Assembly (NCBI RefSeq): GCF_041468085.1
Contig: NZ_CP121014.1
Coordinates: 186,001 to 250,000, forward strand
Source: Tistrella mobilis
Lineage (GTDB): Bacteria; Pseudomonadota; Alphaproteobacteria; Tistrellales; Tistrellaceae
DNA: 64,000 bases
Reading direction: 5' to 3'
Shown here: piece by piece, positions 1 to 64,000 of the stretch
Position numbering within the stretch: position 1 is the first letter of the stretch
How the letters are laid out: each line of letters opens with the position of its first letter
Notes under the pieces: model-generated
Database searches by the model: none
Told to the model about the DNA's origin: nothing
Seen by the model: the letters and a program-made list of their open reading frames with translations, nothing else
Program-made: the position numbers and the translations under genes

Positions 1-248
1 GGCGAAGCTCTTCCGCTTGAGGATGCGCGTCACCTCGACCTCCAAAATATACCCGAAACGGGTAGGGTCGGGCCAGCGTTAACCCGACATCCGGGGGGCA
101 GGGCAGAGAAGCCGGTCAGCGACCTCGGCTTGCAGCCTGATGGCCGATACGTGTTTGAATGTGGCCGGTTTTTCCGCTTCGGCATCGTTGAAGCGTTCTT
201 CACGCTGACACGCGGGTCAGGCTGATTGCATACGGGCCGAGATACCCC
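1..248. other. No gene recognised; window edge
   Basis: I see no convincing reading frame in these bases. The only structure noticed is a short inverted repeat at 50-64 (TACCCG-AAA-CGGGTA), which could be a small hairpin or operator. The region lies downstream of the minus-strand GntR gene and may contain the end of a gene lying outside the window. Confidence 0.4.
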
Positions 249-1037
249 TCACCCCCCATCCCTCTTAATCCGCATCGTATAACTATACCGATCCGCCGGA
301 TGATCATTCACCGAGGCGATCAGCGGCCGGCCCTTGCGGTCCAGATAGCGGCGGACGACGCGCAGGACGTGGGCTTCGGGGCGGTGGTCGTCGAAAAGGG
401 TGCGGCTTTCGGGGGGCATGGGCAGGGCGGTGATGGTTTGCAGGGTTTCCATCACCGTCACCCGGGCGCGCTGTTCGATCAGGGCGTAGAAGGGGCCGTG
501 GCAGTTGGGGAATTCGTCCTTCAGCCAGGCGAAGCGTTCGGGTACGAAGACTTCGGTATAGCTGATCGGCGCGCCGTCGCCCTGGGCGGAGCGGACGCCG
601 TGGATGTGCAGCCAGGGCTCGGCCGGCTCGGTGCCGATCAGCCGGGCGGTGGGCTCGTCCAGCCGTTCCATCTCCATGCGCTGAATGCGGAAATCGGTAT
701 CCAGCGCATACTGGAACAGTTCCGACAGAGACCGCATCGACTGGCTGAAGATCGAGCCCGGCTCGGCCGAGAGCACATGGGTGCCCGATCCCTGCCGGCG
801 CTCCACATAGCCCTGTTCGACCAGGCGGCGCAGCGCCTCGCGCACGGTATAGCGGCTGACGGCGAATTCCGCGCACAGCTCCGCCTCGGTCGGCACCAGG
901 CTGCCGACCGGGTAGAGACCTTCGGAAATCCGGTCGCGGATCTCCTGGAAGACCTGAAGATAGCGGGGGATTTCCGGGCCGTCCGCCGTGGCGGCTGCCG
1001 GGTCCCGGGTCAGATCTGCCGCCTGATCCTGCTCCAT
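249..1037 (-). CDS. GntR-family transcriptional regulator (HutC/UTRA type)
   Basis: Predicted DNA-binding repressor that senses a small carboxylic ligand. The N-terminal ~70 residues form a winged helix (PVGSLVPTEAELCAEF followed by SRYTVREALRRLVEQGYV), and the rest resembles a UTRA ligand-binding domain. The ATG at 1037 is chosen because a GGGGAG box precedes it; the frame is open 25 codons further upstream but those codons lie inside the neighbouring gene. It overlaps the end of the CoA-transferase gene by 28 bp, so the two are probably one transcript. It likely controls that gene and the divergent MmgE/PrpD operon through the palindrome at 2317-2326. Family is clear; the ligand is unknown. 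Confidence 0.85.
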   Translation of the reverse strand: MEQDQAADLTRDPAAATADGPEIPRYLQVFQEIRDRISEGLYPVGSLVPTEAELCAEFAVSRYTVREALRRLVEQGYVERRQGSGTHVLSAEPGSIFSQSMRSLSELFQYALDTDFRIQRMEMERLDEPTARLIGTEPAEPWLHIHGVRSAQGDGAPISYTEVFVPERFAWLKDEFPNCHGPFYALIEQRARVTVMETLQTITALPMPPESRTLFDDHRPEAHVLRVVRRYLDRKGRPLIASVNDHPADRYSYTMRIKRDGG

Positions 1038-2272
1038 GCGCGTTCCAGCTCCCCTTGAAATTCGGGCGCGGCCACGGCGATCAGGCGTTCCGCCCGCATG
1101 TCGAGGTCGCACCCGCGCAGATCCGCACAGCCGTATTCGGTGACGACGATGTCGATATCCGCGCGCTGGATGGATACAACAGTTCCACTCTCCAGAACAG
1201 GGACGATCCTGGATCGTGCGCCGCCCGCAGCGGTGGATGCAAGGGCAACCACCGCTTTCCCGCCGGCCGAGCGGCGCGCGCCGCGCAGGAAATCGACCAG
1301 CCCGCCCTGGCCGCTGATCTGGCGGCCGCCGATCATCTCGGCCGAGGCCTGGCCGAACAGATCGACCTCGATCGCCCCGTTCACCGCCACCAGCCGGGGC
1401 AGGGCGCCCAGCCGTGCGATGTCGTGGGTCTCGGCCACCGGCCGGAAGCGCACGTGCTCCGCCCGGGCGATGCGCTGGTGGAAATCGGGCGTGCCCAGGG
1501 CCACGCCGGTGGTGATGCCGCGGCTCGCCACACCCGCCTCCAGCAGCTCCAGCCCCGCCGCCGTCACCATCCCGGCATGCAGCCCCAGATCCCGGTGATC
1601 CTTCAGCGACCGCAGCAGCGCCGCCGGCGCGGCGCCGATGCCGGTCTGGATGGTGGCGCCGTCGTCGATCAGCCCGGCGATGTGCGCGCCGATCCGGCTC
1701 TGGACCGGGTCGTCGCGATCGGGCGGCAGACCGGCGGGCAGGCCGTCGCTTTCGATCAGCCCCGAAAACCGGTCGATCGGGATCCGGATGCCGTCGAGCG
1801 GCTCCGGCAGGTCGGGCAGGATCACCCCATAGAGCCGTGCGCGGCCGGCTGCCACCGCCGGGGTGAAATCATGGGCCATGGCGAGCGACACCATGCCGTC
1901 GCGCGGCGGCGCCACGGTGAACAGCCCCGCGTCGATCTCTGCTCTTTGCAGGTGATGGTATGTATCGACATAGGCGAGCGGCAGATGCCGCACCCGCCCG
2001 GCCTCGAACCCCCGGCGCAGTGCCGGGGTCACGAAGACCGACTCGACCGTCAGCGTCGGATCCAGCGCCGCCAGATCCAGCCGGTTCACGCCCGGGATGA
2101 ACACGCCGGTGAGTGTCTTGTTCCGCAGCGCCCCGCAGGCGCCCAGCGCCGACAGGACCCCGGTGGGTTCGCCCGCGCAGCCGGCGGTATAGATCCGCCG
2201 GGCGGATGCCAGGGCCTGGGCCAGGCTGTCGAGGTCGATCAGGGGCAGGGGGGGCATGCTGCTCGTCATCAT
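1010..2272 (-). CDS. Acetyl-CoA hydrolase / CoA-transferase family protein
   Basis: A 420-residue protein of the acetyl-CoA hydrolase/4-hydroxybutyrate CoA-transferase type, expected to move or release CoA from short acyl-CoA. Supporting stretches are GAHIAGLIDDGATIQTGIG (mid-protein), SGQGGLVDFLRGAR and the late VTEYGCADLRG segment, all typical of the family. It starts at a double ATG (2267-2272), reads away from the MmgE/PrpD operon and overlaps the regulator gene downstream. With a PaaK-like ligase and an amidase across the divergent promoter, it probably works on an acyl-CoA intermediate of the same pathway. The substrate cannot be told. Confidence 0.8.
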   Translation of the reverse strand: MMTSSMPPLPLIDLDSLAQALASARRIYTAGCAGEPTGVLSALGACGALRNKTLTGVFIPGVNRLDLAALDPTLTVESVFVTPALRRGFEAGRVRHLPLAYVDTYHHLQRAEIDAGLFTVAPPRDGMVSLAMAHDFTPAVAAGRARLYGVILPDLPEPLDGIRIPIDRFSGLIESDGLPAGLPPDRDDPVQSRIGAHIAGLIDDGATIQTGIGAAPAALLRSLKDHRDLGLHAGMVTAAGLELLEAGVASRGITTGVALGTPDFHQRIARAEHVRFRPVAETHDIARLGALPRLVAVNGAIEVDLFGQASAEMIGGRQISGQGGLVDFLRGARRSAGGKAVVALASTAAGGARSRIVPVLESGTVVSIQRADIDIVVTEYGCADLRGCDLDMRAERLIAVAAPEFQGELERAWSRIRRQI

Positions 2273-2316
2273 CCGTCACTGAACGGGTTGCGCTCCGGGT
2301 TTCGGCTGCTAGTATA

Positions 2317-2326
2317 TGTCCGGACA
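2317..2326. promoter_or_regulatory. Palindromic operator candidate in the divergent promoter
   Basis: TGTCCGGACA is a perfect 10-bp palindrome in the 89-bp gap between the divergent CoA-transferase and MmgE/PrpD genes, set in a short AT-rich stretch (tagtatatg and caaattt). Its position fits an operator for the adjacent GntR regulator controlling both directions. The assignment is an inference from position and symmetry. Confidence 0.45.
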
Positions 2327-2361
2327 AATTTGGAAGATAGCCCTCATGCCCGAGAATTCCG

Positions 2362-3741
2362 ATGTCTGACAGCTCCGCCAGCCCGACCAGCTTGACCGAA
2401 CAGCTCGGCCAGCGCCTCGTCCGTCCGGTCGATGCGGCGGCGCGGGCGCGTGCCCGCCTTGCGGTGCTGGATTGGGCCGGCTGTGCCGTGATCGGGGCGG
2501 CGACCGATACCGGCCGGGCCTTTGCGCGGCTCGCCGCGGGTGGCGGGGCAGGGGTGCCGGGCGGCGTGGCCGGGCCGTCGCGGGTGCTGGGTGCGGGGCG
2601 GGTCCCGGTTCGCGACGCCGCCTTCATCAACGGCGCCTATGGCAATATCTACGAAATGGACGATGTCGATCGCCAGGCCGTGCTGCATCCGGGGCCCGTG
2701 GTCATCCCGGCGGCACTGGCCATGGCCGAGGCGCTGGGCAGCGGCCCCGATGCCCTGCTCGATGCGGTGGTGCGCGGCTACGAGGCGATGGTGCGCCTGG
2801 GTCGCGCCATGGGGCCCGCTCATTACCGCCAGTTCCACCCCACCGCCACCTGCGGCGCTTTCGGGGCCGCTGCGGCCGCGACCTCGCTGATGGGGCTGGA
2901 TCAGGCGGGCCTGACCGGCGCGCTCGGCACCGCCGCCACCCGCGCCGCCGGGCTGTGGCAATGCCGGCATGAACCGGTGACCACCAAGCAGTTCCACACC
3001 GCCCGCGCCGCCGCCGGCGGCATCGAGGCGGCGCAGCTGGCCGCCATCGGCCTGGGGGGGCCGCGCTTCATTCTGGAAGGGCCGCAGGGGCTGTTCGCCG
3101 GCATGGCGCCCGATGCCCGGCCGGCGGAGATCACGGCGCCTCATGACGGCGCCTGGCTGATCCTGGGCACCAGCATCAAGCCCTGGCCGGCCTGCCGCCA
3201 TGCCCATGCGGCGATCGATGCCGCGCTGATCCTCCGCGCCGAAGCGCAGGGCCGCATGCCGGCCGCCATCCAGCTTCGCACCTTCGCCGATGCGCTCACC
3301 TTCTGCGACCGGCCCGATCCCGCCAGCACCATCCAGGCCAAGTTCAGCCTTCAGCATGCCGTGGCGGTCACCCTGCTGGGGGGGCCGCCGCCGCTGGCCG
3401 CGTTCGAGCCCGAAGTCATCGCCGATCCGGTGGTGGCCCGGCTGCGTGCGATGGTAACGCCGGTCGTGGCCGAGCCCTATGCCGGCGCCTATCCGCGCCG
3501 TTTCGGCACCGGCCTCACCATCACCTGGGACGACGGCACCACCAGCCGTGCCGAGGTTCCGGATGCCCTGGGCGACCCCGAAAATCCGGTCGATGATGCG
3601 ACGGTGGTGGCCAAGACCCGCACGCTGGCCAGGGCGGCCGGGTTGGACGAGCAGCGGATCGGGGCACTGATCCAGGCGATCGAGGCCCTTGAAGGCTCTG
3701 ATCCGGCCCGGATCGCCGCCGTCACCGCCATCCTGCCCTGA
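2362..3741 (+). CDS. MmgE/PrpD family protein
   Basis: A 459-residue member of the MmgE/PrpD family (2-methylcitrate dehydratase/isomerase fold). Family-typical segments are NGAYGNIYEMDDVDRQAVLHP near residue 90 and FHPTATCGAFGAAAAA near 155. These proteins dehydrate or isomerise small polycarboxylates, and many catabolic-cluster members have unknown substrates. It is the first gene of the operon with the PaaK-like ligase and amidase. A tiny overlapping reading frame (ATG at 2346) precedes it out of frame and is probably meaningless. Family assignment is firm; the reaction is not. Confidence 0.88.
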   Translation: MSDSSASPTSLTEQLGQRLVRPVDAAARARARLAVLDWAGCAVIGAATDTGRAFARLAAGGGAGVPGGVAGPSRVLGAGRVPVRDAAFINGAYGNIYEMDDVDRQAVLHPGPVVIPAALAMAEALGSGPDALLDAVVRGYEAMVRLGRAMGPAHYRQFHPTATCGAFGAAAAATSLMGLDQAGLTGALGTAATRAAGLWQCRHEPVTTKQFHTARAAAGGIEAAQLAAIGLGGPRFILEGPQGLFAGMAPDARPAEITAPHDGAWLILGTSIKPWPACRHAHAAIDAALILRAEAQGRMPAAIQLRTFADALTFCDRPDPASTIQAKFSLQHAVAVTLLGGPPPLAAFEPEVIADPVVARLRAMVTPVVAEPYAGAYPRRFGTGLTITWDDGTTSRAEVPDALGDPENPVDDATVVAKTRTLARAAGLDEQRIGALIQAIEALEGSDPARIAAVTAILP

Positions 3742-3796
3742 TCTGCATCCCTCACCGTCACACCTTCACCCCCCACATTTGCGAAGAGACGAAAGC

Positions 3797-5191
3797 ATGA
3801 CCGGTCCCGACTATTTCCAGGCGATGGACTACCCCACGATCGTCCAGGCCTATCCGGTGGGGGATGATTTCGTCGCCCTGGGGCAGAGCCTCAGCCGCGA
3901 CGAGCTGTTCGCCCGCCAGGACGCGCAGTTCCGCAAATGCCTGGCCTTCGCCTGGAAGGTGCCGTTCTATCAGCGGCTCTGGGGTGCCCAGGGCATCGAG
4001 CCCGGCGACATTCAGGGCCTGGCCGATATCGGCAAACTGCCGACCTATTCCAAGACCGAACTGATGGCCTCGGTCGCCGCCCATCCGCCCATGGGCGATT
4101 TCCATGGGCTGGACAGCTACCCGGCGGGCCAGCGTCCGCCCGTGGTGTTCCAGACCACCAGCGGCACCACCGGCAAGCCCCAGCCGCTGATCTATGGCGC
4201 CAAAAGCCGCGAGGTGCAGAACCGTCTTCTGGCGCGGGCCTATCTCTGGCAGGGCATGCGGCGCGAGGATGTGGTCCATTCGGTCTATGGCCATGGGCTG
4301 ATCAATGGCGGCCATTACGTCCGCGAGGCGGTGAGCCACTGGGTCGGCGCCCAGTTCATGAGCGCCGGCACCGGCATCGAGACCCGGTCGGTCAACCAGG
4401 TCATGATGATGCGCGAATTCGGCGCCACGGTGCTGGTCGGCTTCGGCGACTATGTGAAGCGTCTGGCCGATGTCGCCCGCGCCGAGGGCATGGAGCCCGG
4501 CCGCGACATCCGCATCCGCATGATCACCGGCCATATCGGCGCCGAAAGCCGCGAGAGCATGAGCGAGGCCTGGGGCGGCGCCGCGGTCTATGACTGGTAT
4601 GGCGTCGGCGACACCGGCATCATCGCCGGCCACGGCCCCGACCAGGACGGCATGTATGTGATGGAGGACGCGCAGTATCTGGAACTGCTCGACCCCGATA
4701 CCGGTGTGCCGGTGGAAGACGGCGCGCTGGGCGACATGGTCTGCACCTGCCTGTTCAAGGACGACGTCTTCCCGATCATCCGCTTCAACACCCATGACGT
4801 AACCGAGGTGATGTCGGGGGCGTCGGCGACCGGTGTCAACTTCCGCCGGATCCGCGGGTTCATGGGCCGGTCCGACAATATGGTCAAGCTGCGCGGCATC
4901 AACATCTTCCCCACCGGCATCGGTGCGCTGCTGTCGGAAGAGCGCGAGGAGATGACCGGCGAATACATCTGCCGGGTGGACCGCATCGACGGCCGCGACG
5001 AGATGACCGTCCATGTCGAGGTCCGGACCGGGGGCGGGGATGCCGCGATGAAGGCCGCCTACGAGAAGATCCTGCGCACCCGGCTGGGGGTCGAGATCGG
5101 CGTCACCTTCGCGGCGCCGGGCGAGCTTGCCCCCCTCACCGGCATCGAGGTGCGCCAGAAGCCGATCCGGCTGATCGACGCGCGCAAGTAA
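3797..5191 (+). CDS. Phenylacetate-CoA ligase-like AMP-forming enzyme
   Basis: A 464-residue adenylate-forming enzyme that should activate a carboxylate (PaaK-type, aryl or short acyl) to its CoA thioester. The ATP-binding P-loop-like motif TTSGTTGKPQPLIYG lies near residue 120, YDWYGVGDTG near 265, and the C-terminal domain begins around GRSDNMVKLRGINIFP, a hallmark of PaaK-like ligases. The ATG at 3797 is preferred over earlier in-frame starts inside the upstream gene because it has a purine-rich leader. It sits 55 bp after the MmgE/PrpD gene and 58 bp before the amidase, and may activate the acid freed by that amidase. Confidence 0.85.
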   Translation: MTGPDYFQAMDYPTIVQAYPVGDDFVALGQSLSRDELFARQDAQFRKCLAFAWKVPFYQRLWGAQGIEPGDIQGLADIGKLPTYSKTELMASVAAHPPMGDFHGLDSYPAGQRPPVVFQTTSGTTGKPQPLIYGAKSREVQNRLLARAYLWQGMRREDVVHSVYGHGLINGGHYVREAVSHWVGAQFMSAGTGIETRSVNQVMMMREFGATVLVGFGDYVKRLADVARAEGMEPGRDIRIRMITGHIGAESRESMSEAWGGAAVYDWYGVGDTGIIAGHGPDQDGMYVMEDAQYLELLDPDTGVPVEDGALGDMVCTCLFKDDVFPIIRFNTHDVTEVMSGASATGVNFRRIRGFMGRSDNMVKLRGINIFPTGIGALLSEEREEMTGEYICRVDRIDGRDEMTVHVEVRTGGGDAAMKAAYEKILRTRLGVEIGVTFAAPGELAPLTGIEVRQKPIRLIDARK

Positions 5192-5249
5192 GCGCCGCCG
5201 ACCGCCCGTCTCCCCCGTCGCCGCCCTGTCCGGAAGGACCTTTCCTGCC

Positions 5250-6656
5250 ATGAATGCCACGCCTTCGTCTGCGGATGTCACCCGTCTCTCCGCCACCGGT
5301 CTCGGCAAGGCCTATCGCGCCGGCACGGCCGATCCGCGGGTGGTGCTCGACGCCCTGATCGATGCGATCCGGGCGCGGGATGGCGGCATCCGGGCGTTCA
5401 TCGAGCTGGATGCAGAGGGTGCGCGGGCGGCGGCGGCGGCGTCTGCGGCACGTTTCGCCGATGGCAGGCCGCACGGCCCCCTCGACGGCGTGCCGGTGGG
5501 GGTGAAGGCGAATATCGCCGTGCGCGGCCTCGCCTGGTCGGCGGGGGTGGGCTTCTGGCGCAACCGCATCGCGGCGGAAGACGCGCCGGCGGTGGCGCGG
5601 CTGCGGGCGGCGGGGGCGGTGATCCTCGGCACGCTCAACATGCATGAGGGCGCACTCGGCGCTACAACCGACAATCCGCATTTTGGCCGTTGTAACAACC
5701 CCGCCGTGCCGGGCTGCACCCCGGGCGGGTCGTCCGGCGGCTCGGGTGCCGCGGTTGCCGCCGGTTTCGTGCCGGTGGCGTTGGGCACCGACACCATGGG
5801 CTCCGTGCGCATTCCGGCCGCCTATTGCGGCGTGATGGGGCTGAAACCAACCACCGGCCTCGTCTCCAATGCGGGGGTGGTGCCGCTTGCCTGGTCGCTG
5901 GACCATATCGGGCCGGTGGCGCGGTCGGTAGAGGATCTGGCCCTGGTGACCCAGGTCATGGCCGGGTTCGACCCTGCCGACCCGGTGGCCGAGCCCGCGC
6001 CCGCCGGCTGGACGGCGATGCCCCATGGCCGCGGCCTTGCCGGGGCGCGGCTCGGCCTGCCGCGCGAGATCGAGGGTGTGCCGACCGAACCGGCGGTGCG
6101 CGAGGCCTTCGCCCGCGCGCTCGACATCCTCCGCGATCTGGGGGCGATCATCCAGCCGGTTTCCATCCCCGGCTGGGCGCCGACCCCGGCGCGCCGCGAC
6201 GGGCTGCTGATTTCCGAGGCCGAGGCGGCGGAGCTGCATCCCGAGCTGATGGGCCCCGACGGCGCCACCACGCCCGAGGGCGTGAGCGAGAGCTTCGCCG
6301 CCGCACTGCGCTATGGCCGCGACGCAAGCGCCGCCCGGCTGGCGGGCGCATATCGCCGCATCGCCGAAATCGGCGTCGCCACCCGGGCAGCTCTGGCGGG
6401 CGTCGATGCCCTGATCCTGCCCACGGCCCCCCAGACCGCCTTCGCTCATGATGCGAAGGTTCCGGCCGCGCAGGCGGATTTCACCGCCCTTGCGAATTTT
6501 GCGAAGCTTCCGGCGGTCTCCGTGCCTGCGCAGCCGGTGGAGTTTGCGAAGATTGCGAAGCCCCCGGTCGGCCTGCAATTCATCGGCCCCCGTTTCGGCG
6601 AGGCCGCCATCCTGCGGATGGCGGCCGCCTGGACGGCGGCGCTTATGCTTGATTAA
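5250..6656 (+). CDS. Amidase signature family hydrolase
   Basis: A 468-residue amidase of the Ser-cisSer-Lys type. The catalytic Lys is K86 in GVKANI, the glycine/serine-rich loop GGSSGGSG follows at about 159-166, and the nucleophile corresponds to S185. The nucleophile motif reads DTMGS rather than the usual DTGGS, a small deviation next to the catalytic serine. It cleaves an amide or ester in the cytoplasm; the substrate is unknown. As the last gene of the operon it could release the acid used by the ligase upstream. An AAGGA box precedes the ATG at a slightly long spacing. Confidence 0.88.
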   Translation: MNATPSSADVTRLSATGLGKAYRAGTADPRVVLDALIDAIRARDGGIRAFIELDAEGARAAAAASAARFADGRPHGPLDGVPVGVKANIAVRGLAWSAGVGFWRNRIAAEDAPAVARLRAAGAVILGTLNMHEGALGATTDNPHFGRCNNPAVPGCTPGGSSGGSGAAVAAGFVPVALGTDTMGSVRIPAAYCGVMGLKPTTGLVSNAGVVPLAWSLDHIGPVARSVEDLALVTQVMAGFDPADPVAEPAPAGWTAMPHGRGLAGARLGLPREIEGVPTEPAVREAFARALDILRDLGAIIQPVSIPGWAPTPARRDGLLISEAEAAELHPELMGPDGATTPEGVSESFAAALRYGRDASAARLAGAYRRIAEIGVATRAALAGVDALILPTAPQTAFAHDAKVPAAQADFTALANFAKLPAVSVPAQPVEFAKIAKPPVGLQFIGPRFGEAAILRMAAAWTAALMLD

Positions 6657-6704
6657 GCCTCTGTCGGGGCAGGGCGCAGATGGGTGGGGGGGGCGGTCAA
6701 AAGC

Positions 6705-6744
6705 AGTTGCGCGAAGTTGCCCAGAGTTGCGTGATGTTGCGTGA
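6705..6744. repeat. Four tandem 10-bp repeats (rGTTGCssnr)
   Basis: Four head-to-tail 10-bp units (agttgcgcga, agttgcccag, agttgcgtga, tgttgcgtga) lie between the amidase and a small membrane-protein pair. The period equals about one helical turn, so a protein binding each unit would sit on one face of the DNA. Whether it is regulatory or a slippage product cannot be decided. Confidence 0.6.
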
Positions 6745-6805
6745 TTCGCTGGAATCTGAGCGCGACTGAGTCAGTCCTGGCTGTCATGCACATCTGCCTG
6801 AACGC

Positions 6806-7015
6806 ATGCTTGCTGAAGCCGACAAGGGTATCGGCAGGAGCATGGGGGGCCTTCGGATGCGGAGTCAGCTATTGCGGGTGGCGATCGGCCTGGTGGCCGG
6901 CATGGTGGTGGGTACAGTGATTCTGGGCGCGCGCGGTCTGGTGGTCCACGACCACGGACGCGTAAACGCACCGGCTGTGGACGTCACCGAGGGCAGGGGG
7001 AGGGCTGGCGGATGA
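6806..7015 (+). CDS. Small hypothetical membrane protein
   Basis: A possible 69-residue protein with one hydrophobic segment (residues about 24-46, LRVAIGLVAGMVVGTVILGA). A start at the internal ATG (6842 or 6857) would give a shorter protein that begins nearer the membrane segment. Its stop overlaps the start of the next small frame as ATGA. No family is recognised. The coupling with the next frame and the membrane segment are the only support; the antisense strand is also open here. Confidence 0.35.
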   Translation: MLAEADKGIGRSMGGLRMRSQLLRVAIGLVAGMVVGTVILGARGLVVHDHGRVNAPAVDVTEGRGRAGG

Positions 7016-7257
7016 TGCCGGGTGAATCCTTCCTGATGACCTTCCTCGCTCTTGGTATCGTGCGCCGGGTTGGGCTGCTGGTCTGCACGGCCGCCGGCCG
7101 TGATGTCGCCACAGCGTCGCGCATCGCCGATGACATCGGCATCCCGGCGGCGGCGCTGGTGGCCGGTGCGGCCGCAGTCCTTCTTGGTGATCCTGTAGGC
7201 TTGGCCTTCTGTGTCGTTCATCTTGGCCTGGAGGCACGCGAAGCCGGGCCGATCTGA
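7012..7257 (+). CDS. Small hypothetical protein
   Basis: A possible 81-residue protein coupled by ATGA overlap to the preceding small membrane protein. It has two hydrophobic stretches (about residues 8-26 and 45-72) that could be membrane helices. It ends right at the 3' end of the convergent CHAT gene. No family is recognised and it may be non-coding. Confidence 0.35.
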   Translation: MMPGESFLMTFLALGIVRRVGLLVCTAAGRDVATASRIADDIGIPAAALVAGAAAVLLGDPVGLAFCVVHLGLEAREAGPI

Positions 7258-9813
7258 TCAGCTCCAGCTTCCCGACAGGGAATATGGGGCCCAGAAATGG
7301 GGATGCGACAGCCTGTCATCCCCGGCATCGAGTATCGCGAGCTGGGCATCACGCAGGGATGCTGCCAGATCCAGCCCCCGTGCGAAGCGATTCTCGAGAA
7401 TGCGGTCCAGGACGAATCCCGCCACCTCGTCGTCGATCGGCCAGAGGGCGCCCAGTACCGCCCCGACACCCAGCCGGCGCATGGTCTGGTCCAGGCCACC
7501 GCGCCGGCTGGCCGGGGCGTCTGCCCGGGAGAGGGTCTCGCAGCCCATCAGCAGCATCAGATCGATGCCGGACAGATCATGGCGGGCGAAATCGTCAAGA
7601 CTGAACCGGCTGCCATCCCCCAGAAGGAAGGCCGAACGGCCAGGCTCGGCCGGATCTGCATCGAAGTGACACGATATCTGTAGAACCTGGGGCGGTTGAC
7701 TCAGCAACCGATCCAGATCTGCAGCGGTTGCCGTCGTGCCGGGACAATCCACCGGAATGCCATGCCTTGTCATGACGTTGCGGAATGTCGCGAGATCTGC
7801 GGCTGCCTGGGGCAGATCGGCCATGCCCGGCGTCCGCGGAACCGCAAGGCCCGCAGCTCGTCGACCATCGGTCGCAGATGGGCGGTCTGTGGTGCCGTCG
7901 ACCACCACCGCCGCCCGGCGCACCAGAAAATCGCGGCCGTCGTGGAGGGCGGCGAAGGGGATGCGGCCGATTGGGCCGGCGGCGTCCACCAGAAGGGTGG
8001 CAATCCGCGGGTCCGACAGCTGGTCGGCCACCGGCGCGATCAGCATCCGCCACGCGGCATGCAAAGGCGGCAGCGGATCTCGGCGTGGGTCGCGCAGGGC
8101 ACGTTCCAGATTGAAGACCAGATCGGTCAGCTCTCTGGCGGTGCCGAGCCTTCCGGTGCGGATGCTGGCGTGATCCCCGTGCCGGCAGCGGATGGTCAGC
8201 TCTGTGCCCCGCAGCATATAACCCAGGATCGCGACATCGGGACGTGAGGTCCAGCGCCGTTCGTCTGGAAGAGCCGCATCCCCCGGGTCCTCGGGCCGAT
8301 CGGCAAGCAGACTTTCGATCCCGGCGGCCCATTGCAGCGGACCGACCCTGGTGCGTCCGGCCTGCACCAGACGTGCACCTTCGACAAGCTGTGGCCAGAC
8401 CTGTGATTCGCGCGCAGTGAACGGCACCCGCGCGGCCGCAGCAGCCGCTGCCGTGGCGGCAGCCGGCCTGGGCAGCCGCATATCATCTTGTTCCCGCAGG
8501 ATATCGATGCGGATCGCTTCCCCGATCCGGCCTTGGCTCAACAGCAGGTCCTGCAGACGCTGGTAGGGCTTTGGGAAGAAGGTGCCCTCCATCGGGTGCA
8601 GAAGACCCGCGGCTGCTCCGGCGACGTCAAGCCGCAGGCCCTCATGGGCCCGGACAGCGGCCTTGAGCAGCAGCGTGGCAGCATGCAGGGTGGGAAAGCG
8701 ACCGGGGTCATGGAGCGCCGCCAGCATATCACCCAGCATCATCGGAACATTGAAGGCGAGATCCTGGTCATAGATGAAGTCTTCATCCGCCATCAGGGCC
8801 AGCTGGGCGGAGATCGCTTCTTCAGGATCATCCCCTTTCATGATCATCACGGCCCGATGCAGACGCTGTACATTGAAGGCCGGATTGTCACGCCGCAGCG
8901 TCGGCCCATCGGTCCAGCCGGGATGATAGCGCATGGCGCCGCGCATATCGAGGGCCGGACCCTCGGTCTGGCGCCAGGCATTCATGTTACGGAAGGCGGC
9001 CTCGATCCTGTCCCGATCCCGGGAGGCAAGTGCAAGATCTATCTCAGCCGCGAGACCGTAAGCTTCTTTGAGATTGTTTCGGGCCGCCGGCGGCAGGTCC
9101 AGACTGTCGAACAGGGCCAGTACGCGTGGCTGGGTGGCCTTGATTTCATCCGTGGCGTTGCAGCGCAAGGCTTCTGCGCGCCGGGTCGCTCCCCAGATGG
9201 AAATCAGGGCCAGGCCCATATCCGCCGGCAGGCCGTGCAGATAGGGTTCCGCAAGGTCCAGCCAGGCCATGGTCTCGCCTGAACGCCCCCGCTTGAAAGC
9301 ATCCTGCGCCAGGCGTTCGATCAGGATATGGGCGATGCGGACCTGCAGTTCCGGCGCAAGATTTGCGGCCGGGGGCAGGTGGCCGCGGATATGGGCCGGC
9401 CGTGCCTCCGGCGGCAGTCCGGCGATGGCGGCTCCGCCCGCGATGTCTTCCAGCATCTTCAGGCCGATCTGCCCTGCCTCGCCCGCCTTGCCGCGCAATC
9501 GGGCGAGGTCTGCCTGCAGGTTTGCCATCGTATGGTGAAGCAGTTGCCGGACCTCGTCGTTATCCAGCACCGCCGTCAGCATCCGGATCTGGTCGATCGC
9601 GGCTGCCATGGCCTCGGGGGCGCCCCTCACCTGCGCCAGAATGGCCGCATACTCGAAGCCTCGTGCCCGCAGGATCCGTGCCGTGTCGTCAGGCGCTGAG
9701 GCGGTTGCCGTGAGCACGCGCCGGACGGCGTCTTCCAATGCGCCGCCATTCCGGGTTTGCAGGGCACGTTCGGCATCATCAAGGGCTTTGAGCGCATGCT
9801 CTATGGCCGTCAT
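7258..9813 (-). CDS. CHAT-domain protease-like protein with TPR-like helical N-terminus
   Basis: An 851-residue protein ending in a CHAT domain (caspase/separase clan). The predicted dyad is His716 in QISCHFD and Cys758 in LLMGCETLS; the domain closes with LGVGAVLGALWPIDDEVA and WAPYSLSGSW, both typical of CHAT proteins. The N-terminal ~500 residues are alpha-helical and alanine-rich, suggesting TPR-like sensor repeats. CHAT proteases often act in defence or cell-suicide systems after activation by a partner. The start has an AGGGGA box. It lies 12 bp after the DNA-binding protein gene, so the two form an operon. The target is unknown; the catalytic residues look intact. Confidence 0.85.
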   Translation of the reverse strand: MTAIEHALKALDDAERALQTRNGGALEDAVRRVLTATASAPDDTARILRARGFEYAAILAQVRGAPEAMAAAIDQIRMLTAVLDNDEVRQLLHHTMANLQADLARLRGKAGEAGQIGLKMLEDIAGGAAIAGLPPEARPAHIRGHLPPAANLAPELQVRIAHILIERLAQDAFKRGRSGETMAWLDLAEPYLHGLPADMGLALISIWGATRRAEALRCNATDEIKATQPRVLALFDSLDLPPAARNNLKEAYGLAAEIDLALASRDRDRIEAAFRNMNAWRQTEGPALDMRGAMRYHPGWTDGPTLRRDNPAFNVQRLHRAVMIMKGDDPEEAISAQLALMADEDFIYDQDLAFNVPMMLGDMLAALHDPGRFPTLHAATLLLKAAVRAHEGLRLDVAGAAAGLLHPMEGTFFPKPYQRLQDLLLSQGRIGEAIRIDILREQDDMRLPRPAAATAAAAAAARVPFTARESQVWPQLVEGARLVQAGRTRVGPLQWAAGIESLLADRPEDPGDAALPDERRWTSRPDVAILGYMLRGTELTIRCRHGDHASIRTGRLGTARELTDLVFNLERALRDPRRDPLPPLHAAWRMLIAPVADQLSDPRIATLLVDAAGPIGRIPFAALHDGRDFLVRRAAVVVDGTTDRPSATDGRRAAGLAVPRTPGMADLPQAAADLATFRNVMTRHGIPVDCPGTTATAADLDRLLSQPPQVLQISCHFDADPAEPGRSAFLLGDGSRFSLDDFARHDLSGIDLMLLMGCETLSRADAPASRRGGLDQTMRRLGVGAVLGALWPIDDEVAGFVLDRILENRFARGLDLAASLRDAQLAILDAGDDRLSHPHFWAPYSLSGSWS

Positions 9814-9825
9814 GGCATTTTCCCC

Positions 9826-10773
9826 TTATGACAGCGCGCCGGGTGGCAGGGCATCGAAGATCAGGCAGCCGTGCAGCAGGTCGCCGCGACGCCCGGCCAC
9901 CTCTGCTGCCTCGGCCAGAGGCGCCAGACGCCAGGGGGCGAGCTGGGCCTCCGGCGGTGTGCCGCGCCAGCCTCTCGGGAGATCTGTCGCCGTACCGAAG
10001 ATGATCACCGCGAGTTCGCGACGGCCTGTGATGCCGCCGACCTCAAATCCATAGGCAATGGAAACCGGTCCCTTGACGGTCTTTGCAAGAACCAGCAGAT
10101 CGCGTCCTGCGGCGCCCGCGCCGGGGATAACATGGAGGGTCGTCGCCGGGTCTGGCTCCAGAACGTCAAAAACCGCGTGGCCGATGGTGCGGTGCAGGAT
10201 GACGAGCTTCAGAGCGTCGCTTTGCAGGCCGGCACGCAACATATCGGGGAAGGGATCGATTACGATACCGAAGCGTTCGCCGATAGTCGCAGCGGCATCC
10301 ACAAATTCCGCATCTTCTGCCGGTGCGCCGAAATCACTGCGATAGGTGGTCGGGCGCAGCAGGGGGCGCAACCAGCTTTCTGACATGAAGCGTGCTGTTG
10401 CCAGTGGCGGCAGCCTGCCGACCCAGTCGATGGTGGGCGCCCCCTGTCCCCACCGGCCGAAGCCGGCATCCTTGAGATATTGGGCGAACTCCGCCGGCTC
10501 CGCGTCGAACCAGACCGGCGCGATGCCGGGAATGATCTCCCGCAGGCGTGCGCTTTCGATGAAGGCGAGGACATAATCGTCGGCCAGAACGGATTGCCGG
10601 CGAATGCTGCGGGAGATGGTCGATTTGTGGCAACCGACCAGCCTGGCCATCCCGGCGGCGTCCTTGGGGATCCGGGGAGGAAGGTCTGCGGGGTCCCGGT
10701 TTTCGATCATCCAGCGGATATTGCTGCCGCGGTTCAGCGGATCAGTTTTTTTGGGGCCCCTGCCCGAAGCCAT
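9826..10773 (-). CDS. HTH-containing protein partnered with CHAT protease
   Basis: A 315-residue protein with a probable helix-turn-helix near residues 37-60 (KDAAGMARLVGCHKSTISRS), followed by a long region of unknown fold that contains LKLVILHRTIGHAVFDVL and a beta-rich end (HVIPGAGAAGRDLLVLA). A strong GAGGAG box precedes the ATG. It is the first gene of a two-gene operon with the CHAT protein, so it could be the regulator, sensor or substrate of that protease. No named family is recognised for the C-terminal two-thirds. Confidence 0.7.
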   Translation of the reverse strand: MASGRGPKKTDPLNRGSNIRWMIENRDPADLPPRIPKDAAGMARLVGCHKSTISRSIRRQSVLADDYVLAFIESARLREIIPGIAPVWFDAEPAEFAQYLKDAGFGRWGQGAPTIDWVGRLPPLATARFMSESWLRPLLRPTTYRSDFGAPAEDAEFVDAAATIGERFGIVIDPFPDMLRAGLQSDALKLVILHRTIGHAVFDVLEPDPATTLHVIPGAGAAGRDLLVLAKTVKGPVSIAYGFEVGGITGRRELAVIIFGTATDLPRGWRGTPPEAQLAPWRLAPLAEAAEVAGRRGDLLHGCLIFDALPPGALS

Positions 10774-10910
10774 CTCGTCTGCTCCTCACCCCCGGCATGA
10801 ACGCAGATCGATAGTATTTCCGATTCCAGTTCGCCTGCAAAGTGGCAAGCTTTGGTCAGAGATGCATGGCTCTGCGTCACAGGGACCAGGAGGCCGGAAG
10901 AAGAAGTCGG

Positions 10911-12326
10911 TTATGCATACCCTTCCGGCCGGTGTGTATGCCAGTCGGTCGCCGTCTGGAAGGCGTGGGCGGCGCGGGCGATCAGGGCCTCGGCGAAGCG
11001 GGGGCCGGCGAACTGGCAGCCGAGGGGGATGCCCCCGCCGTCACGGGTCTTCTCGCTGATGCCGCAGGGCACCGTGATCGTCGGCTGGCCCGAGACGTCG
11101 AAGGGGGCCGTGAACGGGCCGATCGCCAGGATCGCCGCCGGGTCTTCACCCAGGCCGGACATGTAATCGAGTGTGGGGCCCGCGACCGGCAGGCCGGGGA
11201 TCAGCAGCACGTCGCAGGCGGCGTAGATCGCCTCCATCGCGCCCGCGAAATCGCGGCGGTGTTCCTGCGCTTTGGCCAGCTCGAAGGCGGTGTGGCGGTG
11301 GCCGCGGTCGATCAGCGCGGCGAGGCGCGGGCCGTATTCGGCCGAACGCGTCGACCAGTGGTCGCGATGAACGATGGCGGCCTCGACCGCACATTGCACC
11401 GCCCAGCCGGTCAGCGCCGGTTCGATCGGCGGCAGGGTGACGTCGACGAAGCGGGCGCCGAGCCCGGTCATCACCTCGATCACATGCTCGATCGAGGCCA
11501 GAACCTGATCATCGGCCCGCGCCTTCAACAGCCCGCGGTCGATGCCGATGGTCAGGCCCCGCACCGGTTTGGCGAGTTCTGCCATATAGTCAGGTACGGG
11601 AAGTTGTGATGCGGTGGGGTCGCGCGGGTCGGGGCCGGCCATGACCCCCAGCATGGTAACCGCATCGGCGACGCTGCGCGCCATCGGCCCCATATGGTCG
11701 AGCGAGGGGGCGAGGGCGAGCGCGCCGGCCCGGCTGACCCGCCCCCATGTCGGCTTGATCCCGGTCACGCCGCAGCAGGAGGAGGGCAGGCGGATCGAGC
11801 CGCCGGTATCGGTCCCCAGCGCCCCCCAGATCAGCCCGGCCGCCACCGCCACGCCCGATCCGCTGGACGAGGTGCCGGTCCAGTGCGCAGCCCCCCAGGG
11901 GTTGACCGGCGGCACCACCTCGGGGTGATGGTCGGCATAGGCGCCTTCGGTGAGCGTGGTCTTGCCCAGGATGATCGCGCCTGCGGCCCGCAGCCGGGCG
12001 ATGACGGTCGCATCCCGCCCGGGCCGCCGGCCGCGCAGCACCGGGCTGCCGAATTCCGTCGGCATGTCGGCCGTGTCGAACAGATCCTTGGCCGCCAGCG
12101 GCACGCCGTGCAGGGGGCCGCGCACCAGTCCGGCGGCGATTTCCGCCGCGGCGCGCCGGGCCTGATCCAGCGCCGCATCGTTCCGATGGGCGAAGGCATG
12201 CAGCGCGCCGTCATGGGCGGCGATCCGGTCCATCATGCAGCGGACCGCATCCACCGGCGATACCGCACCGCGGCGGATCTCTTCCGCCAGGCGGACCAGG
12301 CTCAATCTGTGCAGGGTCGACGACAT
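10911..12326 (-). CDS. Amidase signature family hydrolase (second copy)
   Basis: A 471-residue amidase with complete signature: Lys80 in GVPLAAKDLFD, the TGTSSSGSG loop at about 150-158 and nucleophile Ser177 in GTDTGGSIRLPSS. Unlike the amidase at 5.2 kb it keeps the standard DTGGS. It is transcribed divergently from the NMT1-like binding protein, an arrangement suggesting uptake and hydrolysis of a nitrogen-containing compound. The two amidases share the family but differ throughout, so they are not a recent duplication. Confidence 0.88.
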   Translation of the reverse strand: MSSTLHRLSLVRLAEEIRRGAVSPVDAVRCMMDRIAAHDGALHAFAHRNDAALDQARRAAAEIAAGLVRGPLHGVPLAAKDLFDTADMPTEFGSPVLRGRRPGRDATVIARLRAAGAIILGKTTLTEGAYADHHPEVVPPVNPWGAAHWTGTSSSGSGVAVAAGLIWGALGTDTGGSIRLPSSCCGVTGIKPTWGRVSRAGALALAPSLDHMGPMARSVADAVTMLGVMAGPDPRDPTASQLPVPDYMAELAKPVRGLTIGIDRGLLKARADDQVLASIEHVIEVMTGLGARFVDVTLPPIEPALTGWAVQCAVEAAIVHRDHWSTRSAEYGPRLAALIDRGHRHTAFELAKAQEHRRDFAGAMEAIYAACDVLLIPGLPVAGPTLDYMSGLGEDPAAILAIGPFTAPFDVSGQPTITVPCGISEKTRDGGGIPLGCQFAGPRFAEALIARAAHAFQTATDWHTHRPEGYA

Positions 12327-12584
12327 TCCGGTGCGGCTCCTCTGATGGGATCTGTGGGCGCGGGCATGTCATCATTATACAAGAATGCCTGTTTCGTGCT
12401 CAAAAATCGTCACTGCTCATAAAATGGGCGGATGAGTGCCGATGAGGCATGCGGGATATGCGGAATTCCGGTGCAGAGACAGGTGGCATGCATATTGCGT
12501 GGGTATGCGTGCACGGCCAATGACCGGCATGTGCGTACAGCCCCCGCCTTGCCCATAAAAAACTGCTCCGGAAGGCTTCGATCC
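12327..12584. promoter_or_regulatory. Divergent promoter region, amidase / binding protein
   Basis: A 258-bp intergenic gap between divergent genes. It is more AT-rich than its surroundings around 12370-12425 and contains several ATGC-type repeats (GGCATGCGG, GGCATGCAT, GGTATGCG). No single operator is convincing. It should hold promoters for both directions. Confidence 0.4.
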
Positions 12585-13607
12585 ATGTATATGCGCATTG
12601 CGAAACGGGGGGCGGTGGCCCTTGCTCTGGCGGCCGCCGCGGTGTTCGGCCCCGTGGGGGGCGCCGCCACGGCCGATGCGGCAGAGGCGGTGTCGGTGCG
12701 GCTGAAATGGCTGCCCCAGGCCCAGTTCGCCGGCTTCTACGTCGCCAAGGCCAAGGGCTTCTATGAAGCCGAGGGTCTGGACATGACCATCAACCCGGGC
12801 GGCCCGAACCTGAATGCCGAGGCGCTGGTGGCTTCGGGCGCCGACACTTTCGGTCTGGGCAGCGGGACGGAGGCGGTGCTGCATGCCCGCGCCAAGGGCC
12901 TGCCGCTGATCTGCATCGGCATGTCGCAGCAGAAGACCCCCTTCGCCTTCGTGGCGCGGGAGAAGAGCGGCATCAAGACGATCGAGGATTTCAAGGGCAA
13001 GAAGGTGGCGACCTGGTTCACCGGTCCGCAATACACGCTGTATTCGGTGCTGGCGGCGGCCAAGATCAAGCAGTCGGAACTGACCATCATTCCGCAGCCG
13101 GTCTCCATGGCGCCCTTCGTCGAGGGTGAGTTCGACGTCGCCACCGTCACCTTTTACAACGAGTTGAACACGCTGAAAGAGCAGGGGATCACCGATCTGA
13201 CGGTCTTCACCCCCGATGATTACGGCGTGACCACCCAGCAGGACAGCTTCATCACCTCGGAAAAGATCGCGACCGAGAAGCCCGAACTGGTTCAGGGCTT
13301 CCTGAACGCTACTCTCAAAGGTTGGAAATATGCCTTTGAGCACAAGTCAGAGGCGATCGACATCGTCATGGCCGCGGCGGAGGGCCTGGATCGCAAGCAT
13401 CAGGAGGCCATGCTGGACGAGATCGAACGGCTGATGGTCGCCGGCCGGGCGGCCGGTGAGGGCCTCGGCGCGCTCGACATGGCCTCGATCGAGAAGGTGC
13501 AGACCGATCTGGTCGGCTTCGGCGCCCTGAAAGAGCCGGTCGACCTGAAAGCCGCCTTCGACGAGAGCTTCTGGGACAAGGTGCCGGCTGCGGACAAAAT
13601 GCTCTGA
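12585..13607 (+). CDS. ABC transporter substrate-binding protein, NMT1/THI5-like
   Basis: A 340-residue exported solute-binding protein. A signal peptide is visible (positive MYMRIAKRGA, hydrophobic LALAAAAVFG, Ala-rich cleavage zone near residue 30). The mature start VRLKWLPQAQFAGFYVAKAKG is typical of NMT1/SsuA-like proteins that bind pyrimidine-like, sulfonate or nitrile-type ligands. The ATG at 12585 is chosen for its GGAAGG box and because the signal peptide starts there; the frame is open further upstream. No permease or ATPase gene is next to it, so it is an orphan binding protein in this window. It may feed the divergent amidase or the operon at 15.3 kb. Confidence 0.85.
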   Translation: MYMRIAKRGAVALALAAAAVFGPVGGAATADAAEAVSVRLKWLPQAQFAGFYVAKAKGFYEAEGLDMTINPGGPNLNAEALVASGADTFGLGSGTEAVLHARAKGLPLICIGMSQQKTPFAFVAREKSGIKTIEDFKGKKVATWFTGPQYTLYSVLAAAKIKQSELTIIPQPVSMAPFVEGEFDVATVTFYNELNTLKEQGITDLTVFTPDDYGVTTQQDSFITSEKIATEKPELVQGFLNATLKGWKYAFEHKSEAIDIVMAAAEGLDRKHQEAMLDEIERLMVAGRAAGEGLGALDMASIEKVQTDLVGFGALKEPVDLKAAFDESFWDKVPAADKML

Positions 13608-13716
13608 GGCGGAGGCTTGTATGCACCGCGGCCCGACGAGGTTGAAACACCTGGTCGGGCCGCCCCGCGGTTGCCGGCAGCGGGGCCGGCGGGCGGCGAT
13701 CTTCACGCGGAGATGA

Positions 13717-15160
13717 ACCTGGATCCCCGCCTTCGCGGGGATGACGGTAGAGAGGGTGTGCGGAGGTGGGCGAAGGGGGGATCGGACAGGGGCGCCGGGT
13801 GCGATCGGGCGGTCATGTCAGGGGCGCGGGCCCCGCGGTTTTCGCCCCGACCCCACCACCGTCGGCCGGTCATGTCAGGCGCCACCCTCGCCCAGGTCCA
13901 CCCTGCCCCCACCACCGTCATCCCCGCGAAGGCGGGGATCCAGGTTGGTTTCCGCGAGAATGAACGGGCGGTCGGAGGTGTGGACGGTCATGTTGGCCAT
14001 CGATGGCGGACCCGGGTGGGCGGCGTTCTTTGTGGGGGAACGGACCTGGATCCCCGCCTTCGCGGGGATGACGGTAGAGAGGGTGTGCGGAGGTGGGCGA
14101 AGGGGGGATCGGACAGGGGCGCCGGGTGCGATCGGGCGGTCATGTCAGGCGCAGGCCCCGCGGTTTTCGCCCCGACCCCACCACCGTCGGCCGGTCATGT
14201 CAGGCGCCACCCTCGCCCAGGTCCACCCTGCCCCCACCACCGTCATCCCCGCGAAGGCGGGGATCCAGGTTGGTTTCCGCGAGAATGAACGGGCGGCCGG
14301 AGGTGTGGACGTCATGTCGGCCATCGACCGCGGACCCGGGTATGCGGCGTTCTTTGTGGGGGGACGGACCTGGATCCCCGCCTTCGCGGGGATGACGGTA
14401 GAGAGGGTGTGCGGAGGTGGGCGAAGGGGGGATCGGACAGGGGCGCCGGGTGCGATCGGGTGGTCATGTCAGGCGCGGGCCCCGCGGTTTTCGCCCCGAC
14501 CCCACCACCGTCGGCCGGTCATGTCAGGCGCCACCCTCGCCCAGGTCCACCCTGCCCCCACCACCGTCATCCCCGCGAAGGCGGGGATCCAGGTTGGTTT
14601 CCGCGAGAATGAACGGGCGGCCGGAGGTGTGGACGTCATGTCGGCCATCGACCGCGGACCCGGGTATGCGGCGTTCTTTGTGGGGGGGGCGGACCTGGAT
14701 CCCCGCCTTCGCGGGGATGACGGTAGAGAGGGTGTGCGGAGGTGGGCGGAGGGGGGACCGGACAGGGGCGGCGTGTGCGATCGGGCGGTCATGGCAGGTG
14801 CCGGCCCCGCGGTTTTCCCCCGCTTCCACCACCATCGGGCGGTCATGTCAGGGGCGCGGGCCCCGCGGTTTTCCCCCGCTTCCACCGCCATCGGGCGGTC
14901 ATGTCAGGCGCAGGCCTCGCGGTTTTCGCCCCGACCCCACCACCGTCGGCCGGTCATGTCAGGCGCCACCCTCGCCCAGGTCCACCCTGCCCCCACCACC
15001 GTCATCCCCGCGAAGGCGGGGATCCAGGTTGGTTTCCGCGAGAATGAACGGGCGGTCGGAGGTGTGGACGGTCATGTCGGCCATCGATGGCGGACCCGGG
15101 TGGGCGGCGTTCTTTGTGGGGGAACGGACCTGGATCCCCGCCTTCGCGGGGATCCACCTT
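13717..15160. repeat. Tandem ~325-bp repeats with paired palindromic REP-like units
   Basis: Four consecutive copies of a ~325-bp unit and one partial copy fill this gene-free stretch. Each unit starts with a palindromic element (GATCCCCGCCTTCGCGGGG, at about 13719, 14048, 14372, 14697 and 15130) and contains the same element inverted (CCCCGCGAAGGCGGGGATCC, near 13922, 14246, 14570 and 15004), the common REP-like palindrome of proteobacteria. The fourth unit is longer, about 430 bp, because a ~55-bp subunit (GCGGTCATGTCAGG ... CCCCGCGGTTTT) is locally multiplied. Long open frames here come from GC bias and do not resemble proteins. Units are near-identical, so the expansion is recent. Confidence 0.85.
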
Positions 15161-15241
15161 CCTTTGCCACGGCTGGGGCTTGCGGGGGACGGGCGGTGCA
15201 TGGGGTGGGTCGACGGTTCTTGACTCGCAGGTGTTCGTATA

Positions 15242-15258
15242 CAATAATGGCATTATTG
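15242..15258. promoter_or_regulatory. 17-bp palindromic operator candidate upstream of SDR operon
   Basis: CAATAATGGCATTATTG is an odd-centred perfect palindrome 47 bp upstream of the SDR start. It lies in the only AT-rich part of the region, next to GTATACAAT, a possible -10 element. It is probably the binding site of a repressor for the operon; no cognate regulator is encoded nearby. Confidence 0.5.
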
Positions 15259-15304
15259 CATTCACAAACGCATATCATGCGTACCAAAACGAGGATCTTG
15301 AGCG

Positions 15305-16171
15305 GTGAAGCTGGGTCTTGAAGGCAAGAAGGTTCTGATCACCGGCGCATCGAAGGGTATCGGCCTGGCCGCCGCCTGGAGCTTTGCCCGCGAGGGTGCC
15401 GATCTGCACCTGGCCGCCCGCTCGGAAGAGGCCCTGGTCGCGGCGAAGGCCGCGATCGAGGCGGAATGCGGTGTGGCGGTGACGATCCATGCCATGGATC
15501 TGTCGAACGATGCGCAGATGGTGGCGCTGGCCGATGCCGCGGGCGATGTCGACATTCTGGTCAACAATGCCGGCAACATCCCCTCGGGCCCGATCGATGC
15601 GGTGGACGATGCCTCGTGGCGCCGGGGGTTCGACCTGAAGGTCTTCGGCTATATCTCGCTGACCCGGGCGGTATATGCCCGCATGCAGGCGCGGGGTATG
15701 GGCGTGATCGTCAACGATATCGGCAATTCGGGCGAGAACTGGGACGCCAATTACATCGCCGGCTCCACCGGCAATGCGGCGCTGATGGCCTTCACCCGCG
15801 CACTCGGCGGGGTGAGCATGGATTACGGCGTGCGGGTGCTGGGCGTGAACCCGGGGCCGGTGGAAACCGACCGCATGGTGCGGCTGATGAAGCGGCGCGC
15901 GGTCGACATGTTCGGCGACGAAACCCGCTGGCGCGAGCTGTTCGACCGCTATCCCGGCGGCCGCCCGGCCACGGCCGAAGAGGTGGCCGATCTGATGGTG
16001 TTCCTGTCCTCGCCGCGCGCCGGCTATGTCAGCGGCACGATCGTGACCATCGATGGCGGCATCGCCTCGCGCGGGTCGATCATCAAGGATGGCGGCCGGA
16101 AGTCGGTCGCGGCCCCCGCCTTTCAGGCCCCCGCCTTTCAGGAGCCCGCTTTTCAGGAGATCGATGCGTGA
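15305..16171 (+). CDS. SDR-family oxidoreductase with atypical active site
   Basis: A 288-residue Rossmann-fold short-chain dehydrogenase/reductase. The cofactor loop is TGASKGIG (residues 13-20) and NNAG is at 87-90. The usual catalytic Tyr-x3-Lys is not present: in the alignable segment GSTGNAALMAFTRALG the Tyr position is Gly153 and the Lys position is Asn157, although Tyr150 is close. It starts at GTG with an upstream GAGGAT box. The C-terminus carries three repeats of a five-residue PAFQ(A/E) unit. It is the first gene of a four-gene operon. It may be a divergent active SDR or a cofactor-binding protein with altered chemistry. Confidence 0.82.
   Translation: MKLGLEGKKVLITGASKGIGLAAAWSFAREGADLHLAARSEEALVAAKAAIEAECGVAVTIHAMDLSNDAQMVALADAAGDVDILVNNAGNIPSGPIDAVDDASWRRGFDLKVFGYISLTRAVYARMQARGMGVIVNDIGNSGENWDANYIAGSTGNAALMAFTRALGGVSMDYGVRVLGVNPGPVETDRMVRLMKRRAVDMFGDETRWRELFDRYPGGRPATAEEVADLMVFLSSPRAGYVSGTIVTIDGGIASRGSIIKDGGRKSVAAPAFQAPAFQEPAFQEIDA
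16112..16156 (+). repeat. Three tandem 15-bp repeats at the SDR 3' end
   Basis: Three in-frame 15-bp units (gcccccgcctttcag and variants) encode the repeated PAFQ tail of the SDR. The last unit ends in CAGGAG, which also serves as the ribosome binding site of the aminotransferase. Copy-number change here would alter the protein tail and the distance context of the next start. Confidence 0.75.
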
Positions 16172-17301
16172 GCCTGCTCGATACCAAGAACGCCTATTTC
16201 GACCGGCTGTTTTCCGACCCCGACCTGAAATGGCTGGGCCAGAACACCAATCACGTGCCCCAGCATCCGGCGGTTGCCGCCGCCATGCATGCCGCCGTGG
16301 ATGCCGAGAATTTCCACGCCTATGCGCCGCCCGCCGGCATGGAGGCGCTGCGGGCGGCCATCGTCGCCGATCTGCGCCTGCCCGGCGCCCAGGCGCTGGT
16401 GACCGATGGTGCGGTGGCGGCGCTGGCGCTGATCTGCCGGGCCTTCGCCAGGCCGGGCACGACCTTCGTCACCACCGATCCGGGCTGGAAATGGCCCCTG
16501 CAATTCGCCGCCCAGAACGGCGCCGAGGTGATCGAAATCCCGATCTACGGCCCCGAATGGACGTTCCGCCTCAGCCCCGAACGGCTGGCGGAGGTGGTGG
16601 ATGAGCGGACCGCGATCATCTATCTGGTCGACCCGAACAACCCGCTGGGCATCACCTATACCGCCGAGGAAATCGGCGCCTTCGCCGCGATCGCGCGTGA
16701 GGTGGGTGCGATCCTGATCCATGACAGCACCTATCGCGACTTCGCCGAAGGCCACACGCCCGCCAGCATGATCTACCCCGAAGGGGCGGTGACGGTGGTC
16801 AGCTTCTCCAAATGGCTGGGGCTGGCGGGCATGCGCGTGGGGGCGCTGGTCGCCTACCCCGCGCTGATGGACAGGATCGCGCCGTTTTCGACCGCGCCGC
16901 TCGGCGCCAGCGTGATCGCCCAGGCGGCGGCGCTGGCCGGGCTTGGGGTCAAGGACGAATGGATGGCCGGGGTGCAGCAGATCCAGCGCCACAACCAGGC
17001 CCTGATCAAACAGGCGGTCGACGCTCTGCCGGGCTTCGCCATGCCGGTCTACCCCTCGCACGGCAATTTCGTGGTGGTGGAGTGCATCGAGGCCGGGGTG
17101 CGGCCCGAGGCGCTGGTGGCCGAGTTCCAGACCGCGGGCATCATGATCCGCCAGGGCACCTATCACACGCCCCGCTTCGGCGACCGCTTCATCAAGGTGT
17201 CGACCACCGTGCCGACCGCCTGGGTCGACGCCTTCTGCGCCCTGCTGCCCGAGATGGCGGAACGGGCGAAGACCCGGACCGAGATTCCGCCGCTGTTCTG
17301 A
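16168..17301 (+). CDS. PLP-dependent aminotransferase, class I/II
   Basis: A 377-residue fold-type I aminotransferase. The PLP lysine is K215 in VVSFSKWLGLAGMRVG, DPNNPLGITYT is the cofactor/substrate segment near residue 155, and YRDFAEG follows. It starts at a GTG that overlaps the SDR stop (GTGA) behind an AGGAGA box; the frame is open far upstream but those codons lie inside the SDR gene. It transfers an amino group from an amino acid or amine in the cytoplasm. Operon mates (SDR, hydrolase, carbamoylase-like enzyme) suggest amino acid or amine catabolism. Confidence 0.87.
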   Translation: MSLLDTKNAYFDRLFSDPDLKWLGQNTNHVPQHPAVAAAMHAAVDAENFHAYAPPAGMEALRAAIVADLRLPGAQALVTDGAVAALALICRAFARPGTTFVTTDPGWKWPLQFAAQNGAEVIEIPIYGPEWTFRLSPERLAEVVDERTAIIYLVDPNNPLGITYTAEEIGAFAAIAREVGAILIHDSTYRDFAEGHTPASMIYPEGAVTVVSFSKWLGLAGMRVGALVAYPALMDRIAPFSTAPLGASVIAQAAALAGLGVKDEWMAGVQQIQRHNQALIKQAVDALPGFAMPVYPSHGNFVVVECIEAGVRPEALVAEFQTAGIMIRQGTYHTPRFGDRFIKVSTTVPTAWVDAFCALLPEMAERAKTRTEIPPLF

Positions 17302-17318
17302 CCGGAAGGGCCAGACCG

Positions 17319-18200
17319 ATGCCTTATGCCACAGCCGCCGATGGCACCCGCCTTTATTATGAAGAGGCGGGGACCGGCACCCCGATCCTGTTCATCCATG
17401 AATTCGGCGGCGATTATCGCGCCTGGGAACCGCAGATGCAGTTCTTCGCGCGCCGCCATCGCTGCATCACCTATTCCGCCCGCGGCTATGCGCCTTCGGA
17501 TATTCCGGCGGATGTGGCGGCCTATTCGCAGGAGATTGCCGTCACCGATGCGCTGGCCGTGCTCGACCATCTGGGCATTGACCGCGCGCATATCGTCGGC
17601 CTGTCGATGGGCGGGTTCGCGACCCTGCATTTCGGCCTGATGGCCCCCGAACGCGCCCTGTCGCTGACCATCGCCGGGGCCGGCTATGGCGCGGAGAAGC
17701 AGTTCGAGGACTATTTCCGCGGCGTGTCGCTGGAAGTGGCCGAGCGCTTCCGGACGCTGGGGGCCAAAGAATTCGCAAAGACCTATGCGCTGGGCGCCAG
17801 CCGGGTGCAGTTCCAGAACAAGGATCCGCGCGGCTGGCAGGCATTCGCCGACCGCCTGGCCGAGCATTCCGACACCGGCGCCGCCAACACCATGAGCGGC
17901 GTTCAGGCGCGCCGGCCCTCGATCTACGATCTGGAAGACCGGATCCGCGCCTGCACCGTGCCGGCGCTGATCGTGGTCGGCGACGAAGACGACCACTGCC
18001 TGCAGCCGGGCATTTTCATGAAGAAGACCCTGCCGGCCGCCGGGCTGGCGGTGCTGCCCAAGACCGGCCACACCCTGAACCTGGAAGAGCCGGCGCTGTT
18101 CAACCAGCTGCTGGCCGAGTTCATCGCCATGGTCGAGGCCGGGCGCTGGACGGTCCGCGATCCGCGCGCCGAGCCGGCGCAGATCATGAAGACCTCGTAA
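17319..18200 (+). CDS. Alpha/beta-fold hydrolase
   Basis: A 293-residue alpha/beta hydrolase. The nucleophile elbow is GLSMGG (Ser at about residue 97), the oxyanion segment HEFGGDYRAW is near residue 28, the acid is in VVGDEDDHC and the catalytic His in KTGHTLNLEEP. Start at 17319 follows a GGAAGGG box 17 bp after the aminotransferase stop. It is the third gene of the SDR operon. The substrate is probably an ester, lactone or enol-lactone; the family alone does not decide. Confidence 0.85.
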   Translation: MPYATAADGTRLYYEEAGTGTPILFIHEFGGDYRAWEPQMQFFARRHRCITYSARGYAPSDIPADVAAYSQEIAVTDALAVLDHLGIDRAHIVGLSMGGFATLHFGLMAPERALSLTIAGAGYGAEKQFEDYFRGVSLEVAERFRTLGAKEFAKTYALGASRVQFQNKDPRGWQAFADRLAEHSDTGAANTMSGVQARRPSIYDLEDRIRACTVPALIVVGDEDDHCLQPGIFMKKTLPAAGLAVLPKTGHTLNLEEPALFNQLLAEFIAMVEAGRWTVRDPRAEPAQIMKTS

Positions 18201-18324
18201 GCCCATGTCCGGTGATGGCGGCGGATTGACGGAGACGGGCGGATTGATGGGGGCGGGCGGGGCGGCACCGGCGGAAAGCTGGCGCCGCCGCACCGACTGG
18301 CGCAAGGAAACGGGAGAGGGATAC

Positions 18325-19593
18325 ATGCCGAGCGGTCGCGAGATCACGCCCGAGGCAGAACGCATCGTGGGGTATGTAAACCGCGACCGGTTGTGGCAAC
18401 GGCATATGGAGCTGGCCCGGTTCGGGGCCCGCAGCGATGGCGGGGTGAACCGCCAGGCGCTGTCGGCCGAAGAGATCGCGGCCCGCGCCCATCTGATCGG
18501 CATCGCCCGCGCCCGCGGCTTCGGTGTTGCAACCGATCCGGCCGGTAATCTTTTCTTTCGGTTGCAGGGCCGGGAGCCGCATCTGCCGCCGGTGCTGTCG
18601 GGCTCGCATATGGACAGCCAGCCGACCGGCGGCCGTTTCGACGGCATCTATGGCGTGCTGGCTGCCGTCGAGGTGCTGGAAGCGATCCGCGACGCGGGAC
18701 ATGTGCCCCGGCGCAGCATCGAGGCCGTGGCCTGGATGAACGAGGAAGGCTCGCGCTTCGCGCCGGGCATGATGGGGTCTGAAGCCTTCGCGGGCGTGCG
18801 GCCGCTGGACGAGATTCTGGGCGTGCGCGATGCCGATGGTGTCACCGTCGCAGCAGCGCTGGCCACCGTCAACGCCGCCTTTCCCGATGTGCCGCTGCGC
18901 GAGCTGGGCCAGCCGATCGAGGCCTATGTCGAGGCGCATATCGAACAGGGCCCGGTGCTGGAGGCCGAGGGCAGGGTGGTCGGCGCCGTGACCGGCATTC
19001 AGGGCAAGCAGACCTTTCGCGTGACGGTGACGGGGGAAGAGGCCCATGCCGGCACGAAGCCGATGGCCGAGCGGCGGGATGCGCTGATCGCGGCCAGTGC
19101 CATGGTGCAGCGGCTTCATGCCATCGCGCGCAGCACGGCCGAGGATCTGATGCTGACCTTCGGCCGCTTCACCGTTTCGCCCAACGCACCCTCGGTGGTG
19201 CCGGCCAAGGTGGTGTTCTCGATCGATCTGCGCCATTTCGACACCGGGCTGATGCAGGGCTTCGGCGCGGCGATTCCCGATCTTTGTGCCGAACTGGCCG
19301 GCGGCTGCACGGTGGTGGTTGAACCGCTGGTCGACGCGCCCTCGCTGGTGTTCCCCGAAGCGCTGCGCGAGCGGATCTGCGACATCGCCGCGGTGCTGGG
19401 CCATCCGGCCATGGACCTGCCCTCGGCGGCAGGGCACGACGCGCGGCACCTGCACGCGATCGCACCCGCGGCGATGATCTTCATCCCCTGCCACCAGGGC
19501 ATCAGCCACCACCCGACCGAGCGGGCGGAACCCGGGCACCTTCACGCCGGCGCCCGGGTTCTGGCGGCCTTGCTGGTGGAGCTGGCGGGGTAG
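18325..19593 (+). CDS. Zn-dependent amidohydrolase of the M20 / carbamoylase type
   Basis: A 422-residue binuclear-metal hydrolase of the allantoate amidohydrolase/N-carbamoyl-L-amino acid hydrolase family. Metal-site motifs are GSHMDSQPTGGRFDG, WMNEEGSRF, EAHIEQGP and the late GHDARHLH. ATG 18325 is preferred because GGGAGAGGG sits just before it and the product then has the normal family length; the frame is open to 18205, which would add 40 unusual residues. It ends the SDR operon and points to breakdown of carbamoyl or ureido compounds. The 3' end overlaps the convergent transporter gene by 52 bp. Confidence 0.87.
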   Translation: MPSGREITPEAERIVGYVNRDRLWQRHMELARFGARSDGGVNRQALSAEEIAARAHLIGIARARGFGVATDPAGNLFFRLQGREPHLPPVLSGSHMDSQPTGGRFDGIYGVLAAVEVLEAIRDAGHVPRRSIEAVAWMNEEGSRFAPGMMGSEAFAGVRPLDEILGVRDADGVTVAAALATVNAAFPDVPLRELGQPIEAYVEAHIEQGPVLEAEGRVVGAVTGIQGKQTFRVTVTGEEAHAGTKPMAERRDALIAASAMVQRLHAIARSTAEDLMLTFGRFTVSPNAPSVVPAKVVFSIDLRHFDTGLMQGFGAAIPDLCAELAGGCTVVVEPLVDAPSLVFPEALRERICDIAAVLGHPAMDLPSAAGHDARHLHAIAPAAMIFIPCHQGISHHPTERAEPGHLHAGARVLAALLVELAG

Positions 19594-20753
19594 CCGGCGC
19601 GCCGGTCCAGTGCGCCGCTCCAGAGCGTCAGGGCCAGGGCGACGAGGGTGATCAGCGCCCCGACCCAGGGGGTGGCGGCAAGGCCCAGGCCCGAGGCGAC
19701 CACCCGACCGCCGACCCAGGCGCCCGCCGCGATGCCCAGATTGAAGGCGGCGATGTTCAGCGCCGAGGCGACCTCCACCCCCGCCGGCCGATGGATGCGG
19801 GCCAGCTGCACCACGTAGAGCTGCAGCCCCGGCACATTGGCGAATTGCAGGAACCCCAGCGCCGCCAGCGTGATCAACGCCGGTATCGCAGACAGCAGCG
19901 TGAAGCTGAAGGCGAACAGAACCACCGCCTGGGCGGCGAACAGCCAGGCCAGCGCCTTGACCGGGTTGCGGTCGGCCAGCCGGCCGCCGGCGATGTTGCC
20001 GATGGCGATCGCCACGCCATAGAGCACCAGCACCAGGCTGACCGCGGCCTCGGCCAGGCCGGTCAGCTGCTCCAGAACCGGCGCCAGGAAGGTGAAGGTG
20101 ACGAAGGTGCCGCCATAGCCGGCCGCCGTCATCGCAAAGACCAGCAGCAGCCGGCCGGAACCCAGCACGCGCGCCTGATCGGCCAGCCGGGCGGGTTCAC
20201 CGCGCGGCAGATCGCGCGGCAGCAGGGCGGCGATGCCGATCAGCGCCACCGCACCGATCAACGCCACGGCCTGGAAGGTCGCGCGCCAGCCGAAATGCTG
20301 CCCGATCCAGGTGCCGAGCGGCACGCCGGTGACGATCGCCACCGTCAGCCCGGCAAACATCATCGCAATCGCCGAGGCCCGCCGGTTTTCCGGCACCAGA
20401 TCGGCGGCGATGGTGGCGCCGACCGAAAAGAACACGCCATGGGCAAAAGCCGAGAGCACGCGCGCAACCAGCAGCACCTCATATCCCGGCGCCAGCGCGG
20501 CCAGCCCATTGCCGGCGATGAACAGTGCCATCAACCCCAACATCAGGGGCTTGCGCGCCGCCCGGCCGGTGAGCGCGGTCAGAACCGGCGCGCCGAAGGT
20601 GACGCCCAGGGCATAAACACTGACGATCAACCCGGCGGTCGGCAGGCTGATCCCCAGATCCTGCGCCACCGTCGACAACAACCCAACGATGACGAATTCA
20701 GTGGTCCCGATCGCATAAGCTGCAATCGTTAGCGCAAACAAGGCGGGAGGCAT
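19542..20753 (-). CDS. MFS transporter, AraJ/drug-efflux type
   Basis: A 403-residue inner-membrane protein with about 12 hydrophobic segments. The N-terminal IGTTEFVIVGLLSTVAQDLG and the loop GLMALFIAGNGLAALAPGY are typical of the AraJ/PbuE/drug:H+ antiporter-1 group of the major facilitator superfamily. The ATG at 20753 begins MPPALFALTIAAYAIG; an open extension of 24 residues upstream is not hydrophobic and is excluded. It converges on, and overlaps, the Zn amidohydrolase. It may export a product or toxic analogue of that pathway. Confidence 0.85.
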   Translation of the reverse strand: MPPALFALTIAAYAIGTTEFVIVGLLSTVAQDLGISLPTAGLIVSVYALGVTFGAPVLTALTGRAARKPLMLGLMALFIAGNGLAALAPGYEVLLVARVLSAFAHGVFFSVGATIAADLVPENRRASAIAMMFAGLTVAIVTGVPLGTWIGQHFGWRATFQAVALIGAVALIGIAALLPRDLPRGEPARLADQARVLGSGRLLLVFAMTAAGYGGTFVTFTFLAPVLEQLTGLAEAAVSLVLVLYGVAIAIGNIAGGRLADRNPVKALAWLFAAQAVVLFAFSFTLLSAIPALITLAALGFLQFANVPGLQLYVVQLARIHRPAGVEVASALNIAAFNLGIAAGAWVGGRVVASGLGLAATPWVGALITLVALALTLWSGALDRRAGYPASSTSKAARTRAPA

Positions 20754-20883
20754 AGCGAACTCCGGAGCGGAAGGACATCTCGGCCGGTAGGATGATCCTG
20801 TCTCACCAGATCGATAATCCGCCATCCAGGATGATCAGTTTGTCATCAAATGCCAGACTGACTCGTCCCAAACCGGCCCTTTA

Positions 20884-21060
20884 CGCGAACCCCAAGCTCC
20901 CGTAAAATTCCCGGGAGGTTCGCGCAGAAGCTTTCCCTTTATTTTCCATACAGATAAGAATTTTCCATGACGCTGCACACATGCATTGGCATGGTGGCCC
21001 TGGAGGTTCGCGCAAATCGGCTTTTTTCCAGTGCCGAATCAGGGTAGTAAATGGGGGTGG
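20884..21060 (+). promoter_or_regulatory. Leader of CRISPR array 1
   Basis: About 177 bp before the first repeat match the leader of array 2. Shared elements are an inverted repeat CGCGAACC...GGTTCGCG (20884-20891 and 20917-20924), a second GGTTCGCG at 21005-21012, T-rich segments and the boundary motif GGGTGG next to repeat 1. It should hold the array promoter and integration signals. The stretch 20754-20883 before it carries the transporter promoter and nothing else I can identify. Confidence 0.7.
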
Positions 21061-21619
21061 GTCGCACCCCTTGCGGGTGCGTGGATTGAAACGGTTATTG
21101 AGGCGCTGGTATCCTACCTGGAACAGCGTCGCACCCCTTGCGGGTGCGTGGATTGAAACAGGATCTGCGCGATCTCCAGACACGCATTAAGGCGTCGCAC
21201 CCCTTGCGGGTGCGTGGATTGAAACATCTTGGCCGGATCCGCCGCGTGGTCGCTGAGGGGTCGCACCCCTTGCGGGTGCGTGGATTGAAACCTGGCCGAC
21301 GACCCGGGCGACGACTGGCCGATTTGTCGCACCCCTTGCGGGTGCGTGGATTGAAACACCATCAGCGACAAACGATTCCGGGCAAACTTTCGTCGCACCC
21401 CTTGCGGGTGCGTGGATTGAAACACGGTACCGGCCGCCTGCTTGGTAGCCACGACGCGTCGCACCCCTTGCGGGTGCGTGGATTGAAACCTGTCGGCGCA
21501 CAATACCTACACCGCGCAGACCGTCGCACCCCTTGCGGGTGCGTGGATTGAAACATCTGTCGACGCATACCCTTCGTACGCCGGCAGGTCGCACCCCTTG
21601 CGGGTGCGTGGATTGAAAC
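21061..21619 (+). CRISPR. CRISPR array 1, type I-C-like repeats, 9 repeats
   Basis: Nine identical 32-bp repeats (start GTCGCACCCCTTGCGGG, end GTGGATTGAAAC) with spacers of 33-35 bp. Repeats begin at 21061, 21128, 21194, 21260, 21326, 21392, 21458, 21523 and 21588. The GTGGATTGAAAC end is the usual 3' handle of type I-C repeats, and the leader is at the low-coordinate end. A ninth spacer and a decayed tenth repeat follow. No type I-C cas genes are in the window, so processing must come from elsewhere. Minus-strand frames across it are artefacts of the repeat. Confidence 0.97.
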
Positions 21620-21653
21620 GGCCCCATCACCATCCCCCGATACCGGTCGGTCC

Positions 21654-21679
21654 GTCGCATCCCTGTCAGGGCGGTAATC
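21654..21679 (+). repeat. Degenerate terminal repeat of array 1
   Basis: GTCGCATCCCTGTCAGGG and what follows keeps the first bases and the stem-like arrangement of the repeat but loses the GTGGATTGAAAC end. It stands one normal spacer length (34 bp) after repeat 9, marking the trailer end and confirming that new spacers enter at the opposite side. Confidence 0.75.
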
Positions 21680-21728
21680 TCCCTGGCCGGCGCCGGGCAT
21701 GTCATACCCGGCGCCGACGGAGCCTGCC

Positions 21729-22607
21729 TTACCCCACCACCCGCCGGGTCATGAAATCCGCGATCAGCCCGGCGATGTCCTCCGCATGGGTTTCCAGCGC
21801 GAAATGGCCGGTGTCGAGCATATGAATTTCGACATCCGGAACGTCTGCGCGGAAGGCTTCGGCGCCGGCGGGGATGAAGAAGGGGTCGTGGCGGCCCCAG
21901 GTCAGCAGCACCGGGGGCCGGGCGTGGCGCAGCCAGGCCTGGAAGTCCAGATAGCGCCGGATGTTGCTGGCATAGTCGCCGAACAGGTCCAGCTGGATCT
22001 CGTCATTGCCCGGGCGCTGCACCAGGGCGTAATCCAGCCACCAGGCCTCGGGGGCCAGCCGGCTCTGGTCGGCGACGCCGTGGGTGTACTGCCGGCGGAT
22101 CCCGTCGAGGCTGAGCATGGGGCGCAGGGCCGCACGGTTTTCCGCGGTCGGTTCCTGCCAGTAGCGGCGGGTGGCCGCCCAGTCCTCCCCCAGCCCCGCC
22201 TCATAGGCATTGCCGTTCTGCGAGATCAGCGCCGTGACCCGTTCAGGCTGTGCCAGGGCCAGGCGGAAGCCGACCGGCGCGCCGTAATCGAACACGTAAA
22301 GCGCGAAACGTGCGAGCCCCAGCGCCTCGGTGAAGGCAGTCATCACCCGGGCCAGGCCGTCGAAACCGTAGTCGAAGGCGCCGCGGTCGGGGGCGGTGGT
22401 GAAGCCGAAACCGGGCAGGTCCGGGGCGACCAGATGGAAGCGGTCGGCGAGCAGCGGGATCAGATCGCGAAACATGTGCGACGACGTCGGGAAGCCGTGC
22501 AGCAGCAGCAGGGTCGGGTTCCCCGGGTCGCCGGCCTCGCGGTAGAACACCGTCACCGGGCCGAGATCGATGCTGCGATGGGTGATGGCATGCGTGCTGG
22601 CGGTCAT
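21729..22607 (-). CDS. Alpha/beta hydrolase, haloalkane dehalogenase-like
   Basis: A 292-residue hydrolase of the haloalkane dehalogenase/epoxide hydrolase branch. Motifs are LLLLHGFPTSSHMFRDL near residue 34, the nucleophile position as Asp in YVFDYGAPVGFRLA (instead of Ser), and GRHDPFF with GHFALE for the acid/His. An Asp nucleophile indicates C-halogen or epoxide hydrolysis via an ester intermediate. It lies between the two I-C-like arrays, divergent from the LysR gene that probably controls it. The reaction remains open between dehalogenase, epoxide hydrolase and related functions. Confidence 0.83.
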   Translation of the reverse strand: MTASTHAITHRSIDLGPVTVFYREAGDPGNPTLLLLHGFPTSSHMFRDLIPLLADRFHLVAPDLPGFGFTTAPDRGAFDYGFDGLARVMTAFTEALGLARFALYVFDYGAPVGFRLALAQPERVTALISQNGNAYEAGLGEDWAATRRYWQEPTAENRAALRPMLSLDGIRRQYTHGVADQSRLAPEAWWLDYALVQRPGNDEIQLDLFGDYASNIRRYLDFQAWLRHARPPVLLTWGRHDPFFIPAGAEAFRADVPDVEIHMLDTGHFALETHAEDIAGLIADFMTRRVVG

Positions 22608-22729
22608 GTACGGGGCCTTCCGGGTTATGGAGCAGGCATTCCACCTGCGATGCCCTGGTTCTATGCCGTTGCAGCTTTCGGCGGAATGCCCGAAGATCGG
22701 CAGGCACTCTTTCAGAAAACGGAAGACTG

Positions 22730-23677
22730 ATGGACCGGATCGACGCGATGAAGATTTTCATCGCCGCCCTCGATGAAGGCAGCCTGGCCGGGGCGGGCCG
22801 GCGGCTGGGTCGTTCTCCCGCCGCCGTCAGCCGGGCGATCGCCTTTCTGGAGGCCCATATCGGCGCCCAGCTGCTCCACCGCACCACCCGCAGCCTGCGG
22901 TTGAGTGAGGTGGGCGAAGGCTATGCAGCCGCCTGCCGCCGCGTGCTGGCCGATCTGGAAGAGGCCGATCTGGCCGCCGCGGGTGAAAGCGCGGCTCCGC
23001 GCGGCCTGCTGACCCTCACCGCCCCGGTGCCGAGCGGGGAGGCGGCTCTTCGCCCGGTGCTCGATGCCTTTCTGGATGAATACCCGGCGGTGTCGGCGCG
23101 GCTGCATCTGCTCGACCGGCCGGTCAGCCTGATCGACGAGGGCATCGACGTGGCGCTGCGCATCGCGCATCTGCCCGATTCCACCCTGATTGCGCTCAGG
23201 CTCGGCGAGGTCCGGCGGGTGGTGGTGGCCGCACCCGCCTATCTGGCGACCCGTGGTGTGCCCGAACTGCCGGCCGATCTGGCCGGCCACCGCATCATTG
23301 CCCTCGCCCGATCCGGCGAGGAGGCCTGGAGCTTCCCCGCCGGGCCGGGCGCCGCCACCTCCCGCGCCATCGGCATCACGCCGCGGCTGACGGTCAACAG
23401 CGTCCGCGCGGCGGTGGCCTCGGCCGTGGCGGGCCACGGTATCGCGCGCGTCTTCTCCTACCACGTCGCCGACGAGATCCGCGCCGGCCGCCTCACCCTC
23501 CTGCTGCCCGACTTTACCCCGCCACCGCTCCCCGTCCACCTGCTCACCCCGGACGGCCGCCTGCCGGTCCCCAAGGTCCGCGCCTTCATCGATTTCGCCG
23601 TCCCGCGCCTGAAAACCTGGTTCGCCGACCGCCTCACCGACACCACACCGCCTGCCGCGAACCTCAAGCTCCCGTAA
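22730..23677 (+). CDS. LysR-family transcriptional regulator
   Basis: A 315-residue LysR-type regulator. The N-terminal winged HTH reads MKIFIAALDEGSLAGAGRRL then SPAAVSRAIAFLEAHIG, and the effector-binding domain begins near residue 90 (GLLTLTAPVPSGEAALRP). It is divergent from the dehalogenase-like gene, the standard LysR target arrangement. The last residues and stop codon (ANLKLP, stop 23675-23677) are encoded within the conserved leader of CRISPR array 2, so its original C-terminus may have been replaced when the array arrived. Confidence 0.88.
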   Translation: MDRIDAMKIFIAALDEGSLAGAGRRLGRSPAAVSRAIAFLEAHIGAQLLHRTTRSLRLSEVGEGYAAACRRVLADLEEADLAAAGESAAPRGLLTLTAPVPSGEAALRPVLDAFLDEYPAVSARLHLLDRPVSLIDEGIDVALRIAHLPDSTLIALRLGEVRRVVVAAPAYLATRGVPELPADLAGHRIIALARSGEEAWSFPAGPGAATSRAIGITPRLTVNSVRAAVASAVAGHGIARVFSYHVADEIRAGRLTLLLPDFTPPPLPVHLLTPDGRLPVPKVRAFIDFAVPRLKTWFADRLTDTTPPAANLKLP

Positions 23678-23830
23678 AAACCCCGGGAGGTTCGCGGCCG
23701 GACTCCGCCTTATTTTTCAAGCACCTGCATTTTTCAGCGACACGACACCCATACCCACGCATGATCTCACCGGAGGTTCGCGCGACCTGCCTTTTTTACG
23801 GACCGGATTCAGGGTATTAAGAGAGGGTGG
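23656..23830 (+). promoter_or_regulatory. Leader of CRISPR array 2
   Basis: About 175 bp that match the leader of array 1: inverted repeat CGCGAACC...GGTTCGCG (23656-23663 and 23689-23696), AAGCTCCCGTAAAA between the arms, a second GGTTCGCG at 23775-23782 and the GGGTGG boundary. Length and spacing are kept although the T-rich parts differ. The first 22 bp are also the end of the LysR gene. Confidence 0.7.
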
Positions 23831-24575
23831 GTCGCACCCTTGCGGGTGCGTGGATTGAAACCTCCGCGCGGTCGGCGGCACGCGCCGATCGGCGCGTCGC
23901 ACCCTTGCGGGTGCGTGGATTGAAACTCCGATAATCCGAAAAATCAGATAAGAGAAAAATAGTCGCACCCTTGCGGGTGCGTGGATTGAAACTGGCGCCA
24001 GGCCGCCAGGCCTGCGCCGTCGGTTGTCGCACCCTTGCGGGTGCGTGGATTGAAACAATAGCACGGTTAAGTTTAACTAGCGCACTATCGTCGCACCCTT
24101 GCGGGTGCGTGGATTGAAACCTCGCGCTGGCTCCGCGCCGCATAGAGCGCGAAGTCGCACCCTTGCGGGTGCGTGGATTGAAACCGCGAGCAGCTCCGCC
24201 ACGTAAGTGGCGCCGCTGGTCGCACCCTTGCGGGTGCGTGGATTGAAACGTGGTCGGCGCGGGCGACGACACCACGCGCGCGTGTCGCACCCTTGCGGGT
24301 GCGTGGATTGAAACCGCCCGCGCCTCAGAGGCGATCTTGGCATAGGTAGTCGCACCCTTGCGGGTGCGTGGATTGAAACGGGGCCTTGAGCATTTCGAGA
24401 AGGTCTGCGGGCTGTCGCACCCTTGCGGGTGCGTGGATTGAAACGCCCTCGTGATCGACGAATGCGACCAGGTCTCGGGTCGCACCCTTGCGGGTGCGTG
24501 GATTGAAACGGTCGTGGACAGCTCCCCCTCCTTGATGTCGTCAAGTCGCACCCTTGCGGGTGCGTGGATTGAAAC
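23831..24575 (+). CRISPR. CRISPR array 2, type I-C-like repeats, 12 repeats
   Basis: Twelve repeats of 31 bp, identical to those of array 1 except for one C fewer in the C-run (CGCACCCTTGCGGG), with spacers of 33-35 bp. Repeats begin at 23831, 23896, 23962, 24026, 24090, 24154, 24219, 24284, 24349, 24414, 24479 and 24545. The leader is at the low-coordinate end. No degenerate terminal repeat follows; instead the sequence passes after 13 bp into the end of an IS256-type remnant, so the trailer may have been lost. Spacers differ from those of array 1. Confidence 0.97.
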
Positions 24576-24588
24576 TCGCATATAGGTC

Positions 24589-24891
24589 TCTGGGTCACGT
24601 CCCGCCGATCTGGGTCACGTCCCGCCGAGTGGTGTAACAGCGTTTGCCTGGGGATGATGGCGTCCCCGAAATCGGGGTGGTGATCGTCGATCTTCGGTAG
24701 GGTTTGGTTGCGACCCCCAACCGAACCAAGGATCAAGACGATGACCGATGAAATGATCAGCCTTCGTGGCCTGCTGGATAAAGAGCGCTGATGCCGATCT
24801 GCTGCGCGAGATGATCGGTTTTGCCACCGAGCGGCTGATGGAGTTGGAGGTGGCGACGTTGACCGGCGCCGGGCATGGCGAGCGCAAGCCT
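24589..24891 (+). pseudogene. IS256-family transposase remnant
   Basis: A 20-bp direct repeat (TCTGGGTCACGTCCCGCCGA at 24589 and 24609) is followed by the start of a mutator-type transposase at 24741 ([14 protein letters not shown]). A one-base frameshift then moves the frame to [21 protein letters not shown] and LTGAGHGER, the conserved N-terminus of IS256 transposases. The homology stops at about 24891, where the recombinase begins; the rest of the transposase is missing. It cannot be active. Confidence 0.75.
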
Positions 24892-25879
24892 GATCCCCGC
24901 CACACCACCCGGCCTGCCCGTCACCCCAGCTCTGCCCACCACTCCACCCCTCATCGCCGCCGCCGGCGATCCGGCCCAACTGCGCTTCCTCGAATTCTTC
25001 GTCGCCCGGATCCGCAACCCGCACACCCGGCGTGCCTATGGCCGGGCGGCCGAAGACTTCCTCACCTGGTGCAGCGGCGTCGGGCTGACCGCGATCGGTC
25101 AGGTTCAGCCGCTGCATGTCGCGGCCTGGGTCGAGCTTCAGGGGCGGCACTTCGCCGCGCCGACCGTCAAGCAGCGCCTGGCCGGGCTGAAGCATCTGTT
25201 CGACTGGCTGGTGACCGGCCAGATCCTGCCCGCCAACCCGGCTGCGGCGGTGCGCGGCCCGGTGCATCGGGTCAAACGGGGCAAGACCCCGGTTCTGGAG
25301 GCGGCCGAGGCGCGGCGGATCCTGGAGGCGATCGACGTCTCAACCCCGATCGGGCTGCGCGACCGCGCCCTGATCGGGCTGATGGTCTACAGCTTCGCCC
25401 GGATCGGTGCGGCCCTGGCCATGCGGGTGGAGGACGTCTATGTCCAGAACCGGCGCCTCTGGGTGCGGCTGCACGAGAAGGGGGGCAAGCGTCACGACAT
25501 GCCCCGTCACCACAATCTCGATGCCTGGCTGCACGACTATATGGAGGGCTGTGCTCTGGCGGGGGGCGCTTTGGCAGGTGACCGGCGGCGTGCCCTGTTC
25601 CGGACCATCGCCCGCGGCACCGGCCGGCTGAGCCACCGGGCGATGCAGCAGGCCGATGCCTATGCGATGATCCGGCGCCGGGCCGCGGCGGCCGGGATCG
25701 AGACGCCGATCGGCAATCACAGCTTCCGGGCCACGGGGATCACCGCCTATCTCAAGAACGGTGGCACGCTGGAAAAGGCGGCGACCATGGCCAACCATGC
25801 CTCTACCCGCACTACCCGGCTTTATGACCGGCGGCCGGATGAGGTGACGCTGGATGAGGTGGAGCGGATCTTCGTCTGA
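24875..25879 (+). CDS. Tyrosine recombinase/integrase, copy 1
   Basis: A 334-residue phage-type integrase. A SAM-like DNA-binding domain ([20 protein letters not shown], residues about 48-67) is followed by a catalytic domain with the Arg of SFARIGAAL, Lys of [15 protein letters not shown] (H-x2-R) and the final [14 protein letters not shown] with the nucleophile Tyr. The ATG at 24875 lies in IS256-derived sequence (the GHGER codons in another frame), so the first ~6 residues are a fusion product. It is nearly identical to the copy at 55.8-56.9 kb. It could mobilise cassettes in this island. Confidence 0.85.
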
Positions 25880-25901
25880 TACGGCCTGAAGCCAGGGTCG
25901 A

Positions 25902-27003
25902 TCAGGACATTGCGCTGCAGCAGCGGGTACAGGCCGGCATCAGCCCGCCGGCCGCGACCAGGTTCCGGCGCAGCCCGTCGAGTGCCGGTGCGCGCCAGAG
26001 CCGGTCGAGGCTGGTCTCGCGGATATTGCCGAGATCCATGCGGAAACAGCGGCCATGTGCCGGGATCGCAGCGCCATCGGCGTCGATCATCAGGATGCGG
26101 AAAACATCGCGACAGCGCCGGCCGACCGGCCGTGCCGGGTTGCGATAATAGGTGGCAAGTCCGACCGGATCCACGATGCGTGGCTGGAGATGCAGGGTGA
26201 ATGGCAGGTCGAGCCTGGCCAGACGGGTGAGGTCGCGGGAGAGGTGGTCGAGGTCGATCTTCGCAGGATCGGCGGCGAAGACGTTGGAGGCGGTGGCCGT
26301 CAACGGAGCACGATGACGGGCGTTATGGCGAACTGCCGTGGCCTCGTCGATGAAGTTGTTATGGGTGATCACCAGGCTGGCGATCCGGGCGCTGGCGCGA
26401 TGCCGATGGGCGAGGCCTTCCGCGAAATCCGTCAGATGCCCGACATTCCACTCAGTGATGGTGCAAACCACCCCGACCGGTGGCGCCCCGGGGACGGCCG
26501 TCACTGCGGCGATCCCTTCCATGGCCCGGTCATGACTGCCTGCACGGCCCCGAATCCGGTCATGAACGTCGCGGGGGCCGTCGATGGAGACATGCAGGAT
26601 CGAGATCCCTGATTCGGGCAAGCATGTCAGCCTGCCTGGGCAGCAACAGCCCGTTGGTGGTGACCGTGGTGGTCACGCCGTGGCCGCGGGCAAGATCGAG
26701 CGCTGCCCCCAGATGCGGCCAGGCCAGCGGCTCGGTATAGGCGAAACCCAGACGCGCGTCTGGCGCATGCGCCGCCATCTGGTTCAGGATCAGGGCAAAA
26801 AGGTCGGGAGGCATCGACCGGCTGGCGGCACCGGTGAGATTGCCGCCGAAATTGGTCTGGCCGTCGCCCGTGCGGACATCGCACATCCGGCAGCGAAGAT
26901 TGCAGAAATTGTTGACGCCGAGGATGATCCATTCCGGGGCGAAGCGCAGATGCCCAGGCCGGAACCGCTCATTGGCGGTACGCAGGAGCGCGCGAATGGT
27001 CAT
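25902..27003 (-). pseudogene. Radical SAM protein, broken by a single-base frameshift
   Basis: The last gene of the biosynthetic operon. The N-terminal half (from ATG 27003) has the CNLRCRMC cluster motif (Cys34, 38, 41) and YTEPLAWP; the C-terminal half is in a different frame and reads GISILHVSIDGPRDVHDR through a SPASM-like end (PACTRCC). One extra base in the GGG at 26616-26618 joins the two: without it the protein reads DMLAESGISILHVSIDG. Full length would be about 366 residues. It is either a recent inactivation or a sequencing error. It overlaps the methyltransferase stop by ATGA. Confidence 0.8.
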
Positions 27004-27740
27004 GTGGCCCCCTCCCGCGCCACCACCCTGAACAGAAACGTCCATTCCAGCCAGCGCCGGCGGGCATGGACGAGGTCGAGGCCGAGACCGTGCCCGCCGG
27101 CGATGGCCGCGATATGCTCCAGGGCACAATCCTCCGACAGCATCATCAGCACCTCGGTCCGATGAAGATCGAGGGCGGCGAGCTGCGGGAAAAGCCGGCG
27201 GAAATAGTCGAAATCCCGCCCGCAGAACCAGGCGCGTTCAGCCGCCGTGGCAGGATCGGCGGGGTAATAGGGCGGGGTGATGGTGATCAGGTCCAGACCT
27301 GACCCGTCGATGCCCTTCAGTTGATCGGCCACCACCACGCTGATCTGCAGGCGATTGAGAGCGGCATTCTCGATGACATTTGCCGCTGCCCGCGGATTTA
27401 TGTCGGAAGCTGTGACAATCGCCCCGGCCTGGGCAAGGGCGAGGGCAACGATGCCTGTCCCGCTCCCGAGATCAAAAGCCTGCACCCCCCGAAGGGCATC
27501 TCCACGGGCCGACAGATGATCGAGCAGGACGGTGGTGCTGATCGTCGGCCCGGGTGGAAAGATGCCGGGCTGGATGACGATGTCGAGTCCGCGCCAGCGC
27601 CAGCGCTGGACGACGGCGTAGCGGCGGTGAAAACGCCGCTGCAGGACGGGTGAGAGCCGGCGGCGCACGGGGCCGCGCAGGAACCGGACAAGCCGGCCAT
27701 GGCGCGGCAGATCCCACAGATCGTTTCGGGCAGTCATCAC
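27000..27740 (-). CDS. SAM-dependent methyltransferase (class I, PPYY motif)
   Basis: A 246-residue methyltransferase. The SAM loop is FDLGSGTGIVALALAQAG near residue 90 with DINPRAA at the end of the next strand, and the catalytic-site motif is ITPPYYP, similar to the NPPY of N-methyltransferases that act on amide or base nitrogen. It overlaps both neighbours by 4 bp in the operon. It probably methylates an N or C position of the operon product. Confidence 0.8.
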   Translation of the reverse strand: MMTARNDLWDLPRHGRLVRFLRGPVRRRLSPVLQRRFHRRYAVVQRWRWRGLDIVIQPGIFPPGPTISTTVLLDHLSARGDALRGVQAFDLGSGTGIVALALAQAGAIVTASDINPRAAANVIENAALNRLQISVVVADQLKGIDGSGLDLITITPPYYPADPATAAERAWFCGRDFDYFRRLFPQLAALDLHRTEVLMMLSEDCALEHIAAIAGGHGLGLDLVHARRRWLEWTFLFRVVAREGAT

Positions 27741-28951
27741 AAGGCCCTCCTTCCGCCCTGCCAGGCGATGGCGAGTTGCAACAGATGCCCGGTGGCGAGT
27801 GCCGTCTGGACACCGGCCGGGCCGTAAGACGGGGCGAGCAGCAGCCCACCGGTGAAGGTAAGGCCGCCAGCGGCAAAGCCGGACGCGGCGACTTGAAGTT
27901 CCCGGCCCTGGCGTTGGGCCAGCAGCAACAGAGGGCCGTAAAGGAAGGTCAGCGTTCCGCCCGCCGCGGCGGCCAGCACGAGTGCCGTGGCCGGCGTAAA
28001 GCCGAACAGGGCTGGAACCAGAACCGGCAGGACCATGGCGGCTGTCGCCATAAGGGCGATCCCGGCCATGAAATTGCGGCCGGTGAAGCGCAGCACCGCC
28101 GGGCGTGGCAGGCGCAGCAGATCCGGCGTTGCCGTCATCAGCCAGACGGCCCCCAGCGTCTGGAGATGAATGACGAAAGTCGTGACGATCTGATAGTGGC
28201 CCAGTGTTTCCGGCGGGAGGGTCAGGCCGACGGCATAGGAATCCGCCCGGCTGGCAAGGAGCCCTGAAAACCCGAGCAGGAAGAATCCCCGCCCCGCCCG
28301 AAGGTCCGAGAGCATGGGGCGCCAGCCATCGCCGGGGGCTGTGAACAGGTGGCGAAAGATCACGGTCCGCCCCAGGGCACGCAGTATCTCAGCCCCCGCC
28401 AGCACGCCCACCAGCGGTGCCGTCGTGCTGTCGGCTGTCCCTGAGCGGATCACGGTGACCAGCCCTGCCGCCGACAGCCCTGCGGCAAGGAGATCGACGG
28501 CCAGCACCTGCCCATAGCGGCCATCCTGCACCATCGGCGCATCGAAGCTGCGGCACCACACCATGGCGACACACCAGAGCATCGGCAAAAGCCGGCCGGC
28601 AGGCCCCGCGGCCGGATCGGGGGCCGCCAGAGCTACGGCCGCCAGTGCCGGCGGCAATAGAAAGGTCAGCCGGCTCAACGTATTGCGTCGCCAGATCAGC
28701 CGGGCATTCATGGGGCTGGCGGCTGTTTCGCGCAGCACGAAATCTCGCGCCCCCCACCCGACCAGATGGGCAGCGAGGCCGATCACCAGCATCTCGTGCA
28801 CCACGCTCCCCCAGCCGGCACCACCAATCCCCCGGGTGACGATGATCGAACTTGCAACCCCCAGAACCGGTGTCAGCAGTTGCAGCCCGCCTGCGCCTGC
28901 CAGACGGCGGAGCCGGTGTCGGAAACGCAGAGGCTGCCGCTCAGACATCAT
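27737..28951 (-). CDS. Polysaccharide/lipid flippase-like membrane protein (MATE/Wzx type)
   Basis: A ~404-residue integral membrane protein with about 12 hydrophobic segments and the N-terminal signature GLQLLTPVLGVASSIIVTRGIG seen in Wzx-like flippases, which move lipid-linked sugars across the inner membrane. The double ATG at 28946-28951 is chosen because it overlaps the preceding stop by only 11 bp; an earlier ATG at 28969 is possible. With three glycosyltransferase-type genes around it, it likely exports the glycosylated lipid made by this cluster. Confidence 0.75.
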   Translation of the reverse strand: MMSERQPLRFRHRLRRLAGAGGLQLLTPVLGVASSIIVTRGIGGAGWGSVVHEMLVIGLAAHLVGWGARDFVLRETAASPMNARLIWRRNTLSRLTFLLPPALAAVALAAPDPAAGPAGRLLPMLWCVAMVWCRSFDAPMVQDGRYGQVLAVDLLAAGLSAAGLVTVIRSGTADSTTAPLVGVLAGAEILRALGRTVIFRHLFTAPGDGWRPMLSDLRAGRGFFLLGFSGLLASRADSYAVGLTLPPETLGHYQIVTTFVIHLQTLGAVWLMTATPDLLRLPRPAVLRFTGRNFMAGIALMATAAMVLPVLVPALFGFTPATALVLAAAAGGTLTFLYGPLLLLAQRQGRELQVAASGFAAGGLTFTGGLLLAPSYGPAGVQTALATGHLLQLAIAWQGGRRAL

Positions 28952-29996
28952 AGAGCCGGAGATGGTCATCGAGCGTTCGTTCCAAGGGGCATGGCAGAGA
29001 GGGGGCGGATGGTGGCTCTTCCAGAATCCTGCAGGCAGCCGCGATCAGCTCCGTCTCATCTGTGCCGGTGACGAAGCCCGGATCCGACAGATCGGCGGCG
29101 ATCCCGACCGGGCGGGACAATACCGTGGCGCCGCGGGCCCGCGCTTCGACCATCGCCATGCAAAAGCTTTCGAAATCGGCCGTGTGGAGCAGGATGCGGG
29201 CCCGGGTCATGGCATCGAGCGCCAGCGGCCGCGGCAAAGCACCCGGCAGGTCCAGCCGGTCGCTGATGCCGGCCGCCGCGGCCGCGGCCCGAACCTCCGC
29301 CAGCAGTGGGCCATCGCCGATCATGCGGGCTTTCAGCCCCGGCCGATGGCGGGCGACCCCGGCCACCACCCGGACGAAGGCAAGCGGATCCTTGACCGCA
29401 GTCAGGCTGCCGACGGACAGAAGATCGACATCCCGCACTGCGGCTGTGGCCGGTGCCACCCAGGGGGTGACGCCCCAGGGAATGACCAGATCGGCATCCG
29501 GCCCGCCGGTCTCGCGGAGCCGGGCCCGCTGCCAGGGGCTGACTGCAACCGAGACCATCCCGGGGCGGCCGAGCAGGCGGCGATAGCGATCGCGGTGCCG
29601 CACCTCCTGGCCCATCAGGGTCACCACCTGGCGAGCACCGGTCAGTCGACCGTAAAGCCGGGCTAGTGCTGCGCATTCGCCAAGCCAGAAAGCATGAACC
29701 ACGTCGATCGGCCCGTGGCGACCCGCAGCCCGATGCATGGCGGCAAGTGTGCGCAGCCCCCCGGCCAGGCTGGCTGGCAGACGGGCCGTACCGCCGCCGG
29801 CAGGGTGGACCCACATGTCGTGCCAGAGATAGGGGCGGCGATGGCCGGGATAGCGCTGGGCGAAGATGCTGATCCGAAGCCCCGGCCGTCGGCGCCGCAG
29901 CCCCAGAATGAAATCTTGCAGCACGGGGATGCAGGTCGTGTCGTCTTCACCATCGGCAAAACCGGGGGTCAGGATGGCAAGATGGTTCAGGCTCAT
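28941..29996 (-). CDS. Glycosyltransferase, GT4-like
   Basis: A 351-residue GT-B glycosyltransferase. The C-terminal donor-binding half shows LLSVGSLTAVKDPLAFVRV, ARMIGDGPLLAEV and the E-x7-E-like stretch TADFESFCMAMVEARARG, all typical of family 4. ATG 29996 overlaps the upstream gene stop as ATGA; the longer open frame upstream is Gly/Arg-rich antisense and excluded. It should add a sugar from a nucleotide donor to a lipid-linked acceptor at the cytoplasmic face. Confidence 0.83.
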   Translation of the reverse strand: MSLNHLAILTPGFADGEDDTTCIPVLQDFILGLRRRRPGLRISIFAQRYPGHRRPYLWHDMWVHPAGGGTARLPASLAGGLRTLAAMHRAAGRHGPIDVVHAFWLGECAALARLYGRLTGARQVVTLMGQEVRHRDRYRRLLGRPGMVSVAVSPWQRARLRETGGPDADLVIPWGVTPWVAPATAAVRDVDLLSVGSLTAVKDPLAFVRVVAGVARHRPGLKARMIGDGPLLAEVRAAAAAAGISDRLDLPGALPRPLALDAMTRARILLHTADFESFCMAMVEARARGATVLSRPVGIAADLSDPGFVTGTDETELIAAACRILEEPPSAPSLPCPLERTLDDHLRLYDV

Positions 29997-31474
29997 CCGC
30001 CGTCCCCCGCGGTATCCGGCCGTGGGGGGCCGACCCGGACCAGCCGCCAGCCACGGCCGGCGTCGGCAACAGGTTCCAGCACGTGCGTCCGCTCGGCCCG
30101 CTGCCAGTTGAGCATCGGATTGCGGCCGGCCCATTGCGTGGCCATGGCATCGGGGGCAAACAGGATCAGGGCACCGGGCTCAAAATCTTCAATCCGCCGG
30201 GACCAGAGATTGATCATGTGCTGCGGGATGCTGCGATTGCCGAGGGCGGGATCGACGTCGAAAGTGTAGAGCAGCCCCGGCCCCAGGGGGCGCAGCAGGC
30301 CCGCGAGATGGCGTTCGAACCGATTGCGGTCGATCAGTGGCGTGAGCCCGCGGCCGGACTGGGCCATCTGCACCGCCAGCATGAGAACGGGAACCGTCAG
30401 AACAAGAGGTCGAAGGCGGCGATGTATCCATCCTGCGGCCCTTAACCAGGCCGGATAGAGCAGGGAAGCGGCAAGCGGATGCAGCGGCAGCTGAAAGCGC
30501 GGATTCTGAAAGGGGATGCCGGCCAGGAACAATGCATAGAGCCCCCCCGCAGCCGACAGCAACAACGCCTGACGGCCACACAGGTCACGCAGGCGCAGGA
30601 AGGGCAGCACCAGCAGCAGCGGCAGATGCGATGGCCGCGCCAGCGCCGTGACCACATAGACCAGGGTCGGCAGCGGATAGTGCTGAATGCCGTCGGCGGT
30701 GGAGACGTCGCGTGTGAACCAGTTCGACACCGACCACAGGGTCAGGGAATAGTGCTGAAACAGGTCGCCGGCCTCCGCCTGCTTCACGGCTGTGTGCAGG
30801 GCCACGCCTGCTGCCAGGATCGTCACCGCACCGCCAAGCCCCGCCCAGGCCCGATGGCGGATCGCCACGGCTGCGACCTGCAGCCCGGGCAGCAGCAGAA
30901 GCACCGCCATGCCGTAGCGCGTGCCGACGGCGGCAACTGCTGTGGCCGCGAATCCGATCAGTGCCGATGTCGATGGACGGCGGGTGAAACCGGCCTGAAA
31001 GACGATCGCCCAGCAGCCGAAGGCCATGGCGGTCATGTCCGACATCACCAGAACCCCGGCCTGAAGCAGGGCGGGGCTGGCTGCGATGGCGAGGAACAGC
31101 CACAGGCCCCGCAATGCGGGCCGGTCATCCGGCAGCTCCGATGGGCTGCGGAGCCCGTCGATGATCCGCGAGATGGCGGGCACTGTGGCCGCCAGGGACA
31201 GGGCTGCGATCAGCTGCAGCGCCAGGATCACGTCACCGGTGATCCAGCCACCAAGCGCCCCCAGCAGCGTGAACCCTACCGGCCAGGCGTGCCATCCCGG
31301 CGAAATACCCTGTGTCATCCAACCCTGAAGGGCAGTGGCGAAGCGGGCATATTCATGAGCGTCCTGGCCATAGAGGCCGTCGAACCCCCAGATCCAGCGC
31401 ATTGCAGCCAGGACCGCCAGTGGCAGCAGCATCGCCGGCAGAAGATGACGGAAACCGACGCCGCCTTCAGCCAT
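29993..31474 (-). CDS. Polytopic membrane glycosyltransferase (GT39/GT83-like)
   Basis: A 493-residue membrane protein with about 10 or more hydrophobic helices. The first loop FDGLYGQDAHEYARFATALQGW carries the acidic QDAHEY motif where GT-C enzymes of the PMT/ArnT type hold their catalytic Asp/Glu. The start at 31474 overlaps the preceding gene by 8 bp. GT-C enzymes use polyprenyl-phosphate sugars on the periplasmic side, so this would act after the flippase. Confidence 0.75.
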   Translation of the reverse strand: MAEGGVGFRHLLPAMLLPLAVLAAMRWIWGFDGLYGQDAHEYARFATALQGWMTQGISPGWHAWPVGFTLLGALGGWITGDVILALQLIAALSLAATVPAISRIIDGLRSPSELPDDRPALRGLWLFLAIAASPALLQAGVLVMSDMTAMAFGCWAIVFQAGFTRRPSTSALIGFAATAVAAVGTRYGMAVLLLLPGLQVAAVAIRHRAWAGLGGAVTILAAGVALHTAVKQAEAGDLFQHYSLTLWSVSNWFTRDVSTADGIQHYPLPTLVYVVTALARPSHLPLLLVLPFLRLRDLCGRQALLLSAAGGLYALFLAGIPFQNPRFQLPLHPLAASLLYPAWLRAAGWIHRRLRPLVLTVPVLMLAVQMAQSGRGLTPLIDRNRFERHLAGLLRPLGPGLLYTFDVDPALGNRSIPQHMINLWSRRIEDFEPGALILFAPDAMATQWAGRNPMLNWQRAERTHVLEPVADAGRGWRLVRVGPPRPDTAGDGG

Positions 31475-32930
31475 GTTCAGCCGTTCCCTCAGGCGACACC
31501 CGACCGGGTGGGCTGAACCTGCGATGCCACCACATCCCCGTCCGGGCGAGTCCGGCGGCGAGATGGTGGCGCAAGGCCCGTGGATGCCAGATGGCCCCTG
31601 CCTGATCGACGGCGGCTGCATGGTTCAGGTAGCGCAGGGCCTGGGTGTAATAGCGATCGCCATAGCTGCGCGGAAACCGGTTGTCGCGGTCGCTGCCGTC
31701 ATCGAAGGCAGGGCCTGTCACATGGTCCGCCACCGCGTCGTGAAACTCGGTGCCCCGGATCGGATAGGCGAGGGTGACCGTGAACCTGTCGGGCCTGGCC
31801 GCCCGGAGATAGCGCCGCGTGGCAAGGATGTCGGCTTCGGTTTCGCCGGGATAGCCCAGCATCAGGAAGGTGCCGGTCTCGATGCCGGCGGCGGCCGCTG
31901 CCCGGATCATCGCGGTTACCTGTTCCACGGTGACCCGCCGGTCCATGGCATCCAGGATGCGCTGGGATCCGCTCTCAGCACCGATCCAGACCCGTTTGCA
32001 GCCGGTGCGGGCAAGCAAAGCCACCACCTCGTCGGTCATCCGGTCGGCGCGCGTGATGCACTCATAGCGGATGGAAAGTCCTGCTGTATCCAGGGCGGTC
32101 GCGAAATCCGTCAGCCAGCGATGATTGACCGTGAACACGTCGTCGACGAACCAGTACATGTCGGGCGCATAGCGTGCCGACAGTTCTGCCAGTTCCGCCA
32201 CCACAAGCTCCGCCGAACGACGGCGATAGCTCTTGCCGTAAACCGCCCGGCTGCACCAGTTGCAGGTATAGGGGCAACCGCGCTGGGTGCTGACATTGAG
32301 CGAGGTCTCGCCATGGGCCCGACGCCAGGCGTTGAAATAGGGGGCAAGATCGATGCGATGGCGGGCCGGACGCGGCAGATCGTCGAGCCGCGGCAGATGG
32401 GCCCGGGCCGGCGTGGTTGCCGGCCGGCCATCGGCACCACGATGCACGAGCCCTGCGATCCCCGCCAGAACCGCGGGATCACGGCAGGCGGCCGGATCCA
32501 GTTCCGCCAGGGCCGCCATGGTCTCCTCGCCCTCGCCAACCACCAGGATGTCGATGCCGTGATCCAGGTAATCGCCGGCATTGTAACGGGCATCCGGGCC
32601 GCCCAGCACCACGGTCAGCCCGGCATGCTTCGGATCGGCGCGCAGCCGCCGGACGAGGCCGAGAATGGTGCGCCGGGTCATCAGCGTCACATAGAAGGCG
32701 ATCATCCGCGGGCGGAGTCGCGTCAGTTCTGCAACGACGTCGTCGACGGTGCGGAAGGTGGTATCAATCACGTCATGATCGAGGCCCCGGCGGTCGAGCC
32801 AGGCCGAGATGGACAGCAGACCGAGCGGTGGATAGGGCCGCATGATCCGCTGTTCCACCGGATCATCGGCCAGGAAATATCCATGGGTCAGGACCAGGGG
32901 GCCGCCGGCATGTGCAGGAGGCAGGTTCAT
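31467..32930 (-). CDS. B12-binding-like radical SAM protein
   Basis: A 487-residue protein with a cobalamin-binding-like N-terminal domain (residues ~10-170, including VVLGGPDARYNAGDYLDHG and LVVGEGEETM) and a radical SAM core with RGCPYTCNWCSRAV (Cys219, 223, 226). Members of this class methylate or rearrange unreactive carbons. ATG 32930 is chosen because it overlaps the methyltransferase stop by 4 bp. It resembles two other proteins of this operon, which suggests repeated radical steps on one product. Confidence 0.85.
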   Translation of the reverse strand: MNLPPAHAGGPLVLTHGYFLADDPVEQRIMRPYPPLGLLSISAWLDRRGLDHDVIDTTFRTVDDVVAELTRLRPRMIAFYVTLMTRRTILGLVRRLRADPKHAGLTVVLGGPDARYNAGDYLDHGIDILVVGEGEETMAALAELDPAACRDPAVLAGIAGLVHRGADGRPATTPARAHLPRLDDLPRPARHRIDLAPYFNAWRRAHGETSLNVSTQRGCPYTCNWCSRAVYGKSYRRRSAELVVAELAELSARYAPDMYWFVDDVFTVNHRWLTDFATALDTAGLSIRYECITRADRMTDEVVALLARTGCKRVWIGAESGSQRILDAMDRRVTVEQVTAMIRAAAAAGIETGTFLMLGYPGETEADILATRRYLRAARPDRFTVTLAYPIRGTEFHDAVADHVTGPAFDDGSDRDNRFPRSYGDRYYTQALRYLNHAAAVDQAGAIWHPRALRHHLAAGLARTGMWWHRRFSPPGRVSPEGTAEHG

Positions 32931-33766
32931 GCGACCCTCCGGAGATCGATCAGCAGATGATCGGCGCAGCCTGCAAGCCAGCCGCATCGAGCAAGCCGGC
33001 GATCCACCGCCTCAAGCCTGGCAATCAGGCCCGGCCGGCGTGCGAAGACCGGTTCCAGCGCCGAGGGCGGCACGGCCAGCCCGATCGGACGGATGGTGTC
33101 GCAGGCAAAATTTCCCGCGAAGGCCTGCCTGAGTGCCGCGGCGCCATGATACCAGATGCTGAGCGGCTGATCGCCGATCCGGGCCGGGACCGGTCCGCGG
33201 CTCAGCCGACGGAAGGCGGCCCGGGGCCGCAGACGGACGAGATTCCATCCCGCTTCCCACAGGCAGAGATGCGGCATCACCACCAGGATCACCCGGCCTC
33301 CCGGGCGGACCAGCCCGGCCAGCCGGCGCGCCAGGGTAGCCATTACCTCGGGGCCGATACAGTTCAGCCCGCCGAAATCCGAGAAGACCAGATCGAAACC
33401 CTCGGCCTCGTTCACCGCATCGAGCGGCTCGCCTGCAGCCAGGGCCTCGACGGCCAGCTGCTGCGTCCGCACAGCGCCCGTGCGCACGGTCCCGGCCAGT
33501 TTTGCGTCGGCCAGTTTTGCCTTGATTCGGGCCAGCATGGCGCCGGACAGGTCCGTCGCCAGCACCTGATGGCCAAGGCCGGCCATGTGGATGGCATCCT
33601 CACCCGTGCCGCAGGTCAGCTCCAGCACCTGCAATGGCCGTCCGGGTTCCGCCAGCCGGCGGTCCAGATGGTCCCGGACCAGACGGCGTTGGGCGGCGCC
33701 CGTCAGGCTTTGGGTGAAGTCCCGGTCATAATCCGCTGCGGCCGGATCGAAGGCGGCAGCCGTCAT
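32927..33766 (-). CDS. SAM-dependent methyltransferase (class I)
   Basis: A 279-residue methyltransferase. The SAM loop is LELTCGTGEDAIHMAGLG near residue 48, followed by VLATDLSGAMLARIK, and the acidic strand reads FDLVFSDFGGLNCIG. The C-terminal half is Arg-rich and family-poor. It overlaps both neighbours by 4 bp, so it is translationally coupled. Its target is probably a sugar or lipid intermediate of the same cluster. Confidence 0.82.
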   Translation of the reverse strand: MTAAAFDPAAADYDRDFTQSLTGAAQRRLVRDHLDRRLAEPGRPLQVLELTCGTGEDAIHMAGLGHQVLATDLSGAMLARIKAKLADAKLAGTVRTGAVRTQQLAVEALAAGEPLDAVNEAEGFDLVFSDFGGLNCIGPEVMATLARRLAGLVRPGGRVILVVMPHLCLWEAGWNLVRLRPRAAFRRLSRGPVPARIGDQPLSIWYHGAAALRQAFAGNFACDTIRPIGLAVPPSALEPVFARRPGLIARLEAVDRRLARCGWLAGCADHLLIDLRRVA

Positions 33767-36243
33767 GTTCCGCCCTCCTCGGCCGGATGTGGCGCCGATG
33801 GCGCATCGGTCCGCGGCCGTTCCAGCCGCCTCAGCCGGATCCCGTCGATCACCATCCGCGGCAGATTGCGGGCAAGCCCGCCCAGTCCGCGCAGCCGGCC
33901 GCCCCGTCGGGGCTCCGCCAGGCGGCCCTGCAGCACTGCCCGTGCGCGGGCGGTACCGTAGCGGTGATGCAGGTAGCGATGCAGCTGCCGATAATATTCC
34001 GGGGAATAGGTCCCGGGAAACATCAGGTCGAGATCGTCGCTGTCGGTCCAGTTGGTCTTGGGGCCGAGGGCCGCACGCACGCGGTCATGGAATACCGTCC
34101 CCGGCAGGGGGTAGGACACCGAGATTCCGATCTGATCGGGCAGAAGTTCTTCGACCATGGCGATGGTCCGGCCGATATCCTCTCGGGTTTCACCCAGATA
34201 GCCGAATTGCAGAAACAGGGCACTGCGGATGCCGCGGGCGCGCAGCGCTGGCACCACCCGGTCGATCTGCCCGCGGGTGATCCCCTTGTCCATGGCATCG
34301 AGAATGGTCTGCGACCCGCTCTCGGCACCGATCCAGGCGGTTTCAAGCCCCGAGGAAGCCAGTGCATCAAGGGTGGTGCCGTCACGCAGCAGCAGATCGG
34401 CGCGCGATTGGATCGTGTAGCGGAACCGCAGGCCCTGCGCCTTGATCAGTTCGTCAAAGCGCTGCACCCAGCCGGGCTTCAGCCCGAAAATGTCGTCGGT
34501 GATCCAGAAATGGTCGACACCGGCCGACCGGATCAGCCGGGCGATCTCGTCGACCACCCGTTCAGGCGAGCGGGAATTGTACCGGTTGCCATAGATCGGC
34601 TTGGCGCACCAGTTGCACGAATAGGGGCAGCCGCGTGTGGTTGCGAGGTTGAGCGAGAACCGCCCGTGGCGGCCCATCCAGATCTCGCGGTAAGGGGCCA
34701 GATCGACCAGATCCCAGGCCGGGTCGGGCAGTTCGTCCAGGTCGCGGGTTACCCTGCGCGGCGGCTCGATCACGGGTTCGCTGTTTCCGGTCCGGGGACG
34801 GTGGGTGACGCCTGCGATACCATCGAGCGGGCGCTCTGCCCGCCACGCCTCCAGCACCTCGCGCAGCGTGGCTTCGCTTTCGCCGCGGATCACCGCATCG
34901 GCGCCGGCATCCAGATAGAGGGCGGCATTGTCGGTGGCATCGGAACTCGCCACGGCCACCCGGGCGCCGAAGGCGCGGGCCAGGCCTGCCATGCGCAAGG
35001 CTGCCTCGCGCATCCGGGTGAGGCACATCTTGGTCAGATAGTTGAAGCCATCTTCGTGGATCACGACCACGGCCGGCCGGTCGACCTCCAGCCGGGTGAG
35101 CAGATCGTATTCGCTCAGGGCAAGGCCGGCATCGAAGAGCGATACGGCGAAGCCGGCCTCACGTGCAACCGCGGCGGCATAGAGCGTGCCGAGCGGCGGA
35201 TAGGGTTGGCCGGTCTGCCACTGCTTGGGGTCGAAGCGATAGAAATAGGCGGAGGCGAACAACACGTGATCAGGGTCGGTCCGGCGGTCGATCGGGGCGC
35301 CGATCCGTGCTTCCACCGCATCCAGCCCGGCCTGATGGAGCTGCAGCGTCCGGTATTTCCACTCGGTCGTGTGGCCTTTGAACACATGGCGATCGAGGAC
35401 GAGACTGCCATTGGCTTCGATCGCCCTCGCATCAGGGATGCGGCGACGCAGGTGCAATCGGGTCAGCGCCAGCAGGGCCCTGTCTGCCAGGTTGCCCGCC
35501 GGTCCGGCAAAAAGGGCTTCACCCAGGCGGCGCAACGGCGATCGCGGCGGGCCGTCGACCGCAGGCAGCAGCGTCATGTTCGGGCGATGATCGGCAGCCC
35601 AGCCGTTGGCCTGCTGCATCTCAGCCAGAATGTGATGGCCGCCCACCGGGACAAGTGTCGCCAGCTCGGTTGCCGTGAACAGATCCTGGCGTGCAAAGAC
35701 CAGCGCCGATCGGTCCACCACGTAATTGGTGCACAGCCATTCCCGACTGGGCAGGCACCGGGCATAGACCATCATCAGGCTGCGTGCGATCCATAGCCGC
35801 CCGGTGCGGGTGACCACAAAGAAGTCGTAATCTCCGTCTTCCGCCAGAACCCCTTTCGACAGCGATCCTGAGATCGCCACGGCGTCGATGAAGGGGAAGC
35901 GCATCAACCGTCGCCCGATGGCCTGTGCCCGTGGCAGATGATCTGCTGCCCGGCTATTGGCTGCCATGCGGCGCGCAGGAAGGTCGGTGCCGGCGTTCAG
36001 CCCGGCGATCCAATACCGGTCCAGGCCGGGGCGGGTTTCGACGATGCCACGGCCGACCAGGGCCGTGAGGGCCGCGACCGTCGCCTCGAAGGAAATCCCG
36101 GCGCTGTCCAGCGCATCCCAGACCTCGCCCGCTGCCAGCGGGTGCCCGAAGACCTGGTGATAGGCCAGTGTCCGGAGCACGGCAGATTCGGTCGCTGTCG
36201 GGGCGATCGTCCGGACATCACCGGTGATGATGCCGTCCCTCAT
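33763..36243 (-). CDS. Nucleotidyltransferase-like / B12-binding radical SAM fusion
   Basis: An 826-residue protein with an unusual domain order. Residues ~1-110 look like a winged-helix segment. Residues ~115-310 resemble a pol-beta-type nucleotidyltransferase with GSLSKG at 126-131 and DYD at 138-140. A cobalamin-binding-like domain follows (ARAFGARVAVASSDATDN), then a radical SAM core with RGCPYSCNWCAKP (Cys539, 543, 546). ATG 36243 overlaps the GT9 stop by 4 bp. The fusion suggests a nucleotide-activated or nucleotidylated substrate feeding a radical step. I know of no named family with this architecture. Confidence 0.8.
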   Translation of the reverse strand: MRDGIITGDVRTIAPTATESAVLRTLAYHQVFGHPLAAGEVWDALDSAGISFEATVAALTALVGRGIVETRPGLDRYWIAGLNAGTDLPARRMAANSRAADHLPRAQAIGRRLMRFPFIDAVAISGSLSKGVLAEDGDYDFFVVTRTGRLWIARSLMMVYARCLPSREWLCTNYVVDRSALVFARQDLFTATELATLVPVGGHHILAEMQQANGWAADHRPNMTLLPAVDGPPRSPLRRLGEALFAGPAGNLADRALLALTRLHLRRRIPDARAIEANGSLVLDRHVFKGHTTEWKYRTLQLHQAGLDAVEARIGAPIDRRTDPDHVLFASAYFYRFDPKQWQTGQPYPPLGTLYAAAVAREAGFAVSLFDAGLALSEYDLLTRLEVDRPAVVVIHEDGFNYLTKMCLTRMREAALRMAGLARAFGARVAVASSDATDNAALYLDAGADAVIRGESEATLREVLEAWRAERPLDGIAGVTHRPRTGNSEPVIEPPRRVTRDLDELPDPAWDLVDLAPYREIWMGRHGRFSLNLATTRGCPYSCNWCAKPIYGNRYNSRSPERVVDEIARLIRSAGVDHFWITDDIFGLKPGWVQRFDELIKAQGLRFRYTIQSRADLLLRDGTTLDALASSGLETAWIGAESGSQTILDAMDKGITRGQIDRVVPALRARGIRSALFLQFGYLGETREDIGRTIAMVEELLPDQIGISVSYPLPGTVFHDRVRAALGPKTNWTDSDDLDLMFPGTYSPEYYRQLHRYLHHRYGTARARAVLQGRLAEPRRGGRLRGLGGLARNLPRMVIDGIRLRRLERPRTDAPSAPHPAEEGGT

Positions 36244-37535
36244 GCCTCCACCTCTCTGTCCGGATGATGCGATCTGCCCCTCGATCCGGCGCCGTCGAGC
36301 AGCTGCATCAGGGCCTTGAGGACGCGGGCGGGTGCGATCTCGCGCATGCAGACAGGGTCCGTGCAGGGGGTGTTGCGGTGGTTGGCGGCCGACACGCACG
36401 GACTGCAGGCAAGGCCGGCGGTGAGTGAGATGCCTGGTCCGAGTGGTGCATAGAGCACGGGAGTTTCAGGGCCGTAGAGCACCACCGTCGGCAGCCCGGC
36501 GACGGCCGCGAAATGAGCCGGGCCGGAATCATTGGTGACCATGGCGCAGGCCAGACGATAGAGCGTTGGCAGCCCGGTGATCTCTATTCGCCCTGAAAGG
36601 TCGATCACCCGCGGATCCTCGATCATCCGGCAGAGCCGGCCGGCAATGGCGGCATCCGCGGCGGCACCGGTGATCAGAACGGCCAGCTCCGGCCGCAGCT
36701 CCAGCACCTGCCGGATCAGCCGGTCGAAATGGTCGAGTGGCCAGCGGCGCTGGGGCAGCAGGTCCGACGCATGGGGATTGATCAGCAGCAGAGGCGCCCC
36801 GGCCGGCAGGCTGGCGGGCAACAGCCCGTCGATATGGCTGCGAAGTGTCGCCATGGCTGCCGGATCTTCCGCACGAGGGACCAGCCGGACCTCATCATCG
36901 GCGATCATCCGTTTGGTCATCGGCTGCTCTCCGGCCGGCCGGCTCAGCGCATCAACCAGGGCGACGAAGCTTTTGGCGACATGTAGATGCGGGTTATAAG
37001 CCACGCGATGGGTCAGGAAGTTGCCGCGATAGAGGCCTTCGCCGGTGAACCGGTGGAAACCTACCCGGTGTCGTGCCCCCGACAGGCCCGTGAGCAGGGC
37101 GGTAAAGCGCGAGAACAACTCCAGATCGATCACCGTGTCGATGCTGTTGCGTCGTGCCCAGACCAGGAAACGCAGGGTGTCGCCCGCCAGCTCAATCAGA
37201 TTGCCTGTACGGATGGTGAACACCCGTTCCGGCGGGATCGTGCCGGTCAGATCCAGGCTTGCAGCGTTGCTGGCGAAAATCACGAACCATGCTTCGGCGT
37301 CATGGCGCGCTTGCGCCAGACGGATCGCCGGGTCGGCGAGCACGGTGCTGCCCATTTCCGAGAGTTCGATGAACAGGATCCGCCGTGGCTGCGCCCCGTG
37401 CCGGCCTCGCGCCGCCAGATCCAGCAGCGGGCGCAACAGGCTGACGATCGCGCAGAGCGGCGCGCCCAGATAACGATCAAGCCGGCGCATGGTGGTGAGG
37501 GGGATTGTCCGCCGGATATCAGTTGGCCTCGGCAC
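36240..37535 (-). CDS. Glycosyltransferase family 9 (heptosyltransferase-like)
   Basis: A 431-residue GT-B protein of the heptosyltransferase family: RRILFIELSEMGSTVLADPA at the N-terminal domain, NPHASDLLPQRRWPLDHFDRL mid-protein and TNDSGPAHFAAVAGLP near the C-terminus. These enzymes add heptose or related sugars from ADP-heptose to lipopolysaccharide-type acceptors. The start is set at GTG 37535 because a GGAGG box lies 6-7 bp before it; an ATG at 37490 (MRRLDRYLG) is the alternative. It overlaps the upstream gene by 17 bp. Confidence 0.82.
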   Translation of the reverse strand: MPRPTDIRRTIPLTTMRRLDRYLGAPLCAIVSLLRPLLDLAARGRHGAQPRRILFIELSEMGSTVLADPAIRLAQARHDAEAWFVIFASNAASLDLTGTIPPERVFTIRTGNLIELAGDTLRFLVWARRNSIDTVIDLELFSRFTALLTGLSGARHRVGFHRFTGEGLYRGNFLTHRVAYNPHLHVAKSFVALVDALSRPAGEQPMTKRMIADDEVRLVPRAEDPAAMATLRSHIDGLLPASLPAGAPLLLINPHASDLLPQRRWPLDHFDRLIRQVLELRPELAVLITGAAADAAIAGRLCRMIEDPRVIDLSGRIEITGLPTLYRLACAMVTNDSGPAHFAAVAGLPTVVLYGPETPVLYAPLGPGISLTAGLACSPCVSAANHRNTPCTDPVCMREIAPARVLKALMQLLDGAGSRGRSHHPDREVEA

Positions 37536-39045
37536 GGAACCCCTCCACCTCGGGCCGCGTATAGCGGCGCAGCCGCTGCAGCAGCTTCAGTTCCAGCGGC
37601 AAGCGGTAGAGGCCGGCACGATAGCGTGGCGCTGCGGCCATCTGCATCATCCGCCGTCCCCAGTTGCCGATGGTGAAATCGGTACGGGTCGGATAACGGG
37701 CATTCAGCACCGTCTCGAAATCATGGATGTGCCGGATCATCTCCGGTGTCAGCCAGGGCGTGAGCGGATTGCGGTGCAGGTCGAAATTCTCCCAGGCCGG
37801 GCTCAGCCAGTCTTCCAGCGTCTCTGGAAAGGTGAAACCTGCCGCCAGAATCCTGTCATGCAGGTCGCTGCCTTCGGTCGGCACCGGGCTGTAGATATAG
37901 AGGATGACCTCGGTCTCGGGGCTCTGCTCTTTCAGCTGTCGGATGAAGGCGATATCACGATGGATCTGTGCCCATACCTCTGCCTCCGTCGGGCGGGGGA
38001 AGCCCAGTACGAAAGAATATTCCGGGATGATGCCAAACGACAGCAGACGTTGTGCAAACTGCAGGATCTGGGCGCCGGACTGGCGGCCGCCCTTGTCCAT
38101 GCTGGCGAGCATCTCGTCATCACCGCTCTCGGCCCCGAAGAAGATCATCCGGCAGCCGGCATCCCGCATCAGGGCCAGGGTTGCATCGGCATACTGGTCG
38201 ATGGTGTCGATACGCCCTTCGCCCCACCAGGTGATGCCCTGTCCCACCATCCGGCGGGCGAAGGCTGCGACCCGTTTCTCGGCGACGAAGAAATTGTTGT
38301 CGGTGAACTCCACGGCATCGATGCCATGGGCATCGCGCATCGCCAGAACCTCGTCGGCGACGAGATCTGCCGAACGTGCCTTCCAGCGGCCCTGGTAGAT
38401 CGGCACAACTGCGCAGAAGGAACAGGTAAACGGGCAGCCCATGCTGGTGTGCATGGCATGGGTGCGCCGGCCCAGGAAGGTGCGGGGCAGGTAGCCGGCG
38501 ATGGGATAGCGCTCTGCCAGACGGCGCAGGGGCAGGGGGGCACGGGTATCCTGGTCGGGGATCGGCGCCTTGGGCGTGCGAACCATGCTGCCGTCCCGCT
38601 CGAAGATCAGCCCGGGAACCTCGTCGATTGGTGTTCCCCGGGTCAGCGCCTGCAGCAGGGCGGGCATCGCCACCTCTCCCGGGCCGTCGATCACGTAATC
38701 CACCCAGGGGGAACGGATCACGACGGCTGGCTGATTGGACGGAAAATATCCGCCCCACACCGTGGCAACATCCGGAAACGTCTCCCGCACCTTGCGGGTG
38801 ATCGGTACGGCCTGCTGCAATTGCGGGCCGGGCATAACAGTGCAGCCGAAGATCTGGAATCGGCCGGTCGCCAGGAATTCGTGAATGACAGACCACGGGT
38901 CGGTTTCCCGGTTGCCGTCCACAAACACGACATCTGCGATGTTCTCGATGGCTGCAGCGAGATGCAGAAGGCTGTTTGGTACACGAAAGCTGTTCGCAGC
39001 CTTCGGATTAAAAAGAAGAACAGATAAATTTTCCGAACATTCCAT
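37519..39045 (-). CDS. B12-binding radical SAM protein, first gene of the cluster
   Basis: A 508-residue protein with a cobalamin-binding-like N-terminal domain (LLFNPKAANSFRVPNSLLH, ATVWGGYFPSNQPA) and a radical SAM core with MGCPFTCSFCAV (Cys204, 208, 211) followed by FTDNNFFV and FFGAESGDDEML. The C-terminal ~120 residues are typical of the hopanoid/B12 radical SAM superfamily. It is the promoter-proximal gene of the ten-gene minus-strand operon and is preceded by an AT-rich region. Probably a methylase or carbon-bond enzyme. Confidence 0.87.
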   Translation of the reverse strand: MECSENLSVLLFNPKAANSFRVPNSLLHLAAAIENIADVVFVDGNRETDPWSVIHEFLATGRFQIFGCTVMPGPQLQQAVPITRKVRETFPDVATVWGGYFPSNQPAVVIRSPWVDYVIDGPGEVAMPALLQALTRGTPIDEVPGLIFERDGSMVRTPKAPIPDQDTRAPLPLRRLAERYPIAGYLPRTFLGRRTHAMHTSMGCPFTCSFCAVVPIYQGRWKARSADLVADEVLAMRDAHGIDAVEFTDNNFFVAEKRVAAFARRMVGQGITWWGEGRIDTIDQYADATLALMRDAGCRMIFFGAESGDDEMLASMDKGGRQSGAQILQFAQRLLSFGIIPEYSFVLGFPRPTEAEVWAQIHRDIAFIRQLKEQSPETEVILYIYSPVPTEGSDLHDRILAAGFTFPETLEDWLSPAWENFDLHRNPLTPWLTPEMIRHIHDFETVLNARYPTRTDFTIGNWGRRMMQMAAAPRYRAGLYRLPLELKLLQRLRRYTRPEVEGFRAEAN

Positions 39046-39190
39046 GTTAAAGTCTATCTCTAGATTTTATTTATCAGCAATAGATCAAGGCAAACGTACT
39101 TCATTAATATATTATATCATGATTATTTTGGGAATATCAAGGATATAGTGTAATCATATACTGTGAGTGTATCGATCTACTTATAAGATA
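39046..39190 (-). promoter_or_regulatory. AT-rich promoter region of the radical SAM operon
   Basis: About 145 bp of very AT-rich sequence in an otherwise GC-rich window, containing TATATTATATCATGATTA and several ATAT runs. It is the only gap long enough to drive the ten overlapping minus-strand genes. It also has TCTAGA-like symmetric stretches. Exact -35/-10 elements are not certain because many matches are possible. Such AT-rich DNA is a typical target of H-NS/MucR-like silencers. Confidence 0.55.
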
Positions 39191-39304
39191 GAGGAACCCA
39201 GGTTCCCCGCGGCGCAAGGGGCAAGCGCCGCTTCCCCTCCTTCGTTCGCCACCTGGTCGGTGTCGGTCGATGAAATCGACCGACACATCAAGACGGAGGA
39301 GACC

Positions 39305-39835
39305 ATGAAGCAGGATCTTCACGCCGAGGTGACCGCCCGGATCGTGGCGCAGCTTGAGACGGGTGTGCGGCCCTGGATGCGTCCTATCGTGGGATCAACA
39401 CCCCCATTCTGTGGGAGCCGAGCCTCATGCGCGGCTATCATGCGCCGACCTGGATCACCTTCCGGCGGGCCGGATTCTTAATGGATATGGGGCGGAAGGC
39501 GGCACGGTTCGTCGAGGGGGGGGAGAGCGGGACCACGGTCGTCTACAGCTCTGCCCTCACCCGTACCGATGTCGATCCGGAGACGGGCGAGGACGCAGAG
39601 ACCCGGCCGGCGCTTCGCCGATCAGGCTTACGCCCGTGAAGAGCCGGTTGCCGAGCCTGGCGCGGCCTTCCTGTGCGCGGATCCGGGCGTTGCACTCACG
39701 CCGCGCGAGGACCATGCCGCCTATCTCGCCCGCTGGCTCGATGTGCTCAGGGCAGACAAGCCTGCGATCTTCCAGGCCGCGCGTTTTGCGGCACGGGCGA
39801 TCGACTATCTCCATGCGCAGCAGGCGACGGCATCG
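39305..39835 (+). pseudogene. ArdC antirestriction protein remnant
   Basis: Three pieces in different frames recall ArdC: MKQDLHAEVTARIVAQLETG at the start (39305), RGYHAPTWITFR ... SGTTVVYSSALTRTDVDPETG in a second frame (to ~39610), and FADQAYAREEPVAEPGAAFL plus DHAAYLARWLDVLRADKPAI in a third (39615-39835). The middle part with the metalloprotease active site is deleted. ArdC is carried by plasmids and integrative elements to block host restriction, so this marks an old mobile element at the boundary of the CRISPR island. Confidence 0.75.
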
Positions 39836-40028
39836 GGGGCGGGGCAGGCTGTTGCGCAGCCATATGATGGGCGGAAGGATAGTGACGGGCATGGGAGCGC
39901 GACCTGTCTTAAAATCTCCGTCCGAAGGGCCGGTGTCGATCGGATGAATTCTGGTAGACTGAGGCCGTCAAGGTTCTGATCGAATACCATGAGATGCATG
40001 CACTGCAGGGACCAGCTTGTTCTTTGGG

Positions 40029-40064
40029 GTGAGTTCAAGTAATTTCAATGAGTTGAAGGTAAGG
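40029..40064 (+). promoter_or_regulatory. Leader-proximal segment of CRISPR array 3
   Basis: The bases before the first repeat (AGTAATTTCAATGAGTTGAA, then GGTAAGG) correspond to the segment before array 4 (TGATTTCAAGGAATTGAGGG, then TCAGG). The match fixes the leader at the low-coordinate side of both arrays. The rest of the region back to the ArdC remnant (39836-40028) shows no gene. Confidence 0.65.
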
Positions 40065-41130
40065 GGTTCCCCCGCGTGGGCGGGGATAGACCCGCGGGCG
40101 AAGCGGCAGCCCGCGACGACAAGGCGGTTCCCCCGCGTGGGCGGGGATAGACCCGCGTCCCGTTTTACAGCATCGCCATCAGCCTCGGTTCCCCCGCGTG
40201 GGCGGGGATAGACCCCATGAGCCGTCTCGATGCGCGCAGGCCACGGCGGTTCCCCCGCGTGGGCGGGGATAGACCCTGATGGCCGTCGAGCGCCTCGGAA
40301 GGCACCTCGGTTCCCCCGCGTGGGCGGGGATAGACCCCGATTTTGACTGGCAAGCTGCGTGGCGTACCTGGTTCCCCCGCGTGGGCGGGGATAGACCCTG
40401 TACTACGCAGCGGCCCCGCAGCGCTTGGCGGGTTCCCCCGCGTGGGCGGGGATAGACCCGGCCGGCGCGAGGTCGACGCGGTAGCGCTATCGGTTCCCCC
40501 GCGTGGGCGGGGATAGACCCTTAAAGCTCTTGACCTGAGCCATCTTTCACTCGGTTCCCCCGCGTGGGCGGGGATAGACCCGATCAGGGCGCTGGTGGTG
40601 TTCATGGGATCAGGGTTCCCCCGCGTGGGCGGGGATAGACCCGATATCGGGCAGTCTCTGGCGCTCGGCATGTCGGTTCCCCCGCGTGGGCGGGGATAGA
40701 CCCCGCGCGAGCGCACGGACGCGCGCGGTCAGCGTGGTTCCCCCGCGTGGGCGGGGATAGACCCGATCGCACGGCCGGCGTCCCGGCCGAGGATTTGGTT
40801 CCCCCGCGTGGGCGGGGATAGACCTAAATCGCGAGAAGTGGCACTGACCCGCCGTTTGGTTCCCCCGCGTGGGCGGGGATAGACCCCAACAGTCTCCATA
40901 GGCGCCGGGCTCGATGGCGGTTCCCCCGCGTGGGCGGGGATAGACCCAGCGGGCGGCCCATGCCTTGCCCGTCGACGCCGGTTCCCCCGCGTGGGCGGGG
41001 ATAGACCCTTGATATCTTCCGCGATGTCGCGGAATTCATCGGTTCCCCCGCGTGGGCGGGGATAGACCCTGCGGCCTAAGAAGCCCCCGGTCTTGGACTT
41101 GGGTTCCCCCGCACGGGCGGGGATAGACCC
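40065..41130 (+). CRISPR. CRISPR array 3, type I-E, 18 repeats
   Basis: Eighteen 29-bp repeats (GGTTCCCCCGCGTGGGC start, GGGGATAGACCC end) with 32-bp spacers and an exact 61-bp period from 40065 to 41041, the last at 41102. Seventeen share the CGTGGG centre; the last, at 41102, has CACGGG, the form of array 4. Repeat 14 ends GACCT instead of GACCC. It lies upstream of cas3 in the same orientation. Minus-strand frames spelling repeated GSIPAHAGEP motifs are artefacts. Confidence 0.98.
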
Positions 41131-41229
41131 GCCCAGAAGCAAATACAGAAACCGCACTTTGATTATTTAATAAAATGCGATTTACGGACATTCTTGGGGT
41201 GTCTGACACTCAGGCCCAAGAGGGACACC

Positions 41230-41289
41230 ATGAGCTTCAAGCTCTATCTCCCGGCAATATCTCACGATCCGAAGGTGCCCATAATATGA
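41230..41289 (+). CDS. Possible 19-residue leader peptide of the Xre gene
   Basis: ATG at 41230 opens a 19-residue frame (MSFKLYLPAISHDPKVPII) whose stop overlaps the Xre start as ATGA. An AGAGGGAC box sits 8 bp before it. It could be a coupling peptide or the remains of a toxin partner. Only position and coupling support it. Confidence 0.3.
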   Translation: MSFKLYLPAISHDPKVPII

Positions 41290-41543
41290 CCCCCTCAGAA
41301 TTCTCAGCCCTTCGTAAGGCATTGGGCTACACCCAGGCGCAGCTTGCGGAAGCCCTGGGCATGGGCCGCCGCACCATCATCGACATCGAGGCCGGCACCA
41401 CCCCTGTCCGGATCATCCACATTCTGGCCCTGGAGCGCCTGTCGCTTACCGCGGCCGTGGAACATCGCGACCCGATGCGCGCCACCGCATCCGTCCGCCG
41501 CGAAGCTCTCGACATCACGGCCCTGATCCGTGGCGAAGCCTGA
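41286..41543 (+). CDS. Xre-family HTH regulator
   Basis: An 85-residue protein that is essentially one helix-turn-helix domain (LRKALGYTQAQLAEALGMGR, RTIIDIEAGTTPV), so a DNA-binding regulator of the Xre/Cro type. ATG 41286 is chosen because the domain starts there; an open extension of 37 residues upstream has no HTH features. It stands between array 3 and the I-E cas genes and is a candidate local regulator, or the antitoxin half of a lost pair. Confidence 0.75.
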   Translation: MTPSEFSALRKALGYTQAQLAEALGMGRRTIIDIEAGTTPVRIIHILALERLSLTAAVEHRDPMRATASVRREALDITALIRGEA

Positions 41544-41783
41544 CCGTTCCGCTCCCGCATCACCGGTTCTTCCGCACACGCAAGGGCGAGGGCGGATCCG
41601 GCCGACCGGACCCGCCCGTACCGTGCGACCTACCGAGGGCGTCGGCGCCTCAGCCGCCCGGCAGAGAGAGGATGGTGCCGCCGCCCGGGGCCTGCAAGAT
41701 GAACCCGGCTGCGGCGATCTGCGGCTCTTGGTTGCCGGCACCTGGTTTCCGCCTCACATGATCTGATCCGGGGGAGCATCGCC

Positions 41784-42215
41784 ATGCATTACGCCTATCC
41801 CATCGATCTCACCCCGGAAGCCGACGGCAGTGCCGTCACCGCCCAGGCGCCGGATGTTCCCGGTGTCACCACCTGGGGGCACGACATGGCGGACGCGCTC
41901 CGCAATGTGGCGGATGCTCTGGTGGCAGGGATCGAGGTCTGGATCGGGCGTGGTGACCCGATCCCCATGCCGTCGGCACCCCGGCCCGGTCAGGTGATGG
42001 TGGACCTGCCGCCGCTGGTCGCGGCGAAACTCGCCCTTCATGACGCCATGCGGGCACAGGATATCAGCAAGTCCGCGTTGGCCCGCCGCATCGGTGTGGA
42101 TGAAAGCCTGGTCCGGCGCCTGCTCGACCTGCGGCACCGTTCGCGGCTCGATCAGCTCGAACGCGCGCTCGGCGTGGTCGGGTTGCGCATACAACTGCAT
42201 ATCATTGCCGTCTGA
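41784..42215 (+). CDS. HicB-like antitoxin without HicA
   Basis: A 143-residue protein with a HicB-type N-terminal fold (YPIDLTPEADGSAVTAQAPD then VPGVTTWGHDMADALRNV) and a C-terminal HTH (KSALARRIGVDESLVRRLL). HicB normally neutralises the HicA mRNA interferase and represses its own promoter. No HicA-like frame is seen in the 240 bp upstream, nor between it and cas3. It may be an orphan regulator, plausibly of the cas3 promoter 75 bp downstream. Confidence 0.78.
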   Translation: MHYAYPIDLTPEADGSAVTAQAPDVPGVTTWGHDMADALRNVADALVAGIEVWIGRGDPIPMPSAPRPGQVMVDLPPLVAAKLALHDAMRAQDISKSALARRIGVDESLVRRLLDLRHRSRLDQLERALGVVGLRIQLHIIAV

Positions 42216-42289
42216 CGCCCCGGTTATCGGGCGGCAGGTGCTCTGAAAGTCAGACGACAGGTCGGGCATTTCGCGTAAACTGGTGGCGG

Positions 42290-44935
42290 ATGCCTTACAT
42301 GTTCAGGTCGGATATGACATCGACGCAGCTCGCCCCCTGGGGGAAGGCGGATACCAGAGAGGGCGTGCGCCATCATCTCGCCCATCACTGCATGGATGTC
42401 GCGGCCTGTTTCGAGGCCATGACCGCTCTGCCCGTCCTCAAGGCACGGCTCGATGCCGCAGCCGGGTGGCGGCTCTCCCCGATCGTGATGGCCAGGCTGG
42501 CGGTGCTTTGCTTCCTGCATGACGCCGGCAAGTTGAGCCCGGGATTTCAGGGCAAGGGCTGGCCCGATCTGACCTGGCCCGTGCCGCGGGGCGGGCATGT
42601 TTTCGAAGGCGCCGGAATCTTCAGCCGCGGCCCGCTTGAACCGGCGGGGACCGAATTGATGGCGGATCTGCTGGCCTCGTGGGGGGAGAGTACCGAGGCG
42701 CTGCTCCTGGCCTCCATCTCTCATCACGGCCGCCCGTTCCGGCCGCCGGAGAGCTGGGACACCCCCTGGCCGCCCGTGAAGACCGCGCAGGGCATCTATG
42801 ATCCGCTGCAATCGGCCCGGGAGATCGGGGCGATGCTCCGGCGCTGGTTTCCGCTGGCCTGGCCCGAGGGTGGGGAGGATCTGCCCGACCGGCCGGCCTT
42901 TCAACATTTCTATGCCGGCCTGGTCGCCCTGGCCGATTGGATCGGGTCGGACCGGCGCCTCTTTCCCTTTGTGGACGCGCTGGACCCGGCCTATGCCGCG
43001 CGGGCCCGGCATGTGGCCGCCGATGCCATGGGGCGGATCGGTCTCGATGTGCAGGGTTTGCAGCCGCTGGTCAGCGACCGGACCAGCTTCACGCATCTGA
43101 CCGGCTTCGATCTGCCGCGCCCGGCCCAGGCGGCCGCGGCCCGGATCGACGGCGATGAGCGGCTGGTGATCCTGGAGGCGGAGACCGGGTCGGGCAAGAC
43201 CGAGGCCGCCCTCTGGCGGTTCATCCGGCTGTTTGAACGCGGCGCGGTCGACAGCCTCTATTTCGCCCTGCCGACCCGTGCTGCGGCCGTCCAGCTCCAT
43301 CGCCGCGTTCAGAAGGCGCTGGACCGGGTGTTCGGGGCGGCGGCGCCCGAGGCCGTGCTGGCCGTGCCGGGCTATATGCGCTCGGGCACCGCCACCGGCA
43401 TGGCGCTGCCCGACTGGCGCGTCCGCTGGGATGATGAACAGGATGCCGATGAAGGGCGGCTGCTCGCCCGCTGGGCGGCGGAGAGCGGCCGCCGGTATCT
43501 TGCCGCCATGGTCGCGGTCGGTACCGTCGATCAGGCGATGATGGCGGCGCTCAAGGTCAAGCATGCCCATCTGCGCGGCGCTGCCCTGGCCCGCAGCCTG
43601 CTGGTGATCGACGAAGTGCATGCCAGCGACGCCTATATGACCGGGATCCAGACGCGTCTGCTCGATCATCATCTGGAGCGCGGCGGCCATGCCCTGCTGA
43701 TGTCGGCAACGCTTGGTGCCGTGGCCCGCAGCCAATGGCTGAAACGGCGCCTGCCGGACCTCGACCAGGCAGTGGAGGCTCCCTATCCGGCCGTCTGGCG
43801 CAACACCATCCAGGCGCCCGAAGCCGTCCCGGCCGATGGTCGGCCCAAGCAGGTCTCGATCAGCCTGATGCCGGGCATGGAGGCGGCGGCGGTTGCGGCG
43901 GAAGCGCTTGCCGCCGCCCGCGCCGGCGCACGGGTGCTGGTCATCCGCAACACGGTGGATGCCGCCGTCGATTGCTGGACGGCGATCCGTGACGCCCAGG
44001 ATGCAGACCGTGGGGCCGAAGACCAGGAGACCCCCGACCAGGAGACCCCCGACCTGCTCATGCAGCTTGCCGGCGGCCCGGCCCTTCATCATGGCCGCTT
44101 TGCGGCCGAGGATCGGGTTCTGCTCGATCAGGCGGTCGAAGCCGCCCTCTCCCCCGATGACCGCCGCCCGGGGGGCGTGATCGTCATCGGCACCCAGACA
44201 TTGGAACAGAGCCTGGATATCGATGCCGATCTGCTGCTGACCGATCTGTGCCCGATCGACGTGCTGTTGCAGCGTCTCGGCCGGCTGCATCGCCATCTGC
44301 TGTGGCGGCCGGCGGGGTTCGAACGGCCCCGCTGCCGGGTGATGGTTCCAGCGGACGGCCTCTCCCCTCTGCTGGCGCCGGCTTTCGAGAACGGTCTCGG
44401 CGGCTGGGTGAAGGATGGTGTTCTTCAGGGGATCTATCGCGACCTGTCGATCCTGGAGCTGACCCGCCGTCTGATCCTCGATCATCCGGTCTGGGAAATC
44501 CCGGCGATGAACCGCTATCTGGTGGAACAGGCGACCCATCCCGATCGTATCGACCGCCTCCACGGCGAGGGAAATGATGACCGCTGGGCGCGGTATCGCA
44601 ATAGGGTGACCGGCGCAGACATCGCGAAGACGCTCGGCGCCGGCATGGTGACGATCCGGACCGATCAGGACTGGCTGGATCTGGATCCTTTCCCGGCCAA
44701 GGATGAAGAGCGCATCCGCACCCGCCTCGGCGAGGAAGGCGCCCGGATCGTGTTTCCGGAGCCGGCTCCCGGGCCGTTCGGGGCGCTGGTGTCGGAGGTG
44801 GTGCTGCCGGCGCATTGGCATGGGCCGGATCTGCTACAGACTCCCATGATCGATATCGAACCGACCGGTCTGCGCATCAGAACGGGTGACGCGGCGCTGC
44901 TTTATGACAGGCGCGGCGTTTATAAAGAAAAATAG
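42290..44935 (+). CDS. cas3: CRISPR-associated nuclease-helicase Cas3 (type I-E)
   Basis: An 881-residue HD-helicase fusion that degrades DNA recruited by Cascade. The HD nuclease has HHLAHHCMD at residues 28-36 and FLHDAGK with H77-D78. The SF2 helicase has Walker A ETGSGKT (298-304), DEVH box at 441-444 and motif III LMSATLG. Domain order HD then helicase is standard for I-E. ATG 42290 is uncertain; ATGs at 42299 and 42314 are in frame. It is separated from cse1 by 155 bp, so the Cascade operon has its own promoter. Confidence 0.95.
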   Translation: MPYMFRSDMTSTQLAPWGKADTREGVRHHLAHHCMDVAACFEAMTALPVLKARLDAAAGWRLSPIVMARLAVLCFLHDAGKLSPGFQGKGWPDLTWPVPRGGHVFEGAGIFSRGPLEPAGTELMADLLASWGESTEALLLASISHHGRPFRPPESWDTPWPPVKTAQGIYDPLQSAREIGAMLRRWFPLAWPEGGEDLPDRPAFQHFYAGLVALADWIGSDRRLFPFVDALDPAYAARARHVAADAMGRIGLDVQGLQPLVSDRTSFTHLTGFDLPRPAQAAAARIDGDERLVILEAETGSGKTEAALWRFIRLFERGAVDSLYFALPTRAAAVQLHRRVQKALDRVFGAAAPEAVLAVPGYMRSGTATGMALPDWRVRWDDEQDADEGRLLARWAAESGRRYLAAMVAVGTVDQAMMAALKVKHAHLRGAALARSLLVIDEVHASDAYMTGIQTRLLDHHLERGGHALLMSATLGAVARSQWLKRRLPDLDQAVEAPYPAVWRNTIQAPEAVPADGRPKQVSISLMPGMEAAAVAAEALAAARAGARVLVIRNTVDAAVDCWTAIRDAQDADRGAEDQETPDQETPDLLMQLAGGPALHHGRFAAEDRVLLDQAVEAALSPDDRRPGGVIVIGTQTLEQSLDIDADLLLTDLCPIDVLLQRLGRLHRHLLWRPAGFERPRCRVMVPADGLSPLLAPAFENGLGGWVKDGVLQGIYRDLSILELTRRLILDHPVWEIPAMNRYLVEQATHPDRIDRLHGEGNDDRWARYRNRVTGADIAKTLGAGMVTIRTDQDWLDLDPFPAKDEERIRTRLGEEGARIVFPEPAPGPFGALVSEVVLPAHWHGPDLLQTPMIDIEPTGLRIRTGDAALLYDRRGVYKEK

Positions 44936-44970
44936 TTATTGATTAGATCATATATGCATGAATAGGATCG

Positions 44971-44991
44971 TGACAGAATATGAACCTGTCA
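44971..44991. promoter_or_regulatory. Inverted repeat TGACAG-N9-CTGTCA upstream of Cascade
   Basis: TGACAG (44971-44976) and CTGTCA (44986-44991) form a 6-bp-arm inverted repeat with a nine-base centre, 100 bp before cse1 in an AT-rich promoter-like region. The spacing suits a dimeric HTH protein such as the Xre or HicB-like protein upstream. It is an operator candidate only. Confidence 0.45.
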
Positions 44992-44999
44992 CGCCGATC

Positions 45000-45072
45000 G
45001 GTTCCCCGCTTCTGCGGGATAGCCCTTATTTCTCTTTGATCGAACGGTTTCCCCGCCTCGGTGGGGCACACC
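45000..45072 (+). ncRNA. Degenerate two-repeat mini-CRISPR upstream of cse1
   Basis: Two decayed I-E repeats, GGTTCCCCGC-TTCT-GCGGG then ATAGCCC (45000-45025), and GGTTTCCCCGCC-TC-GGTGGGG then CACACC (45046-45072), flank a 20-base spacer-like segment (45026-45045). Both keep a perfect central hairpin although the bases differ from the array consensus. This arrangement beside the Cascade operon is that of CreA/CreR-type RNAs, which use partial matches to guide Cascade onto a promoter without cleavage. A 49-codon frame (44958-45107) crosses the region and is an alternative explanation. Transcription is not shown. Confidence 0.55.
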
Positions 45073-45090
45073 ATTCGGAGCCTTACGCTC

Positions 45091-46698
45091 ATGCCAAATC
45101 TCCTTGAAAACGAAGTCTTTACCGTCAATCCCCTCGGCCCCTGCACCCTGCCGGGTCTGCTCGCGGCACTTGGAGCCGACGAGGTGGACGATCTGCCGGC
45201 GCTCCGGCCACATCAGGAACCGGCCCTGCACATGACGCTGGTGCAGATCGCGGCTCTTGGCCTGCATCAGGCGGGGTTGACGACGCTGCCGGCGGATGAA
45301 GAGGGCTGGCGGGTCGTGCTGCGTGGCCTGACGCCCGAGCATCCGGACGATGCCCCCTGGTGTCTGGTGGTGGCCGACCCGGCGAAGCCCGCTTTCTTTC
45401 AGCCGCCGGTGCCGGACGGGCTGGTGCTGAAGAACGAGGTTCCGACGCCCGACGGGATCGATCTGCTGATCACCTCGCGCAATCACGATCTGAAACAGGC
45501 TGTCGCCCGGCGCCATGCGGCGGAGGACTGGGCCTATGCGCTGATCTCGGTCCAGACCTCGGAAGGTTATGGCGGGGCCGGCAATCACGGCATCGTCCGG
45601 ATGAATGGCGGGTCGTCCTCGCGCCCGATGCTCGGACTGGCCCCCTTGCCCGACGGGCATGCCGCGCGCTGGCCGCGGCTGGGGGCCCGGTTCCGGCGGG
45701 ATGTCGAACGCCTGCTGGCGACGCGCGATCAGGCGCCCGAGATCGGCGTGCTCTATCCGGCATCGGGCGGGCTGGGTCTCACCTGGACGGCCCCCTGGCC
45801 GGAAGGCCGGCAGCTTGCGCTCGACCGCCTCGATATCTGGTTCGTCGAGGCGTGCCGGCGTATCCGGCTGGAGCCGGCCGGCGACGGGTTTCGCGCCCGC
45901 AAGGGCACGTCCAAGGCGCCCCGTATCGACGGCAAGCACATGAAGGGCATGCTTGGTGACCCCTGGGCACCGGTGCATGTGGTCGAGCAGAAGAGCTTCA
46001 CTCTTTCCAGTGGAAATTTCGACTACGAGACGCTGGTTAAACTGCTGCTGCCGGAGACCTCGCAGGAGTGGCAGCTCCCGCTCCTGGCACGTCCCTCCGA
46101 GGCCGAGAAGAAGCAGACCATGGCTGTGATCGCGCAGGCGCTGTCGCGTGGCAACAGCAAGACCGAAGGCTTCAAGTCGCGGATCATCCCGCTCAGCGGC
46201 AAGGTGGCACGGGCATTCGGGCGTGGGCCGGCGCATGAGGATCTGGTCGTCCTTTCCCGGGCCCAGGTCAAGGACATCGACGATATGAGCCAGGCGCTCC
46301 GCAACGCCCTGGTCCTGGTGGCGGCGGGCGGTGATCACGAGCGGATCAAGAAGGAAACCTACGAATACACCACACCGGCGCGGGCGGCGCTGCGTGACGT
46401 TGCAGACGGGCTGTTCTTCGAGCACCTCTGGAAACGGTTCGAAGCCAGAACCGATGCCGGCGGCAAAGCCGACGGCGATGCCGCAGCGGAGGCCGCCCGG
46501 CAGGCCTTCGTGACGGCGCTTCATGATCACGCGGTCCGGATCTTCGAGGCGGCATTGCCGGAGATCCCGTGCCCGTCGATCCGGCGACCACGGGCGGAAG
46601 CCAGGGCGCGGGAGCTGTTCAGTGCCGGGATGCGCAAACGTTTCCCCTTCATCTCCACCAGCCCCAGCCCCAGGGATGACGATGATGTCGCAGCCTGA
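45091..46698 (+). CDS. cse1: Cascade large subunit Cse1/Cas8e
   Basis: A 535-residue type I-E large subunit, which reads the PAM and recruits Cas3. Family support comes from LRPHQEPALHMTLVQIAALGL near residue 45, ISVQTSEGYGGAGNHGIVRM near 165 and its place before a small Cse2 gene. ATG 45091 begins MPNLLENEVFTVNP, the expected N-terminus; earlier in-frame starts fall in the mini-CRISPR. It overlaps cse2 by 17 bp. Length is slightly above the E. coli protein. Confidence 0.92.
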   Translation: MPNLLENEVFTVNPLGPCTLPGLLAALGADEVDDLPALRPHQEPALHMTLVQIAALGLHQAGLTTLPADEEGWRVVLRGLTPEHPDDAPWCLVVADPAKPAFFQPPVPDGLVLKNEVPTPDGIDLLITSRNHDLKQAVARRHAAEDWAYALISVQTSEGYGGAGNHGIVRMNGGSSSRPMLGLAPLPDGHAARWPRLGARFRRDVERLLATRDQAPEIGVLYPASGGLGLTWTAPWPEGRQLALDRLDIWFVEACRRIRLEPAGDGFRARKGTSKAPRIDGKHMKGMLGDPWAPVHVVEQKSFTLSSGNFDYETLVKLLLPETSQEWQLPLLARPSEAEKKQTMAVIAQALSRGNSKTEGFKSRIIPLSGKVARAFGRGPAHEDLVVLSRAQVKDIDDMSQALRNALVLVAAGGDHERIKKETYEYTTPARAALRDVADGLFFEHLWKRFEARTDAGGKADGDAAAEAARQAFVTALHDHAVRIFEAALPEIPCPSIRRPRAEARARELFSAGMRKRFPFISTSPSPRDDDDVAA

Positions 46699-47263
46699 CA
46701 CTTTCGCGGCGCAGGTCGCGACGCTGTCCGCTCAGCTCCTGAAATTCGACGGCGGCGACCGGGCCGCCCTCCGCCGCATGGAGCCGGACACGCCGGCCCC
46801 CCCGGCCTATTGGCGGCTGGTGACGGTCGCGGGTTTCATCCACTGGTCCGAGGAGAAACAGGCGGTTCTGCGCCGTGTCGTGCGGCAGATGGCCCTGCTG
46901 GTGCCGGCGGGAGAGACCGACAAGGTCACCCTCCACAAGACGGATCGTCCTCTGGGCGCCGTGCTCTGCGATGGCGGTGACGGTGAATGGGCCTCCAGAG
47001 GCGGCGCCCCCCAACCGGTGATATCGGAAGACCGTCTGGCCCGGTTCCTGGCGATGCCGGCGCGCGGACGGGGCGATGCGCTCGACCGGATGTTGCGCGG
47101 CATCGCTCGCAGGCGCAGCCCCGCTCTCGGCATCGATTGCGGCGAGCTGCTCATGCTTGCCCTGCGTCCCGACGACACCGCCCGGCTCAACGACATCGCC
47201 CGCGACTATTACCGCCGTCTCGACCAGGCCACCCGTTCAGCACAGCAGAAAGCGACTGCCTGA
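46682..47263 (+). CDS. cse2: Cascade small subunit Cse2
   Basis: A 193-residue helical protein, which binds along the crRNA-target hybrid in Cascade. The segment RRMEPDTPAPPAYWRLV and C-terminal DCGELLMLALRPDDTARLNDIARDYY fit the family. Start is the ATG-ATG pair at 46682-46687, inside the end of cse1, showing translational coupling. Its stop overlaps the cas7 start (TGATG). Confidence 0.92.
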   Translation: MMSQPDTFAAQVATLSAQLLKFDGGDRAALRRMEPDTPAPPAYWRLVTVAGFIHWSEEKQAVLRRVVRQMALLVPAGETDKVTLHKTDRPLGAVLCDGGDGEWASRGGAPQPVISEDRLARFLAMPARGRGDALDRMLRGIARRRSPALGIDCGELLMLALRPDDTARLNDIARDYYRRLDQATRSAQQKATA

Positions 47264-48411
47264 TGTCCGCGCCCCGTTTCATTCAGATCCACAGCCTTCA
47301 TGCCTATACCGCGGTCCTGCTCAATCGCGATGACAGCGGCCTCGCCAAGCGTCTGCCCTATGGGGGTGTGATGCGGACCCGGGTTTCCTCGCAGTGCCTG
47401 AAGCGGCACTGGCGGATCGAGGAAAGCGACCCCCATGCGCTGGCGAAGCTCGACGGCTTCGTCGACTCGTTCCGCTCCCGCGAGCTGGTGACCAAGAAGG
47501 TCCTGCGGCCGCTCGACGGACGGTTTCCGGCCGAGGTCGTGAAGGCCCTTGAGGCCGAAATCCAGAAGGCGGTCTATGGCGACAAGGGCGCCGACCGAAA
47601 GAACCGTCAGACGCTGCTGCTGGGTGCGCCCGAGATCGACTGGCTGGCGGCAGAGGCCGTCCGGCTGGCCGAGGCTGCGGCAGGTGATCCGGCCGAGGCC
47701 AAGGCCGTGGTGACCGAGTGGGCGAAATCGGTGAAGGACAATCTGAAGGTGCTGCGCGAGCAGACCGCGCTGCCGGGCGGGCTCGCAGCGGCTCTGTTCG
47801 GGCGGATGGTCACCTCCGACCCGGCCGCCAATCTCGACGCCCCGATCCATGTCGCCCATGCCTTCACCGTCCATGGTGAAGAGACCGAGAGCGACTATTT
47901 CACCGCCGTCGACGATCTTTGGGAGCCGGGCCAGGATCATGGCGCCGACACCATCCAGGAAACCGAGCTGACCTCGGGCCTGTTCTACGGCTATGTCGTG
48001 GTCGATCTGCCCCTGCTGATCAAAAATTGCGGCGATGATGCGGCCCTGGCCGGCCGTGTAGTCGAGCATCTGGTGCATCTGGTGGCCGAAGTGTCGCCGG
48101 GGGCCAAGCTGGGCTCGACCGCGCCCTATGGCCGCGCGGGGCTGATGCTGATCGAGGCCGGTGACCGCCAGCCGCGCAGCCTGGCCGGGGCCTTCCGGAC
48201 GGCGCTGTCCGGGTCGGATCTCGACCAGGCCATCACCGCCCTCGATGACGAGCTGGGCCGTATGGATCGGGCCTATGAGACGGGGGAGGCGCGGTGCCAT
48301 CTTTCCCTCGGCGTGGCTTTGGCGGCGGGCGGCGAGCAGGGCTCGCTCAGGACGATCGCTTCCTGGGCCGGGGAGCGGGTCGTGGATGCAGCACCGGAGG
48401 CTGCGGCATGA
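47263..48411 (+). CDS. cas7: Cascade backbone subunit Cas7e (Cse4)
   Basis: A 382-residue RAMP-fold protein that polymerises along the crRNA. Hallmarks are FIQIHSLHAYTAVLLNRDDSG at the N-terminus, RTRVSSQCLKRHWR near residue 45 and HVAHAFTVHGEETESDYFTAV near 205. The ATG at 47263 overlaps the cse2 stop by one base. It overlaps cas5 by 4 bp. Confidence 0.96.
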   Translation: MSAPRFIQIHSLHAYTAVLLNRDDSGLAKRLPYGGVMRTRVSSQCLKRHWRIEESDPHALAKLDGFVDSFRSRELVTKKVLRPLDGRFPAEVVKALEAEIQKAVYGDKGADRKNRQTLLLGAPEIDWLAAEAVRLAEAAAGDPAEAKAVVTEWAKSVKDNLKVLREQTALPGGLAAALFGRMVTSDPAANLDAPIHVAHAFTVHGEETESDYFTAVDDLWEPGQDHGADTIQETELTSGLFYGYVVVDLPLLIKNCGDDAALAGRVVEHLVHLVAEVSPGAKLGSTAPYGRAGLMLIEAGDRQPRSLAGAFRTALSGSDLDQAITALDDELGRMDRAYETGEARCHLSLGVALAAGGEQGSLRTIASWAGERVVDAAPEAAA

Positions 48412-49187
48412 CGCCGGCCGGCCATGACTGGCTGGTGCTGCGGCTGGAAGCGCCGATGGTGGCGTTCGGTGGGGTGGCAATCGACCAGGTCGGTGTCACC
48501 CGTGACTTCCCGGCAGCCTCGATGCTCACCGGTCTGATCGGCAATGCCCTGGGCTGGCACCGGACCGATACGGCCCGGCACCAGAACCTGCAGGACCGGC
48601 TGATCTTCGCGGCCCGGCGCGATGCGGAACCGGTGCCGGCGCGGCTCACCGACATGCAGAATGCCCAGCTCGGCAAAACCGATCGCGGCTGGACCACATG
48701 GGGCCAGCCGGAAGGCCGTGACGGGGCCAGCTATGCGGCCCCCCATCGTCGCCAGCGCGACTATCTGGCCGATCTCTGCGTCACCGTCGTCCTCCGGCTT
48801 GCGGATCGTCCGGAGGATCGGGGGCCGGGGGCGGACAGTCTTCACATCGAGGAGATCGAGGCGGCCTTCCACCGGCCGGCCCGGCCGCTGTTCATCGGCC
48901 GCAAGCCCTGCCTGCCGGTCGGGCCGATCGCGCAGGGGCGGGTCAAGGCCGCCACGGCCCATGCTGCCCTGGGATGCGTGCCGGCGGTGTACACCTCCGG
49001 GGACTGCCGGGCGCTCTGGCCGGTGGGTGACGGCCCGTCCGACCGGCCGGATGCCGACCGTGTGGTGGCGCTCGCCGATCTGCGCAACTGGCTGACCGGC
49101 CTGCATGGCGGCACCCGGATGGTCGTGGAAGGCCGGGTGACGGCACAGATGGCGCCGGCCGCCGTGCAGCAGGGGGGCGCGCCATGA
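48408..49187 (+). CDS. cas5: Cascade subunit Cas5e
   Basis: A 259-residue protein that caps the 5' handle of the crRNA. LVLRLEAPMVAFGGVAIDQ at the start and TRDFPAASMLTGLIGNALG next to it are typical Cas5 elements, as is RRQRDYLADLCVTV. Starts at ATG overlapping the cas7 stop (ATGA) and overlaps cas6e likewise. Confidence 0.95.
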   Translation: MTPAGHDWLVLRLEAPMVAFGGVAIDQVGVTRDFPAASMLTGLIGNALGWHRTDTARHQNLQDRLIFAARRDAEPVPARLTDMQNAQLGKTDRGWTTWGQPEGRDGASYAAPHRRQRDYLADLCVTVVLRLADRPEDRGPGADSLHIEEIEAAFHRPARPLFIGRKPCLPVGPIAQGRVKAATAHAALGCVPAVYTSGDCRALWPVGDGPSDRPDADRVVALADLRNWLTGLHGGTRMVVEGRVTAQMAPAAVQQGGAP

Positions 49188-49969
49188 CCGATCTCCACTT
49201 CATCCGGCTCACGCTGCATCTCGATGAACTCGGCCGCTGGGCAGCCGGGCGCGATCGCGGCTGGGCCGGCCGGGGCGTGCGCCAGACCTTCGATGAAGGG
49301 CGTGCCCTGCACCATCTGCTGGCCGAGACCTTCGGCCAGGGGGTTCTTCAGCCGTTCCGCCTGTTTCCGATGGCCGGCGGAGAGCGGGGCAGTCTCTATG
49401 CCTATGCCACGACCGATGCCGCGGCCCTGACCGAGACGGCCAGGGCCTGCGCCATGCCCGAGATCGAAGCGGTGGTGGATCTCGACCGGATCCAGGGCAA
49501 GCCGATGCCCGGCCACTGGACAGCCGGACGTCGGTTCGGCTTCGATGTCAGGGTCCGGCCGGTGCGTCGGATTTCCCGGCCGCTGCCGCGCGCCGATGGC
49601 GATGCCTTCGCACCCGGTGCCGAACTCGATGCCTTCCTGGTCGAGGCCCTGCGCCGCTTTCCGGAAGGCGCCCGGGACGAGGCCATGCTCCGGGCCGGGC
49701 GCAGCCGGGAGGCGGTCTATGCCGACTGGCTGGCTGAACAGATCGGCACTGCGGCGCAGCTGGAGGCGGGAACCCGGCTCGCCGGCTTCGAACGCCGCCG
49801 CCTGGCCAGGACCGGCCGGGCGCCGGAGGGGCCGGATGCGATCCTCCATGGCACGCTCGTGATCACCGATCCCGAAGCCTTCGCCGCACTGCTCGCCCGC
49901 GGCCTCGGCCGGCATCGGGCCTATGGTTACGGCATGCTTCTGCTCAGGCCGCCGGGCCGGGACGGGTGA
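49184..49969 (+). CDS. cas6e: crRNA endoribonuclease Cas6e
   Basis: A 261-residue double-ferredoxin RNase that cuts the repeat RNA of type I-E arrays. The catalytic His is in RALHHLLAETFG (H43/H44), and the glycine-rich loop near the C-terminus is GLGRHRAYGYGMLLL. Starts at ATG overlapping the cas5 stop. It is the only Cas6 in the window and could also process the mini-CRISPR at 45.0 kb. Confidence 0.95.
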   Translation: MTDLHFIRLTLHLDELGRWAAGRDRGWAGRGVRQTFDEGRALHHLLAETFGQGVLQPFRLFPMAGGERGSLYAYATTDAAALTETARACAMPEIEAVVDLDRIQGKPMPGHWTAGRRFGFDVRVRPVRRISRPLPRADGDAFAPGAELDAFLVEALRRFPEGARDEAMLRAGRSREAVYADWLAEQIGTAAQLEAGTRLAGFERRRLARTGRAPEGPDAILHGTLVITDPEAFAALLARGLGRHRAYGYGMLLLRPPGRDG

Positions 49970-49973
49970 TCTT

Positions 49974-50936
49974 ATGCTCAGCGGTCGTCTGGGGCTGGAG
50001 AAGGCCCGCATTCCGCATCTGGACCGGCACGGCCTGGTCTGGCTCGATCGTGGGCGTCTGGAGGTGGAGGATGGCTGTCTGCGCTTCGTGACCGCCGGCG
50101 GCGGTGAGCTTGCGGCGGGGGATTACCAGATTCCCCATCAGGCGATCTCTATCGTGCTGCTGGGGCCTGGCTCCAGCGTCACCCATGATGCCCTCCGCCT
50201 CCTCGCCCGCCATGGCTGCGCGCTTGCAGCTATTGGCGAGGGGGCCGTGCGCTTCTATACAGCGCCGCCGCTTCTGCCCGACAGCTCCGCCGTCGCCCGT
50301 GCCCAGGTCGCGGCCTGGGCCGATCCCGCGCGCCGGATGGAGGTTGCGCGGGCGATGTATGCGCTGCGCTTCGGCGAGATCGTGCGGACCCGCGACATCG
50401 ATGTCCTGCGGGGGCAGGAGGGCGCGCGGATCAAGCAGAGCTATGCGCTGGCCGCACAGCGCTTCGGGGTATCATGGCACGGGCGCCGCTACGACCGTGC
50501 CAATCCCGAGGCGGGAGACCTCCCCAACCAGGCGATCAACCATGCCGCAACGGCGATGAGTTCAGCCGCCGCCGTTGCTGTGGCGGCCGTCGGCGCAATT
50601 CCGCAGCTGGGGTTCATTCACGAGGATTCAGGGCAGTCCTTCGTCCTCGATATCGCGGATCTCCATCGTCACGATCTTGTGCTGGAGATTGCCTTCGGGG
50701 CCGCCCGGGATGCGCTCAAGACCCATGATCCGATCGAGCGGATCGTTCGCCGGCGGGCCGCACAGCTCTTTCGGCAGAAATCGGTGATCCCGCTGATGAT
50801 CGACCGCATCAAGAGCCTGCTCGCGGTCGATGCCCAAGGGAAAGATGCCCAGGCTAAAGATGATCAGGCGAAAGATGCTCAGGCGAAAGATGATGAACGT
50901 GTGAAGGATGACCTCCGCGTAGAGGATGACGGCTGA
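49974..50936 (+). CDS. cas1: CRISPR integrase Cas1 (type I-E)
   Basis: A 320-residue Cas1. Metal-site residues are H216 in FIHEDSG and D229 in LDIADL, with the acidic residue expected before LPNQAINHAAT. The ATG at 49974 begins MLSGRLGLEKARIP as in other Cas1e proteins. The last ~35 residues are a charged, repetitive tail (DAQAKDD units) not part of the usual fold, arising from a short DNA repeat at about 50835-50910. It overlaps cas2 by one base. Confidence 0.95.
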   Translation: MLSGRLGLEKARIPHLDRHGLVWLDRGRLEVEDGCLRFVTAGGGELAAGDYQIPHQAISIVLLGPGSSVTHDALRLLARHGCALAAIGEGAVRFYTAPPLLPDSSAVARAQVAAWADPARRMEVARAMYALRFGEIVRTRDIDVLRGQEGARIKQSYALAAQRFGVSWHGRRYDRANPEAGDLPNQAINHAATAMSSAAAVAVAAVGAIPQLGFIHEDSGQSFVLDIADLHRHDLVLEIAFGAARDALKTHDPIERIVRRRAAQLFRQKSVIPLMIDRIKSLLAVDAQGKDAQAKDDQAKDAQAKDDERVKDDLRVEDDG

Positions 50937-51241
50937 TGCCCATGGTCGTGGTGGTCACCCGCGATGTGGAGGGCCGATACCGGGGATTTCTCGGCTCCGT
51001 GATGCTCGAACTGTCACCGGGGGTTTATGCTCATCCGCGCATGAATGCCGGCGTCCGGCAGCGGATCTGGTCTGTGCTCGAAGAGTGGTACGGCCATCTC
51101 CAGCGGGGCAGTATCGTCATGACCTGGGCCGACAGCGCCGCCCATGGCGGCCTGGGCCTCAGCGCCCTCGGGGAGCCGCCAAAGGACATCGTATCGCATG
51201 ATGGGATGCTCCTGGTCCGGCGCCTCTTGCGGAAGGGGTGA
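50936..51241 (+). CDS. cas2: CRISPR adaptation protein Cas2 (type I-E)
   Basis: A 101-residue CasE-group Cas2: MPMVVVVTRDVEGRYRGFLG at the start and VYAHPRMNAGVRQRIW in the middle. It forms the Cas1-Cas2 integration complex. ATG at 50936 overlaps the cas1 stop. It is the last gene of the Cascade/adaptation operon, 50 bp before array 4. Confidence 0.96.
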   Translation: MPMVVVVTRDVEGRYRGFLGSVMLELSPGVYAHPRMNAGVRQRIWSVLEEWYGHLQRGSIVMTWADSAAHGGLGLSALGEPPKDIVSHDGMLLVRRLLRKG

Positions 51242-51249
51242 TCGCCAGC

Positions 51250-51291
51250 TCTTTTGATGAAGTGAATGATTTCAAGGAATTGAGGGTCAGG
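51250..51291 (+). promoter_or_regulatory. Short leader of CRISPR array 4
   Basis: Only 50 bp separate cas2 from the first repeat. They include TGATTTCAAGGAATTGAGGG, a sequence also found in slightly different form before array 3. Transcription may come from the cas operon or from a promoter within cas2. Confidence 0.6.
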
Positions 51292-52838
51292 GGTTCCCCC
51301 GCACGGGCGGGGATAGACCCGGCGCCATCTCGCCCATATGGCCACTCAGACGGGTTCCCCCGCACGGGCGGGGATAGACCCCGAAGCCGGCATTGAAGAG
51401 TACCGGTGGCGCAGGTTCCCCCGCACGGGCGGGGATAGACCCGCGGACGCCGATCCGGCCCCGGCCAGCTATGTGGTTCCCCCGCACGGGCGGGGATAGA
51501 CCCGTGTTGGGGATCTGCTACGAGACCCGCAAGACGGTTCCCCCGCACGGGCGGGGATAGACCCGCCTTGAGGCTGCCAAGGGTGCGGCTCTCGATGGTT
51601 CCCCCGCACGGGCGGGGATAGACCGTCGCCCAGGCCTACACGACATCGCCGCTGTCCGGTTCCCCCGCACGGGCGGGGATAGACCCTGCGCCGCCTTGCG
51701 ATACTCGCCCTGGTCCAGGGTTCCCCCGCACGGGCGGGGATAGACCCGGACGCTCAAGCACGACCTGCCATACCGGCAGGGTTCCCCCGCACGGGCGGGG
51801 ATAGACCCGTCCGGGGGGTCAGTCCTCGCGGTCGCTCCAGGGTTCCCCCGCACGGGCGGGGATAGACCCCGCAATGCTTGAGGGTAAGATTACAGGTTCC
51901 CCCGCACGGGCGGGGATAGACCCTTCGACGAGCGCACAATCATCGCTGAAAACGTGGTTCCCCCGCACGGGCGGGGATAGACCCGTCGCAGATGCCATGG
52001 GGCGCAGAGAAGATCAGGTTCCCCCGCACGGGCGGGGATAGACCGCATTTGCAGCGCAAGAGGGCCTTCGGGGGCCGGGTTCCCCCGCACGGGCGGGGAT
52101 AGACCTAGTTCGCGGGTCCAGGACGTTGTCCGCACGCCGGTTCCCCCGCACGGGCGGGGATAGACCCCTCGCCTATGGCGCAGCCGTGCGTGCGGCGCCG
52201 GTTCCCCCGCGCGGGCGGGGATAGACCCGCCCCGCTGTCCGGGACGTCCGGCATGGCGATGGTTCCCCCGCGCGGGCGGGGATAGACCCCCGGCGCTGCT
52301 CGACCCGACCGGCTATACCGCGGTTCCCCCGCGCGGGCGGGGATAGACCCATCCGCAGCTCTTACATGGCCGGCCGGCTCCGGGTTCCCCCGCGCGGGCG
52401 GGGATAGACCCTCTGACGATGCGGCTGCGCGGGCCTATGTGGTGGTTCCCCCGCGCGGGCGGGGATAGACCATACCGTGCAGCTGGACCGTGCCCGTGTT
52501 GCCTGGTTCCCCCGCGCGGGCGGGGATAGACCCTTTTGATGTGGCGGTGGCCGGCCGCGGCTGGCGGTTCCCCCGCGCGGGCGGGGATAGACCCTGCGGC
52601 ATTGTGCGTACTCCGTCAGATGCCGTGGTTCCCCCGCGCGGGCGGGGATAGACCCATGGAGCCGCATACGATCGTCTCCCGCACAGTGGTTCCCCCGCGC
52701 GGGCGGGGATAGACCCTATGGGCTGAACTGACTGGCAAGAGCGAACCAGGTTCCCCCGCACGGGCGGGGATAGACCCCGGAGCCGCCTGCGGCGCCTCAA
52801 GCAGCTAGGGGTTCCCCCGCACGGGCGGGGATAGACCC
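51292..52838 (+). CRISPR. CRISPR array 4, type I-E, 26 repeats in three variant blocks
   Basis: Twenty-six 29-bp repeats with mostly 32-bp spacers (61-bp period). Repeats 1-15 (51292-52139) have CACGGG at the centre, repeats 16-24 (52200-52688) have CGCGGG, and repeats 25-26 (52749, 52810) return to CACGGG. The spacer after repeat 10 (51870-51894) is only 25 bp. A last spacer-like 32-bp stretch follows repeat 26, after which the array stops near an IS5-type element. Leader side is the cas2 side. Confidence 0.98.
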
Positions 52839-52944
52839 TGGGACTGGTACGCCCCGTCGGCTGCGACCCAGGCGGTAAACTCATAAATTCGCTTGGCGTT
52901 TTTTGGCAGCTGTGATTCAAGGCTTCCGAATGAGGGAGCTTTGA

Positions 52945-53373
52945 ATGACGCGCCGCCGCTATGAACTCACCGACCACGAATGGTCGATCATCTCGCCGCT
53001 ACTGCCAAACAAGCCGCGCGGTGTTCCTCGGGTTGATGATCGTCGCGTTCTGAACGGCATTCTCTGGCGCTTCAGAACGGGTTCCCCCTGGGCGGAAGTT
53101 CCAGAACGCTATGGCCCATCGACCACCTGCTACAATCGCTTCGTCCGCTGGCGGAAGGCCGGTGTCTGGGATCGATTTCTCGAAGCGGTTTCCAAGGCTT
53201 ACGACGGCGATATCGTCATGATCGACTCGACCTGTGTTCGCGTTCACCAGCACGCGGCCACGGGAAAAAGGGGGATGGAGACGATGGCGGCATGGGACGT
53301 TCCCGTGGCGGGCTCACCAGCAAGATCCACGCGCTCGTCGATGCCGAAGGCCGTCCTGTCACCCTCCACCTGA
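52945..53373 (+). CDS. IS5-family transposase, N-terminal frame
   Basis: The 5' frame of the transposase: RRYELTDHEWSIISPLLPNK at the N-terminus and the first catalytic Asp in VMIDSTCVRVHQHAA. At 53263-53274 the run GGAAAAAGGGGG allows a -1 shift, giving KKGDGDDGGMGRSRGGLTSK, the usual reading in this group. The part after about 53268 in this frame is not used in the full protein. Confidence 0.85.
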   Translation: MTRRRYELTDHEWSIISPLLPNKPRGVPRVDDRRVLNGILWRFRTGSPWAEVPERYGPSTTCYNRFVRWRKAGVWDRFLEAVSKAYDGDIVMIDSTCVRVHQHAATGKRGMETMAAWDVPVAGSPARSTRSSMPKAVLSPST

Positions 53374-53708
53374 CCGCCGGTCAGGTGGCCGACTGCACCG
53401 AGGCCGAAGTGCTGATCGACAACCTTCGCGAAGGCGATATCCTGCTGGCCGACAAGGGCTACGACAGCAACGCCATTCGCGCCAAGGCTGCCGAGCGGAA
53501 GGCCTGGGCCAACATTCCGCCGAAGACCAACCGCAAGGGTAGCTTCGCTTTCTCCCGCTGGGTCTATCGGCAGCGGAACCTCGTCGAACGGTTCTTCAAC
53601 CGGATCAAGCAGTTCCGCGGTATCGCCACTCGCTACGACAAGCGACCGGAGAACTATCTCGCCGCCGTCAAGCTCGTGGCCGCGAGGATCTGGTGCCTGA
53701 GCTTATGA
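53292..53708 (+). CDS. IS5-family transposase, C-terminal frame
   Basis: The second frame, joined to the first by -1 frameshifting. It carries GRSRGGLTSKIHALVD, the second Asp in LLADKGYDSNAIRA and the Glu in RNLVERFFNRIKQFRG, completing DDE. Both frames are intact, so the element can be active. Confidence 0.85.
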   Translation: MGRSRGGLTSKIHALVDAEGRPVTLHLTAGQVADCTEAEVLIDNLREGDILLADKGYDSNAIRAKAAERKAWANIPPKTNRKGSFAFSRWVYRQRNLVERFFNRIKQFRGIATRYDKRPENYLAAVKLVAARIWCLSL

Positions 53709-53961
53709 GTCTACGCCCTAGTTTTTTGCCAGAATGCATATTCATACTTAGTATTTTGTGACATTTTTAAACCGATGTCGCGTTCGGATTTTCCAAGATT
53801 CGCTAAGCCATACTTTGTGTTTTGAGGAATATATGAACCGCGGGGAGTGCTGGAAGAGACTGCCGTTGAAAGGCGAGACTCTGCCCTCGCCCCGGGCTTA
53901 AGCCGGGGAGGGTGATACTTTGGGGGGCGGCCGCCTTTGCGGCCATTTTCACGAGCGCTGG

Positions 53962-54375
53962 CTACCTTCGCGGGGCTCTACGTACGCGGCCTCCGGCCGC
54001 GCCGAGCTGAGCGGCCATCCAGCGCTTGGATCCGAGCTGACCAGCCATGAGGCCGGACACATAGAGGTCTGCATCGAGCCGCGGCCAGTGAAGGCCCAGA
54101 CCCGAAGGGGTGATTTCGATGACGGCGAGGTCTTCCGGCGCGGCGCCGGCCAGGCCCTCAGCCAGGCGCGGCGGAAAGCTGATCTGCACCTCAGTGTTGA
54201 GCTTGACCACCACACGCCCCGTGCGCCGATCGTAGCGGGCGGCCACGGCATAGCCCGCCTGACGATGCTCCTGGGTGCGGATCTCGGCTTGGGGGAATGC
54301 TTCCTCCGAAAGGGTCATGTCAGGCAATGTCCATCGAAGTTTCACGTTTGCCACGGCTTGAGCGAATTTCTGCAT
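53962..54375 (-). CDS. DUF2442-like protein, altered C-terminus
   Basis: A 137-residue protein similar to DUF2442 proteins (VKLNTEVQISFPPRLAEGL, LAVIEITPSGLGLHWPRLD, YVSGLMAGQLGSKRWMA). DUF2442 genes usually pair with DUF4160 as a probable toxin-antitoxin set; no partner is seen here. The last ~20 residues (GGRVRRAPRR) look like the family's end cut short. ATG 54375 is used; an ATG 19 codons later is possible. The 247 bp to its left (53715-53961) contain a GC-rich hairpin near 53890 and no gene. Confidence 0.7.
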   Translation of the reverse strand: MQKFAQAVANVKLRWTLPDMTLSEEAFPQAEIRTQEHRQAGYAVAARYDRRTGRVVVKLNTEVQISFPPRLAEGLAGAAPEDLAVIEITPSGLGLHWPRLDADLYVSGLMAGQLGSKRWMAAQLGAAGGRVRRAPRR

Positions 54376-54485
54376 CTCCGAATATCACATCACATATATG
54401 TTGAGTTTATGCAGAAGTTTCAGACCTTTACGAACTTGACGAATTTATCGAAGTTATCCATATAAGATCCAACGGAGGTTGGATC

Positions 54486-55199
54486 ATGGCAGCTCCTAAA
54501 TCAAAAACGGGTACGCGCAATGGCGCGGGCCGACGGCTGGCCGGAGAATCGCCAAAGGGAACTGCCGGCTTCAAGCTGCAGTTTCCTGCCGCGGCATCCA
54601 AGCAGTTTACCAGTGCTCCCAAGCAGATGAAGGCACTCCTTCAAGTCTATGGGGACGCTATCGCGCGGAGCCGTCGGGCCGGCCGGCCCGTGAGTTTTCG
54701 TGTCGATGTCGACCCCGAAGGTAAGACCGTTGTGACCCCGGTCGAAGACACGACCACTGGGTCGGAAGTCGCGAGGGAAAGTGCCGCAGCACCGGCCGGG
54801 GATCTCGAAGCGGCCCTGGCTGCGGCGCGGGAACGTGGGCGACTGCGTGCGGCTGAAATCCTGAGGGGCGAGGATATGTTGAACGCGGATGCATTCGCCA
54901 AAATACTCGGAACAACCCGGGTGACGGTGAATACAAAACGCCAGAATGGCCAGATCCTCGGCCTTGACGGTACCAAGCGCGGCTTTCGATTTCCTGTCTG
55001 GCAGCTGGATGCGGAGGGTAAGCCTTATGCTGAACTGGCCGCACTGCATGATCTGCTCGGCAGCCCTTGGGCGATCTACCGCTTCTTGATGCAGCCGCAT
55101 GGGGAACTTGACGGGTTGACCGGGCGTGAGGCCCTGGAGCGTGGGGAGGGGGATGCGGTGCTGGCGGCGGCCGAGAGTGTCGGGAGAGATTTCCGCTAA
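54486..55199 (+). CDS. RES-toxin antitoxin with MbcA/ParS-type C-terminus
   Basis: A 237-residue protein with a basic Gly/Lys-rich N-terminus, a middle segment with a probable HTH (MLNADAFAKILGTTRVTVNTKR, residues ~139-160) and a C-terminal toxin-binding domain (WQLDAEGKPYAELAALHDLL, SPWAIYRFLMQPH, LTGREALERGEGDAVLAAA) of the Xre/MbcA/ParS type. It is followed directly by the RES gene, as in known pairs. It is longer than usual antitoxins of this class by about 90 N-terminal residues. Confidence 0.82.
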   Translation: MAAPKSKTGTRNGAGRRLAGESPKGTAGFKLQFPAAASKQFTSAPKQMKALLQVYGDAIARSRRAGRPVSFRVDVDPEGKTVVTPVEDTTTGSEVARESAAAPAGDLEAALAAARERGRLRAAEILRGEDMLNADAFAKILGTTRVTVNTKRQNGQILGLDGTKRGFRFPVWQLDAEGKPYAELAALHDLLGSPWAIYRFLMQPHGELDGLTGREALERGEGDAVLAAAESVGRDFR

Positions 55200-55817
55200 A
55201 TGGCGAAGACTCCCCCACCGAAAGGCTTTGCGGAGGCGCCCCTTCGTATCTATGAAGTGCCGTCTGGTCAGGTATCTGGTCGTATCTATCTGGGGCGCTA
55301 TCCCGAACCACTCGGTTACGGCAAGACACCGAACCGCTTCAGTGACCCACGGCGGCGGCGTAAACCCGCCAACCGGTTTGGTGTGCTGTATCTCGGCGAG
55401 ACCGTGAAGGTATGCTTCCTTGAAGCGGTCCTCCGAGATCAACGCGACGGCACGATCGGCGATCAGCCGAGCGGAATGTCTGAATTATATGACCGCCATT
55501 ATGCGGAAATCGAAATTGCGAACCCACTCGCAATGGTCGACCTGCGTGATGACGGCGCCATTGTCATGGGTGTGCCGACTGATGTTGCAAAGGCGTCAAC
55601 TCAGACGCTCGCCCGGGCTTGGTCCCTGGCGTTCTACGACCATAAGGACGAACCAGACGGGATTACTTATCCCTCGCGGCTTAACGGCCATACCAGCCTG
55701 GCTGTGTTTGACCGTGCCATAAGGAAGCTCCGGGTCAGGCAGAAGATGCAGCTGATCGGTGCGCCGGGGCTGGCGAGTGTGCTGGATGATTTGAAAGTCG
55801 CTCTCGTTGATTCCTGA
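55200..55817 (+). CDS. RES-domain toxin (NAD+-targeting)
   Basis: A 205-residue RES-family protein. PNRFSDPRRRR, FGVLYLGETVKVCFLEAVLR and the later STQTLARAWSLAFYDHKDEPDGITYPSR cover the conserved Arg, Glu and Ser positions of the fold. RES toxins degrade or phosphorolyse NAD+. Its ATG follows the antitoxin stop without a gap (TAAATG). The 3' end touches the second recombinase copy. Confidence 0.87.
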   Translation: MAKTPPPKGFAEAPLRIYEVPSGQVSGRIYLGRYPEPLGYGKTPNRFSDPRRRRKPANRFGVLYLGETVKVCFLEAVLRDQRDGTIGDQPSGMSELYDRHYAEIEIANPLAMVDLRDDGAIVMGVPTDVAKASTQTLARAWSLAFYDHKDEPDGITYPSRLNGHTSLAVFDRAIRKLRVRQKMQLIGAPGLASVLDDLKVALVDS

Positions 55818-56851
55818 CAGCCGAGCCGCGATCGCACGCCCCACTGGCGGCCGGGGTCGGGCCCCTCATCAGCGTTTCTGTTCGGTCGATCTTCTCCCGC
55901 CCCTCCACCCCACCCGGCCTGCCCGCCACTCCCCCCCTCATCGCCGCCGCCGGCGATCCGGCCCGGCTGCGCTTCCTCGAATTCTTCGTCGCCCGGATCC
56001 GCAACCCGCACACCCGGCGTGCCTATGGCCGGGCGGCCGAAGACTTCCTCACCTGGTGCAGCGGCATCGGGCTGACCGCGATCGGTCAGGTTCAGCCGCT
56101 GCATGTCGCGGCCTGGGGCGAGCTTCAGGGCCGGCACTTCGCCGCGCCGACCGTCAAGCAGCGCCTGGCCGGGCTGAAGCATCTGTTCGACTGGCTGGTG
56201 ACCGGCCAGATTCTGCCCGCCAACCCGGCCGCGGCGGTGCGCGGCCCGGTGCATCGGGTCAAACGGGGCAAGACCCCGGTTCTGGAGGCGGCCGAGGCGC
56301 GGCGGATTCTGGAGGCGATCGACGTCTCAACCCCGATCGGGCTGCGCGACCGCGCCCTGATCGGGCTGATGGTCTACAGCTTCGCCCGGATCGGTGCGGC
56401 CCTGGCCATACGGGTGGAGGACGTCTATGTCCAGAACCGGCGCCTCTGGGTGCGGCTGCACGAGAAGGGGGGCAAGCGTCACGACATGCCCTGTCACCAC
56501 AATCTCGATGCCTGGCTGCACGACTATATGGAGGGTTGTGCGCTGGCGGGTGACCGGCGGAGTGCCCTGTTCCGGACCATCGCCCGTGGCACCGGCCGGC
56601 TGAGCGACCGGGCGATGCAGCAGGCCGATGCCTATGCGATGATCCGGCGCCGGGCCGCTGCGGCCGGGATCGAGACGCCGATCGGCAATCACAGCTTCCG
56701 GGCCACGGGGATCACCGCCTATCTCAAGAACGGCGGCACGCTGGAAAAGGCGGCGACCATGGCCAACCATGCCTCCACCCGCACCACCCAGCTTTATGAC
56801 CGGCGGCTGGATGAGGTGACGCTGGATGAGGTGGAGCGGGTCATGCTCTGA
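55811..56851 (+). pseudogene. Tyrosine recombinase copy 2, no canonical start
   Basis: Open from just after a TGA at 55808, this frame gives the same integrase as at 24.9 kb. Catalytic residues are all present ([38 protein letters not shown]). There is no ATG or GTG in frame until 56198, which would remove the DNA-binding domain. Similarity to copy 1 begins at CACCCGGCCTGCCCG near 55911 and ends just before the stop, so only the coding block was copied. Copy 2 lacks five residues of an Ala/Gly stretch. Likely a 5'-truncated duplicate, possibly read from a non-standard start. Confidence 0.6.
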
Positions 56852-57440
56852 CCGCTGCTGCCCGGGCCTCGGACAGCAGGCTTTCGGCCGCGATCAGGCA
56901 ACACCAGGCGTCGGCGAGCGGGTCGTGGGGGCGATCCTCGACCGGCAGTTTCAGGCCGGCCTTTTGCAGGTAGGACCGGGCCGCACGCGGATCCTCCCCC
57001 GCTGCCAGCAGCAGCGTTGCCAGATCGTGAAGCGGGAAGGGGGCCTGAAATTCGCGGGTTGCCAGATCGCGCTCGACACAGCGGCGGAACAGCCCGGCTT
57101 CGACCGGTGCGGCGCAATGGGCGATGCAGACCAGATCCTCGTCGCCGGCCGCCCCGACCTCTGCCCGATAAAACAACCAAAAGTCGTCGAGCAGCGCATC
57201 CAGCCCGTCATGGGTGCAGGGAATATCGGTCATCACCGGGATGACCTCGCGGTCTACCCAGGGATCGACCGGCCCGATCAACGGGCACCGGCCCAGAAAG
57301 ACGGCGGGCGTAGCGCCGCCGCCACGCGCCACCGCCGCGATGGCAAAAGGCGCGCCATAAAGCCCGTTGGTTTCCGCATCTACAGCGAAGATGCGACGCT
57401 GCGCAGCTCGCGCATCAGGCGTAAACATGTGGCATCTCAT
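56841..57440 (-). CDS. DEDD-like 3'-5' exonuclease
   Basis: A 199-residue protein with exonuclease motifs: FAVDAETNGLYG (D-x-E, Exo I), the mid-protein DLVCIAHCAAPVEAGLF and HDPLADAWCC (His and Asp of Exo III). This fits RNase T/DnaQ-like enzymes that trim nucleic acid ends. Start may be 57440 or the ATG at 57428. It is divergent from the Cas10-like gene with only 52 bp between starts, so it may be co-regulated and act on the RNA or DNA of that module. Its 3' end overlaps the recombinase by 11 bp. Confidence 0.7.
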   Translation of the reverse strand: MRCHMFTPDARAAQRRIFAVDAETNGLYGAPFAIAAVARGGGATPAVFLGRCPLIGPVDPWVDREVIPVMTDIPCTHDGLDALLDDFWLFYRAEVGAAGDEDLVCIAHCAAPVEAGLFRRCVERDLATREFQAPFPLHDLATLLLAAGEDPRAARSYLQKAGLKLPVEDRPHDPLADAWCCLIAAESLLSEARAAAVRA

Positions 57441-57492
57441 TCATATGCGCGGCATGATGTGACGATAATGCAATCATACGTGGACCACCGCC

Positions 57493-59178
57493 ATGGCGAC
57501 ATCCCCGGAGGGCCCCGGGCCCGGCCAAGCCTACTACATCCGGATGGAGTGCGTGAATTTCAGCGCGGTCCTTTCGGATACCGAGGATCTGAGCACCATC
57601 CGCGGCAGCGGCCTCGCCATGCTTCATGCCATCGAATACGCGGCCAAGGCCCTGAAGGAGCTGACCCGGGGCGCGGTCGAGCAGGTGACGACCGGTGCAT
57701 CGGTGGGGGTGTTCCGGGTGAGCGCGGCGGATGAGGCCGATGCCTGGACGGTCGCCCGCAATCTGCGGGCGCGGCTGACGGCCCATGCCCCCGCGGCATC
57801 CAACGATGAGGAGAGTGAGCCAGCCAGGCCGCTTCCGGGCGCCATCGATGAAGACGAGCTTCTCCGGGTCCTGGACCATCTGAGCATCCTGACGGCCGCC
57901 TGTGCCGACACGGCGGACTTCCGGGCCGATATGGAAACCCTGCTGGCGCTGATCCGTTGGCAGCAGCAGCAGGCCCCCTCGCTGGTCCTGCCTGCGGCGG
58001 GGACCAGCTGGGACAAGACAAAGCTGATCTGCCCGAACGATCATACCCGGCTTGCGGATACCTGGATCTTCCGGCGCAAGGACGAGGGCTCCGGCCCATA
58101 TCCGGCGAGCCGGAGCGTGCGCGACCGCCATGCCTATGGCCGTCATTATAAGCAGACGCTTTATGATCGGGTGATCCACGGCACATCCTATCTGAAGGAC
58201 GGCGGCTCTCGCTTCGGGCGGCCCAAATATGCCGACGAACTCGCCGATCTGGCCCGCCGGCCCGACGAGGCCCTCGATGGCAAAATGGCCGTGCTCTATG
58301 CCGACGGCAACCGGTTCAGCAAACAGATCCGCGACCTTGTGAAGGCAAGCGATACCCCGATCGAGACCCAGAAGGCGATCGACAAGGCGCTTCAGGGCTG
58401 GCGCCGTGACCTGTTGAAGAAGGTGGTCAAGCTGATCAGGCAGGATGACCCGACCTATCCCCTCAGGCGGATCGAAACCCTGCTCTGGGGCGGGGATGAG
58501 CTGATCTGGGTGCTGCCGGCCTGGCGGGGGTGGGAGGTGGCTGCGCTCTTTGCCGAGCATATCCGCAACAGGGCGGTGGAGGGGAAGGGCAGGTCGATGG
58601 ACGTGCCGGAGAAGGATGGCTGGTCGATGGACATGTCCCATGGTCTGGGCATGGTGTTCTGCCACTATGATGCGCCGATCAACGGCATCCGCAAGCTGGC
58701 GAAAAAGCTGGCCGACGATGTCGCGAAGGCAGAACGGACAAGCACCCGTCTGGCGGTCATGGTGCTCGAATCCTTCGATGCCGTCGGCCAGGACCTGGAG
58801 GCGCATCTGACCCGGACCTATGGAACGGCGGGCATCACGCCGACCGCCATGTGCCTGACGGCCCCGCAGGGGGCAAGCTGGAACGACGTGCCGTGCGCCG
58901 TGGCGGCGATGAAGAAACATCTGCCCCGTCGCCGGCTGCATGCCCTGGCCGATGCCCTGCTTCATCACGGGCCGGTGACGCCGGAGACCGACCGGGCCTG
59001 GGGTCGGTTCTGGCGCGATCTGGATGCACCGGCCGAGGCGGCGATCCGCGAGGCTGCGGAGACGCTGGGGAGGTGCTGGGGGTTCGATGCGCAGGGAAAA
59101 GACGCCCGGCTCTGGCTGCATCTCGACATGCTCTGGGACTATCTGGCCCCGGACGTACAGGACATGGCGGAGGTCTGA
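57493..59178 (+). CDS. Cas10-like type III effector subunit with GGDE palm
   Basis: A 561-residue protein resembling Cas10/Cmr2. Two palm-like regions are seen: an N-terminal one (SAVLSDTEDLSTIRGSGLAML, then TTGASVGVFRVSA) and a C-terminal one with MAVLYADGNRFSKQ (Asp271), LLWGGDELIWVLP (GGDE at 333-336) and SHGLGMVFCHYDAPINGIRKL. No HD nuclease motif is present. The GGDD of active cyclic-oligoadenylate synthases is GGDE here, so nucleotide synthesis may be altered, though acidic metal ligands remain. It starts a module with three RAMP genes. Confidence 0.8.
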   Translation: MATSPEGPGPGQAYYIRMECVNFSAVLSDTEDLSTIRGSGLAMLHAIEYAAKALKELTRGAVEQVTTGASVGVFRVSAADEADAWTVARNLRARLTAHAPAASNDEESEPARPLPGAIDEDELLRVLDHLSILTAACADTADFRADMETLLALIRWQQQQAPSLVLPAAGTSWDKTKLICPNDHTRLADTWIFRRKDEGSGPYPASRSVRDRHAYGRHYKQTLYDRVIHGTSYLKDGGSRFGRPKYADELADLARRPDEALDGKMAVLYADGNRFSKQIRDLVKASDTPIETQKAIDKALQGWRRDLLKKVVKLIRQDDPTYPLRRIETLLWGGDELIWVLPAWRGWEVAALFAEHIRNRAVEGKGRSMDVPEKDGWSMDMSHGLGMVFCHYDAPINGIRKLAKKLADDVAKAERTSTRLAVMVLESFDAVGQDLEAHLTRTYGTAGITPTAMCLTAPQGASWNDVPCAVAAMKKHLPRRRLHALADALLHHGPVTPETDRAWGRFWRDLDAPAEAAIREAAETLGRCWGFDAQGKDARLWLHLDMLWDYLAPDVQDMAEV

Positions 59179-59183
59179 GGGCC

Positions 59184-61118
59184 ATGGAGATCAGCCGTTA
59201 CGAGTTGAGCCTGACGGTCGCCGGACCGGTTCTGCCCCGCGCCACCGCCATCGGCCGGCCGGGTATCCACACGCCGATCCTGCGCCAGGGCGACCGGCTG
59301 GACGGCCTGCCGGTCATTCCCGGCAGCCATGTCGCCGGCAAGCTGCGCGAGGCCTGGGCCCAGCTGGCGGAGATTGCTCCGGATCAGTTTACCGATATCG
59401 ACACGCTGTTCGGGGCCCCGGGCTTCTCGCCCGACGCGGCCGTGGAGGGGCCGGCCGGGCAGCGCAAGCGGGTGATCCTGCCCGGCGATCTGGTGGCGGA
59501 CCATGCCGGCCGTCCGGACGGGCGCCGGACCCGGGTCAAGATCAGTGACGAGACCGGGACGGTCGAGCGCGGGGCGCTTCAGGTCCTGGAAGCCCCCTAT
59601 GCCCCCGGTGACAAGGTCACCTTCACCGGCGCGCTGATCATTCTGGGTAATTCCGACGAAGCGCCCTATGCGGCAGAGATCGCCGACCGGCTGCGGATCT
59701 GCCTCAACTGGATCCTGCAGCTGGGCGGGTTGCGCGGCGCCGGCTTTGGCCGTGTGCTGACGGCGGAACTGAAGGAGGCGAACGGCAAAGGGCAGGGCGC
59801 CCTGCCGGAAGATGCCGACCGCCTGCGGTTGGTTCTGGCCTTCGAGACCCCGTTCTGCATTTCGGAGCGGCCGGTCTATGGCAACATGTTCCATTCGGTG
59901 GATCATGTGGCGGGGCGGGTGATCAAGGGCGTGCTGGCCCGGCTGATCTCTCACACCCATCCCGAGAGCGGCGTGATGGCGCCCGTGACGCCGCCGATCC
60001 TGACCCGGCTGCATATCGGCCAGGCCGAGCCGGTGTACTGCCCCGGTACCACCGCGAAAGAACGGCTTGAAGCGGCCGACGGCCTTTCGGGCCGGCGGCC
60101 GCTGCCCTGCCCGGAATCGCTGGCGACGGCGGGCGACGAGGTGGTGGTCGATCTGGCCGAAGAGACCGAGCCGGTTCTGATCGACAGCATGGCGCCATCC
60201 CACCCGACCGACTGGAAGACCACGCCCGACGCCGTCAGGGCGATGATGCGCAATGGTGCCGATCTCGGGTCGGCGGGCGGGAAGGCGGTGGGCCGGGTGA
60301 TGCGGGTGCGCACCGCGATTTCGCCCGAGCGGCGCCGGGCGGCGCGCAGCCAGCTTTTCGGCCAGGAATGCTGCCGGGTGGAGGATCATGTCTGGCTGGG
60401 CCATATCGACCTCTACGGCCTGGATCAGGATGAGCGCGGCCATGTGCGGGCGGCCCTTGCCAATCTTGCCCGGACCGGGCTGGTCGGCATCGGCAAGACC
60501 GATGCCACGGCGCTGATCCGGGTGGTCCCGGAGAGCCTGCCCGCGGTGCCGGTTCCAGAGGTCGGCCGCCCGATCCGGATGCTGATCGTGACCGAAACCC
60601 TGCTCTGTCCACCGGATGTGCTGGGCCGGCATCAGGGGCTGGCCGAGTTGCGTGCCGCCTATGCCCGCGTGATCGACGAGCTGTCGGGCGGCACGCTGCG
60701 CCTGCACCGGGCCTTCACGACCGAGGCGATGCGCGGCGGTGCCTTCCATGCCCGCAAGCGCCCGCCAAAAACGCAGTATCGGCCCTGGGGCGTAACCCAG
60801 CCCGGCAGCCTGTTCGTGATCGAGCCGACCGGCACGGGCGACGCCACCCCGGTGCTGACGCGCTGGAGCCGCATCGGCCTGCCGGTGCCGCCATCGGTGC
60901 TCAAGGACTATGAGCTGGACGGGATTGCGGCCGATCAGCTGTGGAACCATTGCCCCTGGTTGCCGGAAAACGGCCATGGCGCGGTGGTCTTCGACCCGCC
61001 GCGCCCCGAAGGCCATCTGCAGGACCGGACACGTCTGACCCCGATCCACCTGCCCGACGGCCTTTGGGAGATGCCCGACCCCGATCCGGCACGGACCTCT
61101 GCGGGAGGTGACGCATGA
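59184..61118 (+). CDS. Multi-domain RAMP protein (Csx10-like candidate)
   Basis: A 644-residue protein with at least two RAMP domains. The first has TPILRQGDRLDGLPVIPGSH and the glycine loop GGLRGAGFGRVLTAEL; the second has LVLAFETPFCISERPVYGN, RVIKGVLARLI and ARTGLVGIGKTDA. A third part (MLIVTETLLCPPDVLG, PGSLFVIEP, RWSRIGLPVP) resembles the Cas5-like half of Csx10 in type III-D systems. No catalytic Asp is visible in the first domain where Csm3 has one. It starts 5 bp after the Cas10-like gene and overlaps the next by 4 bp. Confidence 0.72.
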   Translation: MEISRYELSLTVAGPVLPRATAIGRPGIHTPILRQGDRLDGLPVIPGSHVAGKLREAWAQLAEIAPDQFTDIDTLFGAPGFSPDAAVEGPAGQRKRVILPGDLVADHAGRPDGRRTRVKISDETGTVERGALQVLEAPYAPGDKVTFTGALIILGNSDEAPYAAEIADRLRICLNWILQLGGLRGAGFGRVLTAELKEANGKGQGALPEDADRLRLVLAFETPFCISERPVYGNMFHSVDHVAGRVIKGVLARLISHTHPESGVMAPVTPPILTRLHIGQAEPVYCPGTTAKERLEAADGLSGRRPLPCPESLATAGDEVVVDLAEETEPVLIDSMAPSHPTDWKTTPDAVRAMMRNGADLGSAGGKAVGRVMRVRTAISPERRRAARSQLFGQECCRVEDHVWLGHIDLYGLDQDERGHVRAALANLARTGLVGIGKTDATALIRVVPESLPAVPVPEVGRPIRMLIVTETLLCPPDVLGRHQGLAELRAAYARVIDELSGGTLRLHRAFTTEAMRGGAFHARKRPPKTQYRPWGVTQPGSLFVIEPTGTGDATPVLTRWSRIGLPVPPSVLKDYELDGIAADQLWNHCPWLPENGHGAVVFDPPRPEGHLQDRTRLTPIHLPDGLWEMPDPDPARTSAGGDA

Positions 61119-62749
61119 CCACAAAACCCGCCTTCGGGCCGCGCTGGCTGATCACCGGCCGGCTCCGGCTCACCTCGGAGCTGCATCTGGGCACCGGCGA
61201 AAGCCGGCCCGACGATGCCCTGCGCGGCCCCCGCATGACTGAGGACGAGACCCCCGACATCGCGCTGGTCGCCGGCAGCGACACCGGGCGTCCTTACATC
61301 CCCGGCACCTCGCTCAAAGGTGCGCTCAGGGCCTGGATCAATCGGCATCTGGCGCAGCTGGCACCCGACGGCCTGATCACTGACGACTGGCAGAAGGACG
61401 TTTTCGGCCATGTCACCACCCGCAGCGATCGGTCCGGGGAGGAAGATGACGGCCTGGGCGGCCGGGTGATCATCGGCGATGCCGAAGTCAGCGCCACGCA
61501 GACGATCCAACCCGCCCGCGAGGCCCGCATCGCCATCGACCCGCGCACCCGCACCGTCGACGGCCGCCGCCTGTTCCACCAGCAGACCCTGCCGCCGGGC
61601 ACGGTTTTCAATATCCGCGTGGTGATCGAGACGCCGCCTGCGGAGGACGGGCGCCAGCTCGTGCCCTCAGCCGAAATCGCCCAGGCCCTGCTGACCGCCT
61701 TCAACGGCTTCGACACCGGCCCCGAAGAGACCCGCATCCGGCTGGGCGCCGACAAGGGTATGGGCAAGGGGGCGGCGGTGTTCGAGCTGGGGGAGGTGCG
61801 GTGTTATGATGCGGAGGTGGTCAGAGCCTGGATCGCGGCAGGCGCCACCGAAAGCTGGGATCGGTCGGATGTGGCCGCAACAGCGGCACGCCGGAGCGCG
61901 GCAGCGCAACTCGATCATGAAGCCGCAAGCTGGGTGCCGGTAAGCGATCTGGCGACAACCCCCTGGTCGGTGATCATCGATCTGGACCTTCAGGTTACGA
62001 CCCGCTTGATGGCGACAGATCCGGAAGCGACGAGACTGCAGGCGGAACGTCGCGCCCGGGGCGAAGAGGAGGGTCCCTTGACCCGCGAGACCCGACGCGA
62101 CCCGGAGGGGCGGCCGGTGCTGCTGGCAACATCCCTCAAAGGCGCGCTCAGAGCCCGGGCCATGCGGATTCTAACCACGCTCTTTGCCGGTGATCACACC
62201 AGCCATCGCCTGCCCGATGGCGCGGCACAAGTGGCAAAGGACGTGTTCGGCTCAACCGGGCGACGCAGTCGTCTGCGCATCGGCCCGATGCGGCCGACGG
62301 CCGAGCCGGTTTTTGCCATCCAGGAATTCATCGCGCTCGACCGCTTCTCGGGCGGGGGGGCCACCGGCCGGAAATTCCGCAGTCGGGCTGCGGAAGCCCC
62401 GGGCTGGGATGTCCCGCTCATCCTCGATCTGGACGGACTCTCGCCGACACGCCGGGATGCCGCCTTTGCCCTCGTCGTCCTGGTGCTGAAGGACCTGATC
62501 GACGGCGATATGTCCGTCGGTCATGGCACCGCCCATGGCTATGGCCGGACCGGCGGAAGTCTGCGGGGCCTGCGGATCGGCGGCTCCCTTGCGGCTGAGG
62601 ATGGCTGGCAGGATCTTGCCCTGACGGACGGGGCCGCCCGCGACCCGTTCACCGCCGAGATGTTCCGTCTGTTCGTCACCCGACAGGCTCTGCCTGCCCT
62701 GCGGGCAAGTGGTGGAGACCGATCCGCACCCGTCGTGAAAGGGGCATGA
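61115..62749 (+). CDS. Fused double Csm3/Cas7-like RAMP protein
   Basis: A 544-residue protein with two Csm3-like domains in tandem. Domain 1 (about 10-240) has LHLGTGES, PYIPGTSLKGALR (61-72) and GADKGMGKG; Asp48 lies ten residues before the Gly of DTG, matching the position of the RNA-cleaving Asp in Csm3. Domain 2 (about 285-544) has LLATSLKGALRARAM and GHGTAHGYGRTGG but Leu at the equivalent position, so it probably only holds RNA. It would thus supply one cleaving and one non-cleaving backbone unit. Starts by ATGA overlap. Confidence 0.8.
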   Translation: MTTKPAFGPRWLITGRLRLTSELHLGTGESRPDDALRGPRMTEDETPDIALVAGSDTGRPYIPGTSLKGALRAWINRHLAQLAPDGLITDDWQKDVFGHVTTRSDRSGEEDDGLGGRVIIGDAEVSATQTIQPAREARIAIDPRTRTVDGRRLFHQQTLPPGTVFNIRVVIETPPAEDGRQLVPSAEIAQALLTAFNGFDTGPEETRIRLGADKGMGKGAAVFELGEVRCYDAEVVRAWIAAGATESWDRSDVAATAARRSAAAQLDHEAASWVPVSDLATTPWSVIIDLDLQVTTRLMATDPEATRLQAERRARGEEEGPLTRETRRDPEGRPVLLATSLKGALRARAMRILTTLFAGDHTSHRLPDGAAQVAKDVFGSTGRRSRLRIGPMRPTAEPVFAIQEFIALDRFSGGGATGRKFRSRAAEAPGWDVPLILDLDGLSPTRRDAAFALVVLVLKDLIDGDMSVGHGTAHGYGRTGGSLRGLRIGGSLAAEDGWQDLALTDGAARDPFTAEMFRLFVTRQALPALRASGGDRSAPVVKGA

Positions 62750-62750
62750 T

Positions 62751-64000
62751 ATGACCGACCCCAAGGCCCCTTTCATCAACAATTATCAGTTCGTTGATCC
62801 GGCCGAAGCGCCGCGGGGCGATGCCCGCGACCTTCTCGGCACATACCCGACCGCCAACCAGATCGCAGCTGCCGGCGCCGATATCGGCGGCCTGACACAT
62901 GATCGCTGGGTGACCGGCCGCCTGTCCGGATATATCGACTGCCGCCTGACGGTTGAAACCCCGCTCGTGCTGGGGGGCGAGCAGACCCGCCCGGATCGTG
63001 GCGACTATGCGACGGTTGCGCCGTTTCGCCTGCATGGGGAGATCGCGCTTCCCGGCAGCAGCCTGCGGGGCATGATCTCCGCCGTCGCCGAGATCGCCAG
63101 CGGATCTGCGCCGCGCATCCTGGACCGGCGCGAACTCCTGTCCTATCGCGTGCCGCTGCGCGATGCGCTTTCCGCGGTCGGGCGGATCGAGGCGGGACCG
63201 AACCAGTCTCTGGTCCTGCGGCCGCTTGCCCTGCCGACCTTTGCGATCGATACCAACTTCGAGATCCAGGGCTGGGCCGCCTTCCGGCGCAAATGGGAAC
63301 GCGCCTTCAATAGCTGGCGTCTCAAGACCTATTTCGGGGATGGTGACGGCGATCGCGCTTATGGGCGCCTCCGCGACCAGTATACCGATCGGACAGCCAC
63401 GACATCTTTCGAGCTGAGCAACCGGTTTACGCCTCCATCCTTCGACCGCCCGCCGACGATCACAGCGGACAGAGACGATAAGATATGGATGGAGACCCCC
63501 GCGGGCCGGATGCGGATCAAGGTCAAGCTGTCTAAGGGCAACCGCGGCGGCTTTGTCCTGGGGCTGTGGCCGCCGGATGACCGGCGCACGGGGCGCCCGG
63601 AACTCCCGCGGCCCGCGGGCTCCCAATCGGCGCGGCCCGGCTGGGTCCGGTTGCTGGAACGCGGTGAGGATACGCCCAAGAGCAAGACGCATGATCTCTT
63701 TGTCGATGCGGCCACTCCGGAAACGCCGGCCCTGCCGCTCGACGATGATGTGCTCCGTGATTTCAAAGAGCTTGCCCGCGAGGCCTGGCAGGCATCCGAG
63801 GGGGTTCATCCGCGCAATGCCAATCGCGACGATCCCGATTTCCGGCCGCGCCCCGGCGATCTGGTGTTCTTCGACATGAGCCCGGATGGCAGACGGGTGC
63901 AGGAGATCACCTACAGCAGCGCCTGGCGGCGTGCGGCACGCCATGACGCGGATGATGCGGGCAGCCACCAGTTTGCCGATGTTCATCACTTCTTCGAGCA
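62751..64000 (+). CDS. TIGR03986-type CRISPR RAMP protein (3' end outside window)
   Basis: An open frame from ATG 62751 to the window end (416 residues so far, no stop). The start MTDPKAPFINNYQFVDPAEA, RAMP segment LTVETPLVLGGEQ with IALPGSSLRGMISAVAEI, and the late GDLVFFDMSPDGRRVQEITY followed by SSAWRR agree with the TIGR03986 family of CRISPR-associated RAMP proteins. One base separates it from the previous stop. It likely completes the backbone of the effector complex; more genes may follow outside. Confidence 0.8.
   Translation, partial: MTDPKAPFINNYQFVDPAEAPRGDARDLLGTYPTANQIAAAGADIGGLTHDRWVTGRLSGYIDCRLTVETPLVLGGEQTRPDRGDYATVAPFRLHGEIALPGSSLRGMISAVAEIASGSAPRILDRRELLSYRVPLRDALSAVGRIEAGPNQSLVLRPLALPTFAIDTNFEIQGWAAFRRKWERAFNSWRLKTYFGDGDGDRAYGRLRDQYTDRTATTSFELSNRFTPPSFDRPPTITADRDDKIWMETPAGRMRIKVKLSKGNRGGFVLGLWPPDDRRTGRPELPRPAGSQSARPGWVRLLERGEDTPKSKTHDLFVDAATPETPALPLDDDVLRDFKELAREAWQASEGVHPRNANRDDPDFRPRPGDLVFFDMSPDGRRVQEITYSSAWRRAARHDADDAGSHQFADVHHFFE

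Follow-up and report, generated by a model that had tools for sequence, protein, structure and literature searches.

A CHAT protease gene and a probable DNA-binding partner in Tistrella mobilis: a candidate two-gene defence or cell-death switch

Bacterial caspase-like CHAT proteases are known from few defence settings, and outside type III-E CRISPR their activating partners are mostly unknown. A 64,000-nucleotide stretch of the Tistrella mobilis genome, referred to here as the window, carries such a protease gene directly behind the gene of a putative regulator, and raises the question of what the two do together next to metabolic genes. With a compact mobile pair of this kind, which has an intact catalytic dyad and a dedicated DNA-binding partner, one could test directly how a bacterial caspase-like protease is silenced and what it cuts, and the orphan C-terminal domain of the partner suggests a possible marker for an undescribed system.

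The gene pair and its products

In the window, the two genes lie on the minus strand and form an operon, as a first-pass annotation of the bare sequence had proposed; both reading frames are present, and the unit is kept in a second genus, Belnapia. The partner gene comes first (9826..10773, 315 aa) and the CHAT gene second (7258..9813, 851 aa), with 12 nt between them (9814..9825, same strand), where a purine-rich stretch resembling a ribosome-binding site precedes the CHAT start. A search upstream of the pair for a sigma-70-like site found none, and a palindrome at 10909-10922 was rejected as its operator because it sits at the end of an amidase gene, outside the pair. The open reading frame at 6865-7221 (minus strand), downstream of the protease gene, has no Pfam match and was not counted as a gene.

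The C-terminal part of the second product, residues 582-849 of 851 (7267..8070, minus strand), matches the CHAT family in Pfam (PF12770; E 4.5e-35, 121.9 bits against a cut-off of 24), and in a profile search of the whole genome this protein alone matched the family. The dyad that had been described as intact, His716 (codon 7666-7668, minus strand) and Cys758 (codon 7540-7542, minus strand), lies exactly at these positions and is kept in all five aligned CHAT proteins. In addition, the TPR-CHAT chain 7zoq_A aligns with the protein (E 5.7e-4), with the His and Cys motifs of the two lining up. The product is a putative protease.

The N-terminal part had been called a long helical sensor, and the helical half of this description stands. 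An AlphaFold2 model has paired helices across residues 1-280 (8974..9813, minus strand) with block-mean pLDDT mostly between 66 and 91, the model being fair in the N-terminus only and poor in the CHAT part. The structural matches of this region are helical-repeat proteins, largely of the TPR type, the best with a Z of 15.4 and an rmsd of 2.1 over 123 residues, and middling Z values are usual among helical repeats; the VIA-align matches mostly cover residues 1-405. Pfam gave no TPR match in the N-terminus at E<=1, and the role of this scaffold as a sensor is a conjecture. Separase combines a helical repeat with a C-terminal caspase-type protease and was among the weak Foldseek matches of the CHAT model, but Foldseek returned nothing at E<=0.001 with this weak model, and the eukaryotic function of separase is unrelated. 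The structural resemblance to separase, and likewise that to Csx29, is not relied on.

The first product had been described as a helix-turn-helix (HTH) protein with an unknown C-terminal domain. The second part of this description holds, in that the C-terminal two thirds have no match in Pfam, NCBIfam, PHROGs, PADLOC, or PDB sequences. The HTH is weaker: Pfam gives an HTH_38 match below the cut-off (E 0.0083, residues 42-59), and, independently, an HTH_31 match, also below the cut-off, in the Belnapia homologue (E 0.028, residues 36-69). These sub-threshold matches fall in the same place in both members, which marks residues 36-69 (10567..10668, minus strand) as the probable HTH region and makes the partner a probable DNA-binding protein. 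A structure model of the partner was set aside, its mean pLDDT being 37.

Conservation of the pair and searches for further members

A pattern scan with the protease, which covered one genome for each of 84,980 species and reaches close relatives only, found a single full-length relative, in Belnapia rosea, which belongs to another alphaproteobacterial lineage and a second genus; three further matches were confined to the CHAT part. The Belnapia protein is 41% identical over residues 12-850, or about 42% overall, and scores 142.1 bits against PF12770. Directly upstream of its gene, in the same order as in the window, lies a homologue of the partner (322 aa, 39% identity along the full length), whose frame shares 4 nt with that of the protease. 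This homologue was reached through synteny, while a direct scan with the partner returned nothing. Since both genes are full length, in the same order, and tightly coupled in Belnapia, the two form a real unit, beyond chance; the pair is known from these two members, so that co-conservation has n=2.

Conservation along the partner is uneven. The block that holds the HTH (residues 41-80) is the least conserved, at 20% identity to Belnapia, against 62% at residues 121-160 and 57% at residues 241-280, and the C-terminal domain includes an invariant motif, GFEVGGITGRREL (residues 242-254; 10012..10050, minus strand), in which 13 consecutive residues are identical between the two members. An HTH at 20% beside two C-terminal blocks at 57-62% fits operators that change while a protein interface stays constant; the DNA target sites may thus have diverged, with the C-terminal domain keeping a common partner or ligand. 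The pattern is compatible with an interface or ligand role of that domain and says nothing of cleavage.

Further members were sought with each protein in turn. A single-sequence search with the partner in 385 genomes of the class gave three matches at E<=1e-3, its own genome included; those in G238, at the end of a cytochrome-oxidase-like gene (by eye), and in G211, where the frame has an in-frame stop and overlies another gene, were taken as chance. Among 398 genomes of the phylum, eight had a match at E<=0.01, again with its own genome included, and five of the seven other loci were inspected (L054 and L058 were left out), none resembling the partner. The 397 genomes of Belnapia's family gave three matches at E<=1e-3, Belnapia included, and the two others overlap a MoxR-like ATPase gene (by eye). 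These partner searches score few candidates per genome and their samples overlap, so the true prevalence may be higher.

The CHAT protein found matches in 30 of the 385 class genomes, all of them except its own genome in the C-terminal part only. Two of 395 genomes of Belnapia's order matched at E<=1e-25, namely Belnapia itself and G767; the latter was rejected as a pair member, its TPR-CHAT gene standing behind an ECF-sigma-like gene. At L091:9896-13314, an ECF-sigma-like gene lies right before a TPR-CHAT gene, which makes a different combination of a regulator with CHAT, and a large surface-protein-like gene follows further on. Matches to the CHAT protein on plasmids cover at most 45% of the query; none of its relatives were found in phages or viral contigs, and the partner was not found in plasmids, phages, or viral contigs.

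Insertion site and genomic neighborhoods

In the window, two amidase genes converge, and the segment between their stops (6657..10910), which holds the pair, is lineage-specific. The flanking genes are 88-92% identical between the window and two congeneric genomes, G001 and G002; the inside of the segment is unmatched, and both genes of the pair are absent from both genomes (G001 has a weak CHAT match elsewhere in the genome, E 4.9e-4). The two amidase stops are 4254 nt apart in the window against 374 nt in G001, whose gap contains two exact CRISPR repeats and a third, degenerate one judged by eye, and in G002 the flanks end at contig ends where this repeat occurs in 38 and 5 exact copies. The window segment has no copy of it, even when eight mismatches are allowed. 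In this small sample of three genomes, with G002 inferred across a contig break, the pair sits where both congeners have a CRISPR array.

The insert holds only two recognizable genes, those of the pair, plus about 600 nt without a recognizable gene, and its flanks are the amidases. GC3 is 0.73 in both genes of the pair and 0.82-0.89 in five flanking metabolic genes, in a codon analysis that covered window genes only, and this lower value is in line with a foreign origin. The pair is rare, mobile, and lineage-specific, and moves jointly between distant bacteria.

The genes nearest to the pair in the window are metabolic, encoding the two amidases, a CoA-ligase, and a substrate-binding protein. 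The window has its own CRISPR arrays at 21060-21620 and 23831-24575, the nearest about 10 kb from the pair; their repeats are alike except for one C inserted in that of the first array, and they are the same as, or one base longer than, the congener repeat. A gene of the phage-integrase family (24875-25879) adjoins the second array. A type I-E cas operon (42290-51241; Cas3, Cas8e, Cas7e, Cas5e, Cas6e, Cas1e, and Cas2e) lies 31 kb from the pair, and type III genes of a III-D-like kind (Cas10, Csm4-like, and Cas7-like) occupy 57493-62749. Beyond these type III genes, a 675-codon open frame at C1:257223 has a Cas1 match.

The neighborhood of the Belnapia pair (G744 C24:6723-10276) is of another kind. 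The pair lies beside a conjugation coupling gene, a VirC1/ParA-like gene, and transposase-like genes; on the same contig, genes for Leo-like GTPases follow at 14.5-16.7 kb, a KAP/PifA-like gene at 22.9-25.1 kb, and a type-2-like BREX cluster (BrxHI, BrxD, BrxC, and the C-terminal part of PglX) at 28.8-40 kb, 18.5 kb from the pair. By its content, this neighborhood is a mobile defence island, with the defence genes at G744:C24:14533-40000. The first-pass annotation had named confinement to housekeeping contexts as one finding that would speak against its proposal; with BREX, Leo-like, and PifA/KAP-like genes near the pair in Belnapia and a CRISPR array in its place in both congeners, the association with defence loci instead appears in more than one genome.

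Proposed function and comparison with known systems

Taken together, the pair has the look of a two-gene switch for defence or cell death that has not been described before; it stands beside antiviral defence genes or replaces them, and it is probably defence or abortive-infection machinery. With no recognizable genes in the insert besides these two, one or other of them most likely encodes the effector. In the reading that we prefer, and to which we give an even chance of being right, the pair is a mobile module in which a TPR-CHAT cysteine protease is the effector, the HTH protein is its dedicated, co-translated regulator, and cleavage triggered by infection or invasion stops growth. In the resting cell, the partner would repress the operon and/or use its conserved C-terminal domain to keep the protease inactive. 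A signal linked to infection or invasion would then activate the protease, with either the TPR-like scaffold or the C-terminal domain of the partner as its sensor. The protease would cut the partner, host proteins, or both, and growth would stop; cutting the partner would lift repression and might also release an active C-terminal fragment. The partner could be the sensor or the cleavage target, as was first suggested; protease activity, trigger, substrate, repression, and anti-phage effect alike are what we infer. Against this reading stand the metabolic genes nearest to the pair in the window, the distance from there to the CRISPR arrays and the cas operon, the small number of members, and the sub-threshold HTH.

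The pairing had been reported as unrecognized, and the comparisons made here agree. PADLOC, whose library presumably includes a model for Borvo, matched neither protein at E<=1. Borvo, a single-gene phage defence with a CHAT protease, resembles the pair in that the CHAT domain is the likely effector, and differs from it in that the window protease has an obligate-looking HTH partner. Judged by titles and the opening lines of abstracts, no paper among those listed for CHAT together with defence, HTH, Borvo, or Tistrella in an open-access library describes such a pair. The table of one review assigns CHAT to no systems other than Borvo and type III-E (PMC10952713).

Several of the features that favor this module would also suit a toxin-antitoxin-like addiction module, in which the HTH protein is a neutralizing autorepressor and the CHAT protein a toxin, serving replicon stability and not phage defence. 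The HTH gene comes first and the enzyme second, the two are tightly coupled, their distribution is mobile, and the Belnapia copy adjoins the VirC1/ParA-like and conjugation coupling genes. However, the pair is rare, the site of a CRISPR array is an atypical home for such a module, and both proteins are far larger than the usual type II components, which are as a rule much smaller than a pair of 315 and 851 aa. We regard this alternative as rather unlikely, and it overlaps the preferred reading because such modules often defend.

A regulatory proteolytic switch, in which the protease inactivates the HTH repressor and so switches genes elsewhere, for stress response or for control of an element, and with no killing, is an unlikely reading as well. 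Its model is ImmR/ImmA of ICEBs1, where a metallopeptidase inactivates an HTH repressor (PMC8960796). There, as here, a repressor-like gene precedes a protease gene in tandem, so that the window pair, with its sub-threshold HTH, may be a working analogue, and the conjugation coupling gene in the Belnapia region would suit such a role. The window insert, however, offers no further element genes as targets of regulation, and the two proteases are of different classes. ImmA is a metallopeptidase, whereas the window protein is a cysteine protease of the CHAT type that also has a large helical part, CHAT being the only domain that was found in it. The regulators differ in size too, with 127 residues in ImmR against 315 in the window partner.

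The other of the two closest working analogues is Craspase of type III-E CRISPR, in which Csx29 cuts Csx30 and thereby frees a sigma factor (PMC10028731). Csx29 likewise has a TPR-like N-terminus and a C-terminal CHAT domain with a His/Cys dyad, although the 7zoq_A match is weak, and the protease gene is likewise grouped with a transcription regulator, CASP-sigma there and the HTH partner here. On the other hand, the window CHAT protein scores 12.2 bits against the NCBIfam Csx29 model, whose cut-off is 300; the insert has no Cas7-11, Csx30, Csx31, or CASP-sigma; and the partner, an HTH with an orphan domain, is neither a sigma factor nor Csx30. Given this score, the missing III-E companions, and a protease class other than that of ImmA, the pair belongs neither to Craspase nor to ImmR/ImmA, with a switch logic that would be broadly similar. 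A more specific and decidedly speculative version of the defence module, of low probability, would make it a minimal immune system. The DNA-binding partner would directly guard against invading DNA or sense it, and the TPR-CHAT protease would cut that same partner beside the HTH, freeing a conserved, toxic C-terminal domain that bears the invariant motif. Such a system would parallel the Csx29-Csx30-sigma chain with two proteins and no CRISPR guide.

The CHAT domain alone is no proof of defence, since its relatives in G009 and Calothrix adjoin haemagglutinin-, two-partner-secretion-, and surface-protein-like genes (by eye). That the window protein has a non-immune signaling or secretion-linked role, as these relatives and the ECF-sigma-like gene ahead of the G767 TPR-CHAT gene might indicate, is nevertheless improbable, because those proteins match the C-terminal part only, the partner searches found no homologue of the partner, and neither member of the pair, in the window or in Belnapia, has adjoining secretion genes.

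Two other features of the window may be recorded. Long tandem repeats, each about 300 nt in length, lie between genes at 13688-15321 and have many related copies across the replicons of the genome, and the region 31467-39045, which encodes three radical-SAM/B12-binding proteins, a methyltransferase, and a glycosyltransferase, looks like a biosynthetic island.

Follow-up and report, generated by a model that had tools for sequence, protein, structure and literature searches.

Work by Workman in 2021 is said to have uncovered natural single-guide autorepression of Cas9, exerted through the long-form tracrRNA. PMC13131331 and PMC12948488, which cite Liu et al. 2023 (Cell Host Microbe 31:1481), present CreR as a cas-regulating RNA reported for type I-B, I-E and V-A systems. 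Repression by CreR is relieved by competing ordinary crRNAs or by anti-CRISPR inactivation (PMC12737573, PMC13131331). In the related CreA RNA, positions 1-5 and 7-11 of the guide pair beside the PAM while positions 6 and 12 do not, and of its two repeats the first keeps the 5′ handle and the second the 3′ handle (PMC8501985).

Here we analyse a mini-CRISPR between cas3 and cse1 in a stretch of 64,000 nt (the window) that sits in a 6.3 Mb genome. An earlier, sequence-only reading of this DNA knew of no CreA/CreR-type RNA at I-E loci; this view has to be given up, since CreRs in type I-E are already reported in PMC13131331 (citing Liu et al. 2023), and the core of the element therefore belongs to a known kind.

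The cas locus and its arrays

The window carries a complete type I-E system, comprising cas3, cse1, a putative cse2, cas7e, cas5e, cas6e, cas1e and cas2e, flanked by two CRISPR arrays. The gene order around cse1 is that of annotated I-E plasmid loci, and this Cse1 is present in one of the three genomes searched within the order.

40063-41130, + strand: CRISPR array 1, 18 repeats, period 61
42290-44935, + strand: cas3 (TIGR01587, TIGR01596, Pfam Cas3_HD), its stop codon within the target/PAM segment described below
45091-46698, + strand: cse1 (casA), first gene of the Cascade operon and the predicted regulated gene (TIGR02547, E 6e-17, under the curated cut-off)
46523-51241, + strand: remainder of the operon, putative cse2, cas7e, cas5e, cas6e, cas1e and cas2e, with family matches except for cse2
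51290-52870, + strand: CRISPR array 2, 26 repeats, period 61 apart from a single interval of 54

The family match of cas6e falls under its cut-off; the cse2 frame matched no family, and putative cse2 is assigned by position alone. The array repeat reads GGTTCCCCCGC(G/A)(T/C)GGGCGGGGATAGACC(C), with 44 copies over both arrays.

We note several further features of this region. In array 2 (51290-52870), two variants of the repeat, GCACGGGC and GCGCGGGC, occur in blocks, and its single interval of 54 instead of 61 corresponds to a 25-nt spacer near 51870-51895. Its distal end is adjoined by an IS4/IS5-family transposase in two overlapping frames (52945-53708; DUF4096, DDE domain), and a possible toxin-antitoxin pair lies at 54486-55817, where a RES-domain protein (55200-55817) is preceded by an ORF without Pfam match. 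The interval between array 1 and cas3 (41175-42215) encodes an HTH (HipB-like) protein at 41175-41543 and a HicB-like antitoxin with HTH at 41784-42215.

A degenerate mini-CRISPR in the cas3–cse1 gap

The gap between cas3 and cse1 measures 155 nt and holds, at 44999-45072, two degenerate I-E repeats with an intact hairpin in each, just as the sequence-only reading had described.

45000-45026, + strand: degenerate repeat 1 (psiR1), GGTTCCCCGCTTCTGCGGGATAGCCCT, stem 45005-45009/45014-45018, handle ATAGCCCT at 45019-45026
45027-45045, + strand: guide (psi-spacer), seed TATTTCTCTTT, 19 nt between the 8-nt handle and psiR2
45046-45072, + strand: degenerate repeat 2 (psiR2), GGTTTCCCCGCCTCGGTGGGGCACACC, stem 45051-45056/45061-45066, handle portion lost (GGGGCACACC)
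45019-45066, + strand: predicted mature CreR RNA of 48 nt (8-nt handle, 19-nt guide, 3′ hairpin), its ends set by analogy with those of I-E crRNA

Careful analysis of the two units leads to small corrections. Stem 1 (CCCGC/GCGGG, loop UUCU) stands as first read, but stem 2, previously given as CCCCGCC/GGTGGGG, is shortened to CCCCGC/GUGGGG with loop CUCG, because the longer pairing would leave a 2-base loop. Likewise, the spacer-like guide is present but comprises 19 nt (45027-45045) between the handle and psiR2, not the 20 bases read earlier. The psiR1 handle ATAGCCCT deviates from the array handle ATAGACCC, and the two repeats are asymmetric: psiR1 retains the 5′ handle, psiR2 the 3′ hairpin without a handle. 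A canonical CRISPR array (identical 29-nt repeats, 32-nt spacers) was considered for this place and ruled out, the repeats being divergent and the guide 19 nt long.

By itself, the similarity of both units to the repeat is borderline with respect to chance in this window and is therefore not used as an argument for the element. Folding compared with shuffled sequences gave z of −3.1 for psiR1 and −1.5 for psiR2, only the former being clearly better, and a search of Rfam matched no curated family at gathering score.

The guide matches a site at the putative cse1 promoter

The sequence-only reading had proposed partial pairing of the CreA/CreR type to a cas promoter, and this is borne out by a site at the end of cas3.

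44924-44937, − strand: guide target, PAM AAC at 44937-44935 and seed protospacer TATTTTTCTTT at 44934-44924, matching at 10/10 of guide positions 1-5 and 7-11
44939-44968, + strand: putative cse1 promoter, −35 TTGATT at 44939-44944 and −10 TAGGAT at 44963-44968, separated by an 18-nt spacer (read by eye)

Guide positions 6 and 12 mismatch the target. In a pattern search of the 6.3 Mb genome, the motif of PAM plus seed, AANTATTTNTCTTT, occurs once, at this target, and among 20,000 dinucleotide shuffles of the intergenic region a single one scored as well as the real guide-target match. As established for E. coli, the last base of a type I-E repeat derives from the PAM; C is the last base in 39 of the 44 array repeats, and a PAM of AAC therefore fits this system. 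The putative promoter begins 1 nt past the PAM, and the target thus abuts the putative −35 box. A scan for the sigma-70 consensus did not list this promoter (44939-44968). We also note a perfect 7-bp inverted repeat, GTGACAG-N9-CTGTCAC (44970-44992, + strand), near the expected cse1 transcription start, which may be a repressor site (operator) or a 5′ hairpin.

Similar arrangements are seen in other loci. Where the target is on the minus strand, several putative −35 boxes lie just past the PAM; where it is on the plus strand, the site is often at the putative −10 or start. At either promoter position, an occupied target site should obstruct RNA polymerase.

The element recurs across type I-E loci

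A Cse1 profile built from eight proteins retrieved 80 I-E loci of other species, and 88 loci were examined including earlier ones; a single Cse1 protein used as query against genome contigs gave no matches, and the profile found no loci in viral contigs. The two-hairpin element lies directly before cse1 in 22 of the 88 loci, this locus included. Of the loci whose cas3–cse1 gap is 120 nt or longer, 22/25 have it; of those whose gap is under 60 nt, 0/47 do. Conservation of the hairpins in relatives, raised by the sequence-only reading as a point to look into, is seen across this family: the element has compensated stems in the 21 other I-E loci, the pairing being kept across loci through compensatory changes on both sides. 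A whole-locus search for the combination of hairpin, handle, seed and target returned only the known elements and scattered chance matches, and within the stretch covered by this search, gapless loci therefore do not seem to have a CreR at another place.

The guides vary among loci, with a mean of 4.3 of 12 positions identical, and seed and DNA target change together across genera. An own-cse1 target site is found in 18/22 loci, upstream of the own element in 17 and downstream in L004; the 17 guides reach 9 or 10/10 at a site with an AA PAM that lies upstream of the element, compared with 0/462 mismatched locus pairs reaching 9/10. When the seed register is shifted by up to 5 bases the signal is gone, with a single exception at −1. 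The third PAM base is C in 14 of the 18 matched loci, in agreement with the C at the end of 39 of the 44 array repeats here. Among the 22 loci, L010 and L084 have no convincing target; L040 shows a 10/10 match but with PAM TAC, and L050 a match of 8/10.

Across the 18 loci, matches at guide positions 1 to 12 number 18, 17, 17, 18, 18, 0, 18, 17, 18, 18, 16 and 3. Position 6 of a type I guide is flipped out. It is matched here in 0/18 loci where 25% would be expected (p about 0.006), and since this lies below chance, a mismatch at position 6 may be favoured and not simply tolerated.

The predicted RNA, from the handle to the end of stem 2, falls into two length classes with none between: 48-50 nt in 7 loci including this one (48), and 61-63 nt in 17 loci, to which L087 is added with its second hairpin read by hand. 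Spacer lengths of 32 and 20 nt both satisfy the rule of 6N−4 described for type I-F Cascade (PMC7296934), and the 12-nt difference between the classes would be fitting for two Cas7 steps of 6 nt. Related loci can differ in class: in L097, with 74% Cse1 identity to L026, the predicted RNA measures 49 nt vs 61 nt in L026, and the seed-target match is kept though both sides have changed.

A second layout occurs in L004, L099 and L100, where the mini-CRISPR is free-standing and its target lies downstream, in the presumed cse1 promoter. These free-standing elements (L004, 1100-1220; L099 and L100, about 300 nt before cse1) carry the handle ATGGACCN, and L099 and L100 also have a GC-rich inverted repeat followed by a T-run. 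On the minus strand of L088, at about 9594 and about 400 nt before cse1, a hairpin with handle ATAGACCA shows a 10/10 seed match with PAM AAT; this opposite-strand hairpin is possibly a divergently transcribed CreR. Two further loci probably hold elements missed by the main list: in L080 a hairpin with handle ATCGACCC lies about 287 nt ahead of cse1 and has a 9/10 target, and in L066, about 40 nt ahead of cse1, the second hairpin alone is clear.

Taken together, the element stands far above chance, because its promoter match is unique in the genome and because 21 other I-E loci have the same element in this position, with stem bases that differ and yet remain paired. We consider it very probable that the element is a CreR-type guide RNA with which loaded Cascade represses its own operon.

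An open frame runs through the mini-CRISPR

The guide also lies within a short reading frame.

44958-45107, + strand: leader ORF of 49 codons with a putative start codon, reading through the mini-CRISPR; its stop TGA (45105-45107) overlaps the cse1 start

We followed this frame in a set of 22 leader-embedded loci, which includes L097 and leaves out L004. In 22/22 loci one frame crosses the mini-CRISPR uninterrupted and terminates at the cse1 start, and in most of them it reads the handle as Asp-Ser/Arg-Pro. Relative to the cse1 start, its stop codon finishes at −5 to +17, an ATGA or an 8-nt overlap being frequent. Repeat-preserving shuffles expect 5.2/22 frames to be open vs the 22/22 observed, with a P value that is optimistic because start codons were chosen after inspection. 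In fixed windows, where the choice of start codon is not involved, 19/22 loci have this frame free of stops between −100 and cse1, against 3 and 0 for the other two frames. Taken alone, the leader frame of this window is non-significant, with a null probability of being open of about 0.3; the claim rests on the family.

Most leader start codons, 115-145 nt before the handle, are preceded by a Shine-Dalgarno-like sequence, and GC by codon position ahead of psiR1 is 0.54/0.46/0.61. For the L026–L097 pair of leader ORFs, pS is 0.68 vs a pN of 0.33. The leader peptides are poorly conserved between loci, with weak homology except in three pairs, and the leader ORF matched no protein family and yielded no peptide shared across loci; a toxic peptide is nevertheless conceivable. 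The sequence gives the precursor of the guide the appearance of a translated leader ORF that is coupled to cse1.

The sequence-only reading had named, as a finding that would count against it, conservation of the frame 44958-45107 in place of the hairpins. We find hairpins and frame both conserved across the family, and the frame therefore does not take the place of the hairpins.

Weighing of alternative explanations

The small ORF ahead of the guide invites comparison with an addiction module of the CreTA/CrePA type, in which the short ORF would be a toxin (RNA or peptide) and the guide its antitoxin (CreA) and not a cas regulator. The order in CreTA is identical, namely a targeted promoter, a small gene and psiR1–guide–psiR2, and one example of haloarchaeal I-B CreTA lies directly upstream of a cas operon (PMC8501985). 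Short ORFs with Shine-Dalgarno sequences are indeed present at that place in most loci. However, in all 22 leader-embedded loci the ORF continues through the guide to the cse1 start instead of ending before the guide, and the part preceding psiR1 is only about 14 codons long in this locus, and L040, L054 and L087 likewise have a short one. Moreover, neither a rare-codon run nor a shared peptide was seen across loci, and no terminator-like site was found between guide and cse1. We therefore regard an addiction module as very unlikely.

The same frame could be taken to mean that only a small leader protein or peptide ahead of cse1 is conserved, the repeat-like hairpins being remnants. The frame open in 22/22 loci, the codon-position GC bias and the synonymous excess between L026 and L097 agree with this, whereas the seed-target covariation, the PAM, the position 6 mismatch, the compensated stems and the two length classes cannot be accounted for by a peptide, and the peptide sequences are mostly unlike between loci. 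This explanation appears extremely improbable.

That the element is the functionless remnant of a decaying ordinary CRISPR array, as repeats unlike the array repeat and a guide of less than 32 nt might suggest, is scarcely credible, since it occupies the same place in 22/25 gapped loci, keeps its stems with compensation, and has a guide that matches its own promoter in nearly all loci, uniquely so in this genome.

Proposed mechanism and its implications

Returning to the CreR reading, we propose the following sequence of events. The cse1 promoter would transcribe the leader (psiR1–guide–psiR2) and then the Cascade genes. Cas6e would cut after each hairpin and release a crRNA-like RNA of about 48 nt, in keeping with the stems and the length classes. 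Cascade loaded with this guide would bind the PAM AAC site beside the promoter through 10 base pairs, presumably too few to license cutting by Cas3, and, once bound, would block RNA polymerase and repress its own operon. As described in the CreR literature, repression would be lifted when ordinary crRNAs occupy Cascade or when anti-CRISPR proteins disable it.

The leader ORF may add a further step, of which we are less certain. Ribosomes finishing it might reinitiate at cse1, such that leader translation feeds Cascade synthesis, and leader translation might compete with cutting by Cas6e; alternatively, its purpose could be to keep Rho off the leader. We offer tentatively, and with slightly more doubt than conviction, that in this lineage of type I-E systems an autoregulatory guide is housed in a translated leader ORF, whose transcript would be either translated (Cascade) or cut by Cas6e (guide), a translation-versus-processing switch atop promoter autorepression.

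The analysis thus points to a type I-E CreR in an alphaproteobacterium, and the DNA target of this CreR, 14 bases long, is predicted precisely. Because about twenty natural seed-target pairs are at hand in which RNA and DNA have changed together, autorepression by Cascade becomes directly testable; experiments can likewise probe two other constraints, the length classes (about 49 and 61 nt) and the mismatch found without exception at position 6. A simple anatomical rule also emerges: among the sampled loci, where cas3 and cse1 are 120 nt or more apart, a CreR is nearly always present. If the leader ORF is translated, Cas6e processing, guide supply and Cascade translation would be linked in one transcript. 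A literature search, with the full texts of Liu 2023 and Shmakov 2023 outside its scope, found no description of a guide in a leader ORF ending at the cse1 start or of such a layer of CRISPR control, and the leader-ORF embedding of a CreR guide appears to be undescribed.

Comparison with known systems

One resemblance is to Racr, the phage RNA anti-CRISPR (PMC10651486), which likewise mimics a repeat outside arrays. Racr, however, is a phage-encoded solitary repeat that inhibits immunity, whereas the element described here is host-encoded and has two repeats and a guide. The natural single guide of Cas9 is similar in principle, as a CRISPR-derived RNA redirects the effector to repress its own promoter, but it belongs to type II and is a different RNA.

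CreA of CreTA (PMC8501985, PMC9458426) shares the psiR1–guide–psiR2 architecture, the pairing rule and the asymmetry of the repeats. CreA holds down a toxin, while the promoter targeted here reads into cse1, without an evident toxin; and CreA is of type I-B with a PAM of TTC, in contrast to type I-E with AAC in this locus.

The closest counterpart is CreR. As in CreR, (I) a mini-CRISPR of two degenerate repeats lies beside cas genes of the same subtype, (II) the guide has limited seed complementarity, with a PAM, at a cas promoter (here predicted by eye), and (III) the effector would repress its own expression, as we infer for this locus. What appears to set the present element apart from CreR as reported is that its guide is encoded inside a leader ORF, the stop of which overlaps the start of cse1.
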